NCBI GenBank assembly: GCA_036924285.1
Contig: JAYKYS010000005.1
Location: 28,928,001-28,992,000, forward strand
Origin: Asterella californica
Taxonomy: Eukaryota > Streptophyta > Marchantiopsida > Marchantiales > Aytoniaceae
Length of the DNA stretch: 64,000 nt
Reading direction: 5' to 3'
The notes under the pieces were generated by a model. The model made no database searches. It was not told where the DNA came from and saw only the letters and a program-made list of their open reading frames with translations. Shown here piece after piece: positions 1-64,000 of the stretch. The stretch's first letter is position 1; every line of letters begins with the position of its first letter. A program made the translations under genes and the position numbers.

Positions 1-14
1 CTTGTGACGTGACA
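1..14 (-). repeat. Terminal 14 bp of a family A LTR (element lies left of the window)
   Basis: The first bases, CTTGTGACGTGACA, are identical to the last 14 bases (plus-strand reading) of both family A LTRs at 25292-25305 and 32123-32136. From base 15 the sequence is family B pol, matching the uninterrupted B2 copy near 11808. The window therefore opens at the edge of a second A insertion into a B element. The expected target duplicate on this side would be GAAC (15-18); its partner is outside the window. Confidence 0.7.
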
Positions 15-897
15 GAACTCCTCGTAAACACCAGAAATCATCTTGTCTTCCTTCAGAACTCTTGTACATCGCAGATCTACTACATATCTCTCCATCTGCC
101 TTCTACTCTTCTCAGTCAGATCTTCTACTCGCGTGAACTCACTCCAATCGTCAGAATTGAAAGTCACCAAACTAGATTTCCAACTATGTATAGTATAACT
201 ACTCTCTGAATCTTGAGCAACTCCTTCACCAGCCTCCTGTGATCCCTCAAGCTGCTCAAGCGGGACCATAGTAGCAGTAGATCCATCACTCTTGCTATCT
301 CGTCCTACAAGAGTGGTTTCTGAAAACCCTTACTCCTACAGATAAGAGAATCACTCAAAGTCTGTCGGTTTCGTTCGTGATATGGACATACGGTCAGAAA
401 CTGCACAGTACGTCTATCATTTGGACTACCGATCTTAGCATAATGAGATCCCTCATCCATCACCTTGGTCTCCATTCGAACTACAGTGATATAAAGCTGA
501 CCAAGAATCACAATATATGAAGCAGAAGACTGCACGAAGAAGTGCTGATCTACATCCACATCACATATCTTCACCTTCACGTCAGGACAAGCGTCATTCA
601 GTTTGATGGTTGTTTTAGTTTGATGCTCTAAAACAACCATCAAACTGAACCATGGTTGTTTTAGAGCACGTAACACCCAACCATGGTTCAGTTCGATAGA
701 TCATTGATCTCTCTCGTACACCTCTCGTGACATGATGTTGATCTCATATCCGTGATCAACTAAAGCAGCAACAGCTTCGAGCAGACTTCCAAGACGAACT
801 CGTATAGCAGTCATAGCACGAGCTCAATGTCTTCTTCTGAAGTCACTATCACTAGTTGAACTCTCCTAGTCAAGCTCAATGATATTTGTATCAGCAA
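15..897 (-). pseudogene. B5: fragment of family B gag-pol (protease to RT connector)
   Basis: Minus-strand relic of a Ty3-like polyprotein. The part at 305-676 encodes the C-terminal half of the aspartic protease region (DVDQHFFVQSSASY, then ILGQLYITVVRMETKVMDE), matching B2 at 12092-12420. The part at 15-230 matches the connector before the reverse transcriptase (LTEKSRRQME). Bases 690-897 match the sequence upstream of the protease but carry stops. The active-site segment is degraded and an inverted duplication lies at 597-649. Homology to B stops at about 897, where D-type leader sequence starts. No function is expected. Confidence 0.8.
597..649. repeat. Perfect 22-bp inverted repeat with 9-nt loop
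   Basis: Arm 597-618 (core AGTTTGATGGTTGTTTTAG) is the exact reverse complement of 628-649, with loop TTTGATGCT. Intact B copies have about 40 bp of ordinary coding sequence here, so the hairpin arose in this copy. Part of it (CCATGGTTGTTTTAGAGCAC) is duplicated again just downstream. Confidence 0.9.
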
Positions 898-1120
898 CTA
901 ATGTGTGGTGCCCACAATTTACATGATTCACGAATTTTTGAAATTTTTAAGATTAATAACTTGGTTGTATAACTGAAGAAGTGTTGTTACTTAAGATTAC
1001 GGCTTCCTTAGAAGGAAGATGATCTTACGATCTTTTTGTAATAAGAAGTTGACTTCTTCGGAAGACGACCGTCTTCCGGGAAGCGTCTTCTCGGTTGTGT
1101 CTTCCGAAGACGGAAGACGG

Positions 1121-3633
1121 TGTCGTGTGACGTGCTTTCTTATCTGGGAATACACCGGGTATCTAGCTGTAGAGAGTACGTGTCGCACTCCGTGACTCAA
1201 AACCAGTGACCACCCAACCCTCTCTCTAATCTCCAAGTACACTTTGAACCTTTCTCGCTAGGATATCCTCACGTCCTCTCGGCAGATCTCTCTCTTACTC
1301 GACTAGGAATAGAATCGGGGTAGCAAGCACGGGCAACCTGTTCCTGCCATCACCGCAAGCACTCTTGGGTCTGCTGGTCATCCCTCCAGCCTCACCACAA
1401 GAGAAATACCAGCACTCCTAATAGAAAAGAAACCTAAGCGCAACGCCCGCACACAAATCCAATCAAAACCAACTGGGCGTACAAACAGGCATGCGGGTAT
1501 GGAGAGGATCCAAACACAGGAAATACAGTCAACAACTCTCCATACCCATGATCAAGTGCTCTGAAGCACTGGCAAAACCTCCAGGTCGACCTGTTCTTCA
1601 AAGAATCTTAACTCTTGCGCCTTTCGGAGCAAGAACCTCTCAACTTTACCTCGCTGTCACTCCTCAACCACAGCTCAGAATGAGATGAAACCAAGGCCAG
1701 CAGATAGCCTGTAGAATAATCTCTCTATTAAGGTATTACATGCAGAGAGATCATCTCTGAGTTGGCATCTATGTCCTTCCAAAGTTCGCTGTTTCTATAA
1801 CACGATACTATTTCAACAGAACTTTGCTGTTCGATTCCTCATAAACCACTCGATCAAAACAGCTCAAACTTCTCAGGAAGCTAATGTGTCACCATCACTA
1901 CCACTCAGTAAAATTTCATCAGCAGATCTTCAACCAAACTCTCGGAACGATCAAGCCCTTATCGCTGTTTTTATAACATGATACTATTTTGACAGAACTT
2001 TGCTGTTCGATTCCTCACAAACTGCTCGATCAAAACAGCTCAAACTTCTCAGGAAGCTAATGTGTCACCATCACTACCACTCTGTAAAATTTCACCAGCA
2101 GATCCTCAACCAAACTCTCGGAATGATCCAAGCCCTTTTCGTCAATAACACAAGGCGATATGCAGACCCTTGTGCACAAAAACAACGTTTCCCTTCAACC
2201 CAATAATCCAAATGGTCTGAAATTCCATAGGTAGGTAGCTGACTGTACCTTCTCATACCCTGGAAGGTTTCATAGCGAAATTCGACCTCAAACTCTCCAT
2301 ATCTCTCTCAATGTCTCATGTTTACAGTCGTCTACTATCATAACCTCTAATTTGAGACACCCAACTTCAGCTGGCCATAACGTTTTCACTCTGGCTTGGA
2401 ATTGATCGATCTCGGAGTCCATCGGCAAGCCCATCTCAAGAGCTTTCCAAGAACAGTCAATTCATCTCCAGCAACCTCACAGAACTCCCAGAAAGTGAGA
2501 AAGACTTCACGGAAATGAAATTGGTCATGAATTTGACCCCCTCAGCTTCAATTGATTGAAACTTTCTCATCCGCGCTTCAAATCCAGCAACCATTGAGTC
2601 TACGAGCATCCTCGTCTCCCTAGCTTTCCAACCATATCTCACACTCTGCGAATGGACCACGGGAAGTGCCTCTAACCCTCGAAAACGTGAAAGAAACTTG
2701 GTAGAAGGTGATTGGTCAAACTTTCGACCGATGAGAAACAAGTTGACAAAAGGATTTTTGTCTTCACTCACATGACAAACACACAAAGAACGAATTTTTA
2801 TCCAAGAGTACCATTTAGGCCTCAAAGTTTATATTGAACAAACTCCAAACACGTGCCGTTGACGATGCCGTCGGCCACGAAGCACGTAAACACGATGTAC
2901 AAACTACGCTCAATAGAGAGTCAGAATCCCGACTCTAAAACGGTTGACAATAAACGGAACTACAAAAGGAACAGATGAAGCTATTATCTGGTTGTAATAA
3001 TCCTCACCGAAGTTCCTCACGACAAACTCACGATGCGCCACCTTTGGACGACTGTAACATCGTATTTCGACCCAAGTGTTGAACAGAACTCTCGCTGGGA
3101 AGTTCAGATCCAACGGAGGATCCATACCACATCAGAGCAAGATGTAGACAGTAAGATCCCAAACAGCGTCGTAAGTGACAATGAGAAGAACGATAGGATC
3201 CGGAGTAGCCATCACCGCAGCCATAAACGACTCTCGCCAATGAGCTACCCTAAATACTCGAAAGTGATCTCGCGGTAGACAATGGATCTTAATGACGAAT
3301 GGATGCGCAAGTGGAAGATCAGGAGCACGAAAGGGTTCTCCGTTCATGCCTACCACTCGCACTGCCGCTTACTTCATCCGATGATACTGATCACACTCCA
3401 CTAGACTTGGATACTCTACACTCTATATCTCAAGCTCCGCGCACCTCTCTTCTTATACATCAATCACATGTGACGACAAGAGTACTACTCTTATCTCCAC
3501 TCAGCGAAGAGTACACGGATCGTCCACGTGGAGCCTTATCTTTTGACACGATAAGGTCTCAGTGGCTCCTCAACACCAAACACGTACGAAAGATATGTGG
3601 TGATTTCACACCTAACCAATCCACAACACGACA
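1121..3633 (-). mobile_element. Solo LTR of family C (2.5 kb)
   Basis: Begins TGTCGTG and ends CACGACA, flanked by the 4-bp duplicate ACGG (1117-1120 and 3634-3637). It is homologous over its whole length to the C LTR at 49436-51839, which is followed on the minus strand by a primer site and gag; that sets the orientation as minus. No internal retrotransposon domains lie inside, so this is a solo LTR left by LTR-LTR recombination. Open frames inside (for example 2457-2825, minus) recur in the other copy but resemble no protein I know. It is 109 bp longer than the other copy. Confidence 0.85.
1787..2138. repeat. Two 176-bp tandem units in the C LTR
   Basis: The segment starting CGCTGTTTCTATAACA at 1787 repeats from 1963 (CGCTGTTTTTATAACA) with few mismatches. 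The same pair is present in the second C LTR (50101 and 50278), so it is a feature of the family. Confidence 0.85.
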
Positions 3634-4055
3634 ACGGCGAAAGACGGAAGACGGCAACCGTGGAAGCCTAACCACGTATTTCCAAGTAAAGAAGTAGGTG
3701 TACCCACCAGGTAACACCAAATAGGTTCGGTAGGTCAGGTAGATCATCTAGGTTGAGAACTCCTAACCTGCACGAGAAGATGCGAAGGAAGCGCATTAGC
3801 GCAGAACACTACCACTTCCTGCATCGAGGTTGCTTTGGCTTAGAAGATCGAATTGGAAGGTAATCGAGTTGAGTGAAGGCAACAGAGTGAAATTGAGTGG
3901 AGCCAGGATCAATTCACAGCTAGGAAGAAGACGAGGGCAAATCATTGAGAGTAGGAATCGCATCGAGCTGAAGGGGTCTTCTGGAGACTCCCGGAAGCAG
4001 ACATTGAAGGGCAACTGCGAGGAATCAGAGGAGGAACCTTTCGATTGAGGAGTGG

Positions 4056-4690
4056 TGTGGTGCCCACAAATTACAAGATTTCACGAATTTTTGAAATTTT
4101 TAAGAATAATAACTTGTTTGTATAACTGAAGAAGCGTTGTTACTTAAGATTACGGCTTCCTTAGAAGGAAGATGATCTTACGAGCTTTTTTGTAATAAGA
4201 AGTTGACTTCTTCGGAAGACGATCGCTTTCCGGGAAGCGTCTTCTCGGTTGTGTGTTCCAAAGACGGAAGACGGCGGAAGACGGAAGACGGAAGACACGT
4301 ATCTTCCAGAAGATGGCAACCGCAGAAGCTTCACCACGTAAGAAGTAGGTGCACCTACCAGGTAGCACCAAACAGGTTAGGTAGGTCGGGAGGGTCGAAA
4401 CCCCTAAACTGCAGAGAGAAGATGCGCAGGAAGCGCATTAGCACATTTCAGCTTCTCGCAACAAAGGCACATTTTGGTTAGAAGATCGATTCGAGGGTGA
4501 ACCTTGAGTGAGGAAGCAGCGAGGTGAAATTGAGAGAGGTCAGGATTGATTCGAAGCTAGAAGGAAAGTAAGGTCGAATTACTGAGAGCAGAAGCGTGTC
4601 GAGCTGAAGGAAGCTGTGAACTCCCGGAAGCTGACATTGGAGGACGGCTGAGTGGAATCGAAGGTGGAAGTCTTGATCGATTGAGGCGTA
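4056..4690. repeat. D-type leader repeat, unit 2
   Basis: Uninterrupted second copy of the unit described at 904-4055. It contains a run of GGAAGACGG repeats around 4260-4300. It directly precedes the D1 leader. It could be an LTR of family D because it begins with TG and lies just before a primer-site-like position, but it does not end in CA and no matching copy follows the D1 gene. Confidence 0.6.
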
Positions 4691-6041
4691 GTCAGGAGCT
4701 GACGGCAGAAGCAGCTTTGTGGGGTCGCATTGGAGCTGCAATCAGAGCCGGAAGCGCGCAGAAGATCGAAGACAGCTCGAGAAGCAGACAGAAGATAGTA
4801 GAGGTTCTTCCCATGTTCTCTTCTCTTCCCACCGCTTCTCGTCTTTTGTTTGGTATCCCCCGCGCTTCCCCGGTTGTTTGCAGGCAACCCGATCGATCAA
4901 TTCTCACCCCGGTTTTTCCTTTTGTGACATTGGGTGCAGAAGCGCTGCCCAATTTCCGTCAGACATCTTCTTGTTTCTTCCCGAGTTCAATTCGAGCTTT
5001 CCTACTCCTAGCCCTCAAATTGGAGAGCCCAGCTATCAATTTCCCTACCCTACCATCATTCTACTCTCGAAACGTTGAACAGAAGACGCTTCGGAAGATT
5101 GGAACATCTTCAGAAGACGCTTTGGAAGCCTGACTGTCTTCGGAAGTCGACTGTATACTATTCGTATCAAGAGTGGGTTTGCTTTGCTTTGGTGTTAAGA
5201 GAGGCTTGGTACGAATTCCGAGTGGCTTGGTGAGTTGTTTTGTTATTTCGAGAAGTTGGAAGTCGGGAACTAGGCCTGTGCCTCTCGGTCTTCCAAGCTT
5301 CTCAAATCCACATCTTCCTAGAGAGACTAGAAGACTGGAAGGGCTGGCAAAATGCGGGAGAAGACGTGAGGGTCCATTTTGGGTCTCTTCTGTTCGACCC
5401 ATAACAACTCATTCCTTCTTCTTCCCGAACTTAGGAGAGAGTCATGAGAAGTCTTGCTGGCAGAATCTGGAGATAATGATCGAGGGTCATGTCTTCCCAT
5501 CATGCAGCAAGCTTCTTCTGAGTGTGTATGAGAGGTGAGAAGTCGAAAGAACAGAGTATGAAGATTTCTTGTCTGTTGTGAGGTTAGATTGCGAGTCGGA
5601 AGCCGAAGACAGGTGAGACCAGTGAAGGGAAGCCTGACTTCGAGAGGTCTTCCGAGAAAGACATTGAATTGGAAGCTGTCCCGGGAGTCTTCCCAGAGGC
5701 CACTGTTACCGTAGGAGCCGCGATCATCTTCTGGAACTTGTTCATACGCTTTGCTTCTCGCACATTTTCCATCTTCTGTTAAGAAGTAGGATGTAATGCA
5801 AGGTGGGTTGTCTTCTTAGGAATCCATGCGAGGCCTTGCTTAGTTAGGATTGTTTAGATATAGCTCGGAAGACGAGAGCTATCTAGGAAGCACTGTTAGA
5901 ATCTCGGAAGACGGAGTAGCTGTCTTCTGGAAGACTAGTTTCGTCTTCTGAGAAGTAGAAGCTAGACTGTGGGCACTTGGGAAGGACTGAGCCTTCAGCT
6001 CACAGTAAGTGCGTGTGGCTTAGTGCAACAGATTTCCAAGT
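4691..6041 (+). other. D1 leader, non-coding, rich in GAAGAC/GTCTTC
   Basis: The 350 bp at 4691-5047 are repeated at 21105-21434 with moderate divergence, which suggests a leader shared by two D units. The rest has no match in the window. The hexamer GAAGAC and its complement occur repeatedly in both orientations (for example around 5080-5150 and 5860-5960) although nothing is coded. Several short open frames exist, but their reading frame is not kept in the 21-kb copy, so I do not call them genes. A GTAAGT (6005-6010) followed by a pyrimidine-poor CAG (6029-6031) just before the D1 start could be a small intron; this is speculative. Confidence 0.5.
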
Positions 6042-6541
6042 ATGTCGATGCATCCTCGAGGGTTGGTGTTACCCGCAGCAGAGTTGGCCGAGGTCAAACC
6101 CTTCCTCAAGGAGTTGGGTCTCGACTTCTTCCTGTGGGATTGGAACCTCGCCGACCAGGGTCTTCTGGAGGAGGTTTGGACAGCTTTACCGCCTCACAAC
6201 CGTGTACCTACGAAGGCAGGAGTAGCTCGAGGAAGACCATCTTCATGGACTGAAGATTGGTGGCACAAGGCCTTCCACAGCTCAAAATCCGAGGACCGAG
6301 GTTATTGGCTCGAGAAGAAGATCTTACCCAAGATCTCGAGTGAGTGGCATGTACCTGGAAGCACAACTTGTCTCTTCATGGAAGACAAGCAGGGAAGGAA
6401 CGAATGGAAGGTAGAATCTTACCGGGAGCCGAAGAAGCGACTTCTGACGAAGCTATTTCTGCATCTCTTTCCCAAGGCGAAAGCGCAGAAGACGAGGTAC
6501 CTGAGAGATCAGGACGTGGAGTTCCTGGAAGCAGTGTGCGC
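6042..6541 (+). pseudogene. D1 gene, first part: unrecognised repeat-borne protein, N-terminal domain
   Basis: Open frame starting ATG at 6042 (MSMHPRGLVLPAAELAEVKP). It encodes about 166 residues of a globular-looking domain with many Trp residues (FFLWDWNLADQGLLEEVW, WTEDWWHKAF, SEWHVPGSTTCLF). The frame is cut by the B2 insertion at 6542 and resumes in the same sense at 16287 (AEGVLVNLGAFFHVYV...). The joined N-terminal region loosely recalls the putative plant transposon protein domain that accompanies some plant Ty3 elements; I could not test this. No gag, protease or polymerase motif is present. The start was chosen because it is the first ATG of the long frame and follows the stop-rich leader. 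Confidence 0.6.
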
Positions 6542-7534
6542 TATCGAGGCGAGAGTTTCTTGGGAAGGGCGAACCTTCTAGCTGTGATACGATCGTGAAG
6601 AGGAGGACGAAAATCACACACGAAATACGGATCGCAAGAACCCACACCACCACGTTCTCGATCTGGCCAAGATAAAACACACGGCGTGCAAGTAGATCTT
6701 CAACTCCAGATCATGCAGATTGCAAAGCTCACGCTCAGTAACTCAGAATATCAGAAAATTGCTCCTGTGAAGCACCAGCGCGTTCACCTAGAAGCTTCCC
6801 GTTTTCTCTTCAGAAAAGTATGCGTACAAGTTGTAGGTCTCCTATCTACTCGATTCTGTTCTCTACTCTCAATCCCTCGATATCAAAACTCTGATCAGAC
6901 AGAAGTTCTCTTCAGACGTAACCTCTGTGTAAATCTTCTCTCCTCAGCTCTACTGTTTCTCTCTACTCGATAGCTCCTGCACGGTAAACTCTACACTGCT
7001 CGATGATCGACAAACTCCGATAATGCGATAATGCGATACTGTGACAATGATCTCAGAATTCTCTCTCACCGGAGTACACCCCTCTGGGTTTTCCTCCACC
7101 CTACGTAACCTTCAGTGTCACCTGGCAGGGGTAAAAGACGCCCTAAACAGATGGCAGCAGAAAAATAAATCACTGATAAAAAATCAACACGTAAGAAGAC
7201 TATTTCACTAAGCTTTGCAGGTTCATCTGTACGGACGGCCGCCGTCTTGGCTATACAGTCAGCATCTGCCACCTCCACCCGAAGTAACTCCACCACGACT
7301 ACCTCTGACCACCGGAATCACCTCGTTCTGACACGTGGAGCCCGAGTTATCATCATTGTCGTTTCCCGGCCCCCTTAAACTTCGAAGTGCCGTAAGTGTT
7401 TCCTCAGGTGTCAGTTTCACTTGATTTTTCGATCCAAGTGAATAGTATTTCGAACCCTACATTTTTCTACAAAAGAATTGGTACCGACTTGGAGTATCTT
7501 TGATGCCATCTCGCTACCCCAGGACTTAGAGAGC

Positions 7535-7792
7535 CGCAACCGAATTCGTACTAATTACCCCGCCAACCCGAAGGTGAGAGGTCCATTTTGAAACCCGGTG
7601 GTAATCTCCCTCTAGCATCCACACTAGGTGACCGCACTAGTGCAGGGGTAGACGGAGGCGTCCCGCAACCGAATTCGTACTAATTACCCCGCCAACCCGA
7701 AGGTGAGAGGTCCATTTTGAAACCCGGTGGTAATCTCCCTCTAGCATCCACACTAGGTGACTGCACTAGTGCAGGGGTAGACGGAGGCGTCC
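7535..7792. repeat. 129-bp tandem duplication present in only one B2 LTR
   Basis: Unit 7535-7663 (starting CGCAACCGAATTCG) is repeated at 7664-7792 with about one mismatch. The 5' LTR has a single unit at about 15538-15666. Confidence 0.9.
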
Positions 7793-7892
7793 CGCATTCA
7801 CGGTACGTTTAAGGGACATCTAGTGTCCCGCCCCTAGGCAACTTGGTGCCCCTCATGTTCCCCCGAAGGGGCCAGCCTACTCCAAGCCGGTT

Positions 7893-7967
7893 GTGAGTAT
7901 GAAGGGATTTGATCCGGAGACCTCCTCCCTACAAGTTTCTCAGCTACACCACGGAAGCTGATCTCAC
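7893..7967 (-). repeat. tRNA-like / SINE-derived segment in the B2 3' LTR
   Basis: On the minus strand 75 nt begin GTGAG and end CTCAC, which can pair. They contain an A-box-like TAGCTGAG and a B-box-like GATCAAATCC about 33 nt apart, as in Pol III promoters of tRNA-derived SINEs. The 3' flank contains CCTAGGGGCGGGA, also found in the SINE-like segment of the B4 LTR. It is present in both B2 LTRs, so it was acquired before this insertion. It is unlikely to be a working tRNA: the T arm is weak and there is no clear anticodon arm. Confidence 0.45.
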
Positions 7968-8412
7968 AACTGGTTTTGAAGACCAGTTTCTAAGCTAATA
8001 TGCTAGAAAGCTGCGGTATTTTGTCTTTCCTTTGCTAACACGAAGTGCCATAAATTTCTCTAAACATGCTCTTTTTGTACATTTCGAATTTTAAACAAAT
8101 ACTACATACCATAATCTACATGAGAAAAATCTAAAAAGTATTTTTCGAACTCACTCTGATTTATGGTAAATTTCCCGGTATCAAAAATCTTGTAGAATAA
8201 CTCCAAGTAACTTTTCGCCTGCAACTCCGTTTGCAACTTTTGAACATACCACGGTGATCAGCGCGACGAGACCTACGCCGTGCTGTTTTCAGATTTTCGA
8301 ATGGACACTTCCTCCAGAATCGACTTCTCTGAGGTCTTAGCTGCACTTAGAGAGACTAACTTCTAACCGAGAGGTGAATTATTCACTATGTGGAATAATT
8401 CACATCACGACA

Positions 8413-8424
8413 TCCACCCCCTCC
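8413..8424 (-). other. B2 polypurine tract
   Basis: In element sense GGAGGGGGTGGA lies directly before the 3' LTR (TGTCGTG). The identical tract precedes the 3' LTRs of B1 (36680-36691) and B3 (55729-55740). It is the expected primer for plus-strand DNA synthesis. Confidence 0.85.
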
Positions 8425-8458
8425 AAACCTGCACATCCTCTGGCATGTGCCAACTTCT

Positions 8459-9025
8459 TCATCCTTCTGTCTGCTCTTCATCATCATCGCTCTCGTCCGT
8501 CTCAACCTTTTCAGTAGTCGAGACGTCTTTATCTCTCGTCATCTTCTCAGACTCCAAAAAGTTGAACAAATCTACTGATCCTCCACGTTGTTTGAACAAC
8601 TTCACTCGCTTGCCGGCCACAGATAGTTTCAAAGGAGTACCATCTAACTCACGTAAACTATAAGTGGCATTCTCATAAACATCTAACACAACATAAGGCC
8701 CGAACCATCTTCGAGAGAACTTACGAAGTGTAGAATGCTGATTCTCCAGCGTGCTATCATACACCAGAACCCAAACACCAACACGTATTGGCTTTGGTCG
8801 TAGTCGATGAGTCTTGTCGAAACGCTCCTTGTTTCTAACTCGAGCCACCTTCAGCTTCTCTTGCGCCTCAGCAAGATCCTCCTCCCTTCGCTCCAACTGC
8901 CTAGTTCGTAAAGCAAGGAGTGAAGTATGATCTATATCATCTTCCCACGGTAGCGTAGCCCACGTAGGAAAGTCCTCCTCAGCAAGCATGATCGGTTTCT
9001 GCCCCAACATAAGCTCAACCGGCAT
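8459..9025 (-). pseudogene. B2 integrase C-terminal part
   Basis: Encodes about 188 residues that match the end of the B1 polyprotein at 36083-36645: a helical charged stretch (LERREEDLAEAQEKLKVARV), then the GPY/F-type module (RRWFGPYVVLDVYENATY) and an acidic tail (ESDDDEEQ). No chromodomain follows. It is separated from the integrase core by two in-frame TGA codons (9062-9064 and 9089-9091) that replace Trp codons present in B1 (EWPRLL and LWADRT). The acidic tail ends close to the polypurine tract. Confidence 0.85.
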
Positions 9026-9088
9026 ATAGCCAGTCGTGGTACAGTGTGTAGTTCTATCAGCTCATAAAGCAAATGGAAGTAGTCTCGG

Positions 9089-10516
9089 TCATTCTCTAGG
9101 CCTACCATCACATGCTTTTACTAAAGCGTGAACAATAGAAGGATGTCCTCGTTCACTCTTACCAATCCCTTCTGGATTCATGGCAGTAGTAAGCCGAAGC
9201 TTTACTCCATAACGAGCAAAGAACTCTTTCGCTTCTGCACCTCTCAACTCGCCCATATCTGCTCGTAGTCTTCCAACAGATCCATAACGACAGATAATAT
9301 CTTCCAGCACGAATCTACATATGTTCTCTGTAGTCTTCGTTCGTAGTGCTCGCCCCTCCACGTAGTTGGAGAGATCTTCCCGAGCTAACACCAAGTAGCG
9401 CATCCCCCACAGTCCCGGCGGCATCATCACAAGATCAAGGACCCACGAAAAATGAATACTAGGTGGGTAGGTAGGTACAAGTCCATCTCTGTAACGGACT
9501 TTAGAATAGAACTGGCAGTGCAGACACGACCCAACAAAATCCACTACGTCTTGATACAAACCCTTCCACCAGTATCGCTCCTTCATCTTCGTATATGTAG
9601 CCCAAACTCCACGGTGTCCAGCCCACAAGGTGTCATGGAACTCCTTAAGCAGATTCAGCTTTGTCGGTTGATCATCGACCACTCTAGTCAACATCCCATC
9701 TCTTCTCTTCGGGCGTTTCCACAGATAACCTTCACGGAGAAGGTAACCGTACGCTTTTCTCCTAATCTCCTTAAACTCTGTATCACTCCAGCCTTCTCGT
9801 CTGCAAAATGAACTCAGATAGTATCCGATATCGCGGAACTTTTCCGTGTAGAACTCCTCGTAGAACAGCAGTGGTTCCACGTCTGAAGTCTGCTGACCAA
9901 CTTGGCACCAAACGTCTCTCTTCTCTTCATCTTCGACTTCAGTAATCATCTCTTCTTCATCTATATAACGAGCCCTAGATAACATGTCTGCAACAGGATT
10001 ATCCTTTCCTGCTATATGCTTCAGCTCAGGGTTCATACTCCGGATATAAGCAATCCATCGTAGCATTGCTATGTCTGGACTATTACAGTTTGCTATCATA
10101 CCTAGCAAAGGTAAACAATCTGTTTCTACTATCACAAGTGCACCTATCAAGAACTCTCGGTCTACCTTCATAGCAGTAACAGCTCCCCACAACTCACGCT
10201 TCACTTGAGGATAGTTACGTTGTCTATCTGTTAAGATCCGAGCTCCAAACCTTGAAACAAACCGCACACCTTCTGCATCTTCTTGACCGACTGCCCATCC
10301 AATCGCCTTTGGACTCGTGTCAACAGTCAGTATGATAGGTCTTCCGCTCTCGTAGCTAAGTCTCCTTAGTACAGGTGGAGACTTCAGAATCTCCTTCAGC
10401 TGCTCCATCGTCTCGTGATGTTCTCGCCGCCAAGTAAACCTCTTTCCCTTCCTCAGAAGTGCATACAGAGGCTCGGCAATGTGTGCATAATGAGGAATAC
10501 TCACACGAAAGAACAC
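9089..10516 (-). pseudogene. B2 RNase H and integrase zinc-finger and core domains
   Basis: Reading in from the end of RT, it encodes the RT thumb/connection (ISIPHYAHIAEPLYALLRKG-like), RNase H (LTVDTSPKAIGWAVG, KRELWG, ETDCLPLL, NPVADMLSRA, holding the expected acidic residues), the integrase HHCC finger (H-x4-H in HDTLWAGH, C-x2-C in CLHC) and the core (VLDLVMMPPG; RADMGE; GKSERGH, a D-D-E arrangement). The B1 and B3 copies read RADRGE at the second Asp. A one-base insertion near 10525 puts this segment out of frame with RT. It ends at the TGA replacing the Trp of REW. Confidence 0.9.
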
Positions 10517-12056
10517 ACATAGCTCCTAAGAATCGTCGAACCTCAGTGATGTTGGTACAGTCTGCTATCCTTGCTATAGCATCTACCTTCTCTGGATTCG
10601 GTCGTCTTCCAAAAGTACCGCATAAGTGACCAACCACCACAATCTCTGACATTGCAAAACGAGATTTGGTACCTGACAGAGTAAGGTGTACCTCTTCCAA
10701 GCGCATCAGAATCTTCTCCACATCTCGGATGTGGTCTGCAACGAACTTTCTGCAACCATCAACAGTCATAGTTTCGTCCTTGTCCTCCACCGGACAGCCT
10801 TTCATGGGGATATCATCAAGAAATGGGATAGTAACCTCAGGTACAAACTCTCGTAACACCTTATGCATCGCGTTTTGCATATGAGCTACTGAGTTTGTCG
10901 CACCCTGAGGAAGAGTACACATCCGCATCAACCCCAAAGGTGTACGCATGGTAGTCAAGTCTCTACTCTCTAAAGCAAGCTGAAACTGATCATAACCTGA
11001 AAACAGATCTCCAATAGAATAGATGGATCTTCCAGCAAATGCCTCGGCTACTTCATCAACCACAGGTCCTGTTCCAACATTTCGTATCATGATGTTGTTG
11101 GCAGGCTGCAAGTCTTGGATGAAGCGTAAAGCTCCTGTCTTCTTAGGTACTGTGAACCATCGGCTAGAGTACGGAGCCATAGATGGTTCAAGAATACCCA
11201 TCCGCATTCTCTCCTTCAGTAACTCAATAACCTTCGGTAGCAAGGCACGAGGGACTGGAATCGGCTTCAAGTCCCAAGGTACGTGAGGAACAGTGAAGAT
11301 AACCATCGGAGCTATCACACTAGGATCCACACAACCAATCTCTCCAGCTGAGAAAGAAAATGCCTTACCATGGTTAATTATCATCTGCTCAAAAGCTCGT
11401 TTCTCCTCTTCAGTCAAGAAGCCACCCTCTCCTATCTGGAGCTGCTCGAGTGTCTCTTGAGTAAACTCGTGTCCTATCTGTTTAGGATCTCTCAGTACAG
11501 GCTCAGTGGCCGCTAACTCCATCTGCTGTCGTGAATCAACAGATAACTGGGTCGCCACTGGTTTCACCTTCTTCGCTACAGATTTGTATTTGGTGTGAAC
11601 CTCTGCTTCTGCACGAGAGCCACACCAGCAGATTGCATCCTTCCATCCACTCTCCAGTCTCGGATGAGGACGAGATTGCAAGCACGTGGCAATCTCCTCA
11701 TAGACCTTACGAGAGTGGATGGGGATCACCACCCTTCCTCCCATCTGCTCCATCAACCTATCTACATCATCCAGCCAACGAACAAAAGACTGTGCACCTA
11801 CTAACTCCTCGTAAACACCAGAAATCAGCTCACCTTCGTTCAGAACTCCTGTACAGCGCAGATTTTCTGCATACTTCTCCATCTGCCTTCTACTCTTCTC
11901 AGTTAGATCCTCTACACGCGTGAACTCACTCCAATCATCAGAACTAAAAGTCATCAAACCAGATTTCCAACTATGTACAGTGTAGCAGTTTTCAGAATCT
12001 TGAGCAACCTCTTCGTCAATCTCCTGTGATCCCACAGGCTGCTCAAGCGAGATCAT
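10500..12056 (-). pseudogene. B2 reverse transcriptase and upstream connector
   Basis: Frame 10356-12056; the useful part starts at about 12056 with ISLEQPVGSQEIDEEVAQ. A connector of about 230 residues leads into the RT: KPIPVPRALLPKVIELL, RFIQDLQPANN, GDLFSGYDQFQLALESRD, CTLPQGATNSVAHMQNA, and the catalytic IPFLDDIPMKG (FLDD in place of the usual YVDD/YIDD), then VVVGHLCGTFG. The motif set (DLQP, SGYDQ, PQGATNSVA, FLDD followed by KG) resembles the Ty3-like RTs known from basidiomycete fungi more than plant chromoviruses or Tat/Athila; that comparison is from memory. The frame is lost after RRFLGA. Confidence 0.9.
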
Positions 12057-12091
12057 AGTAGTAGCAGATCCATCACTCTTGGTATCCCGTC

Positions 12092-13453
12092 CTACAAGAG
12101 TGGTTTCAGAAAACCCTTGCTCCTACAGATAGGAGAATCTCTCAAAGTCTGTCTATTTCGTTCGTGGTTCGTACGAACGGTCAGAAACTGCACAGAACGT
12201 CTATCGTCTGGACTACGGATCCTAGCATAGTGAGATCCGTCATCCATCACCTTCGTCTCCATTCTAACTGTGGTGATATAAGGTTGACCAAGAATCACAG
12301 GATATGAAGGAGAAGATTGCACGAAGAAGTGCTGATCTACCTCCACATCACCCAGCTTCACTCTCACGTTGGGACAAGCGCCGTATAACTCACCCTTCTG
12401 GTTGTTTGCAGCTCTTAGCACCCAACCATGGTTCAGTTCGATAGGCCACTGTCCTCTCTCGTACACCTCCCGTGACATGATGTTGATCTCTGAACCGTGA
12501 TCAACTAACGCAGCAACAAGTTCAAGACTTCCGAGACGAACTCGTGTAGCCGTCGTAGCACGAGCCCAGTGTCTCTTCCTGAAGTCACTATCAGCAGTTG
12601 GACTCTCATCGCCAGCTTCATCATCATCGAATTCAGCAGTATTGGTACCAGCAACCAACGCTTCTTGCTGGTACTCTGTATCATCAACCTCCTGAAAATG
12701 CACCTTGCCGAACTCTGCATCATTCATAGAAGCTCCTATCACATCAATCATCTGACTTTCTACTTGCTCAGACATCACCTGTCTCTTCCGCTTGATGATG
12801 TCGATGATCAGCTCGTGAAACTCCCTCTTCGCAATACCAAGAACCTCCCGAAGAGAAAACTCGATTCGTGCGTCAAGTATTCTCTGCTCCAAGATGCTCT
12901 TGAGATCAGTTGAAGTTTCAATATCAGCTGCCAACTTGTAAGCCGGTCCTTTCCCCTTCTCTTGGGCAGTAAACCGTCTACCAGCAGTCGTTGGCTCCTG
13001 CTGAGATCTCTGCACGTCCTCCATCGGACTTGGTGCAGGTGGAGGAGCTGCAGAAGTAGAAGGGATGTCTTCAGGAGGAGCCGCTCGTCTCCTCGTGACC
13101 CTCCGTCTATCTCCAGTCTCCTCTGGAACTCTAGTATCAAGTTCAGAGGCTTCTCGCCGCCTCTTCTCTTCCACAGAAGCATCCTGCCAGTGAACGTGTC
13201 TATCCACGTCCAAGAATGCTTTGATAGACGCAGCATCAACAGGATCTCCCCACCCTGTGACCCTACGGATAGTCTCTGCTCCTCTCTTCAGTACTTCAGA
13301 AGGAACTTGAACAGGTTTCTTCTCAGTAGTTCTATCTAGCAACGTAGGACTAGAAGAAACTTCAATGTGACCGGCATATACATCAGGATTTACCGGTGGT
13401 GCCATCAATGCATGTACAGTTGCAGCAGCTGTAATCTGAGGTAGACTCCTCAT
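12092..13453 (-). pseudogene. B2 gag C-terminus and aspartic protease
   Basis: About 450 residues: a Pro/Ala- and Arg-rich linker (DRRRVTRRRAAPPEDIPSTS), a conserved helical block (SLREVLGIAKREFHELIID), an acidic stretch, and the protease with active-site motif ALVDHGSEINIMS and flap/ILGQPYIT region. The catalytic motif is D-H-G, where retropepsins normally have D-T/S-G; the same is true of B1's ancestor, B4 and presumably the family. It is out of frame with gag because of a one-base deletion near 13490 (compare CACCTTTCTTCTACTGG in B1). It ends at a stop (ICRSKGFLKPLL) before the RT frame. Confidence 0.85.
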
Positions 13454-13476
13454 GCCTCCTCGTCCAAACTGCGTGC

Positions 13477-14637
13477 TTAACGGCTCTCCAGTAGAAAAAG
13501 GTGTAGCCTACCGTTCTGGTAGCGAACCACACCATCTCGCAGGGCAGCCATGAGCTCTTGACAGTCCCCTCGGAAATGATCTTGACTGTCACACCAGATA
13601 CATCTACGAACAGGAGCACCTCCTGGACGTGCAGCAGCAGGCGCCGGTGGCTGCTCTCTCTGCAGACCAGCTAACTCCACCTTCAGTTCTCTCATCTGCC
13701 GAATCAAGTCTTCAATCTGGTTCTGCTGTCCATGGTTCTCTGCAGGTCTCTGAACCGGTGCCCTTTGTGCAGGAACTGACACCACTGGTATCAAAGGTAC
13801 TGCAGCCGGTACAACAAGTCTGGGAGCAGGAGCCGGAGGTTGCTGTACTTGAGGAGTAGTGCGAGGTTGAGCGGTCACTTCTGCAAGCGGACGTCCTCCC
13901 ACAGCCACTCTTCCACGCCTTTGTCTCGTCAATACAGCAACAGCATCCTCAACTCTCCTCCAATCAGTAGTAACTCCTCCTTCAGCTGATCGGTCAGCCA
14001 ACATAAAGCATAACCGATCTGCCGTAGCATCATCGGTAGCTTGCAGGAAAAGCTCGGTTTTCCTAGCATCTAAGATTATCCTCTCAAGAGTTGAGAGTTG
14101 TCGGTATCTCCGATCAAACTCTCTCAGCATCTCATTCAGGTTCATCATACGACCAGGTTGCTGCTCAACCCAGTCCAAAAACGTTCTTCTAGTGACTCTC
14201 TCTGAGTCTTCTTCGAGAAACTCCTCTCGAAGAGATCGTTCGAAACTCATCCAGACACCTAGATTTCTTCTCTGTACATCCCTAACCTGGTTCCGCAACT
14301 CAGGGATTACAGCTAACTCGAAACTCCCTATCATCTCAGCATCAATAACTCTAACTAGTTCCATCTCTCCTCTGTATTCACGCAGATATCTAGAAATATC
14401 TCTACCTTCAAATCTACCGCATCTATTCACAATTGCTTGCAAAGCCTTGGTAGACTTCAACTCACCCCCTCCAATGATCGGATGTTGTTGGACCAGGGCC
14501 GCAAGTGTCTTCAGAATCTCAACCGTATCCAGACCAGGTGCAGATGTCGCTGTAGCCGCTGGTGCTACAGAAGGAGCTGCAGTAGACGTAGATGCAGCAA
14601 GCGTAGAAGTAGCAGCAGCAGCACTCTTGCGATCCAT
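13477..14637 (-). pseudogene. B2 gag (capsid and zinc knuckle)
   Basis: ATG at 14637 (MDRKSAAAATSTLAA). After an Ala/Thr/Ser-rich start comes a capsid-like helical region (GRFEGRDISRYLREYRGEM; DSERVTRRTFLDWVEQQPG; LERIILDARKTELFLQA; LCFMLADRSAEGGVTTDW), a Pro-rich linker, the helix QNQIEDLIRQMRELKVELAG and a zinc knuckle CIWCDSQDHFRGDC (C-x2-C-x4-H-x4-C). A one-base deletion near 13490 replaces the normal continuation with RLHLFLLESR and a stop. The primer site lies 49 bp upstream of the ATG. Confidence 0.9.
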
Positions 14638-14685
14638 CTCTTCTCCTTGTAGTGAACTCAACCTTCTCAATCAATCACCCCAAGA

Positions 14686-14706
14686 GCTCTCAGTGGAAGC
14701 ACCAGA
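14686..14706 (-). other. B2 primer binding site block
   Basis: In element sense TCTGGTGCTTCCACTGAGAGC. The same 21 bases follow the 5' LTRs of B1 and B4, and B3 has one change. In B2 five extra bases (TACAA) lie between LTR end and block. TGG at position 3 suits pairing with a tRNA CCA end. Similar TGGTGCTTNCATTGAGAGC-like blocks occur after LTRs of plant Ty3 elements, but I cannot name the tRNA. Confidence 0.7.
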
Positions 14707-14711
14707 TTGTA

Positions 14712-16286
14712 TGTCGAGGCCAGAGTTTCCTGGGAAGGGCGAACCTTCTAGCTGTGATACGATCGTGAAGAGGAGGACGAAAATCACACACGAAATACGG
14801 ATCGCAAGAACTCACACCACCACGTTCTCGATCTGGCCAAGATAAAACACACGGCGTGCAAGTAGATCTTCAACTCCAGATCATGCAGATTGCAAAGCTC
14901 ACGCTCAGTAACTCAGAATATCAGAAAACTGCTCCTGTGAAGCACCAGCGCGTTCACCTAGAAGCTTCCCGTTTTCTCTTCAGAAAAGTATGCGTACAAG
15001 TTGTAGGTCTCCTATCTACTCGATTCTGTTCTCTACTCTCAATCCCTCGATATCAAAACTCTGATCAGACAGAAGTTCTCTTCAGACGTAACCTCTGTGT
15101 AAATCTTCTCTCCTCAGCTCTACTGTTTCTCTCTACTCGATAGCTCCTGCACGGTAAACTCTACACTGCTCGATGATCGACAAACTCCGATAATGCGATA
15201 ATGCGATACTGTGACAATGATCTCAGAATTCTCTCTCACCGGAGTACACCCCTCTGGGTTTTCCTCCACCCTACGTAACCTTCAGTGTCACCTGGCAGGG
15301 GTAAAAGACGCCCTAAACAGATGGCAGTAGAAAAATAAATCACTGATAAAAAATCAACACGTAAGAAGACTATTTCACTAAGCTTTGCAGGTTTCTAAGT
15401 GTTTCCTCAGGTGTCAGTTTCACTTGATTTTTCGACCCAAGTGAATAGTATTTCGAACCCTACATTTTTCTACAAAAGAATTGGTACCGACTTGGAGTAT
15501 CTTTGATGCCATCTCGCTACCCCAGGACTTAGAGAGCCGCAACCGAATTCGTACTAATTACCCCGTCAACCCGAAGGTGAGAGGTCCATTTTGAAACCCG
15601 GTGGTAATCTCCCTCTAGCATCCACACTAGGTGACTGCACTAGTGCAGGGGTAGACGGAGGCGTCCCGCATTCACGGTATGTTTAAGGGACATCTAGTGT
15701 CCCGCCCCTAGGCAACTTGGTGCCCCTCATGTTCCCCCGAAGGGGCCAGCCTACTCCAAGCCGGTTGTGAGTCTGAAGGGATTTGATCCGGAGACCTCCT
15801 CCCTACAAGTTTCTCAGCTACACCACGGAAGCTGATCTCACAACTGGTTTTGAAGACCAGTTTCTAAGCTAATATGCTAGAAAGCTGCGGTATTTCGTCT
15901 TTCCTTTGCTAACACGAAGTGCCATAAATTTCTCTAAACATGCTCTTTTTGTACATTTCGAATTTTAAACAAATACTACATACCATAATCTACATGAGAA
16001 AAATCTAAAAAGTATTTTTCGAACTCACTCTGATTTATGGTAAATTTCCCGGTATCAAAAATCTTGTAGAATAACTCCAAGTAACTTTTCGCCTGCAACT
16101 CCGTTTGCAACTTTTGAACATACCACGGTGATCAGCGCGACGAGACCTACGCCGTGGTGTTTTCAGATTTTCGAATGGACACTTCCTCCAGAATCGACTT
16201 CTCTGAGGTCTTAGCTGCACTTAGAGAGACTAACTTCTAACCGAGAGGTGAATTATTCACTATGTGGAATAATTCACATCACGACA
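14712..16286 (-). repeat. B2 5' LTR (1575 bp)
   Basis: Plus-strand ends TGTCGAGG and ATCACGACA. It matches 6542-8412 apart from the two indels listed there. It contains a second copy of the tRNA-like segment at 15767-15841 (minus). The D1 reading frame resumes directly after it. Confidence 0.9.
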
Positions 16287-17305
16287 TCGCGGAAGGAGTG
16301 CTCGTCAACTTGGGCGCGTTCTTCCACGTTTATGTACAGACGGAGTTGGTGTACTTAGGTACCCCGACAAGAGGACACTTGACACCTTTCCTCTGCTACC
16401 TGTACGTAGCCATGGGGGATCTCACGGAAGATCAGTTGGTGAAGTATGAGTCAACAGGGCAGCATGAGACGAAGGAGGAGACCTCGGAAGAAGACGATCG
16501 AGCAGCAGCCGTAACTCCCCCTCCCACTCTGATGCCGCAGCTGAGGCTCGGCACTCATCAGAAGACGCTTCTGGTGAGAGAAGACGACTCCAGTGGGTCG
16601 GAAGACGCCACGCCTCCGAGGAAGATGGGTCCTATAAGTGTACCTAGGAAGACCACCTCCCTCATTCATTCGGGATCGGAGTCTGACTCGCAGGAAGAGC
16701 CGCTGAGTACCCGACCGGAGCAGAAGACCGCTTCTGCCACACCAGGGAGTCTTCCGAAGACTCCAGAAGACGAAGGATGGATGGATACTCCTACTGCGAT
16801 GCGAGGAAGCGCAGTAAAGAGGACCGCTTCGACCATGGGGAGAGATCTTCCACCCCGGAAGATGAGAAGAGTAGCTTCTTCCCGTGTGCAGAAGCTGAAG
16901 ACCATAGTGGTGGAAGAGGCATCCTTGCCTCTAGAAGACAAGGTCGACACCTCCGATCGGATTGTGGAGATGAACTTGTCTTCCGCAGGAAGAAGACTGG
17001 AAGAGTTTAGTGCCTTCTTCCACTCAGAGATCCAGCCAGCTATGAAGTTGTTGGAGAAGAGAGCGAGGGCTCAGGAGAAGCTCAAGATACAGCCTGGATT
17101 CGGTCTGCGCACCTTGATGCGTCAGGAAGAAGACCAGAAGAAGGCAGAAGCGCTGGAAGTTAGTCTCCGCACCACGGAGAAGCTCGCAGCAAGGTACAAG
17201 ACGGAAGCAGCCGCTTCTGCCAAGGAGTTGACCCAACTGAGGAAGAGCAACCAGGAGTTGCAGGCGCGTTTACAGCAGCGTGACCAAGAGGTTCTCCGAG
17301 TGCGG
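16287..17305 (+). pseudogene. D1 gene, middle part: end of N-terminal domain, charged linker, coiled coil
   Basis: Continues the frame broken at 6541. The first about 45 residues (AEGVLVNLGAFFHVYVQTE, GHLTPFLCYLYVAMGDLTED) complete the N-terminal domain. Next comes a low-complexity Ser/Thr/Glu/Pro linker with basic patches (PPRKMGP, KRTASTMG, LPPRKMRRVASSR) that could serve as nuclear localisation signals. From about 17035 a long heptad-rich coiled coil starts (KLLEKRARAQEKLKIQ; LEVSLRTTEKLAARYK; LTQLRKSNQELQARLQQ). The frame is cut at 17305 by a solo LTR. Most of it is conserved in D2 (57300-58190). No enzyme motif is visible; a structural or nucleic-acid-binding accessory protein is possible. 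Confidence 0.7.
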
Positions 17306-18679
17306 TGTCGTGCCATTTGGCGGCTACATGCTTGACTTCTACTCCGACGCTTAGGTTTTAGTAGTTCTAGAAGTTAGCTCATATTACTTCTAGTCCTTTA
17401 TGTATATGTTTGACACCTTTGCATACGGTGTTAATACTATTTTGAGTCCTAGTAGACTGATAGTATGTTAGTTATCTTGTTCAAGCATTTGTGCGCTTGT
17501 GCAAGTGACTTCTTACTTGTCTATGACGTTCAATGTACATAACTTAGGGTTTCCATGCTGATAGGGGTTTGAGCTCATGGGTTGTACTTACTTGTCGCCC
17601 ATGCACGCTTTCTAGCTGATTTAAGTTATTTTTCGGGGCTACGTGTCGTTTTAGGTAGTTTAAGTATTACGCTGGCACTCTAGGGGGCTTGACGTGGTAG
17701 CCTATGAGTGTAGATAAGTTACCAGGTAGTTTAAGGCACAAAAGGACAGTCAAGTGGAGCTATGAACTCCCATTGGTCCATTTTTGTCTTTTGTAAAACT
17801 CTAAGTTTAGAAATAGAGCTCTAGAGGAGAGTTCGAGCAATTGGTGAGGGATCTTCGAAATCTGAAAGCACAAGAAGAGAGAGCTCGTCGTGCCAAGCTC
17901 TATCAGTGAAATTTTTGCTCGATTTGGATCAATAAACAAGGAGTTATGCCCAATTGAAGTTCGGATTGTGCCAAAACTGAGTCACTTTTGTTGATTTTGG
18001 GGTTTTCAGTGCCAATTGCAGCAGAATTGAGGAGATCACTTCAAGACTTCGTGGTTGCGTTCACTGTCAGGAGGGCTACGACTGTCCAAAAAGTTTTGAA
18101 TCATTTGAGTAATTGAGTAATTCAGGGCGGCCGCTGAAGCAGAGGGGGTCTGAAAAGCTCTTAATCTAGAGCAGCGACTTCAGAGAAGGAGATCTGGAGT
18201 TTTGTGTACATTCAGGAGTCCCAACTTCACAGGGATGTTCAGCATCCTGTAGACTTCAAATACTGTGAGAAGATTTGAAATTCATCGAGCCAATTCTCTG
18301 ATCTATGTCTGAATAGCTGTCTAGGTACCAGAAATTGCCATAATTCTCTTATTCAGAACTTTTCTGTCAACATCTCGGTGCTAGAATTCAATCTCAGGCT
18401 GAAACTTCGTGTGTGTGTTCAGTAGTGCCTCATTTACATGTAGGGGAAGTTTAGAAGTCTAAACCTTCATAGTTTTCCTCTCTTTGAGTGTCAAAGTTCA
18501 CCGCTTAAGCCTATTACTACCAGTGAGACCTAAATTTCGCTTTTTGAGCATATCACAGGATCCTACACTCCTGTGTGAGTGTTTATAGCTCCTGTTGTGA
18601 CCTGAAAGCCAACCTCTTGAGTAAACAACCACAGCCAGAAGCCCGACGCTTTCCTAGGTAGACGGATCACATTCCGACA
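17306..18679 (+). mobile_element. Solo LTR, family B-related (1374 bp)
   Basis: Begins TGTCGTG, ends CCGACA, flanked by the 4-bp duplicate GCGG (17302-17305 and 18680-18683). The first 250 bp or so are unlike B1, but from about 17560 (GGGTTTGAGCTCATGGGTTG) onward it matches the B1 and B3 LTRs in the same order. Its 3' end is short, lacking the CTCTCAACTCGACA tail. Removing it and one duplicate restores the D1 frame seen in D2 at about 58190. Confidence 0.9.
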
Positions 18680-18683
18680 GCGG

Positions 18684-19474
18684 GGGAAGATCACCGCCTT
18701 CGCAGAGAAGAAGACGACATGAAAGACGCAGCGGGAAGCCGCAGAAGCGCGAGTTGCAGCCGAGAAGATGCAGCGGGAAGCAGCAGAAGCTCGTGCGCAG
18801 GAGATGCTAGCACAGTCGGTGGAAGCGCTTCGGAAGAAGTTCAACTTCACCGCGGGTAGGAAGTTGCTTACCTTGGCTAGAGAATGGGACGATGAGTCCA
18901 AGGTGATGTTGGTAGAGTGCAAGGAGAATATGTTCTGGTACTTGGATAGGCAGATAGAGGGGGTGAAGACACTCTATGGACTTCCCTCGACTTCGCCACC
19001 GGTAAGTACATCTTCCCAAACCTTAGTACCATCGATCAGTGCTGACATGGAGAAGGAGGAGGTCGACCTCGCTGTGCACTTGGTAGTGATACCGTTGGAA
19101 GCCGAGAAGACTCCGGAAGAAGTCCCGGAAGACAAGAAGAAGAACCGTCTTCCCAGGTATTCCGCGTGGAGGAAGCGACTTCCTCGGACCCCTATGAGGC
19201 CGTCATGGTCCCTAGTACCGAACTAATGCTCCAGAAGAGCGAGGAAGCACCAGTCGACTCCGCTTCCCAGAAGACGCTTCCGTCTTCCGAAGTCGAAGCA
19301 GAAGCTAAGGAAGAAGCAGCAGCAGCGACAGCAGGGCCAGCGAAGAACGATGAGGAGGAAGCCACCTCAGTGCTATCCGAGGTGTTCGCAGGGCTTCCTA
19401 GCTTATCAGAAGCCGTGTTAGGAGCTCCGGTAGGAGCAGATCAAGAAGAGATTGCCTCCGAGCAATCAGAGTAG
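18684..19474 (+). pseudogene. D1 gene, last part: coiled coil and acidic tail
   Basis: Resumes the D1 frame (GKITAFAEKKTT), then meets TGA at 18720-18722 where D2 has TGG. After the stop it continues with alanine-rich heptads (QREAAEARVAAEKMQREAAEARAQEMLAQS), a conserved segment (LRKKFNFTAGRKLLTLAREW; MFWYLDRQIEGVKTLYGLP) and an acidic tail. Near 19160 the matching frame moves by one (YSAWRKRLP versus VEEATSSDPYEAV), and the tail in the new frame is open to 19474. D2 shows the same switch at the same place after TCTTCYCAG, so it may reflect an intron boundary or an old frameshift rather than recent decay. Confidence 0.65.
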
Positions 19475-21434
19475 ATAGTAACCACAACCGACGTTGACAT
19501 TTCTAAACTTAGTAGGACCGAACATGCTATCTTAAGGGTGGCAGTTTTTCAGTGTAAAATTAGTTAGGATACCATGTGGTAACATAGGTAGCGTAGGAAC
19601 AGCAAAATAGATGGCTAAAACCAGAAAAGGGAAACAGTTTGCATGTGGAGTGGCAGCCTTCTGACAGCGCCCATCTCTCCCTGGTGGTCGTCTCCTCTGT
19701 TTTCTCGTGGTAGATGGCATAAGTAGGATCAAAGAGTAGGAAATCTAGTTCTTCACACACACAAACATTTTACGGTGTAGACTCACGATACATTAGACGA
19801 AGTGTACACATTTGAGGGGCGCACTAAGTACGTTGTTGTGTACTTGCGCACACACACTACACTAGATGTTAGAGACATACGAATAGATTGGGATTATACC
19901 GGAAGGGTCTGCATGCTCGTTACCAGCAGTGGTTCGAAGATATAGATAGAGGTAGTGGACAGTTTAGGAACAGAGAACGGCATCCTCGTGCAGTCCTGTT
20001 GGCTAGACTGGTGTGTCGAGGAGTAGGAGCAGGAAGTAGAGGGAGTGAGCTTCCCAATGCCAATGTGACTTCTTCTCGGGGAATGGATTGTTGATTTGAG
20101 TGCAGAAGCTTTGTCCATGTCTTCTGGGTGGTGGATTTTCTTGGGTTCACTCTCGATTGTGCATGAGAAGCGTTCTTCTTGAGTGGTGGTGACTGTCACC
20201 AGTTGTGCAGATTCGCACTTGGCTCGTCTAGTAGAGCACTTCGGATCTACGTATGGACGGTCTTGTGGGTAAAGGATCCCAGAAGACAAAGTAGTCGGAG
20301 CAGCGAGAGAAGAAAAAAGAAGCCTTCTTCTCACAGCAGAAGACGACATCCTCAAGTAGAAGACGGTGCAACTGTACGCACGTTTGTTGTCTTCCTCCCC
20401 AAACTATTACAAGCAGGGATGGCTTGTTAGTCAGGATCCGGACTAGAAGCCTATCGGAATCTTAATTTCTCCTTTTTATCTTGTTTTCTCTTGTTTGGAT
20501 TTTCCCATCTTTCCCATCTTCTTACCTTCTTCTAGTGAGCTTCCGAGACTTCTATTGAGCTTCCGTGAAGGTGAATGTCATTGTAGTGCTGCAGGAAGAC
20601 CATTTCCGTAGGTAGAAGCCTAGGAAGGTTACAGGGGGCATACACCTTATGATTAATCTAACCCGTTGGAATGTGAGAGTGAGTAAGTTATAACAGCCGT
20701 TGTTAGTCGACTTCTGCGAAGCAGGAGCAGTCTTCTGGTGGTGTGAGAAGCCGAGTTGAACCCCCAGAAGCCGAGAATTGCTTCGGGAAGACGGTACTGA
20801 GAAGACCGAAAGAAGTGACCTGGAAGCAGGAAGCGTCTTCCCGAGCTTCTCTGTGAATAGTTGTGTGATATTTTAGTTAGTAGTTGTTTGTTTAGGTCTA
20901 GAGCACCTTTTGGTGAGTCTGGAAGACGCGTGGTTTTGTGAGAAGACGGGATTTCTAGACAAAACCCGTGTGTTTGTGTGTTTGAACAGATCTTAGAACT
21001 TAGAGCAGCATTACTTGTGCAAATCCTCTGTGAGAACGATATCTTGTATACTAAATGAGCAAAAGGAGTAATCCTGCGACACTACAAGTGGCGAGACATT
21101 GGCAGGCAGCAGCTTAGTGGGGTCGCATTGGAGCTGGGGTCGAAGTCGTAAGTGCGCAAAAGACTGAAGAAGACCGGGAAGAAGACATAAGACTGTAGAG
21201 GTTCTTCCCATGTTCTCTTTCCTTCTCATTGCTTCTTGCCTTTTGTTTCGTATCCCCCGCGCTTCCGCAGTTGTTTATAGGCAACCCGATCGATTTATTC
21301 CCTCCCCATGTTTTTCCTTCTGAGACATTGGGTGCGGAAGCGCTGCCCAAATTCCGACAGCCATCTTCTTGCTTCTTCCCGAGTGCAATTCGAGCTTCCC
21401 TGCCCATGCCCTCAAATTGGAGATCCCAGTCCGT
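19475..21434 (+). other. D1 3' region and second leader-like segment; no gene seen
   Basis: Bases 19475-19835 match the D2 tail (58965-59306), including the unusual CATAAGTAGG/TATAAGTAGG stretch followed by AAGAGTAGG. A purine run then TGGCAG (19539) could mark the start of a 3' LTR, and GACACTACA followed by AGTGGCGAGAC near 21090 could be an LTR end plus primer site; both are weak. Bases 21105-21434 repeat the D1 leader 4691-5047. The stretch 19836-21104 has no match in the window and no credible ORF; it is again rich in GAAGAC. B1 cuts in at 21435. Confidence 0.4.
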
Positions 21435-22761
21435 TGTCGTGATGTGAATCATTTTACATTGTAAATAATTCACCTCTCTATCAAGCGTTAGTCTCTCTGA
21501 GTGAAGTTAGGACCTCAGAGAAGTCGACACTAGAGGTTGTTATATATTTTGAGTCTTAGTAGGTTGATTACCATGTAGATGGAGTTAAGCTCATGGGTTG
21601 TAATTACATGTCGCCCATGCATGCTTACTAGCGAGGTTAGGTTATCTTTCGGAATTACGTGTCGTTTTACATGTCTTCGCATGTAGTTTAGGGTCTATGC
21701 TGGCACTTTAGGAGCTTGACGTGGTAGCCTATAAGCAAATTCAAGTCACCACGTGGTTTGGGACACAAAAGGACAGGGGAGTGAAGCTATGAACTCCCAT
21801 TGGTCCAATTTTGTCTTTAGTGTACCGCTAAACTTAGTAGTAGGGGTCTTAAGAGGAGTTCGAGCATTTGGAGAAAAATCTTCGAAATCTAAGAGCACAG
21901 GGAGATAGGGTTCGTCGTGCCAAGCACTGTCAGCGAAATTTTTGATCGATTTGGAGCAATAAAGAAGGAGTTATGGCTGATTGAAGTTCGATTTGTGCCA
22001 GAATTGCATCACTTCTGTTGATTTTGGGGTTTTCGGTGTCAATCGCAGTAGATTTGAGAAAATCGCTTCAAACCTTCGAGGTCTCGTTCATTGGCAGCAG
22101 GGCTACGACTGTCCCCAAATTTTCATGTCAATTGAAATTGTGAGTAATTCAGGGCGACCGCTGAAGCAGAGGGGGTCCGAAAAGCTCTCAATCTAGAGCA
22201 TCAACTTCAGAGAGTGAGATCTGGAGTTCTGTGTACAATCAGGAGGCCCAACTTCACAGGGGTGTTCAGCAAGCTGTGTACTGCAAATCCTGTAAGAATC
22301 TTTGAAAGTGATCGAGCCAATTCTCTGTTCTAGGTCGAAATAGCTGTCTGGGTATCAGAAATTGCCATAATTTCTCTGCTCAGAACATTTCTGTCCATAT
22401 CTCGACACTCTGATTTGATCTCAAGCTGAAACTTCGTGTGTATGGTCAGTAGGGCCTCATTTACATGTAGAAGGAGTTCTGAAGTCTGAACCATCGTATG
22501 TTTCTGATTCTGGACCGTTGAAGTTCGCTGTCTGACCTTATTACTGCTAGTCTGATCTGATCTTCGCTTCCTGAACATACTGGAGGGTCCGTTCGACCTG
22601 AGTGAGTGTCTATAGTGCCCTTTATGACCTGAACCCTACCTCTGTATAGTAAGCAACCATAGCTTGAAGCCCAACGCTTCCCTGAGTAGACTAAACACAG
22701 CCTTCAAGATCTATCACAGCCAGAAGGTTCCGCCCTTCCTAGGAAAACTCTCAACTCGACA
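21435..22761 (+). repeat. B1 5' LTR (1327 bp)
   Basis: Starts TGTCGTGATGTGAATCATTT with an imperfect terminal stem-loop (GTGAATCATTTTAC against GTAAATAATTCAC). TTATATATTTTGAG near 21540 is the best TATA-like stretch, but its role is uncertain. Ends CTCTCAACTCGACA directly before the primer block. Confidence 0.9.
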
Positions 22762-22782
22762 TCTGGTGCTTCCACTGAGAGC
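22762..22782 (+). other. B1 primer binding site block
   Basis: TCTGGTGCTTCCACTGAGAGC immediately after the LTR; the same block is used by B2 and B4. Confidence 0.7.
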
Positions 22783-22830
22783 TCTTGGGGTGATTGATTG
22801 AGAAGGTTGAGTTTACTACAAGGAGAAGAG

Positions 22831-24505
22831 ATGGATCGCAAGAGTGCTGCTGCTGCTACTTCTACGCCTGCTGCATCTACGTCTACTGCAGCTCCTTCTG
22901 TAGCACCAGCGGCTACAGCGACATCTGCATCTGGTCTAGATACGGCTGAGATTCTGAAGACACTTGCGGCCCTGGTCCAACAACATCCGATCATTGGAGG
23001 GGGTGAGTTGAAGTCTACCAAGGCTTTGCAAGCAATTGTGAATAGATGCGGTAGATTTGAAGGTAGAGATATTTCTAGATATCTGCGTGAATACAGAGGA
23101 GAGATGGAACTAGTTAGAGTTACTGATGCTGAGATGATAGGGAGTTTCGAGTTAGCTTTAATCCCTGAGTTGCGGGACCAGGTTAGAGATGTACAGAGAA
23201 GAAATCTAGGTGTCTGGATGAGTTTCGAACGATCTCTTCGAGAGGAGTTTCTCGAAGAAGATTCAGAGAGAGTCACTAGAAGAACGTTTCTGGACTGGGT
23301 TGAGCAGCAACCTAGTCGTATGATGAATCTGAATGAGATGCTGAGAGAGTTTGATCGGAGATACCGACAACTCTCAACTCTTGAGAGGATAATCTTAGAT
23401 GCTAGGAAAATCGAGCTTTTCCTGCAAGCTACCGATGATGCTACGGCAGATCGGTTATGCTTTATGTTGGCTGACCGATCGGCTGAAGGAGGAGTTACTA
23501 CTGATTGGGGGAGAGTTGAGGATGCTGTTGCTGTATTGACGAGACAAAGGCGTGGAAGAGTGGCTGTGGGAGGACGTCCGCTTGCTGAAGTGACCGCTCA
23601 ACCTCGCACTGCTCCTCAAGCACAACAACCCCCGGCTCCAGCTCCTAGACCTGTTGTCCCGGCTGCAGTTCCTTTGATGCCAGTTGTGCCAGTTCTTGCA
23701 CAAACGGCACCGATTCAGAGACCTGCGGAGAACCATGGACAGCAGAACCAGATCGAAGACCTGATTTGGCAGATGAGAGAATTGAAGGTGGAGCTAGCTG
23801 GTTTGCAGAGAGAGCAGCCACCGGCGCCTGCTGCTGCACGTCCAGGAGGTGCTCCTGTTCGTAGATGTATCTGGTGTGACAGTCAAGATCATTTTCGAGG
23901 GGACTGTCAAGAGCTCACGGCTGCTCTGCGAGATGGTGTGGTTCGCTACCAGAACGGTAGGCTGCACCTTTCTTCTACTGGAGAGCCGCTAAGCACGCAG
24001 TTTGGACGAGGAGGCATGAGGAGTCTACCTCAGATTACAGCTGCTGCAACTGTACATGCATTGATGGCACCACCGGTAAATCCTGATGTATATGCCGGTC
24101 ACATTGAAGTTTCTTCTAGTCCTACGTTGTTAGATAGGACTACTGAGAAGAAACCTGTTCAAGTTCCTTCTGAAGTACTGAAGAGAGGAGCAGAAACTAT
24201 CCGTAGGGTCACAGGGTGGGGAGATCCTGTTGATGCTGCGTCTATCAAAGCATTCTTGGACGTGGATAGACACGTTCACTGGCAGGATGCTTCTGTGGAG
24301 GAGAAGAGGCGGCGAGAAGCCTCTGAACTTGATACTAGAATTCCAGAAGAGACTGGAGATAGACGGAGAGTCACAAGGAGGCGAGTAGCCCCTCCAGAAG
24401 ACGTCCCATCTACTTCTGCAACTCCTCCACCTGCACCAGGTCCGATGGAGGACGTGCAGAGATCCCAGCAGGAGCCAACGACTGCTGGTAGACGGTTTAC
24501 TGCCC
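22831..24505 (+). pseudogene. B1 gag, open up to the A insertion
   Basis: ATG at 22831 (MDRKSAAAATSTPAA). The frame is open for about 558 codons to the A LTR, so this is the best-preserved gag of the family. It has the capsid-like region (about residues 55-250), the Pro-rich linker, the helix QNQIEDLIWQMRELKVELAG, the zinc knuckle CIWCDSQDHFRGDC (near residue 350) and the Arg-rich linker DRRRVTRRRVAPPEDVPSTS. It ends RRFTA at the A element, and the sequence resumes at 32137 with QEKGKGPAYK. Gag would form the virus-like particle and bind element RNA. Confidence 0.85.
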
Positions 24506-25305
24506 TGTAAGCCGGCCTGTCTCTCACCCAGGGGTACCTCAGATGACTAGGATTACTAGTGCACCCTAATTACAAAGATTTAAGTACACCCATGCTCACT
24601 TCACTCAACTCTCTGACCCGTATGGTCACATCGGTACCTCTAATAGCGTTCCTGCACACAAGTTCTAATCCCGCTCTCAACATTACATCGCAAAATACTC
24701 AAGGACTCCCAAGGTCTCCAATGCTCACTTTACTTACAGTCAGGAAAATGAGAGTGTCTTCCACCTTCTCAACTCCTCCTTATATACTCTACAACTTCTT
24801 ACCGTGGTAACTTTCACTAAGTTACGTTACCTCATGGTAAGTGCGCAATCCAAAATAGTAAAACTTCTAAAGGCCACTAAGCCTTTAAGAATAGCACACA
24901 CATTACTTGTTCTACTTTACAAAAGTAAGAGATTCTCCTACTTTAGCTTTTGTAAAGTGTTAACTTTCCACCTTATCCAATCGGAAGGCGACAACAAACT
25001 AATACGTCTTTTGAGGAGCATCTTTAGATCTTTGTGCATGACTTTCCATCATGCATCCAATCAGCGATGGTCAACAAAGTTACATACTTTTGAGAAGCAT
25101 ATTTAGAGCTCCGCACTTGTCACATAGTGTCATAGTGGTACCTCTAATAGTTTCCCCAACTTAGTTATAACTATCTCCGCTAGTTATGGCTAGTTTTGAT
25201 CACTCTAGATTTAGATCTTCGAACTAGAGTAACCTATAAGATAGTCATACCTAATGAAACTTATATAAACATGCACACAAATAATGGGATACTTGTGACG
25301 TGACA
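24506..25305 (-). repeat. A 3' LTR (800 bp)
   Basis: Plus-strand reading TGTAAGCC...GTGACA. Reads as the 3' LTR because gag-pol runs toward it. TATATAAGGAGG (minus; 24775-24786) is the TATA box equivalent. Confidence 0.95.
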
Positions 25306-25320
25306 TTTACCCCCAGACTT
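25306..25320 (-). other. A polypurine tract
   Basis: In element sense AAGTCTGGGGGTAAA directly before TGTCAC of the 3' LTR. It overlaps the last codons of gag-pol, whose TAA is at 25319-25321. Confidence 0.75.
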
Positions 25321-28300
25321 AATTTTCACTCCGTCCTCGGAGTGAAGTATCACGTTGATGAAACTTCTTCAACTTGTCGTGGTTCACTCGGTCGAAGAAC
25401 GTACCACTTCTCTCTTGAAGATCATAGGTGTTATTACTCCACACTTTGGAGATGATGAAAGGCCCAAAATATCGACGTAAGAACTTCTTTTGAACTCGCT
25501 TGTGCCTAATAGCATCCCATAGCATCACCCACTCACCCTTTTGAAATGGCTGTAACTTCGTTTTGTTCTTCGCCAAGCGCTTGTCGTAGCTCTTCTTCTG
25601 TTGTAGTTGGGCCATCTCAATTCGTTGAGCTGCATCGTCTCTATTCTCCTCCAGCTCCAACAAAGTTTCTCTCCTCTCTTTCTCAGCTATTTGACCACCC
25701 TTTCTCTTTAATCCAGCTTGTAAGGTCTGAAAGGTGGTTAGGTCGAACTGGATCGGTAATCTGGATTCCAACCCATACACCATCTTGAAAGGTGAATATC
25801 CCGTAGATGTCTTCACTGTTGTTCGATACTCCCATAGAACCGCATGAAGACGCTTGTCCCAGTTGTGTTTGGCCCCTTCCATGTCAGCATCCTTTGCTAA
25901 CATCTGACACAAGGTAAAGTTTGTCCTCTCTACCAAACCGTTTGAACTAGGTTTATATGAAGTAGTAACCCTCTGAGAAATGGAGAAGTGGGTGCACATA
26001 GCAGTAGTCATGCCACTCACAAATTCTCGACCCCTATCAGAAACTAACTCCAAAGGACATCCAAACCTAGTTATGATCCGTTCGTACAGAAATCTACCCA
26101 CCTCAACTTCTCCAATAGTTACAAGAGGTCTAGCTTCTACCCACTTCGTAAGATAATCTGTGGCTACAACAATATACTTATTGTTGCGAGGGGTGCGATT
26201 CAAAGGCCCAACAAAATCTATTCCCCATTTCTCGAAAGGTCCAAGAACCGGAATAGATCTAAGAGGAGTGGAAACACTAGATTTGATAGCAAAAGCTTGA
26301 CAAACATCACAGGTTTTACAATACGTCAAGCAATCTCTAAACATCCCCCTCCAGTGATATCCCGCATCGAGTATCTTATGAGCCGTCAACTTGCCTGCGA
26401 AATGTCCTCCACATACTGGACCGTCATGGAATTCTTCCATGAGTCGTAGAGACTCCTCCTTGCTCGCAGCTCTTCTCAGGACCCCATCAACTCCTTCACG
26501 GAATAACACACCTTCCACCACCGAGTAAGGTTGACTTCGTTTCACCAGTGCCTTCTTCTCTCTGGTCCGCATCCCATCTGGATAGACACCTTCCGTAACA
26601 AAATCCCAAATTTCTTGATATTCTATTGGGATAATAGAGTTGCTCAAGACCATCAAATCTTCGTCAGGAAAGGTGTCATCCATCGGCTCCTCTCCATCCC
26701 CATCGTAAGCTCTAGATAGCAAATCTGCATTCGCGTGTTTCTTCCCTGGTCGATCGCAGATCTCATAGTCGTACTCTGACAATAAGAGCTTCCACCTTGC
26801 TAATCGTCCTTCGACCATAGGTTTATTGAAGATGTACTTCAATGCCTTATGATCTGTAACGATAGTGAACTTGCCTCCTATGAGATAATGTCGAAATTTT
26901 CTCAAAGCATAGATCACTGCTAATCCTTCTCTCTCTGTCACAGAATAATTTCTCTCTGCCTTGATCATTTGCCGACTAGCATATGCGATAGGATGATCTC
27001 TACCTTCAACATCATACTGACTTAAAGTACATCCTACTGCTATATTTGAAGCATCCGTATATAGAATAAACTGTTTATTCCAATCGGGCTTAACCAAGAT
27101 CGGAGCTGAAGTAAGAGCTTTCTTCAGTTCCTCAAAGGCGGCTAGAGCTTCTTCATCTCCTAAAATCAACACGTAATCTACTCCCTTCTTCAGATATGCT
27201 GTCAAAGCATATGCTTTATGTGAGAACGAGAGTATAAACCTTCGATAATACCCCACCATACCTAAAAACTGTCGTAGCTTAGTGAGAGTACTAGGAAAAG
27301 GGAGCTCTAAGATCTTCTGCACCTTCTCTGGATCAACGGCAATGCCGTCCTTGGATATGATATGACCCAAGAGTAACCCTTCCTCACACCCAAAAATACA
27401 TTTCTCCGGATTGAGAGATGCATTTGCTACATCTAAACATTCTAAGACCTTCACAAGGTGCTCAAAATGCTTCTCCTTACTCCCGTAAACACAAAAATCA
27501 TCTATAAAATCTCTCACAAACTTTCCTAAGAAAGGTTCGAACACTTTGTTCATAAACCTTTGGAACGTCGCAGGAGCATTACACAGACCAAATGGCATGA
27601 CTCGAAATGCAAACGTACCCCACGGAGTAGTGAAAGTGGTCAGGTGTTGATGTTCTGGTGCAATTTTGATCTGGTTATATCCGCTATAACCATCTCCAAA
27701 GCTGTACCATTCGTTTCCCGCCACTTCTTCCAAGATCTCGTCGATGAAAGGTAGAGGATAATAATCCTTCTTTGTGACCGCATTGAGCTTCTTGTAATCA
27801 ACACACACCCTCAATTTGCCATTTTTCTTCTTTACGATCACAATGGGTGATACCCATTCAGAATGCTCCACCTCGTAAATGAACCCAGCAGTGTGCAGCT
27901 TCTCGATCTCTTCTTTCACCAGAACCGCAATTGGAGGACTCACTCTTCGTTGCTTCTGTCGCACCGGTTTGACTTCCTTCTCTAACTCGATACGGTGTTG
28001 CTCCAGTGTGACCTCCCTCAGATCCTTGTAACTAAATGCAAATACATGAATGTATTTACGAAAGATCTCTTCGAAACAACTCTTCTCCTCTCTAGTAACC
28101 TTCGATCCATAACGTAAGGTGGCAATTCTTCTCTCCACCTCCTCGGGAGTCAATGGTTCTTTGTCTCGATCTCTTTGCACTTCCAGAGAAGGGAAAAGAT
28201 CCACTACATTCACACCCACATTTCGTTCTTCTCTCTCCTCCTCTGACGATGTATTTTCAGATTCTGAATCTGAAGAATTGGTACCTACATCAGAAGTAGT

Positions 28301-30145
28301 ATCGACAACTTCTGACTCCCAGTAGTCCGATGTGGGTCGATCCGATTCCGACGTCCCAACTTGATCTCCGAGCAATGGAACTTTGATCCGGTGGTGATTC
28401 GGTCCGATGCGTAAATAACCTTTGTGCCAGTTATCCGTTGCATGTACTGCTCGAAGCCAAGGTCTTCCGAGTAACATTTCATAACTTGACTCCTTCAAGA
28501 TTTGAAATGTCATGTTTACTTGCACTCCCATTACTGACACGCAAACTCTCTCCAGCACTCCCAATGGCCTAACTCGCTGTCTGTTAGCCATGCCAACCGT
28601 GATACTAGAAGGACGCGTTGGTACTAGATCCAACTTCCTCATGAGTCGTTCCGAGATGGCGTTTACTGCCGATCCTCCATCGACAAGAACATCAGAGACA
28701 TCTCTCCCATTGATACGAGCCTCTACTTTTGATGTCTTGTTGCATACCTCTCCTTCACTAGCGTCTAAAGCACTCACACCGACAGTAGAAGGATTTACCT
28801 TCTTCTTCCGACCTCGTCGGGAGCTTAGACCGCTACGAAGTTCTTTCCTCACCGAAGGATTCAGAGCAATCAACTGTCCCACAGTAATGTTTGCTCGTTG
28901 CTTTCCCACGTCTTCCACCACATTGTATTTTGATTGCTCCATTGAAATTGTGAAATCAGTATTTCCCAATTTCTTCCGTCGCTCTTTGGTTTTTGAAGAA
29001 GATTTGCTACTCCGAGTATTTTGACTTGGAGAATCTTCCATCACGACCGGTTCTCCCTCCTCGAAATGCGTCCTCATCCTCTTCCTCTCTTGAGCTAACA
29101 GCTCTACAGACTGAAAACCTTCTCGTACATCTCGCGGCTCCAAGATGTCAATGCATGCTACACCCTTGTCCTTACTTTGTGAAGTTGAAGCTCCATCCGC
29201 CGTTCCACCATTACGACTCGGACAATTACGTTGGAAGTGTGATCCTCCGCACGTAAAACATCCTTGGCTCGTGTAGTTACTGGGTGATCCTTGCGGTGGT
29301 CCACCTCTGGACTGATAGTTTCCATAACCTCGTGAGCCCCCTCCAACATTTGGACTCCGGTGTTGCAACAAATTCACCATATTGATCTTCAAATCTGCCA
29401 GAGAATCTGTCAAACTTTTCAACTCATCACGAAAGTCGGGAGTAACAGATCCAGATGGTACAGTGACTGTAACCGCACTAGTAGGAGCTATCAGAGTCAG
29501 ATTTTGAAATCGAACAGTCGGAACACTCGCAGGTTTCAGAGTTGGCATGCTCGGCCCTTGCACATCTCCACATGCTGCCCCAACAGTCATTGGTTGCAAG
29601 TCGTCTCCATCCAGACTCTCTTCCATCCTGGTTGCGATCTTCACTGCATCAGCCTTCGAAGTTGGTCTCTCATACCGCACTTGTGTTCGAATCTCCGGCC
29701 TCAATCCCCCAATAAAATTCTTTGTGAGCATTGCTCCAATGCCCACCATCGTTGGTTCTACTACATCTCCACTCTTTCGTAAAACCACCCGAAACTTCTG
29801 TTCTAATTTCTCCACCCTCTCGGCATAAGTCCTTACTTTCTCTTTCTCTCCTTGTTTGAGGTAAGTTACCTCCACCATTAACTTCTCGTAACTTTCATCA
29901 GGAAGAAAAGTTTCAATTAAGGCCTCCGTCAATACTTCCCAAGTATCATCTGGAGTCCCCACTACTCTTCTCTTCTTCCTATCCTCATACCATGTCAATG
30001 CAGAACTCTCAAGAAATTCAGGTATCAACCCTACCCACTCGCTCTTCTTTCGATCTCCATTGCCAATGCATGCTCTTTTGAAGTCTCTCACAAATCCTTC
30101 CACGTCTTCTCCATCCTTTCCGTAAAACACCAGAAGTTTCCCCAT
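25319..30145 (-). CDS. gag-pol: A gag-pol polyprotein (1608 aa, intact)
   Basis: Single frame from ATG (MGKLLVFYGKDGEDVEGFV) to TAA. Approximate residues: Ty3-type gag 1-240 (TWYEDRKKRR; FLPDESYEKLMVEVTYLKQG); zinc knuckle 294-306 (CFTCGGSHFQRNC, C-x2-C-x3-H-x4-C); protease 480-600 with VDGGSAVNAIS (D-G-G in place of D-T/S-G); RT 730-920 with HSEWVSPIVIVKKKNGKLR, GYSGYNQI, MPFGLCNAPATFQ and catalytic FIDDFCVYG at about 878; RNase H 1020-1140 (LYTDAS, EREGLAV, VTDHKALKY, ANADLLSRA); integrase HHCC 1238-1285, core D-D-E around 1308/1368/1404 (GIDFVGP, VSDRGREF, SNGLVERT); GPF module (RRYFGPFIIS). No chromodomain. Gag and pol are fused without a frameshift. It should make all proteins for autonomous transposition. 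Confidence 0.95.
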   Translation of the reverse strand: MGKLLVFYGKDGEDVEGFVRDFKRACIGNGDRKKSEWVGLIPEFLESSALTWYEDRKKRRVVGTPDDTWEVLTEALIETFLPDESYEKLMVEVTYLKQGEKEKVRTYAERVEKLEQKFRVVLRKSGDVVEPTMVGIGAMLTKNFIGGLRPEIRTQVRYERPTSKADAVKIATRMEESLDGDDLQPMTVGAACGDVQGPSMPTLKPASVPTVRFQNLTLIAPTSAVTVTVPSGSVTPDFRDELKSLTDSLADLKINMVNLLQHRSPNVGGGSRGYGNYQSRGGPPQGSPSNYTSQGCFTCGGSHFQRNCPSRNGGTADGASTSQSKDKGVACIDILEPRDVREGFQSVELLAQERKRMRTHFEEGEPVVMEDSPSQNTRSSKSSSKTKERRKKLGNTDFTISMEQSKYNVVEDVGKQRANITVGQLIALNPSVRKELRSGLSSRRGRKKKVNPSTVGVSALDASEGEVCNKTSKVEARINGRDVSDVLVDGGSAVNAISERLMRKLDLVPTRPSSITVGMANRQRVRPLGVLERVCVSVMGVQVNMTFQILKESSYEMLLGRPWLRAVHATDNWHKGYLRIGPNHHRIKVPLLGDQVGTSESDRPTSDYWESEVVDTTSDVGTNSSDSESENTSSEEEREERNVGVNVVDLFPSLEVQRDRDKEPLTPEEVERRIATLRYGSKVTREEKSCFEEIFRKYIHVFAFSYKDLREVTLEQHRIELEKEVKPVRQKQRRVSPPIAVLVKEEIEKLHTAGFIYEVEHSEWVSPIVIVKKKNGKLRVCVDYKKLNAVTKKDYYPLPFIDEILEEVAGNEWYSFGDGYSGYNQIKIAPEHQHLTTFTTPWGTFAFRVMPFGLCNAPATFQRFMNKVFEPFLGKFVRDFIDDFCVYGSKEKHFEHLVKVLECLDVANASLNPEKCIFGCEEGLLLGHIISKDGIAVDPEKVQKILELPFPSTLTKLRQFLGMVGYYRRFILSFSHKAYALTAYLKKGVDYVLILGDEEALAAFEELKKALTSAPILVKPDWNKQFILYTDASNIAVGCTLSQYDVEGRDHPIAYASRQMIKAERNYSVTEREGLAVIYALRKFRHYLIGGKFTIVTDHKALKYIFNKPMVEGRLARWKLLLSEYDYEICDRPGKKHANADLLSRAYDGDGEEPMDDTFPDEDLMVLSNSIIPIEYQEIWDFVTEGVYPDGMRTREKKALVKRSQPYSVVEGVLFREGVDGVLRRAASKEESLRLMEEFHDGPVCGGHFAGKLTAHKILDAGYHWRGMFRDCLTYCKTCDVCQAFAIKSSVSTPLRSIPVLGPFEKWGIDFVGPLNRTPRNNKYIVVATDYLTKWVEARPLVTIGEVEVGRFLYERIITRFGCPLELVSDRGREFVSGMTTAMCTHFSISQRVTTSYKPSSNGLVERTNFTLCQMLAKDADMEGAKHNWDKRLHAVLWEYRTTVKTSTGYSPFKMVYGLESRLPIQFDLTTFQTLQAGLKRKGGQIAEKERRETLLELEENRDDAAQRIEMAQLQQKKSYDKRLAKNKTKLQPFQKGEWVMLWDAIRHKRVQKKFLRRYFGPFIISKVWSNNTYDLQERSGTFFDRVNHDKLKKFHQRDTSLRGRSEN

Positions 30146-30280
30146 TCTTCTCTTCTTTTCTTCTTCTTACTCGAGGTACTGCTTGCAGATGTGAAGATCG
30201 CACTTCACCGCAATCCACAATTTCCCCGTTGAGCTCTCTCCTCTCCAAAGGTTGGAGTAAGTTTGACCCTCATGGTCATC

Positions 30281-30745
30281 TTATCTCTCGTGTGATAGAC
30301 TATCTCCATCCTCGCTAGAGGTCTTCACTCGTTCCGTTTCTACACTCAACCTTCTCTCCAGACCTTCGGCTACAGTTTCTAGCAAAGCAACCACTGCGCT
30401 ACACTCGTGCTCAACTGGAATCCCGTCCACTCCACATCTAGGACAAAAGGTTGTAGGGTCAATGACAGCTTGTCTAGGGGAAGAAGGACCTATGTGTAAG
30501 CTTAAGTCGACCAACCCTCTTCGCTCACGCAAAAGTCTATTCTTTGTAGGACACTTGCTCACTTTATGTCCTTCTTCTCCACACAAAAAGCACCTCGAGT
30601 TCTTCTCCTGGTTCTTACGACTACTCTCCGTTTCTTCCTCAAATTCTAGTCGAAATTCTCCTTTCGCCAGATCAGCAGTAACTATCACCGCATAGCCTTG
30701 AGGGATCTTGCTCAACCTCAATTTCCACTCTTGCTGTCCTTCCAT
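30281..30745 (-). CDS. A upstream ORF: 154-aa zinc-knuckle protein
   Basis: Lies between 5' LTR and gag-pol on the same strand, the first long frame of the element RNA. ATG at 30745 (MEGQQEWKLRLSKIPQGYAV). N-terminal 40 residues look folded; then an acidic patch, a classical zinc knuckle CFLCGEEGHKVSKC (C-x2-C-x4-H-x4-C) with flanking Lys/Arg, a second metal-site-like CPRCGVDGIPVEHEC, and a C-terminal helix (ALLETVAEGLERRLSVETER). It is in the same frame as gag-pol, separated by its own TAA and a second in-frame TAA at about 30175. It is distinct from the gag knuckle. Most plant Ty3 elements have no such ORF. It could be a nucleic-acid chaperone, RNA-binding regulator or captured host domain. 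Function unknown. Confidence 0.75.
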   Translation of the reverse strand: MEGQQEWKLRLSKIPQGYAVIVTADLAKGEFRLEFEEETESSRKNQEKNSRCFLCGEEGHKVSKCPTKNRLLRERRGLVDLSLHIGPSSPRQAVIDPTTFCPRCGVDGIPVEHECSAVVALLETVAEGLERRLSVETERVKTSSEDGDSLSHER

Positions 30746-31311
30746 GACGATGATCTGTCATACATCTCTCTCGCTCTTTAGTTTGTTTGACACTTTTTTA
30801 TCACTCGACTATCTTCTCGCTTAACAATCTCTCACATTACTAAGTAGAAGCTTAACTTGTCAACCCTGAGCCTCAGAGATCGAACATAACCCTCTCAAGA
30901 ATTCTGTAATTCTTTCACTCTTTTACTTCAGCAAACGATATAACAGATTTGACCCCCCTTCGCTTCGAATGCCATAACTCCAGTTCTACTCGATCAATTC
31001 ACGCATGATTTGGGTGCCTAGATAGCTTATCTTGCAAGCTATCAGCATGGAAGATTTCAAGGTCTAACTCTAAAAACTGAAAATATGAAAATGACTGTAA
31101 ACTCCTTCCCGAGAGCTCACTATTTGATACCGAAAAACCCCCTTAACTTCCGAAAGACATAACTCTCTCCTCACAATTGATCTCTCGGAGATATCAAGCT
31201 TATTGGAAAGCTTATCTTGCCCTCTATAACATGGTGTATGTACAAAGGTTCTGAACTCATGCTCGAAAACAGACATGAACTGTACTAACGACTACATACG
31301 AATCTTTGTAT
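30746..31311 (-). other. A 5' leader
   Basis: About 566 bases between primer site and upstream ORF. No long frame. It contains two similar stretches around 30960-31010 and 31135-31200 (both with CGAA-GACATAACTC-like wording), suggesting an old internal duplication. It may hold packaging or dimerisation signals, which I cannot identify. Confidence 0.4.
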
Positions 31312-31333
31312 CGAGGTCCCGGCAACGGAACCA
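31312..31333 (-). other. A primer binding site, tRNA-Asp-like
   Basis: In element sense, three T bases after the LTR, then TGGTTCCGTTGCCGGGACCT. The stretch CCGTTGCCGGG equals the complement of the plant tRNA-Asp 3' end apart from two mismatches after TGG. This tRNA is a usual primer for Athila-type elements (family knowledge). Confidence 0.6.
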
Positions 31334-31336
31334 AAA

Positions 31337-32136
31337 TGTAAGCCGGCCTGTCTCTCACCCAGGGGTACCTCAGATGACTAGGATTACTAGTGCACCCTAA
31401 TTACAAAGATTTAAGTACACCCATGCTCACTTCACTCAACTCTCTGACCCGTATGGTCACATCGGTACCTCTAATAGCGTTCCTGCACACAAGTTCTAAT
31501 CCCGCTCTCAACATTACATCGCAAAATACTCAAGGACTCCCAAGGTCTCCAATGCTCACTTTACTTACAGTCAGGAAAATGAGAGTGTCTTCCACCTTCT
31601 CAACTCCTCCTTATATACTCTACAACTTCTTACCGTGGTAACTTTCACTAAGTTACGTTACCTCATGGTAAGTGCGCAATCCAAAATAGTAAAACTTCTA
31701 AAGGCCACTAAGCCTTTAAGAATAGCACACACATTACTTGTTCTACTTTACAAAAGTAAGAGATTCTCCTACTTTAGCTTTTGTAAAGTGTTAACTTTCC
31801 ACCTTATCCAATCGGAAGGCGACAACAAACTAATACGTCTTTTGAGGAGCATCTTTAGATCTTTGTGCATGACTTTCCATCATGCATCCAATCAGCGATG
31901 GTCAACAAAGTTACATACTTTTGAGAAGCATATTTAGAGCTCCGCACTTGTCACATAGTGTCATAGTGGTACCTCTAATAGTTTCTCCAACTTAGTTATA
32001 ACTATCTCCGCTAGTTATGGCTAGTTTTGATCACTCTAGATTTAGATCTTCGAACTAGAGTAACCTATAAGATAGTCATACCTAATGAAACTTATATAAA
32101 CATGCACACAAATAATGGGATACTTGTGACGTGACA
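31337..32136 (-). promoter_or_regulatory. A 5' LTR with TATA box
   Basis: Promoter LTR of element A. In element sense GTAGAGTATATAAGGAGG (31606-31623 region) forms a good TATA box about 520 bp into the LTR, giving a U3 of about 550 bp and R-U5 of about 250 bp. One base differs from the 3' LTR (31986). Confidence 0.85.
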
Positions 32137-33009
32137 GCCCAAGAGAAGGGGAAGGGACCGGCTTACAAGTTGGTAGCTGATATTGAGACTTCAACTGATC
32201 TCAAGAGCATCTTGGAGCAGAGAATACTTGACGCGCGAATCGAGTTTTCTCTTCGAGAAGTTCTTGGTATTGCGAAGAGGGAGTTTCACGAGCTGATCAT
32301 CGACATCATCAAGCGGAAGAGACAGGTGATGTCCGAGCAAGTAGAAAGCCATATGATAGAGATGGTAGGAGCTTCTGTTAATGATGCAGAATTTGGGAAG
32401 GTGCACTTTCAGGAGGCTGATGATACAAAGTACCAGCAAGAAGCGTTGGTTGCTGATATCAATACTGCTGACTTCGATGATGATGAAGCTGGCGATGAGA
32501 GTCCAGCTGCTGATAGTGACTTCAGGAAGAGACACTGGGCTCGTGCTACGACGGCTACACGAGTTCGTATCGGAAGTCTTGAACCTGTTGCTGCGCTAGT
32601 TGATCACGGTTGAGAGATCAACATCATATCACGGGAGGTGTACGAGAGAGGACAGTGACCTATCAAACTGAACCATGGTTGGGTGCTACGAGCTGCAAAC
32701 AACCAGAAGGGTGAGTTATACGGCGCTTGTCCCAACGTGAGAGTGAAGCTGGGTGATGTAGAGGTAGATCAGCACTTCTTCGTGCAGTCTTCTGCTTCTT
32801 ATCTTGTGATTCTTGGTCAGCCTTATATCACCGCAGTTAGAATGGAGACGAAGGTGATGGATGACGGATCTCACTATGCTAGGATCCGTAGTCCAGATGA
32901 TAGACGTTCTGTGCAATTTTTGACCGTTCATACAAACCACGAACGAAACAGACAGACTCTGAGAGATTCTCCTATCTGTAGGAGCAAGGATTTTCTGAAA
33001 CCACTCTTG
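32137..33009 (+). pseudogene. B1 gag C-terminus and protease
   Basis: Continues the B1 frame after the A element (QEKGKGPAYKLVADIETSTD, then SLREVLGIAKREFHELIID). The active-site Ser codon is changed to TGA (VDHG then stop, 32611-32613), and GQW has TGA for Trp at 32656-32658. Downstream, the flap and ILGQPYIT parts are open to RSKDFLKPLL and a stop at 33009. Compare 12092-13453. Confidence 0.85.
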
Positions 33010-33047
33010 TAGGACGGGATACCAAGAGTGATGGATCTGCTACTACT

Positions 33048-34808
33048 ATGATCCTGCTTGAGCAGCCTGTGGGATCACAGGAGATTGACGAAGAGGTTGC
33101 TCAAGATTCTGAAAACTGCTACACTGTACATAGTTGGAAATCTGGTTTGATGACTTTTAGTTCTGATGATTGGAGTGAGTTCACGCGTGTAGAGGATCTA
33201 ACTGAGAAGAGTAGAAGGCAGATGGAGAAGTATGCAGAAAATCTGCGCTGTACAGGAGTTCTGAGTGAAGATGAGATGATTTCTGGTGTTTACGAGGAGT
33301 TTGTAGGTGTACAGTCTTTTGTTCGTTGGCTGGATGATGTAGATAGGTTGATGGAGCAGATGGGAGGAAGGGTGGTGATCCCCATCCACTCTCGTAAAGT
33401 CTATGAGGAGGTTGTCTCGTGCTTACAATCTCGTCCTCATCCGAGACTAGAGAGTGGATGGAAGGATGCAATCTGCTGGTGTGGCTCTCGTGAAGAAGCA
33501 GAGGTTCACACCAAATACAAAACTGTAGCGAAGAAGGTGAAACCAGTGGCGACTCAGTTATCTGTTGATTCACGACAGCAGATGGAGTTAGCGGCCGCTG
33601 AGCCTGTACTGAGAGATCCTAAACAGATAGGACACGAGTTTACTCAAGAGACACTCGAGCAGCTCCAGATAGGAGGAGGTGGCTTCTTGACTGAAGTGGA
33701 GAAACGAGCTTTTGAGCAGATGATAGTTAGCCGTGGTAAGGCATTTTCTTTCTCAGCTGAGGAGATTGGTTGTGTGGATCCTAGTGTGATAGCTCCGATG
33801 GTTATCTTCACTGTTCCTCACGTACCTTGGGACTTGAAGCCAATTCCAGTCCCTCGTGCCTTGCTACCGAAGGTTATTGAGTTACTGAAAGAGAGGATGC
33901 GGATGGGTATTCTTGAACCATCTATGGCTCCGTACTCTAGCCGATGGTTCACAGTATCTAAGAAGACAGGAGCCTTACGCTTCATCCAAGACTTGCAGCC
34001 TGCCAACAACATCACGATTCGAAACGTGGGGACAGGACCTGTGGTTGATGAAGTAGCCGAGGCATTTGCTGGAAGATCTATCTATTCTATTGGAGATCTG
34101 TTTTCAGGTTACGATCAGTTTCAGCTTGCTTTGGAGAGTAGAGACTTGACTACCATGCGTACACCTTTGGGGTTGATGCGGATGTGTACTCTTCCTCAAG
34201 GCGCAACAAACTCAGTAGCCCATATGCAAAACGCGATGCATAAGGTGTTACGAGAGTTTGTACCTGAGGTTACTATCCCATTTCTTGATGATATCCCCAT
34301 GAAAGGCTGTCCGGTGGAGGACAAGGACGAAACTATGACTGCTGATGGTTGCAGAAAGTTCGTTGCAGACCACATCCGAGATGTGGAGAAGATTCTGATG
34401 CGCTTGGAAGAGGTACACCTCACTCTGTCAGGTACCAAATCTTGTTTTGGAATGTCAGAGATTGTGGTGGTTGGTCACTTATGTGGTACTTTTGGAAGAC
34501 GGCCGAACCCAGAGAAGGTAGATGCTATAGCAAGGATAGCAGACTGTACCAACATCACTGAGGTTCGACGATTCTTAGAAGCTTGTGTGTTCTTCCGTGC
34601 GAGTATTCCTCATTATGCACACATTGCCGAGCCTTTGTATGCACTTCTGAGGAAGGGAAAGAGGTTTACTTGGCGGCAAGAACATCACGAGACGATGGAG
34701 CAGCTGAAAGAGATTCTGAAGTCTCCACCTGTACTAAGGAGACTTAGCTACGAGAGCGGAAGATCTATCATACTGACTGTTGACACGAGTCCAAAGGCGA
34801 TTGGATGA
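33048..34808 (+). pseudogene. B1 connector, reverse transcriptase and RNase H start
   Basis: Open for 586 codons (ILLEQPVGSQEIDEEVAQ...). RT motifs as in B2: RFIQDLQPANN, GDLFSGYDQFQ, LPQGATNSVAH, IPFLDDIPMKG (FLDD at about residue 411), VVVGHLCGTFG. It continues without the B2 frameshift into CVFFRASIPHYAHIAEPLY and the first RNase H strand (LTVDTSPKAIG), then TGA at 34806-34808 in place of the Trp of GWAVG. This is the best RT sequence of family B in the window. Confidence 0.9.
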
Positions 34809-36645
34809 GCAGTCGGTCAAGAAGATGTAGAAGGCGTGCGGTTTGTTTCAAGGTTTGGAGCTCGGATCTTAACAGATAGACAACGTAACTATCCTCAAGT
34901 GAAGCGTGAGTTGTGGGGAGCTGTTACTGCTATGAAGGTAGACCGAGAGTTCTTGATAGGTGCACGTGTGATACTAGAAACAGATTGTTTGCCTTTGCTA
35001 GATATGATAGCAAACTGTAATAGTCCAGACATAGCAATGCTACGATGGATTGCTTATATCCGGAGTATGAACCCTGAGCTGAAGCATATAGCAGGAAAGG
35101 ATAATCCTGTTGCAGACATGTTATCTAGGGCTCGTTATACAGATGAAGAAGAGATGTTTGCAGAAGTTGAAGATGAAGAGAAGAGAGACGTTTGGTGCCA
35201 AGTTGGTCAACAGACTTCAGACTAGGAACCACTGCCGTTCTACGAGGAGTTCTACACGGAGAAGTTCCGCGATATCGGATACTATCTGAGTTTATTATGC
35301 AGACGAGAGGGTTGGAGTGATGCAGAGTTTAAGGAGATCAGACGAAATGCGTACGGTTACCTTCTACGTGAAGGTTATCTATGGAAACGTCCGAAGAGAA
35401 GAGATGGGATGCTGGCTAGAGTGGTGGATGATCAACCAACGAAGCTGAATCTGTTGAAGGAGTTTCATGACACCTTGTGGGCTGGACACCGTGGAGTCTG
35501 GGCTACGTACACGAAGATGAAGGAGCGACATTGGTGGAAGGGTCTGTATCAAGACGTAGTGGATTTTGTTGGGTCCTGTCTGCACTGCCAGTTCTACTCT
35601 AAAGTCCGCTACAAAGATGGACTTGTACCTACCTACCCATCTAGTATTCATTTTTTGGGGTCCTTGATCTTGTGATGATGCCGCCGGGACTATGGGGGAT
35701 GCGTTACTTGGTGTTGGCTCGAGAAGATCTCTCCAACTACGTGGAGGGACGAGCATTACGGACAAAGACTACAGAGACATATGTAGATTCGTGCTTGAAG
35801 ATATCATCTGTCGTTATGGATCTGTTGGAAGACTACGAGCAGATAGGGGCGAGCTGAGAGGTGCAGAAGCGAAGGAGTTCTTTGCTCGTTATGAAGTAAA
35901 GCTTCGTCTTACTACTGCCATGAATCCAGAAGGGATTGGTAAGAGTGAACGAGGACACCCTTCTATTGTTCACGCTTTAGTAAAAGCATGTGATGGTAGG
36001 CCTAGAGAATGGCCGAGACTACTTCCATTCGCTTTATGGGCTGATAGAACCACACATTGTACCACGACTGGTTATATGCCAGTTGAGCTTATGTTGGGGC
36101 AGAAACCGATCATGCCTGCTGAGGAGGACTTTCCTACGTGGGCTATGCTACCGTGGGAAGACGATATAGATCATACTTCACTCCTTGCTTTACGAACTAG
36201 GCAGTTGAAGCGAAGGGAGGAGGATCTTGCTGAAGCGCAAGAGAAGCTGAAGGTGGCTCGAGTCAGAAACAAAGAGCGTTTCGACAAGATTCACCGACTA
36301 CGACCAAAACCAATACGTGTTGGTGATTGGGTTTTGGTGTATGATAGCACGCTGGAGAACCAGCATTCTACACTTCGTAAGTTCTCGCGAAGATGGTTTA
36401 AGCCTTATGTTGTGTTAGACGTGTATGAGAATGCCACTTATAGTTTACGAGAGCTAGATGGTACTCCTTTGAAACTATCTGTGGCTGGCAAACGAGTGAA
36501 GTTGTTCAATCAACGTGGAGGATCAGTAGATTTGTTCAACTTTCTGGAGTCGGAGCAGAGGATGCGAATAAACGAAGACGCCCCAGCAACTGAAGAGGCT
36601 GAGGCGGAGGAGAGTGACGATGATGAAGAACAAACTGAAGACTGA
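34809..36645 (+). pseudogene. B1 RNase H and integrase
   Basis: RNase H continues to a TAG at 35223-35225; the linker and HHCC finger follow (HDTLWAGHRGVWATYTKMKE, CLHCQF), then an indel at about 35655 (CATTTTTTGGGG against CATTTTCAGTGGG in B3) shifts the frame. The integrase core and C-terminus are open from about 35692 to 36645: RADRGE, GKSERGH, DKIHRLRPKPIRVGDWVLVY, RRWFKPYVVLDVYENATY, acidic tail EAEESDDDEEQTED. The GPY module reads KPY here. No chromodomain. Confidence 0.85.
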
Positions 36646-36691
36646 AGAGGTTGGCACATGCCGGAGGATGTGCAGGTTTGGAGGGGGTGGA

Positions 36692-38012
36692 TGTCGTGAT
36701 GTGAATCATTTTACATTGTAAATAATTCACCCCTCTGTCAAGCGTTAGTCTCTGAAGTTAGGACCTCAGAGAAGTCGACACTAGAGGTTGTTATATATTT
36801 TGAGTCTTAGTAGGTTGATAACCATGTAGATGGAGTTAAGCTCATGGGTTGTAATTACATGTCGCCCATGCATGCTTCCTAGCGAGGTTAGGTTATCTTT
36901 CGGAATTACGTGTCGTTTTACATGTCTTCGCATGTAGTTTAGGGTCTATGCTGGCAATTTAGGAGCTTGACGTGGTAGCCTATAAGCAAATTCAAGTCAC
37001 CACGTGGTTTGGGACACAAAAGGACAGGGGAGTGAAGCTATGAACTCCCATTGGTCCAATTTTGTCTTTAGTGTACCGCTAAACTTAGTAGTAGGGGTCT
37101 TAAGTGGAGTTCGAGCATTTGGAGAAAAATCTTCGAAATCTAAGAGCACAGGGAGATAGGGTTCGTCGTGCCAAGCACTGTCAGCGAAATTTTTGATCGA
37201 TTTGGAGCAATAAAGAAGGAGTTATGGCTGATTGAAGTTCGATTTGTGCCAGAATTGCAGCACTTCTGTTGATTTTGGGGTTTTCGGTGTCAATCGCAGT
37301 AGATTTGAGAAAATCGCTTCAAACCTTCGAGGTCTCGTTCATTGGCAGCAGGGCTACGACTGTCCCCAAATTTTCATGTCAATTGAAATTGTGAGTAATT
37401 CAGGGCGACCGCTGAAGCAGAGGGGGTCCGAAAAGCTCTCAATCTAGAGCATCAACTTCAGAGAGTGAGATCTGGAGTTCTGTGTACAATCAGGAGGCCC
37501 AACTTCACAGGGGTGTTCAGCAAGCTGTGTACTGCAAATCCTGTAAGAATCTTTGAAAGTGATCGAGCCAATTCTCTGTTCTAGGTCGAAATAGCTGTCT
37601 GGGTATCAGAAATTGCCATAATTTCTCTGCTCAGAACATTTCTGTCCATATCTCGACACTCTGATTTGATCTCAAGCTAAACCTTCGTATGTATGGTCAG
37701 TAGGGCCTCATTTACATGTAGAAGGAGTTCTGAAGTCTGAACCATCGTATGTTTCTGATTCTGGACTGTTGAAGTTCGCTGTCTGACCTTATTACTGCTA
37801 GTCTGATCTGATCTTCGCTTCCTGAACATACTGGAGGGTCCATTCGACCTGAGTGAGTGTCTATAGTGCCCTTTATGACCTGAACCCTACCTCTGTATAG
37901 TAAGCAACCACAGCTTGAAGCCCAACGCTTCCCTGAGTAGACTAAACACAGCCTTCAAGATCTATCACAGCCAGAAGGTTCCGCCCTTCCCAGGAAAACT
38001 CTCAACTCGACA
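36692..38012 (+). repeat. B1 3' LTR (1321 bp)
   Basis: Preceded by polypurine tract GGAGGGGGTGGA (36680-36691). Matches 21435-22761 closely; lacks 6 bp near the start (TCTCTGAAGTT against TCTCTCTGAGTGAAGTT). Confidence 0.9.
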
Positions 38013-38946
38013 CCGTGGTAGCCTATGAGTGTAGATAAGTTACCAGGTAGTTTAAGGCACAAAAGGACAGTCAAGTGGAGCTATGAATTCCCATTGTTCC
38101 ATTTTTGTCTTTTGTAAAACTCTAAGTTTAGAAACAGAGCTCTAGAGTGGATTTCGAGCAATTGGTGAGTGTACTGCGAAATCTGAGAGCACAGGGAGAT
38201 AGAGCTCGTCGTGCCAAGAGCTGTCAGCGAAAACTTTGATCGATTTGGAGCAATAAAGAAGGAGTTATGGCTGATTGAAGTTCGATTTGTGTCAGAATTG
38301 CAGCACTTCTGTTGAATTTGGGGTTTTGAGTGTCAATTGCAGCAGAATCGAGAAATTGCTTCAAACCTTCGTGGTTGCGTTCATTGCCAGCCGGGCTACG
38401 ACTGTCAAAATAGTTTCAAGTGATTTGAGTTACTGAGTAATTCAGGGTGGCCGCTGAAGCAGAGGGGGTCTGTAAAGCTCGCAATCTAGAGCAGCAACTT
38501 CAGAGAACGAAATCTGGAGTTCTGTGTACAATCAAGAGGTCCAACTTCACAAGAGTGTTCAGCAAGCTATGTACTGCAAATCCTGTAAGAAACTTCGAAA
38601 TTGATCGAGCCAATCTCCTGTTATAGGTCGAAATAGCTATCTGGGTACCAGAAATTGCCATAATTTCTCTGTTCAGAAAGTTTCTACCCATATCTCGGTG
38701 CTCTAAACTGATCTCAAGCTGAAACTTCATATGTGTATCCAGTAGGACCTCATTTACATGTAGGAGGAGTTCTAAAGCCTAAACCATCTTATGTTTTTGA
38801 TTCTTGACTGTTAAAGTTCATTGTCAGACCTTATTACTGTTAGTCTGATCTGATTTTCACTTCTTGAACATACTGGAGGATCCATTTGACATGTGTGAAG
38901 GTTTATAGTTCCCCTTATGACCTGAAGTCTATCCTTTGAGCAAACC
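38013..38946 (+). repeat. B3 5' LTR, remnant (continues 46294-46402)
   Basis: Aligns with 56018-56947 of the B3 3' LTR, then after the copia element continues at 46294 (AGCCACATTCAGGAGCC) to CTCTACA at 46402. Its beginning is absent. Confidence 0.85.
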
Positions 38947-39174
38947 TGTAGAAAGATCGATACTTCGAGGACACTCCAAGAAGAGAGAGAGCGAGTAGAC
39001 AAGGAAGTAAATAGGAATGAGATGAGAGAGGCTTTGCCTCTCTCTGTATATATAGTGGAGGTGAGTACAAGGGAAACCCTAATGGTGGGTTAGCCCTCTA
39101 ACTAACTCTCACAACCCTAACCACTCTGGCTAATGGTAGCCGTCGATCTACTAGAGCTTGGGACTATATCAACA
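38947..39174 (-). repeat. Copia 3' LTR (228 bp)
   Basis: In element sense begins TGTTGATATAG and carries CCACTATATATACA (39045-39058), a TATA-like box. The polypurine tract GAAGAGGAG lies just upstream in element sense (39175-39183). Confidence 0.9.
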
Positions 39175-39240
39175 CTCCTCTTCAAGCTCATCTCTACATC
39201 CTGTACTCTTAGACAATGTCTGAAAGCATCAAACTTATCT

Positions 39241-39828
39241 CTAGGCAACGATATCGGCAACCTGGTCTCCTGTGCTCACATAACTGAGCTCAATCTCTCC
39301 TACAAGGACCTTCTCTCTAATAAAGTGATAGTGCACCTCAATGTGCTTCGTCCTAGCATGAAAAACAGGATTACTAGCTAACTTCATGCTGCTAATGTTG
39401 TCTGTATATACAACAACAGGATCTGTACACTCCACACCAATATCAGATAGCAGACATCGAAGCCAAATCGATTCGCATGTTGCGTTCGTTGCTCCTCGAT
39501 ACTCTGCTTTCGTGGATGACAAAGCAATTGTGGGTTGCTTCTTAGAAGCCCAGCTTATAGCAGCGCTTCCAAGTCCAAAAGCGTAACCTGACGTGGATCT
39601 CCTGTCGGCACTTCCTGCCCAATCAGCATCTGTGTAGCCATGTAACAACAATGGTCCACCGTATCGATAGTGAAGTCCGTACTGCATCGAGAACTTCACG
39701 TAACGGAAGATCCGCTTGACAGCCTCAAAATGTGATCTCCGTGGTGACTGTATGAATTGACTTATCAGACCGACAACATAACTCAAGTCTGGTCTGGTGA
39801 TGGTCAGGTAGATAAGACTTCCAACCAT
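39241..39828 (-). pseudogene. Copia RNase H
   Basis: Out of frame with RT by an indel near 39820. Starts MVGSLIYLTITRPDLSYVVG and contains the RNase H signature GYTDADWAGSADRRSTSGYAF, SKKQPTIALSSTKAEYRGA, DNISSMKLASNP and RTKHIEVHYHFIREKV. This matches copia RNase H over its usual length (about 195 residues) to the element end. Confidence 0.92.
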
Positions 39829-41872
39829 CTGTACATGCGTGGATCATCCAACAACTCACCATCCTCTGCTCCTAGCTTTACCCCTTGCTCTAATGATGTA
39901 GCAATGGGTTTGCAATCAAGCATACCAAATCTCTCAAGCATACTGAGAGCATACTGTCGCTGTACAAGCCAAACATCCTTCCCATCTCTAATGAACTCCA
40001 CAGCAAGGAAGTACTTGAGTTCTCCTAAGTCCATCATCTCGAACTCGGATTTCAAGTGATCCTTGATCTGGGAAATAAGCTCCTCAAAGTTACCGGTAAT
40101 GATCAAGTCATCAACATAGATGGTGATCACAACAATCCGGTCTCGTATTCTCAATGAATACAAGGTAGAGTCTGAACTACAAAGATGGAAACCAAGAGAC
40201 TGCAAATAAGAATTGATCTTTGCATACCATGCTCTTGGTGCTTGTTTCAGACCATAGAGAGCCTTCCGTAACTTACATACACGGGAAGGGAACATAGGAT
40301 CCTCATAACCAGGAGGTTGCTGCATGTAGACCTCCTCCTCAAGATCGCCGTTGAGGAAAGCGTTCTTGAAGTCCATCTGGTGCATCTTCCAACCTTTCTG
40401 AGTTGCAACTGCAACTGCTGTTCGAATAGTCACCATCTTCGCAACAGGAGCAAAGGTCTCCTCAAAATCCACTCCATGTTGCTGTGCGTAGTCCTTAGCT
40501 ACCAATCTGACCTTGTATCGACACACGATACCATCCGAGTTGCGCTTGACCTTGAAGACCCACCTGCAACCAATCGCTTTCTTACCCTGAGGTAAGTCTA
40601 CCAACTCCCAAGTCTGTTGGTGATGAAGCGCAGCAAGTTCAGCTTCCATAGCACTTACCCATTGGGCTTTGTGCATCGCCTCCTCAAGCGAACTCGGTTC
40701 CTGTTCCTGAAGGACATTGGCCATATATGCATGGTGCGCAGCAAGAAAACCTTCATGCATATACCTACTCACTGGATGTTTTGGCCGTTCAGATCTGCGA
40801 GAGGTAATCGGTGCACTAGTCACCTCCCCTTGCAACTGATCTGACGTAGACGCCAAGGTCTGGGACAAAGTATCCAGTGGATGTGGAAGATCCACATATC
40901 TGGATGAGTCAAACATACGCTGCAATAGCACGCGCTCATCCTGTGTAGAAACTACACTAGTTCCACTAGGCTGTGTTACGTGGACTCCAGCGTTAACAAC
41001 AGCTCTATGTGCAACCGATTCTGATCTAGAATCAGTGACTTCTCCATATCCTCCACTCAACGTACTACTCTGAGGTACTACAGTGGACTGACTCCTTGGT
41101 TCTACAGTAGGTACAGGGATGGCTATCACTGGTGCAGGTGCAAACCAAGACTGTAGCTCATCAAAAATGACATCTCTACTGATATAGAACTGCTTGGACG
41201 AAGGATTGTAGCACCTATATCTTTTCGTATCAGAAGCATAACCAAGGAAGATACATCTATCTGCTTTCGGATCTAGTTTCTTACGTCTTTCATCAAGTAT
41301 GTGCACATAACAGATACATCCGAAAACTTTAAGGAAAGAATAATCAGGCTTACTGCCTGTGAAGACCTCCATCGGTGTCTTGCTGTGGACTGCCGCTGTA
41401 GGCGTCCGGTTCACCAGATACACCGCACATGAAACAGCTTCTGCCCAGTAAGATCTAGGCATGGTCTTCTCGTTCAACATCGCACGAGCAGCTTCTGCTA
41501 TGTGTCGATTCTTGCGCTCCGCAACCCCGTTCTGCTGCGGACTGTAACTGCAGGTCTGCTGACGTCGAATGCCATGCTCACGCAGATATGCATCGAACTC
41601 TCCAGAAAGAAACTCGCCTCCTCCATCAGATCTTAGACAGAGGATAGATGCTCCAGACTATTTCTCCACCAACTTGCGGAAAGTCTGAAATGCTGACAGT
41701 ACTTCGACAGAGGACTTGTTTCTCAACAAATAGATCCAAGTATAACGCGAATGGTCATCAATGAACGACACGAAGTACTGGAAACCGGTCATACTTGGCT
41801 GAGAAGCAGTCCATACATCAGTGTGAACAAGCTCCAGAAGCTTGTTCGCTCTACTACTGATCCCTTAAAGGG
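39829..41872 (-). pseudogene. Copia integrase core and reverse transcriptase
   Basis: The integrase part (41481-41872) has in-frame stops, including TAG near 41658, but still reads the core around SDGGGEF and the QQNGVAERKN block. From 41480 the frame is open (MPRSYWAEAVSCAVYLVNRTP; KLDPKADRCIFLGYASDTKR), followed by RT: CRWVFKVKRNSDGIVCRYK, DFKNAFLNGDLEEEVYMQQP, LYGLKQAPRAWY and the catalytic IYVDDLIITG (YVDD). It ends in the frameshift to RNase H. Very plant-like copia sequence. Confidence 0.92.
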
Positions 41873-42812
41873 CTATCTAGCTTGCTTGCCGAATTGACAT
41901 GCTGCACAGACTCCAGTGGGCTCACTGGATTCGAATTTGGGCAGACCTGTAACCAGGTCAGAACTCGAAAGGCTTTTCAGCCTCTGAAAGTTCATGTGCC
42001 CAATTCGCTTGTGCCAGATATCAATGTCAAACACTACTGGACCACTCTGTCCATACATGGCAGCCTGTAACTTAGGCGCAGATGCATCTAGTTTAAACAG
42101 CCTACCACTCTTGATACCTCGAGCTATGACAGTACCATTCGAATCTTCAATAAAGCATCCATCTTTATTGAAGCGCACTTGCAGACCCTGCTCTATCAAC
42201 TGTCCTACAGATAGCAGGTTTCTAGTCAATGTAGGTACATGTAAGACATTCCGTATACCAGTAAACGTTGAAGCAGGAATGTCAAGTGGAATGTTACCCT
42301 TGTGCTCAATCTTGTGCTTGGTGTCATCTCCTGTCACCATAAACTGTGGAGTCTCCACAGGCTCGAGTGAAGTAAACCACTCCCGATGGAGAGTCATGTG
42401 ACTGGTGGCGCCGGAGTCGATCACCCAGTCAGTCTGCGGCTCGAAAGCCGCATAACTCTGATGCGTAGTAATCAGCAACTGCTCCGAATAGACATGCTCA
42501 GTGACTGCATAGCCTTGCTGATTGCTGTTACCTTGTTGGGGGTTGTTGTCGTGTTGTCTCTGATCGTTCTGCTTCTTGTAGCACTGATTCGCATTGTGGC
42601 CTTGCTTCTTGCAGTAGTTGCAGGAACCAGGCGCTCTTCTCTGATTGTTGTTGGAACCACCAGACTGTTGCTGGTTCTGCTGGTTCTGCTGCTGCTGCGA
42701 TTGCTGTTGCTGTCCGCGACCCCGTCCACGTCCAACACCTTTGCCACGACCCCTACCTCGAGATCCTCCAGAACCTGCAAAATAGACAGATTCTTGCTGA
42801 CCCGTCGCCCTA
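41873..42812 (-). pseudogene. Copia gag C-terminus (zinc knuckle), protease and pre-integrase
   Basis: Resumes copia coding after solo LTR E: ATGQQESVYFAGSGGSRG, a Gly/Arg-rich and Gln-rich stretch, zinc knuckle CNYCKKQGHNANQC (C-x2-C-x4-H-x4-C), protease WVIDSGATSHMT (D-S-G), and GAG-pre-integrase DIWHKRIGHMNFQRLKSL with the integrase zinc residues (CAACQFGKQAR). A stop follows at 41873. The open frame upstream of 42812 to 43090 is LTR E sequence read through by chance. Confidence 0.9.
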
Positions 42813-43394
42813 TGTCGCGTCGGATGTTTTGCGTGAAGGATGTCCAGGAAAACACGAGGTTCCTGGCTGTGGAGATATTGTGTGTTGAAACAGAGACAAG
42901 ACAGAGAAAAACAACCACAAAAACGAATGCTGCGATATATACACTCCCAAATGTATGTACACTGCCGTTTCTTTCTCCTAACAGTAAAGAACTGATAATC
43001 AGACCTGAGCGGTATGTAACCTACTTCAGAAGCCCTAAAACAAACCCCTGAATCACAACCCCGACCCAAAACCACCGAAGCGTAGCTCAAAGCAAGAGAA
43101 ACTTCTCTTTGCTAACAAACAGAGCCACAGCAGTATCACAAGATCCAAACCCAAGTCCAAACCACATCCATGTATAAGCTCTTAGCTAAAGCTAGCTACC
43201 ACAAGCTGTATACAACCAACCAGAATTCTAACGAACTCAAAAGAGCAAAACCCGTAGCGAAGAAACCGAAAAAGACCTATCTGTGGACTTCCTCTTTTCG
43301 CTGAACGGACTTCAGATGTCGATAGGGTCTCCTCCGCTGACTCCGTTAACCCAAGAAACCTTCAGATCCGACTCCCAACAGCCGAGATATCGCC

Positions 43395-44270
43395 GATTTT
43401 TGATCGCAGGTGACCGAACCTCCAAAAACTCCTCCCTGCGGCTTAAAACCGCTCACACCGCACAAACGGATCGTCCAAACTGATATCCGTCTTCGCTGGC
43501 AGATAGATCTAGCTACCCTGAACCCAACGAGACTCCAAACAAGTCGTTTGGAGTTCCCCTCGCAAAACCACTCGAGAAATTTGGCCGCAGGTTGCAAAAA
43601 ACTGACGTAAATCAGCTCCCTGCGGCTCAAACTTGCTCACCACACTCAAACCAACAATCCAATTCACACACGGTCTTCTCCTATGAGTAGATGAAGACTC
43701 CCTGATCGCGTAGGCACCAAGAACGAAAAGCTTGGCTCACCGATCGCAAAGAACAGCCCAACCTCAGGTCGCAGGTGAACAAAAATCTGATCTAAGCGCT
43801 TCCCTGCGAGCCAATTTCACTCAGAACTTCCAAACCGTCCGATGAAATCGTCTTCAATTTCCTGTAGAACTCGGTGTTCTGATCCCGTTGGATCCAAGGA
43901 CAGCAAGTTTGGACTCCGGAACGGCTCGAACGGTCCAACTCTCCTTCACAGGTAACTGAAAACCTCAAATCTGCTTCCTGCGTCTCAATTTCCCTCAGTA
44001 CACACTCCCCGATCCGTCTCTTCCCAAACCGTTTGAACCAGTGCGTAGCCTGCACAGATCTGAACCCAACAACGCCTTGCGCGCTTGCATTGGACTCCTA
44101 AATCTCCCGAACCGTCCGTTGACAGGTCGCAGGCGCAAGCTAACCCCTTAAGCACCCCCCTTGCAACAGTCTCTGTACGTACAGTCCTCTCCTGAATACC
44201 TGAATAATAAGAAGCAAGCCCCTTGCGTCTTTCATATAACGCCTGAAGCCTTGAATACCCAGTCAGCAAG
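43395..44270. repeat. Degenerate repeats in LTR E
   Basis: The wording TCGCAGGTGA-CC/AC ... CTCCCTGCGGCTYAAA recurs near 43405, 43590, 43765 and 43945 with changing spacing, followed each time by a CCAAACNG/GATCC stretch. These look like old, diverged units of about 180 bp. Confidence 0.5.
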
Positions 44271-44280
44271 TAACTAGGGG

Positions 44281-44751
44281 CCTAGCTTGATTTTATCTTC
44301 TTTCGAATCGCATAACTTCTTCCCTGGATGTCCAAACGAAGTAAACAAGATGCCCATGGAAAGCTGACAGCGAGCTCTACCCATCTATGTGATGAAAGTG
44401 AAGATCCGAAGTTGCGCCAAAAGCCCGTAAGCTGGAGCCTAGCTTGTTTTCTCTATCTTTCGAGTCCTGTAACTTCTCCACTAGGCGTCCAAACGAAGTA
44501 GATGAAGTGCCTATGGAAAGCTGACAAGGAGCTCTATCCACTGAAGCGATAAAAACGAGGATCCGAAGTGGTGCCAAAAACCCGTAAGCTGGGGCCTAGC
44601 TTATTTTCTCCATCTTTCGAGTCCTGTAACTTCTCCACTAGGCGTCCAAACGAAGTAGACAAAGTGCCTATGGAAAGCTGACAAGGAGCTCTACCCATCT
44701 ATGCGATGGAAATAGAGATCTGAAATTGTGCCAAAAACTCGTCTTACCCAT
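44281..44751. repeat. Three 157-bp tandem units in LTR E
   Basis: CCTAGCTTG/A starts units at 44281, 44438 and 44595; each has TTTCGARTC, CGTCCAAACGAAGTAGA and GGAAAGCTGACA at the same offsets. Period exactly 157. Confidence 0.9.
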
Positions 44752-44817
44752 AAGTGTCTTTGGAGCGACAAAAGTCAAAATTTGATTTTCATGTAGGAGC
44801 CGGTCCACGACACGACA

Positions 44818-45409
44818 TTGTCGAAGTAGAACTCCCCAGTAGGCGCATCTCCTCTCCTAACATCATAGGAACAAGCTCATCAAACCGCGGAAGGGGTTCT
44901 CTGGTCGAAATCGATGTCATGAACTGTTTGTACTCTGCAGGTAGTCCCTGCAATGTGACTCCGATCAAGACAGTGGGATCAATCTTGACTTTTACAGAAG
45001 ATAGCTGATCCACGAGCTGCTTGACATGGTTCACATAGTCGTTGATGCACATCGATCCATTCTTCACGGTGTTGAACTGCTGCAGCAATTACAGCTTCCG
45101 CGTCTCTATTCCGGATTGAAACAGATGCGCGAGTGCATCCCAAGCTTTCTTGGGGGTATCGCAATCATGGATGTGACCGATCATCGATGCTGAAACTGTC
45201 AACGCGATGTAGTGAATAGCCTGATATGAGCGCTTCTTCCACTCCTTGAATTTCGGATCAGAAATTGACACTTCAGGCGCTTTCTCCTCCTTAGTGATAA
45301 GATCCCATAGATCTTGTCCCTGCAGGAAGGTCTTCATCAGGAACTTCCACACTTGGTAGTTGTTCTTGTCGAGTTTCTCTCCAGTGATCAAAGACACAGA
45401 CTCCGCCAT
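44818..45409 (-). pseudogene. Copia gag, N-terminal part
   Basis: ATG at 45409 (MAESVSLITGEKLDKNNYQV). UBN2/retrotransposon gag type: WKFLMKTFLQGQDLWDLI, AWDALAHLFQ, then after an indel near 45088 LQQFNTVKNGSMCINDYVNH, LVDQLSSVKVKID, LQGLPAEYKQFMTSIS. It is cut by LTR E at 44817. An upstream in-frame extension to 45496 exists but lacks gag similarity. Confidence 0.88.
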
Positions 45410-46047
45410 AGCTGCAATGTCGAAATTGCTCTGTCTTGTACGCGAAAAACCTCCCAGAAACTGCACGAAACTCGTCTCTCCCCACCGCGCGATCAAGAGT
45501 TGTCACAAGTCACAACGAGGCGACTCCGCGAACTCCTCCTGCAGCGACAACGAGAAAAGAACCTGTGCGCGAACTGTAGGTGTACAAAACACGACGGAAA
45601 CGTCGAAAGAACACACCAAGAAAGGCCGAAACTAGACCAAACAAGGTCAGAATTGGATGTGCGACCCCTCAAAATTTTCCAAATTTTTCAAACAGCTAGG
45701 GACAGTATTTGTTTTAGACTCAAGTCCTAAAACTTTCGTTTTGGTCGAAAAAGATCCAATTGAAAAACTACCACTGGAAATCTCCAAATCGACTGAAACT
45801 TGGCCCCGTACACAATTCGCACCTTCCGAACAAGACAGTCCTAAAAGGCTGGTCGACAGAAAACAGCGAGAAAAAATCGTCTAGGCCTCCGAAATCACGT
45901 TCAAAGTTTCTGGTGGCGAAAGAAACGGTTTCGTCTCACCCTAACGCATCAGCAGGATAGTGCTCGACATCAGGCACAACTCCGGCTGCTCTCTCTTGTA
46001 CTCCAAACTCCATCTTGTCTATCAGCAAGGGACACACACTCTCACCA
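45410..46047 (-). other. Copia 5' leader
   Basis: About 640 bases between primer site and gag ATG. I see no gene in it. It starts, in element sense, with TGGTGAGAGTGTGTGTCCC after the primer site. Confidence 0.5.
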
Positions 46048-46059
46048 GCTCTGATACCA
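46048..46059 (-). other. Copia primer binding site (initiator tRNA-Met)
   Basis: In element sense TGGTATCAGAGC directly after the LTR end TCTACA. This is the standard plant copia primer site for initiator tRNA-Met. Confidence 0.93.
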
Positions 46060-46288
46060 TGTAGAAAGATCGATACTTCGAGGACACTCCAAGAAGAGAG
46101 AGAGCGAGTAGACAAGGAAGTAAAATAGGAATGAGATGAGAGAGACTTTGCCTCTCTCTGCATATATAGTGGAGGTGAGTACAAGAGAAACCCTAATGGT
46201 GGGTTAGCCCTCTAACTAACTCTAACAACCCTAACCACTCCGGCTAATGGTAGCCGTCGATCTACTAGAGCTTGGGACTATATCAACA
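46060..46288 (-). repeat. Copia 5' LTR (229 bp)
   Basis: Differs from 38947-39174 at about six positions plus one indel. TATA-like ACTATATATG (minus) at 46161-46170. Confidence 0.9.
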
Positions 46289-46402
46289 AAACCAGCCACA
46301 TTCAGGAGCCTAGTGCTTCCCTAAGTAGACTGAACACCGCCTTCAAGCTCATATCACAACTAGAAGGTTCCGCCCTTCCCGAGGAAAACTCTCAACTCTA
46401 CA

Positions 46403-46423
46403 TCTGGTGCTTCCACTGATAGC
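46403..46423 (+). other. B3 primer binding site block
   Basis: TCTGGTGCTTCCACTGATAGC; one base differs from B1 (GATAGC for GAGAGC). Confidence 0.65.
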
Positions 46424-46471
46424 TCTTGGGGTGATTGATTGAGGAGGTTGAGTTTACTACAAGGAGAGAAG

Positions 46472-48465
46472 ATGGATCGCAAGAGCGCTACTGCTGCTAC
46501 TTCTGCGGCTGCTGCATCTACGTCTACTCCAGCACCTTTTGTAGCACCTGTGACTGCAGAGACCTCTGTACCTGGTCTGGATACGGCTGAGATTCTGAAG
46601 ACGCTTGCGGCCTTGGTCCAACAGCAGCATCCGATCGTTGGAGGGGGTGAGTTAAAATCCACCAAGGCTTTGCAAGCGATAGTGAATAGGTGTGGAAGGT
46701 TTGAAGGAAGAGATATTTCTAGATATCTGCGTGAGTATAGAGGAGAGATGGAGCTGGTTAGGGTTACCGATGTTGAGATGATAGCAAGTTTTGAGTTAAC
46801 TGTCATTTCTGAGTTGCGGGACCAAGTTAGGGATGTACAGAGAAGAAATCTTGGAATCTGGATGAGTTTCGAGCGATCTCTTCGAGAGGAGTTCCTTGAG
46901 GAGGATTCAGAGAGAGTTACTAGAAGGACATTTCTAGACTAGGTTGAGCACCAACCTGGTCGTATGATGAGCCTGAGTGAGTTGCTGAGAGAGTTTGATC
47001 GGAGATACCAGCAACTTTCAACTCTAGAGCGAATAACCCTAGATGCTAGGAGAACAGAGCTTTTCCTGCAAGCTACCGATGATGCTACAGCAGATCGGTT
47101 ATGTTTTATGTTGGCCGATTGATCTGCTGAGGGAGGTGTTACTATGGATTGGGGGAGAGTTGAGGATGCTGTCGCTATACTGACAAGACAGAGGAGGGGA
47201 AGAGTGGCTGTGAGAGGACGTCCGCTTGCAGAAGTAGTCACTCCACCTTATGCTGCTCCTCAAGTACAGCAGCCTTTGGCCCCTGCTCTCAGACCTGTTG
47301 TCCTAGCTGCAGTTCCTTTGATGCCAGTTGTGCCAGCTCTGGCACAAAAGACACATGTTCAGAGACCTGCGGAGAACCATGATCAACAGAACCAGATTGA
47401 AGACCTAATTTGGCAGATGCGAGAGCTGAAGGTAGAGTTAGCTGGATTGCAGAGAGAGCAGCCACCGGCGCTTGCTGCTGCACGTCCAAGAGGAGCTCAT
47501 GTTCGTAGATGTATTTGATGTGACAGTCCTAATCACTTCTGGGAGACTGTCAAGAGCTCACAGCTGCTTTGCGAGATGGTGTGGTTCGCTACCAGAACGG
47601 TAGGCTGCACCTTTCTTCTACTGGAGAGCCGTTGAGCACGCAGTTTGGGCGAGGAGGCATGAGGAGTCTACCTCAGATTGCTGCGGCTGCAACAGCAACT
47701 GCGTTAATGGCACCACTGGTAAATTCTGATGTATATGCTGGGCATATTGAGGTCTCTTCTAGTCCTACATTGCTAGATAGGACTGCTGAGAAGAGTGTGG
47801 CTCCAGTTCCTTCTGAGATACTGAAGAGAGGAGTCGAGTCTATTCGTAAGGTCACAAGATGAGGAGATCCTGTAGATGCTGCTTCTATCAAAGCATTCTT
47901 GGATGTAGATCGACACGTTCATTGACAGGATGCTTCTGTGGAGGAAAAGAGACGACGAGAAGCCTCTGAACTTGATACTGGAGTTCTTGAGGAGACTGGA
48001 GATAGACGAAGAGTCACAAGGAGACGAGCGGCTCTTCCTGAGGACATCCCGTCTACTTCTGCAGCTCCTCCATCTGCACCAGGTCCTATGGAGGACGTGC
48101 AGAGATCCCAGCAGGAGCCAACAACTGCTGGTAGGCGGTTTACTGCCCAAGAGAAGGAGAAGGGACCGGCTTACAAGTTGGCAGCTGATATTGAAACTTC
48201 TACTGATCTGAAGAGCATCTTGGAGCAGAGGATACTAGACTTGCGAATCGAGTTTTCTCTTCGAGAAGTTCTTGGTATTGCAAAGAGGGAGTTTCACGAA
48301 CTGATCATCGACATCATCAAGCGCAAGAGACAGGTGATGTCCGAGCAGGTAAAAAGCCAAATGATAGATGTGGTAGGAGCTTCTGTGAATGATGCAGAGT
48401 TTGGAAAGGTGCATTTTCAGGAAGCTGATGACAAGAGATTAGAGCAAGAAGCGTTAGTTGCAGGT
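46472..48465 (+). pseudogene. B3 gag and start of protease region
   Basis: ATG at 46472 (MDRKSATAATSAAAA). Same layout as B1 gag. In-frame stops at 46940, 47119 and 47516 (the last two in LADR and IWC of the knuckle); the zinc knuckle region also has a small deletion (HFWETV for HFRGDC). Further TGA codons for Trp at 47860 and 47923. From 47938 the Arg-rich linker and the SLREVLGIAKREFHELIID block are open until the C insertion after ALVAG at 48465. Confidence 0.85.
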
Positions 48466-49370
48466 CTTCCTTCAGGTGCCCCATCCTTCTCCTCCAACCT
48501 TGTTAACTTGATATGTAAGTCTCTCATCTTCTTCTCCAAATCTTCCATTGCTTGATTCCGCTGTGGTACAACCGTAGTGATAGGAATAGTAGGAAGTGAA
48601 ATAGTAGGTAGAGGAGTAGTCTGCACCGTTGGTTGTCTTCGTGGTATCACAATAGGCGGTGGTCTTGGTGCTTGACTCACAACCACCTTCCTTCTTCGAT
48701 ATTCTCACTTTGCAAGTACTCCCACTGCTTCGCTAACGTTCTTCCAATCAGATGTGAGACCATTGTCTTTCGTCCGATCTTCCAACAGCAACTCTAACTC
48801 CCTCTGTAGCTCGCTGTTGGCTGACTGTAAAAATAGCTCCACTTTGTCATTCTCAAGTGTGAGCTTCTCCATCCGAGATAGTTGAAGAAACTGTTTCTCA
48901 AACTCCCGAAGTAGTTCGGTAGCAACTAGTTCCTTGTTGGGTTTGTTCACCCACTCCATGAATGACTTCTTAGTCACTCGATCTGCATCCTCCAAAGAGT
49001 ATTCCTCCTTCAGCTGAAGAGAAAACTCCTCCCAGTTAGCTCCATGAGCTTGAATGAGCCCCTTCACATGTTCCCGTAACTCCGGAACAACAGCAAGCTC
49101 AAACGTCCGTACCATCTCCCTCTCTGGTACCTTACTCAGCTCCATCACTCGAGAATAGAACTTCAGGTACTTGGAGATGTTTCTTCCTTCAAACTGATCC
49201 AATGTCCCCACCACTGAATGCAAAGCCTTGGTAGCCATCGCCTCCTTTCGTTGAACAGCTTGTTGTTGATCCATGTACAAAGCAAATGCTTGGAACATTT
49301 GTCCTATAGCAGGATCAAGCTGCAGCGGAATCGTGCCTGAAGCGTTTCCAACTCCTTGTCTCTCGGCCAT
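48466..49370 (-). pseudogene. Family C gag, truncated
   Basis: ATG at 49370 (MAERQGVGNASGTIPLQ). Capsid-like region clearly related to B gag but divergent: LDQFEGRNISKYLKFYSRVM, VVPELREHVKGL, EYSLEDADRVTKKSFMEWVN, LLEDRTKDNGLTSDWKN. A TGA near 48702 ends the 221-codon frame; afterwards the same frame reads EYRRRKVVVSQAPRPPPIVI and the helix QAMEDLEKKMRDLHIKLTRL, parallel to B QNQIEDLIRQMRELKVELAG. It ends before the zinc knuckle at the B3 junction. Confidence 0.85.
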
Positions 49371-49413
49371 GGTAAAGTTCTGAGAAGAACTTCACTAACT
49401 CTCCACCCCAAAA

Positions 49414-49435
49414 GTTTCACGTCGAGTTCACCAAC
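49414..49435 (-). other. Family C primer binding site candidate
   Basis: In element sense GT then TGGTGAACTCGACGTGAAAC right after the LTR end CGACA. TGG suits pairing with a tRNA CCA end; the tRNA is not recognised. Confidence 0.5.
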
Positions 49436-51839
49436 TGTCGTTTGACGTGCTTTCTTATCTGGGAATACACCGGGTATCTAGCTGTAGAGAGTACGTGTCG
49501 CACTCCGTGACTCAGAACCAGCGACCACCCAAACCTCTCTCTAACCTCCAAGTACACTCTGAACCTATCTCGCTACGATATCCTCACGTCCTCTCGGCAG
49601 ATCTCTCTCTTATTCGACTATGAATAGAACCGGGGTAACAAGCACGGGCAACCCGTTCCTGTCATCACCGCAAGCACTCTTGGGTCTGCTGGTCATCACT
49701 CCAGCCTCACCACAAGAGAAGTACCAGCACTCCTAATAGAAAAGAAACCTAAGCGCAACGTCCGCACACAAATCCAATCAAACCAACTGGGCGTACAAAC
49801 AGACATGCGAGTATGGAGAGGATCCAAAAACAGGAAATACTGTCAACAACTCTCCATACTCATGATCAAGTGCTCTGAAGCACTAGTAAAATCTCCAGGT
49901 CGACCTGTTCTTCAAAGAATCTTAACTCTTGCGCCTTTCGGAGCAAGAACCTCTCAACTTTACCTCGCTGTCACTCCTCAACCACAGTTCAGAATGAGAT
50001 GAAACCAAGGCCAGCAGATAGCTTGTAGAATAATCTCTCTATTAATGTATTACATGCAGAGAGATCATCTTTGAGTTGGCATCTATGCCCTTCCAAAGTT
50101 CGCTGTTTCTATAACATGATACTATTTCAACAGAACTTTGCTGTTCGATTCCTCACAAACCACTCGATCAAAACAGCTCAAACTTCTCAGGAAGCTAATG
50201 TGTCACCATCACTACCATTCTGTAAAATTTCACCAGCAGATCTTCAACCAAACTCTCGAAACGATCCAAGCCCTTATCGCTGTTTTTATAACATGATACT
50301 ATTTCGACAGAACTTTGCTGTTCGATTCCTCACAAACCACTCGATCAAAACAGCTCAAACTTCTCAGGAAGCTAATGTGTCATCACATCACCACTCTGTA
50401 AAATTTCACCAGCAGATCTTCAACCAAACTCTCGGAATGATCCAAGCACTTTTCGTCAATGACACAAGGCGATATGCATACCCTTGTGCAAACTCTCCAT
50501 ATCTTTCTCAATGTCTCATGTTTACAGTCGCCTACTATCATAACTTCCGATTTGAGACACCCAACTTCAGCTGGCCATAACTTTTTCACTCCGGCTTGGA
50601 ATCGATTGATCTCGGAGTCCATCGACAAGCCCATCTCAAGAGCTTTCTAGCAACAATCAATTCATCTCCAGCAACCTCACAGAACTCCCAGAAAGTGAGA
50701 AAGACTTCACGGAAATGAAATTGGTCACGAATTTGATCCCCTCAGCTTCAATTGATCGAAACTTTCTCATCCGCGCTTCAAATCCAGCAACCATTAAGTC
50801 CACGGGCATCCTCGTCTCCCAAGCTTTCCAACCATATCTCACACTCCGCAAATGGCCCACGGGAAGTGTCTCTAACCCTCGAAAACATGAAAGGAACTTG
50901 GTAGAAGGTGATTGGTCAAACTTTCGACCAATGAGAAACAAGTTGACAAAAAGGGTTTTGTCTTCACTCACATGACAAACACACAAAGAACGAATTTTTA
51001 TCCAAGATTACCATTTAGACCTCAAAGTTTATATTGAACAAACTACAAACACGTGCCGTTGACGATGTCGTCGACCACGAAGCACGTAAACACGAAGTAC
51101 AAATTACGCTCAATAGAGAGTCAGAATCTCGACTCTAAAACGGTTGACAATAAACGGAACTACAAAAGGAACAGATGAAGCTATTATCTGGTTGTAATAA
51201 TCCTCACCAAAGTTCCTCACGACAAACTCACGATGCGTCATCTTTGGTGGACTGTAACATCGTTTTTCGACCCAAGTGTTGAACGGAACTCTCGCTGAAA
51301 AATTCAGATCCAATGGAGGATCCATACCACATCAGAGCAAGATGTAGACAGTAAGATCCCAAACAACGTCGTAAGTGATAATGGGAAGAATGATAGGATC
51401 CGGAGTAGCCATCACCGCAGTCATAAACGACTCTCCTCAATGAGCTACCATAAATACTCAAAAGTGATCTCGCGGCAGACAATGGATCTTAATGACGAAT
51501 GGATGCGCAAGTAGAAGATCAGGAGCACGAAAGGGTTCTCCGTTCATGCCTATCACTCGCACTGCCGCTTTCTTCATCCGATGATACTCATCACACTCAC
51601 ACTAGACTTGGATACTCTACACTCTATATCTCAAGCTCCGCGCACCTCTCTTCTTATACATCAACCTCCCATGTGACGACAAGAGTACTACTCTTATCTC
51701 CACTCAACGGAGAGTACACGGATTGTCCACGTGGAGCCTTATCTTTTGACACGATAAGGTCCCAGTGGCTCCTCAACACCAAACACGTATGATAAGGATA
51801 GGTGGTGGTTTCACACCCTAGTCAATCCACAACACGACA
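49436..51839 (-). repeat. Family C 5' LTR (2404 bp)
   Basis: Plus-strand ends TGTCGTTTGACGTG and CACAACACGACA; high similarity to 1121-3633 throughout. Contains the 177-bp tandem pair (50101-50454). Relative to the solo LTR it lacks about 100 bp around 50490 (present at 2172-2300). Confidence 0.85.
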
Positions 51840-52117
51840 ACGTGAAGGTGAAGATAGGTGATGTGAATGTGGATCAACATTTCTTCGTGCAGTCTTTTGC
51901 TTCATATCTTGTGATTCTTGGCCAGCCTTATATCACTGCAGTTCGAATGGAGACCGAGGTAATGGATGACGGATCTCATTACGCTAGGATCCGTAGTCCA
52001 GATGATAGACGTTCTGTGCAGTTTCTGACCGTTCGTACGAATCACGAACGGAACCGGCAGACCTTGAGAGATTCTCCTATCTGTAGGAGTAAGGGTTTTC
52101 AGAAAACACTCTCGTAG
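51840..52117 (+). pseudogene. B3 protease, C-terminal half
   Basis: Resumes after the C element with VKVKIGDVNVDQHFFVQSFA, ILGQPYITAVRMETEVMDD and ends RSKGFQKTLS stop. The active-site part is lost. Confidence 0.85.
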
Positions 52118-52152
52118 GACGGGATAGCGAGAGTGAAGGATCTACTGTTACT

Positions 52153-53757
52153 ATGATCCCGCTTGAGCAACCTAAGGGATCACAGGAGGCTGCTCAAGAT
52201 TCAGAAAGTAGTTGCACTGTACATAGTTGGAAATCTGGTTTGATGGCTTTCAGTTCTGATGATTGGAGTGAGTTCATGCGGATAGAGGATTTGACTGAGA
52301 AGAGTAGAAGGCAGATGGAGAGGTGTGCAGCAAATTTGCGTTGTACAAGACTTCTAAAGGAAGATGAGATGATTTCTGGTGTTTATGAGGAGTTTGTAGA
52401 TGTACAGTCTTTTGTTCGTTGGCTGGATGATGTAGATAGGTTGATGGAACATATGGGAGGTAGGGTGGTGATCCCCATCCATTCTCGTGAAGTCTATGAG
52501 GAGATTGTCTCGTACTTGCGATATCGTCCTCATCCGAGACAGGAGAATGGATGGAAGGATGCAGTTTGTTGATGTGACTCTCATCAGGAAGCGGAAGTAC
52601 ATGCCAAGCATAAAGCTGTAGCGAGGAAAGTGAGACATGTGGCGACCCAATTACCTATTGATTCTCAGCAGCAGATGGAGTTAGCGGCTGCTGAGCTTGT
52701 GCTTAGAGATCCTACACAAGTAGGACACAAGTTTACTCAAGAGACACTCGAGCAACTCCAGATAGGAGGGGGTGGCTTCTTGACTGAAGAGGAGAAACGA
52801 GCTTTTGAACAGATGATAGTTAGCCATGGTAAGGCATTTTCTTTCTCGGCTGAGGAGATAAGTTGTGTGGATCCTAGTGTGATAGCTCCGATGGTTATCT
52901 TCACTGTTCCTCACGTACCTTGGGACTTGAAGCCGATTCCAGTCCCTCGTGCCTTGCTACCGAAGGTGATTGAGTTACTGAAGGAGAGGATGCAGATGGG
53001 TATTCTTGAACCATCTACGGCTCCGTACTCTAGCCGATGGTTCACTGTACCTAAGAAGACAAGAGCTCTGCGCTTCATCCAAGACTTGCAGCCTGCCAAC
53101 AACATCACAATTCGAAACGTTGGAACATGACCTGTGGTTGATGAAGTAGCTGAGGTGTTTGCTGGAAGGTCAATCTATTCTATTGGAGATCTGTTTTCAG
53201 ATTATGATCAGTTTCAGCTTGCTTTGGAGAGTAGAGACTTGACTACCATGCGTACACCTTTGGGATTGATGCGGATGTGTACTCTTCCTCAAGGTGCGAA
53301 AAACTCAGTAGCCCATATGCAAAATGCGATGCATAAGGTGTTACGAGAGTTTGTCACTATCCCGTTTCTGGATGATATTTCCATGAAAGGCTGTCCGGTA
53401 GAAGACAAAGACGAAGCTGTGACTTCTGATGGATGCAGAAAGTTCGTTGCAGACCACATTCGAGATGTGGAGAAGATTCTGATGCGTTTGGAGGAGGTAC
53501 ACCTCACTCTATCAGGTACCAAATCTCGTTTTGGTATGTCAGAGATTGTGGTGGTGGGTCATTTGTGTGGTACTTTTGGGAGGTGTCCGAACTCAGAGAA
53601 GGTAGATGCTATAGCAAGGATAGATGACTGCACCAACATCACTGAGGTTCGACGGTTCTTGGGAGCTTGTGTGTTCTTTCGTGTGAGTATTCCTCATTAT
53701 GCACACATTGCCGAGCCTCTGTATGCACTTCTGAGAAAGGGAAGGAGGTTTACTTGA
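52153..53757 (+). pseudogene. B3 connector and reverse transcriptase
   Basis: Connector from IPLEQPKGSQEAAQD; stops at 52570 (Trp to TGA), 53128 (Gly to TGA) and 53755 (Trp to TGA). RT motifs RFIQDLQPANN, GDLFSDYDQFQLALESRD, LPQGAKNSVAH and VTIPFLDDISMKG are retained; two residues before FLDD are deleted (REFVTIPF against REFVPEVTIPF). Confidence 0.88.
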
Positions 53758-55568
53758 CGGCAAGAACATCATGACACGATGGAGCAGCTGAAGGAGATTC
53801 TGAAGTCTCCACCTATACTAAGGAGGCTTAGCTACGAGAGCGGGAGACTTGTGGTACTGACTGTTGATACGAGTCCAAAGGCGATTGGATGGGCAGTTGG
53901 CCAAGAAGATGCAGAAGGTGTGCGGTTTGTTTCAAGGTTTGGAGCTCGGATCTTAACAGATAGACAGCGTAACTATCCTCAAGTGAAGCGTGAGTTGTGG
54001 GGAGATGTTACTGCTATGAATATAGATCGAGAGTTTTTGATAGGAGCTCGTGTGATACTAGAAACAGATTGCTTGTCTTTGTTGGGTATGGTAGCAAACT
54101 GCAATACACCAGACATAGCAATGCTGCGATGGATTGCTTATGTCCGAAGTCTGAACCCTGAGCTAAAGCATATAGCAGGGAAGGACAATCCAGTTGCAGA
54201 TATGTTGTCTAGGGCTCGCTATACACATGAGGATGAGATGTTTGCAGAAGTGGAGAATGAAGAGAGGAGAGACGTTTGGTGCCAAGTTGGTCAGCAGACT
54301 TCAGACTTGGAACCACTGCCGTTCAGTGAAGAGTTCTACTCAGAAAGATTCTGCGATATTGGAGTTTATCTGAGTTTGTTATGCAGAAGAGAAGGATGGA
54401 GTGATGCAGAGTTCAAGGAGATCAGACGGAAGGCGTACAGTTATCTTCTACGTGAAGGTTATCTGTGAAAACGTCCGAAAAGAAGAGATGGAGTGCTTGC
54501 TAGAGTGGTGGATGATCAACCGACGAAACTGAATCTGCTGAAAGAGTTTCATGACACCTTGTGGGCTGGACATCGTGGAGTATGGGCTACTTACACGAAG
54601 ATGAAAGAGCCTTACTGGTGGAAGGGTTTGTATCAAGACGTGGTGGACTTTGTTGGGTCGTGTCTGCACTGCCAGTTCTACTCTAAAGTCCGTTACAGAG
54701 ATGGACTTGTACCTACTTATCTACCTAGTATTCATTTTCAGTGGGTTCTTGATCTTGTGATGATGCCACCGGGGTTATGGGGGATGCGTTACTTGGTGTT
54801 GGCTCGAGAGGATCTCTCCAACTTTGTGGAGGGACGAGCACTACGGACGAAGACTATAGAGAATATCTGCAGGTTCGTGCTTGAAGATATCATATGTCGC
54901 TATGGATCGGTTGGGAGATTACGTGCAGATAGAGGCGAGTTCAGAGGCGCTAAAGTGAAGGAGTTTTTTGCTCGTTATGGAGTAAAGCTTCGACTTACTA
55001 CTGCTATGAATCCAGAGGGCATTGGTAAGAGTGAACGAGGACATCCTTCTATTGTTCACGCTTTAGTGAAAGCATGTGATGGTAGGCCTAGAGAATGACT
55101 ACACACTATACTACGATTGGCTATATGCCAGTTGAGCTTATGTTGGGTCAGAAACCGATCATGCCTGCTGAAGAGTACTTTCCTACGTGAGCTATGCTAC
55201 CGTGGGAAGATGGTATAGATCGTGCTTCACTCCTAAATTTACGTATAAGGCAGTTGGAGCGAAGGGAGGAGGATCTTGCTGATGCGCAGGAGAGGCTGAA
55301 GGTGGCTCGAGTCAGAAACAAGGAACGTTTTGACAAGACTCACCGACTACGACCGAAGCCAATACATGTTGGTGATTGGGTTCTGGTATATGATAGCACG
55401 TTGGAGAATCAGCATTCTACACTTCGTAAGTTCTCTCGAAGATGGTTCGGGCCTTATGTTGTGCTAGATGTGTATCAGAATGCCACTTATAGTTTGCGTG
55501 AGTTGGATGGTACTCCTTTGAAGCTATCTGTGGCTGGTAAACGTGTGAAACTGTTTAAGAGACGATGA
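53758..55568 (+). pseudogene. B3 RNase H and integrase
   Basis: RNase H (LTVDTSPKAIGWAVG; KRELWGDVTAMN; ETDCLSLLG; NPVADMLSRA) is open to a TGA for Trp at 54466; HHCC finger and core (HDTLWAGH, CLHC, VLDLVMMPPG, RADRGEF, GKSERGH) are open to 55098, where about 38 bp are missing (PREW to HYTTIGYMPVEL). Another Trp-to-TGA at 55188. C-terminal GPY module RRWFGPYVVLDVYQNATY; TGA at 55566. Confidence 0.88.
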
Positions 55569-55740
55569 GGGTCAATTGAGTTATTCAACTTTCTGGAGTC
55601 AGAGCTGAGGACAAGAAGAGACGGAGACGTCCCAGCGTCTGATGAGACTGAGGCGGAGGAGAACGATGATGATGAAGAACAAGCGGAAGACTGAACAAGT
55701 TGACACATGCCGGAGGATGTGCAAGTTTGGAGGGGGTGGA

Positions 55741-57058
55741 TGTTGTGATGTGAATCATTTCACATAGTAAATGATTCACTTCTCTGTCAGGCATTAGTCT
55801 CTCTAAGTGAAATTAAGACCTCAGAGAAGTCCAATTTTGGAATATGTTATATATTTTGAGTCTGAGTATGTTGATTATCATGTTGATAGGGCTTAAGCTC
55901 ATGGGTTGTATTTGCGTGTCGCTCATGCACACTTTCTAGCTGATTTAAGTTATTTTTCGGGGCTACGTGTCGTTTTAGGCAGTTTAAGTTTTACGCTGGC
56001 ACTCTAGGGGGCTTGACGTGGTAGCCTATGAGTGTAGATAAGTTACCAGGTAGTTTAAGGCACAAAAGGACAGTCAAGTGGAGCTATGAACTCCCATTGG
56101 TCCATTTTTATCTTTGTAAAACTCTAAGTTTAGAAATAGAGCTCTAGAGTGGATTTCGAGCAATTGGTGAGTGTACTGCGAAATCTGAGAGCACAGGGAG
56201 ATAGAGCTCGTCGTGCCAAGCACTGTCACCGAAAATTTTGATCGATTTGGAGCAATAAAGAAGGAGTTATGGCTGATTGAAGTTTGATTTGTGTCAGAAT
56301 TGCAGCACTTCTATTGAATTTGGGGTTTTGAGTGTCAATTGCAGCAGAATTGAGGAAATCGCTTCAAACCTTCATGGTTGCGTTCATTGTCAGCCGGGCT
56401 ACGACTGTCAAAATAGTTTCAAGTGATTTGAGTTGCTGAGTAATTCAGGGCGGCCGCTGAAGCAGAGGGGGTCTGTAAAGCTCGTAATCTAGAGCAGCAA
56501 CTTCAGAGAACGAAATCTGGAGTTCTGTGTACAATCAGGAGGTCCAACTTCACAGGAGTGTTCAGCAAACTGTGTACTGCAAATCCTGTAAGAAACGTCA
56601 AAATTGATCGAGCCAATCTCCTGTTATAGGTCGAAATAGCTATCTGGGTACCAGAAATTGCCGTAATTTCTCTGTTCAGAAAGTTTCTACCCATATCTCG
56701 GTGCTCTGAACTGATCTCAAGCTGGAACTTCATATGTGTATCCAGTAGGACCTCATTTACATGTAGGAGGAGTTCTGAAGCCTAAACCATCTTATGTTTC
56801 TGATTCTTGACTGTTAAAATTCACTGTCAGACCTTATTACTGTTAGTCTGATCTGATTTTCACTTCTTGAACATACTAGAGGATCCATTTGACATGTGTG
56901 AAGGTTTATAGTTCCCCTTATGACCTGAAGCCTATCCTTTGAGCAAACCAGCCACAGTCAGGAGCCTAGTGCTTCCCTAAGTAGACTGAACACAGCCTTC
57001 AAGCTCATATCACAGCTAGAAGGTTCCGCCCTTCCCGAGGAAAACTCTCAACTCTACA
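55741..57058 (+). repeat. B3 3' LTR (1318 bp)
   Basis: Starts TGTTGTGATG and ends CTCTACA, both slightly changed from TGTCGTG/CTCGACA. Polypurine tract 55729-55740 precedes it. Terminal stem-loop GTGAATCATTTCAC / GTAAATGATTCAC. Confidence 0.9.
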
Positions 57059-57285
57059 TCTGGTGCTTCCACTGAGAGCTCTTGGGGTGATTGATTGAGG
57101 AGGTTGAGTTTACTACAAGGAGAGAAGATGGATCGCAAGAGCGCTACTGCTGCTACTTCTGCGGCTGCTGCATCTACGTCTACTCCAGCACCTTCGTCTG
57201 CTGCATCTACGTCTACTTCCAGCCTTCAAGCTCATATCACAGCCAGAAGGTTCCGCCCTTCCCGAGGAAAACTCTCAACTCTACA
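57059..57285 (+). repeat. Remnant of a second B unit: primer block, gag start, then tail of a third LTR
   Basis: After the 3' LTR the sequence repeats the 5' internal start (TCTGGTGCTTCCACTGAGAG at 57059, gag ATG at 57128) for about 160 bp, includes a small duplication of GCTGCATCTACGTCTACT (57166 and 57200), and then has the last 66 bp of a B LTR (57220-57285, ending CTCTACA). D2 sequence starts at 57286. This is the trace of an LTR-internal-LTR-internal-LTR array with a large deletion. Confidence 0.8.
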
Positions 57286-58964
57286 ACGTGGCCAAGAGGG
57301 ATCTCACGGAAGATCAGTTGGCGAGATATGGGTCAACAGGGCAGCATGAGACGAAGGAGGAGACCTCGGGAGAAGACGACCGAGCAACAGCGATGACACC
57401 CCCTCCACTCTAATGCCGCAGATGAGGCCCGGTACTCATTAGAAGACGCTTCTGGTGAGAGAAGACGACTCCAGTGGATCAGAAGACAGGACACCACCAA
57501 GGAAGATGGGTCCTAGGAACGTGCCTAGGAAGACCACCTCCTTCCCGATCATTCACTCTGGATCAGAGTCCGACTCACCAGATGAGCCATTGAGTACCCC
57601 AGCTGCACAGAAGACCGCTTCTACAACACCAGAGAGTCTTCCAAAGACTCTAGAAGACAAAGGATGGATGGATACTCCTACTGCGATGCGAGGAAGCGCA
57701 GTAAAAAGGACCGCTTCTGCCATGGAGAGAAATCTTCCACCCCGGAAGATGAGAAGAGTAGCATCTTCTCGTGCGCTGAAGCAGAAGACTATAGTGGTGG
57801 AAGAGGTATCCTTATCTCGAGAAGACAAGGTCTACACCTCCAATCGGATTGTGGAGATGAGTCTGTCTTCCACAGAAAGAATACTGGAGGAGTTCAGCGC
57901 CTTCTTCCACTCAGAGATCCAACCAGCTATGGAGTTGATCGAGAAGAGAGCGTAGGCTCAGGAGAAGCCGCTACAGCCTGGATTCGGTCTGCGCACCTTG
58001 ATGCGGCAGAAAGAAGGCCAGAAGAAGGAAGAAGCGCTGGAAGCCAACCTCCGCACCACGGAGAAGCTCGCAGCTAAGTACAAGGTGGAAGCAGCCGCTT
58101 CTGCCAAGGAGTTAACGCAGCTGAAGTAGAGCAACCAGGAGTTGCAAGCGCGTTTACAACAACGTGACCAGGAGGTTCTACGAGTGCGGGGTAAGATCAC
58201 CGTCCTTGCAAAGGAGAAGACGACATGGAAGACACTACGGGAAGCCGCAGAAGCGCAGAATGCAGCCGAGAAGACGCAGCGGGAAGCAGCAGAAGCTCGT
58301 GCGCAGGGGATGTTAGCTCAGTCGGTGGAAGCGCTTCGAAAGAAGTTCAACTTCACCGCGGGTACGAAGCTTCTTACCTTAGCTAGAGAATGGGACGAGA
58401 GTCCAGAGCGATGTTGGTAGAGTGCATGGAGAGCATGTTTAGGTATTTGGATCGGCAGATAGAGAGAGTGAAGATACTCTATGGTCTTCTCTTGATTCTG
58501 CCACCTGCAACTACATCTTCCCAAGCCCCAGCACCATCGACTGGATCCGACTTGAAGAAGGAGGAGTTCGACCTCGCTGTCCACTTGGTAGTGAAAGCGT
58601 TGGGAGCCGAGAAGATCCCGAAAGAAGCCCCGGAAGACAGGAAGAAGAGCTGTCTTCTCAGGTATTCCGAGTGGAGGAAGCGACTTCCACGGACCCCTAT
58701 GCGGCCACCATGGCTCCCAGTGTCGAACTAGTGCCTCAGAAGAGCGAGGAAGCACAAGTCGACCCATTTCTCCAGAAGACGCTTTTGTCTTCTGAAGCAG
58801 AAGCCGAAGCAGCAGCAGTAGCAGAGCCAGCGACGAATGTCGAGGAGGAAGCCACCTCAATGACACCCGAGGTAATTGCAGGGCTTCCCAACTTATCAGA
58901 AGCCGAGCTAGTAGTTCAGGTAGGAGTAGATCCAATGGAGATTGCATCCGAGCAATTAGAGTAG
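57286..58964 (+). pseudogene. D2 gene: second copy of the unrecognised D protein, 5' part lost
   Basis: Homologous to D1 from DLTEDQL onward (D1 16413-19474). The longest piece is open at 57455-57955 (EDDSSGSEDRTPPRKMGP; GWMDTPTAMRGSAVKRTAS; LPPRKMRRVASSR; LEEFSAFFHSEIQPAMEL). TAG at 57955 and 58126 break the coiled coil. It is uninterrupted at the D1 solo-LTR site (EVLRVRGKITVLAKEKTTW), which confirms the D1 empty site. An indel lies near 58400. The acidic tail (VEEATSTDPYAATM ... EEIASEQ-like) is open to 58964 in a frame shifted by one, as in D1. The N-terminal domain was removed by the B3 insertion or deletion. Confidence 0.75.
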
Positions 58965-59306
58965 GTAGCAAAACGCAGAAGACAAGTTGACTTGTCCAAA
59001 CTTAGTAGGAACCGAACATGCTATCTTGGGAGGTGGCAGTTTAGTGTAATTTTAGATAAGTGACCATGTGGCAGAGTAGGCAGCGCAGGTGTAAACAAGG
59101 CAGATGGCTAATTAGGAAGGAGAACCGCTTGCATGTGGGTTGGCAGCCTTCTGACAGCGCCCATCTCTCCCTGGTTGTGATCGAGGATTGGAGGAGATCT
59201 CCTCTGCATCTCAAGGCAGGTGTATAAGTAGGTTCGAAGAGTAGGATTTTAAACACACATTAACACATAGCACAGTATACACTCTTGAGAGACGGACTAA
59301 GTACGT
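58965..59306 (+). other. D2 3' region
   Basis: Matches D1 19475-19835. Contains CTTGGGAGG then TGGCAGTTTAGTG (59034), a purine tract plus TG that could begin a D LTR, and GTATAAGTAGG near 59221. It ends at the B4 LTR. No gene. Confidence 0.45.
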
Positions 59307-59798
59307 TGTCGTGTTGTATATGGGTCTGTACAGTGAAAAGTAATGCAAAGAGATTTTTTTCTATATTGTGTAAAGGAAGCTGCCCTGCAGCTTAACAAGC
59401 TAGGCAAGAGCTAAGCTGGGGCCATGCTTGACAAGCTGCCCCCTAGCTTGGGTTGGAATATCACCCTTGAGGGAGTCGAAAGACACCAGAATGTAAAGCT
59501 CGACGAGGGGAGCGACCCCATGCTTCTAGTTTTGACAGAAAGTGCTTTAAGTAATAGTTAGCACGTGTTTTAAACTAAGAAATATGCGATAGAGGGAAAT
59601 CTGTCGATTCTGACTCGTGACTCGAACTCAGAATCTGATTGAGTGAGTGTGTAGGTGTTCACAAGTACTATAGTTTTGACTCTTTACTCGTTTAAAACGG
59701 AGTTGTATGGAGAAGTTAGCGTAGAGAAAGCTAGTAAAGACTTTACAGGAAGATTTCCTTAGTAAAGCATGTGTACAGACTGTAAAAGCTTTTTAAAC

Positions 59799-60140
59799 GG
59801 AACCAAAGGCCATCCCAGTGATAGGGCGCCTGCCTAGGAGGGAAGTGGTCTCAGGATCAATCCCTCCTGGCCTCTGGTTCCTATTCTGGCATGTTGGCCT
59901 CCCGGATGGGAGTCTATGTTGGGTATTCAGCCATGTCCTGTATACCTAGGGGCGGGAGACCGGTATCTCTCTTAATCGTGGGCTTCCTGGCCTAAGCTTT
60001 CGCATGCCATCTTGAATATACTATGGGGATACCTGGTGCGCATATGGGGGGGCTGTAAGCCCTGTGGGGCAGCCTCATAAGGGTTAGGACTTCGACCTAC
60101 ATTGGATGGCTTGTAGTATATTCAGGATGGCATCAAGAGC
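59799..60140 (+). repeat. tRNA-headed SINE-like segment
   Basis: Bases 59799-59881 look tRNA-like: GGAACCAAAGGCC pairs with GGCCTCTGGTTCC as an acceptor-type stem, GTGATAGGGCGCCTGCC is A-box-like, and GGATCAATCC (59854-59863) fits a B box. A body follows with CCTAGGGGCGGGAGACC, which also occurs next to the tRNA-like segment of the B2 LTRs. The right end is unclear (about 60140). Probably a Pol III SINE captured by the LTR. Confidence 0.55.
60006..60131. repeat. 18-bp inverted repeat spanning 126 bp
   Basis: GCCATCTTGAATATACTA (60006-60023) pairs with TAGTATATTCAGGATGGC (60114-60131) with one mismatch. It forms part of the SINE-like segment tail. Confidence 0.85.
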
Positions 60141-60504
60141 ACATGAAACTTTTGCTAATTAGTTAAATAAGCATCGAGTAGGCTTGCGATGGAGAATGAG
60201 GTTATGTGAACCTTTATTAGTGTAGGGGTAGAGTTTGTGGAGACAACTGTGAAACTTGTATTAAAAAGGGGCCAACTTTGTAAATAATGCTCTGTACGTA
60301 TAAGGACAGCAGAGGGGCAGCTTAAGCTAGGGCCCTGCTTGTGATAAGTGACTGCACTTATAAGGACAGCAGGGGGCAGCTTAAGTTGGGGCCTTAACTT
60401 TTAGGTTTAATACCTGCGACGGCTGGAGATGGGGGGGGGACACTTTTTCAAGGGAGTTTTCTGAGAGAACTGAGGCGGAAGGAGGAAAAAGGAGCAGAAT
60501 TAGA

Positions 60505-60784
60505 GATTGAGAAGAGGAGACACTGAGAAGCTTGGAGGCTGAGTGGGGATCTATTTTTCTGACAGAATTGAGTGGATTGAGAGGAGGAGACGCTGAGAAG
60601 CTTGGAGGCTGATTGGGGATCGATTTTTCTGACAGAATTGAGTGGATTGAGGAGAGGAGACGCTGAGAAGCTTGGAGGCTGAGTGGGGATCGATTTTTCT
60701 GACAGAATTGAGTGGATTGAGGGGAGGAGACGCTGAGAAGCTTGGAGGCTGAGTGAGGATCGATTTTTCTGACAGAATTGAAAA
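60505..60784. repeat. Four 70-bp tandem units in the B4 LTR
   Basis: GATTGAG...GAGACRCTGAGAAG CTTGGAGGCTGA...GATCGATTTTTCTGACAGAATTGAGTG repeats exactly four times (units start 60505, 60575, 60645, 60715). A G run (about 60431-60439) and a 60-bp duplication (TATAAGGACAGCAG at 60299 and 60359) lie just upstream. Confidence 0.93.
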
Positions 60785-61227
60785 GAGTGAGCATGGGAGA
60801 TCGTGAGAGAGGCAGGAAAGTGTTTTGGAGACAAGAACCTCATATATTGCACAGTTTTGAGGTTTGGAGGTAGAATTGAACAGGCAGGGCAGTTTATTTG
60901 AAGAGGATTGCTTTTTACAAGGCTTTGGTTGTCGTGAGATCAAATTCCTTGGAATTTTCAGCTGAGACGGACTCAGGAGAGGAGGAGAGAGATATTTTCT
61001 TAAACAGTGAAGCAGTTGACACTGAAATAAAGCTATTTCTACTCCGGAGAGATCTATTTGTGTACCTGAGTGCGTGATTGAGTGTTTGTTTTGCAATTGG
61101 TGAGCACAAGAGGCTGTGTTTTGAGATTTCATCGTCTGCAGCGACCTATTTTCCTTTCTGGTCATTTCTCTTTGATCTATCACAGTCAGGAGGTCCGCCC
61201 TCCCCAAGAAAGACTCTCGTCTCGACA

Positions 61228-61248
61228 TCTGGTGCTTCCACTGAGAGC
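61228..61248 (+). other. B4 primer binding site block
   Basis: TCTGGTGCTTCCACTGAGAGC, identical to B1. Confidence 0.7.
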
Positions 61249-61292
61249 AATTGGGGTGATCGATTTGGAGAATTGGCTAGATTGGGTTGAAA

Positions 61293-62864
61293 ATGGATCA
61301 CAGTGCTGCTGTACAAGGGGTGGTTGCTGCTCAGGGTGCTTCTGTCCAAGGGACTTCTGGTCAGGATGGAATTGGCTCTCAAGGAGGACCTACGGTGGTT
61401 CCAACAGCAGCAGCACAGCCTGACACGTCTCAGATTCTTCAGGCGTTGGCTGCTTTGATTCAACAGCAGCCTGCAATTGGAGGAGCTGAGCAGAAATCCA
61501 CGAAGGCGTTACAAGCAATTGTTGGTCAATGTGGGCGATTTGATGGAAGAGATGTTACTAGGTACCTACGGGAGTATGTGGGTGAAATGGAGTTGGTCAG
61601 GGCACCTGAAGTTGAGGTAATTCTAAGCTTTGAGTTGACTGTTGTCCCTGAATTGAGAGAGAAGGTTAGAAATTTACAGAGAAGACATTTAGGTGGGTGG
61701 ACTCTGTTTGAGCGTGCACTGAGAGAAGAATTTCTAGAAGAGGACTCTGAAAGAGTCACCAGAAGAACTCTCATGGATTGGATAGAGCGTCAGCCTGGAC
61801 GTTCCATGGGATTGAATGAAGTGATCCGTGAATTTGAGAAGAGGTACTCTCAGCTTTCTGGTCTGGAGAGGTTGACGTTGGATGCTAGAAAGACAGAGTT
61901 GTTCTTAGGGGCTCTGGATGAGTCCACAGCAGATAGGCTTTGTTTCATGTTGGCTGATCGAGGGGCTGAAGGAGGAGTTACATCTGATTGGAGGAGAGTA
62001 GAGGAAGCAGTATCCACCCTTGCTAGACAACGTCGTGGTAGGATGGTACTGCAGCTAGAGACCTTGCCAGAGCAAAGAGTAGCTCCTCATGTTCCTGTAG
62101 CTCCTCCTGCAATACCTCAAGCACCTATTGTGATTCCTCAAGCACCTATAGTGGTTCCCCAAGTGGTTCCTCAAGCGCATGCAGTACCTATCCCAGCACA
62201 GAGAGGACCTAGACAGCAGTAGCGACCTGTTGAGAACCGAAATCAACATAACTTGATAGAAGAACTTACTCAACAGTTGAGAGATTTGAGGGTTGAGATG
62301 GCAGACTTGAGGAGAGATCAACGACCCGTTGCACTAGGTGCTCGACCTGTAGGAGGAACCTTTACCAGGAGATGTATTTGGTGCGACAGTCCAGATCATC
62401 TCAAAGGAGACTGTCAAGACTTGGCAGTTGCCTTGCGAGAGGGCATAGTCAACCATCAGAACAACAGGTTGTACCTAACCGCCACTGGGCAGCCTCTGAA
62501 CACATATTTTGGAAGAGGAGGAATGAGGAGTTCTCTTCCAGCACTTACTGGTGTGAATACTACAGCGATGACTGCGGAGGCTGATGTATATACAGGGAGA
62601 GTTGAGGTGCGCTCTAATCCAACTATGGTTGAGCAGGCTGTTGAGGTTCCGGTTGAAATGATGAAGAGAGGTGCTGAAAGTATTAGGAGAGCTACTGGAT
62701 GGAGAGACCCAGTAGATGCAACTTCTATTCGAGCGTTTTTAGAGACGAGTGGTGAACAAGATGCCATGATCGAAGACAAAAGAAGACGAGACGCTTCTGA
62801 CTTAGATGCAGGAGTACCAGAAGATAGTGACCGTCGAAGGGTTACAAGGAGGAGAGCAGCTTAA
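61293..62864 (+). pseudogene. B4 gag
   Basis: ATG at 61293 (MDHSAAVQGVVAAQGASVQ). Capsid region aligned with B1 gag: CGRFDGRDVTRYLREYVGEM, VVPELREKVRNLQ, DSERVTRRTLMDWIERQPG, DARKTELFLGALDESTADRL, LADRGAEGGVTSDWRRVEE. A linker with repeated QAPIVIPQ-type units follows, then TAG at 62220. The same frame continues with LIEELTQQLRDLRVEMADL and the zinc knuckle CIWCDSPDHLKGDC, and ends at 62864 after RRVTRRRAA by a frameshift. Confidence 0.88.
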
Positions 62865-63870
62865 CCATCACCATCTGTACCAGCTGGAAAGATTTCCTGC
62901 TACAGAGGATGTACCTTCTACTTCTACAGCTCCACCACCTGCAGTAGATCCTATGGAAAGTGTGCAGGATTTGCCACAGGAGACTACTGCTACAGATAGA
63001 GTACGGGGGAAGAGGTTTACAGCGCATGAGAAGGAGAAAGCTCCAGCTTACAAGTTAGCGGCAGACATCGAAACAACAACAGACTTGCGTGCTGTTCTAG
63101 AGCAACGCATTTTGGATGCTAGAGTTGAGTTTACTCTTCGTGAAGTGCTTGGTATCGCAAAGAGAGAGTTTCATGAGTTGATAATAGACATCATGAAGAG
63201 AAAGAGACAGGTATTGACTGAACAAGTAAGTAGTCAGATGGTTGGAGCAGTAGATGCTATTGGTGTTGATCAGTTCGGGGATGATAAGTATGAGGCATGG
63301 GTTGCTGGTCCAGCTGTTATTGAGAATGAAGATGAAGAGTTTGAAGAGGATAGGTCAGGCGCAGACAGCGATTTCAAGGAGAAGCACTGGGCAAGAGCAA
63401 CAACAGAGACGCAGGTTCGACTTGGAGGACTTTCTGAACCAGTACCTGCACTTGTGGATCACGGGTCGGAGATCAACATCATTTCCAAGGAGGTGTATGA
63501 GAAGGGACAGTGGCCAATCGAAAGGAATCATGGTTGGGTACTTCGTGCTGCAAATAATCAAAAGGGTGAGTTGTACGGAGCTTGTCCCAATATGCGTGTA
63601 AGGATTGGGGATGTAGAGGTTGATCAACATTTCTTTGTACAGTCATCTGCCTCCTATCCTGTCATACTGGGCCAACCATACATCACCGCTGTTCGGATGG
63701 AGACAAAGGTGATGAACGATGGGTCTCATTATGCTAGAGTTCGGAGTCCTGATGACAAGTACTGAGTACAGTTTTTGACGGTTCGTTCAAGACATGAGCG
63801 GAACAGACAAACCCTTAGAGATTCTCAGACGAAGAGATGTAAGGCTTTTCGCAATCCACTCCTGTAGAGC
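62865..63870 (+). pseudogene. B4 protease region
   Basis: In the frame of 62806-63765: EDVPSTSTAPPPAVDPM, the conserved block TLREVLGIAKREFHELIID, acidic stretch, then protease ALVDHGSEINIISK (D-H-G), GQWPIERNHGWVLRAANNQK, GDVEVDQHFFVQSSASYPV, ILGQPYITAVRMETKVM. A TGA at 63763 interrupts; the homologous continuation (VQFLTVRS, RNRQTLRDSQ, NPLL stop) runs to about 63867. Here the Trp of GQW is TGG, unlike B1. Confidence 0.85.
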
Positions 63871-64000
63871 GGGAAGACATGGGTGTAGAACCTACTGTTG
63901 AGGTCCCGTCATAGTTGGAAGCGAGACATGTACAAAGGTCTGGATACATGTGTGGTGTACAGAGTTGGCAGTCTGGATTGCTGATGTTTGAAGCAGATGG
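63871..64000 (+). other. B4 connector toward RT (cut by window end)
   Basis: TGTGTACAGAGTTGGCAGTCTGG resembles the B connector wording VHSWKSGL, but with shifts. Too short to annotate further. Confidence 0.5.

Follow-up and report, generated by a model that had tools for sequence, protein, structure and literature searches.

The window, a 64,000-nucleotide stretch of the Asterella californica genome, contains copies of a gene, D, carried within the LTR of a Ty3-type retrotransposon family that is present in many copies. D1 represents a solo LTR of this family, has two nested insertions in its D open reading frame (ORF), and is itself inserted in a further D-family LTR, D0. The D-family features, with the target-site duplicates (TSDs) and nested insertions, are as follows:

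904–1120, plus strand: D0, initial 217 bp of another D-family LTR.
3647–4055, plus strand: D0 continued, up to the D1 insertion point; 71% to D1 4309–4692.
4051–4055: 5′ TSD of D1, AGTGG.
4056–21086, plus strand: D1, one D-family LTR (solo LTR) with two nested insertions; ends TGTGGTGCC...CACTACA, TSD AGTGG on both sides, collinear with genome copies c2, c6 and c8.
6042–6541, plus strand: D ORF piece 1 in D1, Trp-rich N-terminal part; 86–90% identity to most of 149 other scored genome copies.
6544–16288, minus strand: nested Ty3 element in the D ORF with its own LTRs (6544–8414 versus 14714–16288, about 99% identity) and RT, RNase H and integrase domains.
About 16289–17307, plus strand: D ORF piece 2 in D1, with the end of the N-terminal domain, the Ser/Glu linker and the start of the coil.
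17308–18680, plus strand: nested LTR of another family in the D ORF, resembling LTRs at 21585–22699, 36836–37950 and 55879–56994.
18681–19474, plus strand: D ORF piece 3 in D1, with the coil, the RKKFNFTAG block and the acidic tail; frame change near 19131.
21087–21091: 3′ TSD of D1, AGTGG.
21087–21429, plus strand: D0 continued 3′ of D1 (the TSD, then a match to D1 4704–5032); 84% identity.
57286–59302, plus strand: D2, a D-LTR fragment running from inside the ORF to beyond the stop.

A previous sequence-only reading had described two copies, D1 and D2, sharing a protein. D2 matches D1 (86.7% identity over 911 bp and 81.4% over 1,016 bp) but lacks the N-terminal part, and its start at 57286 adjoins the LTR and leader of another Ty3 family; it is uninterrupted at the site matching the nested LTR at 17308–18680 in D1, and is possibly part of D0. 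D0, the insertion target of D1, is a further D fragment absent from that reading. The three pieces proposed for D1 (6042–6541, about 16289–17305 and 18684–19474) are coding, but the last is not one frame: it switches around 19131, as also happens in D2, c5, c6, c7 and c9. At this place 19 bp of c1 are missing from c5, c6, c7 and c9 (22 versus 41 bp).

Leader and tail sequences common to the copies had suggested a unit larger than the gene, and this holds, with the D1 unit spanning 4056–21086. The repeated unit measures 5.86–5.99 kb in four copies, and its ends are sharp, common to copies and of the TG...CA type, with TGTGGTGC at the start and CACTACA at the end. The search for TSD-flanked genomic copies that had been advised was successful: exact 5-bp duplicates were found in five of six testable copies (c2, c4, c8, c10 and D1), and c6 matches at four of five positions. 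The left end of c1 is damaged and its right end runs into a primer site, which we take to be tRNA-Asp-like with one mismatch. A primer-site leader lies directly 3′ of the unit in 6 of 20 fetched 3′ ends in addition to c1, and 488 unit/primer-site junctions were counted in the genome, versus 0 for a reversed control. Rearranged copies also occur, with c4 and c3 lacking about 1.2 and 0.8 kb 5′ of the ORF and c10 lacking part of the ORF. In a genome search with D, 150 of 8,295 first-look candidates were scored, copies more distant than the 84–90% family being beyond its reach, and all 150 (D1 and 149 others, 84–90% identity) match the first 166 residues, a repetition well above what chance would give.

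These features place D in an LTR retroelement, as had been proposed. A DNA transposon was rejected: 5-bp TSDs, a primer site, gag and RT all speak for an LTR element. The idea of a stand-alone non-autonomous element carrying only an accessory gene was also abandoned: three units tested (c2, c6 and c8) have no terminal direct repeats within them, and the unit adjoins a primer site and gag, being the LTR of a gag-pol family. The other earlier suggestion, an amplified host gene, was rejected because of the LTR-type ends, the TSDs and the primer-site junction.

One element (C419) carries D in both LTRs, 12.5 kb apart and 97.0% identical over 1,000 bp; the two D copies have a stop at codon 174 in common and one private stop each (250 and 73), and the outer ends of both LTRs lie outside the junction pieces fetched (L055 and L058). 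In the inner region of element E1, Pfam searches identified Retrotrans_gag (E = 2.2e-8), zf-CCHC (2.5e-6), RVT_1 (4.6e-22), RNase H (4.7e-31) and rve (1.5e-8), with RT–RNase H followed by integrase, as in Ty3. Aspartic protease gave only an Asp_protease_2 match below the cut-off (E = 0.1). With membership of the OTA superclade (Athila/Tat) in view, two C-terminal integrase pieces (62 and 82 residues) were searched for a chromodomain and gave no match. Relatives of the RT point to a liverwort. Both E1 and E2 carry nested insertions and the 5′ LTR of E2 matches in its last 0.7 kb only, and neither counts as a clean full element for these reasons. The D family is of Ty3 type, in the order LTR with D, tRNA-Asp-like primer site, gag, pol, polypurine-like tract and LTR with D. 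Plant Ty3 elements with extra ORFs were the right comparison.

The D frame is open over 770–772 codons in four of ten fetched copies. The open copy c1 has a Trp-rich N-terminus, as described earlier (11 W per 215 residues). The long heptad coiled coil fared less well: periodicity is present but modest, with that of residues 456–520 reached by 29 of 1,000 shuffles and that of residues 456–570 by 231 of 1,000. As for NLS-like patches, c1 has three basic runs of at least three residues, at 131, 342 and 553. Pfam searches with the N-terminal and middle pieces of D1 and the first 220 residues of c1 gave no match at E values up to 10, and whole c1 matched only TMCO5 (E = 0.048) and Leu_zip (E = 2.4), both on the coil and regarded as noise. 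The proposed putative plant transposon protein domain (PF20167) drew no significant Pfam match by D; nor did the plant mobile domain, TRP28 (PF04195) or Athila ORF-1 proteins. A sequence search of solved structures returned geminin coils only (best E = 0.57), and protein searches gave none at E up to 10 among 84 candidates for the N-terminal piece and none at E up to 1 among 7,997 candidates for c1.

D is under purifying selection. Between subfamilies, dN/dS (omega) is 0.18–0.22 in 14 comparisons (dS 0.39–0.56), a range that leaves out L002–L008, which carry stops and frame changes. With c7 and c9, L008 gives 0.28–0.31 and the other six 0.40–0.61, while L006 gives 0.35–0.45 with c1–c6, c8 and c10; omega is 0.31 for c7–c9, and 0.30 and 0.29 for c10 with c7 and c9. 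Third codon positions show two to three times the differences of second positions. Four-fold sites differ between subfamilies by 0.29–0.31 and non-coding flanks by only 0.08–0.12, leaving out rows with the 5′ flank of c4 (0.46–0.48), where this copy lacks about 1.2 kb; the flanks may be constrained or may have recombined. Alignment gaps amount to 0–2% across most of the ORF and 2–12% near its end, compared to 8–13% in the 600 bp 5′ of it and 14–43% directly 3′. Gaps of 0–3% also characterize bins 2850–3600 of the non-coding 3′ part, and a lack of gaps is thus no peculiarity of the ORF.

The word GAAGAC/GTCTTC is both enriched and retained in the D family. Each LTR contains 77–78 occurrences versus 6.2–6.6 expected (12-fold), and the word ranks first among hexamers of the non-coding LTR in all three copies tested (47 versus 4.1 expected in one). 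In coding DNA (four D ORFs, gag and RT), its count was reached by 0 of 300 synonymous shuffles, and five other stretches within the window have 0 to 5 occurrences versus 1.1 to 4.6 expected. In all 22 comparisons it is retained more frequently than other hexamers, and the rate of change at its positions is 0.59, 0.48 and 0.38 of that expected from context. This context-corrected ratio is fairer than a flank control (3.4% versus 10.4%), which overstates the motif effect, and the alignments behind the two share sequences and are not independent. Spacing is irregular and GA-rich relatives of GAAGAC are likewise enriched. Both orientations are retained across five alignment groups (GTCTTC 86 of 108, GAAGAC 188 of 231), which points to double-stranded DNA rather than RNA.

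We tentatively propose, at a little short of even chances, that D is an LTR-encoded accessory protein that regulates its own family through GAAGAC/GTCTTC, with an anti-silencing or activating effect in trans. D is encoded in sense orientation within an LTR of roughly 5.9 kb, so a full element has two D copies, and recombination leaves solo LTRs each of which is a potential stand-alone D gene. The protein would read the words scattered over its own element family and would counteract silencing or turn on transcription in trans; we infer its expression, its binding to GAAGAC and this effect. Solo-LTR formation normally strips an element of its coding capacity. A gene in this position is copied along with each LTR and outlasts the process, so a family could retain its trans-acting helper when full copies are long gone.

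Several observations count against regulation through GAAGAC. All D copies in the window are broken, as are six of the ten fetched copies, chosen for long frames; Pfam searches detected no DNA-binding domain in D, and structure prediction of 6042–6539 gave no confident fold (mean pLDDT 36.8). The word is also mildly over-represented in the pol of a related Ty3 element of the window (5 versus 1.9, reached by 7 of 300 shuffles), and its core stands there at 45 versus 22.8 expected. Lastly, D was found in one element family only, which makes its link with the word a single coincidence in evolutionary terms.

It is quite possible, though on balance we doubt it, that D acts at another step, such as RNA packaging, particle assembly, nuclear import or integration targeting, and that GAAGAC is a separate cis signal, for instance for a host factor. 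Selection on D and the presence of the word in coding and non-coding DNA fit this, extra ORFs of plant Ty3 elements are described without proven function (PMC6317226, PMC11963269), and a host-factor signal would parallel the proposal made for Sirevirus LTR palindromes (PMC2829016). However, two independent novelties would be required within one family, and the retention of both word orientations speaks against it.

We consider it improbable that D is a passenger ORF, functionless for the element and carried by chance, with the word a relic of ancient simple repeats. The rearrangements of c4, c3 and c10 and the enriched GA-rich relatives would suit such a history, but the low omega at dS of 0.39–0.56, the excess of third-position differences, and a word that changes below its context-expected rate, at irregular spacing and in both orientations, would not. 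Plant LTR elements are known to capture genes, and the lack of a D homologue in Pfam and protein searches leaves room for a host gene captured into the LTR or amplified. This origin appears very improbable, as the 149 other scored matches all belong to the one 84–90% identical family (more distant copies not being scorable), D is selected between element subfamilies, and the element ends, TSDs and primer-site junction again point to an LTR.

For the preferred reading, regulation of the family by D, the retained word provides a concrete and cheap binding test, through which the role of plant Ty3 extra ORFs becomes testable. We regard as doubtful its fullest form, a liverwort counterpart of VANC in which an LTR family encodes, within its LTR, a sequence-specific anti-silencing factor or activator of its own, solo LTRs are free-standing sources of the protein, and the target word is spread over the entire element, coding DNA included. 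If true, sequence-specific anti-silencing could reach beyond DNA transposons.

Plant non-chromovirus Ty3/gypsy elements, as described by Neumann 2019 (PMC6317226), have LTRs of up to about 5 kb, non-Met primers including tRNA-Asp, and extra ORFs whose role, and mostly also family, is unknown. The D family resembles them in its Ty3 gag-pol, very long LTRs, large elements, tRNA-Asp-like primer and extra ORF, but its ORF lies within the LTR, whereas theirs are listed as 5′ or 3′ of the polyprotein. TRP28 ORFs of Retand (PMC11963269), there reported from eudicots and Liliopsida only, are likewise accessory ORFs proposed as regulators, with function unknown; they are antisense and between pol and the 3′ LTR, whereas D is sense, in the LTR and without a Pfam match. 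Retrosat2 (PMC3485330), also a Ty3 element with an extra ORF, has LTRs exceeding 3 kb, but its ORF0 is reported to lie upstream of the gag-pol ORF and to be confined to grasses. Another protein gene within an LTR is sag of MMTV (PMC9412291), which lies in U3 of an animal retrovirus and encodes a protein unrelated to D.

Repeated short words are also described in the LTRs of Sireviruses (PMC2829016), where they are absent from other elements. Those elements are Ty1/copia, and their word, often palindromic with a CGG-CCG core, occurs 8–32 times per element and only in the LTR and the region 5′ of an extra gene, in contrast to GAAGAC, which covers the whole element at 77–78 per LTR. In VANDAL, according to the accounts in PMC5735166 and PMC10398659, an element-encoded protein, VANC, goes with a short word that is dense in its own family but scarce in other elements; word binding and demethylation are demonstrated for VANC, and by this analogy D may possibly have an anti-silencing role. 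VANDAL is, however, a DNA transposon whose word is mainly non-coding and in one orientation, whereas that of the D family is in both. The density of the D-family word in coding DNA, unlike VANC targets, was counted against regulation through GAAGAC. The two systems also have in common the tandem duplication of word-bearing units, seen in the D family in c6.

Both copies of D, a repeated gene for a protein with a Trp-rich N-terminal domain, a coil and an acidic tail, proved real in the window, but the second lacks the N-terminal part that the sequence-only reading had given it:

6042-6541, about 16289-17305 and 18684-19474, + strand: coding pieces of D1, confirmed real
57286-59302, + strand: D2, confirmed real

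D1 is interrupted by a minus-strand Ty3 element and a nested LTR from another family. Its tail and coil lie in different frames, with the change near 19131, and the same holds for D2 and for four of the copies fetched from elsewhere in the genome (c5, c6, c7 and c9). In all of these the tail frame is set by a 19-bp difference at one place, each version of which is common to several copies.

A first look through the genome (516.7 Mb, 773 contigs) with the first 166 residues of D gave 8,295 candidates, of which 150 were scored. Every one of these matched: one is D1, and the remaining 149 are 84-90% identical. Ten copies with long open frames (c1-c10) were fetched with 10 kb on each side. Four (c1-c4) have an open frame of 770-772 residues, and in the other six the frame stops between 635 and 734 residues. 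The HMM search proposed earlier placed D (as c1) in no Pfam family, returning only weak coil matches (best TMCO5, E 0.048). Solved structures gave nothing beyond geminin coils (E 0.57), and none of 7,997 scored proteins matched at E up to 1.

Pairwise comparison revealed a repeated unit with sharp boundaries common to copies, ~2 kb upstream and 1.6 kb downstream of the D ORF. Its length is 5,863 bp in c1, 5,939 in c2, 5,947 in c6 and 5,987 in c8, and less in the rearranged c4 (4,733 bp) and c10 (5,502 bp). Units run from TGTGGTGC to CACTACA, except that c4 ends in CACGACA and the left end of c1 is damaged; c3, c5, c7 and c9 each miss one end. The suggested check for target-site duplicates at further copies found them, exact in c2 (TGAAC), c4 (CCTCC), c8 (GTCTT) and c10 (AGGAG), as in D1 (AGTGG), with four of five positions agreeing in c6. 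Terminal direct repeats were absent from all three units tested.

For the 3' ends of the unit, a first look gave 2,177 candidates; 40 places were scored and 20 ends fetched. One common leader with a TGGCGCCGCTGCCGG-like site, which resembles the complement of plant tRNA-Asp, adjoins six of them and also c1; the remaining 14 had no common flank. With up to 2 mismatches allowed, a genome-wide count gave 256 + 232 LTR-leader junctions and 0 for the reversed control. Downstream lies gag (Retrotrans_gag, 2.1e-8 in c1 and 2.2e-8 in E1, a fetched inner-region element), followed by CCHC knuckles, RT, RNase H and then integrase (rve, 1.5e-8), with a marginal protease match (E 0.1). Between the integrase end and the next TGTGGTGC, directly adjoining the latter, is GTGAGGGTGGGCGTA. 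An element on contig C419 has D in both LTRs, 12.5 kb apart. Its two D copies agree at 97.0% across a gap-free 1,000 bp, and both have a stop at codon 174, plus one private stop each. At one leader-bearing end (L029) a new LTR starts 53 bp into the primer-site leader, representing either an element almost without an inner region or a recombinant.

Taken together, the sharp ends, target-site duplicates, primer-site junction, gag-pol inside and D in both C419 LTRs firmly place D within the LTR of a gag- and pol-bearing family, and D1 is a solo LTR. The earlier suggestion of a non-autonomous element carrying only an accessory gene is therefore abandoned. Copies c2 and c4 are likewise solo LTRs with target-site duplicates and full-length open D, c4 without ~1.2 kb upstream of the ORF. 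Among the best 120 of 5,911 matches, the closest named relatives of the family's RT are liverwort sequences, with identities of 72% in Riccia sorocarpa (88% of the query covered), 71% in Marchantia polymorpha (66% covered) and 56% in Calypogeia fissa. The top match reached 70% over 99% of the query, and named flowering-plant matches 44-47%. A liverwort is thus the probable host.

Substitution patterns indicate that D is under selection. Omega was 0.18-0.22 in 14 between-subfamily comparisons (c1-c6 and c8 versus c7 and c9) and higher for broken copies; in four pairs it fell to 0.02-0.17 in columns 1-120 and 0.05-0.15 in columns 541-600. Differences at first, second and third codon positions were 0.10-0.12, 0.07-0.10 and 0.21-0.27 (four between-subfamily comparisons). 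Choosing open frames favours coding-like copies, yet would not alone explain omega this low. Between subfamilies, divergence at four-fold degenerate sites is ~3x that in the non-coding LTR flanks (c1, c2, c6, c7 and c9), implying that the flanks are constrained or recombined.

In c1, c2 and c6 the LTR holds 77-78 copies of the hexamer GAAGAC/GTCTTC, versus 6.2-6.6 expected from dinucleotide shuffles. This word is the top-enriched hexamer of the non-coding LTR (47 versus 4.1 in c6, 35 versus 4.0 in D1, 31 versus 3.2 in c7). Near-palindromes, TCTTC(N0-2)GAAGA, number 9 per LTR versus 0.0-0.1. Against synonymous-codon shuffles, the word was in excess in four D ORFs (30-35 versus 11.0-13.5), a gag slice (16 versus 7.0) and the D-family RT (8 versus 2.0), counts reached by 0/300 shuffles each. 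The pol of a Ty3 relative (RT 50% identical) gave 5 versus 1.9, reached by 7/300; other controls were reached by 37/300 (copia) and 88/300 (another Ty3). Retention exceeded that of other hexamers in 22/22 directed comparisons; in the pooled data 81% of words were kept, versus 62% of the other CpG-free hexamers, placing it third of 217. With trinucleotide context controlled, the ratio of changes to expectation at word positions was 0.59 in the non-coding LTR (31 versus 52.6), 0.48 in the D ORF (17 versus 35.4) and 0.38 in gag-pol (4 versus 10.6).

Building on the observed place and family of D, the selection on it and the kept word, we put forward a regulatory role of D as a testable proposal. 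LTR transcripts would be translated into D, whose conserved Trp-rich domain would read GAAGAC. The coil-and-block region, basic with a calculated charge of +8.5, and the partial heptads may support pairing on inverted words, and the acidic tail (-29) could recruit other factors. The likely benefit would be that family copies escape silencing or are activated in trans. Nearly as likely, the word serves a host factor and D acts elsewhere. The anti-silencing VANC proteins of VANDAL transposons (PMC5735166, PMC10398659) offer a comparison: in c6 a ~23-bp word-bearing unit is doubled just upstream of the D start codon, recalling the tandem growth of VANC targets.

Plant non-chromoviruses, according to Neumann 2019 (PMC6317226), carry additional ORFs before or after the polyprotein; their LTRs reach about 5 kb, and tRNA-Asp is among their primers. 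Other sources describe antisense TRP28 ORFs (PMC11963269), ORF0 upstream of gag-pol (PMC3485330), repeated motifs of Sireviruses (PMC2829016) and the MMTV LTR ORF (PMC9412291). Titles and abstract starts of the open-licence literature yielded no plant ORF inside an LTR, which is weak evidence of absence; what is new here is an ORF within a plant Ty3 LTR together with a word kept element-wide.

Nested LTR elements crowd the window. The nested Ty3 family that splits D1 has, at 12095-13453 (- strand), a DUF4100 match between its gag-like and RT ORFs (E 2.3e-7, weak but above the cut-off). A 2.4-2.5-kb repeat, 94-95% identical, lies at 49436-51842 and at 1121-3646, where it interrupts D0, the fragment into which D1 inserted. 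Tandem units of 180 bp lie inside this repeat, at 1786-1964 and 1962-2141. At 60381-60852, a tandem array of ~70-bp units gives rise to overlapping repetitive ORFs.
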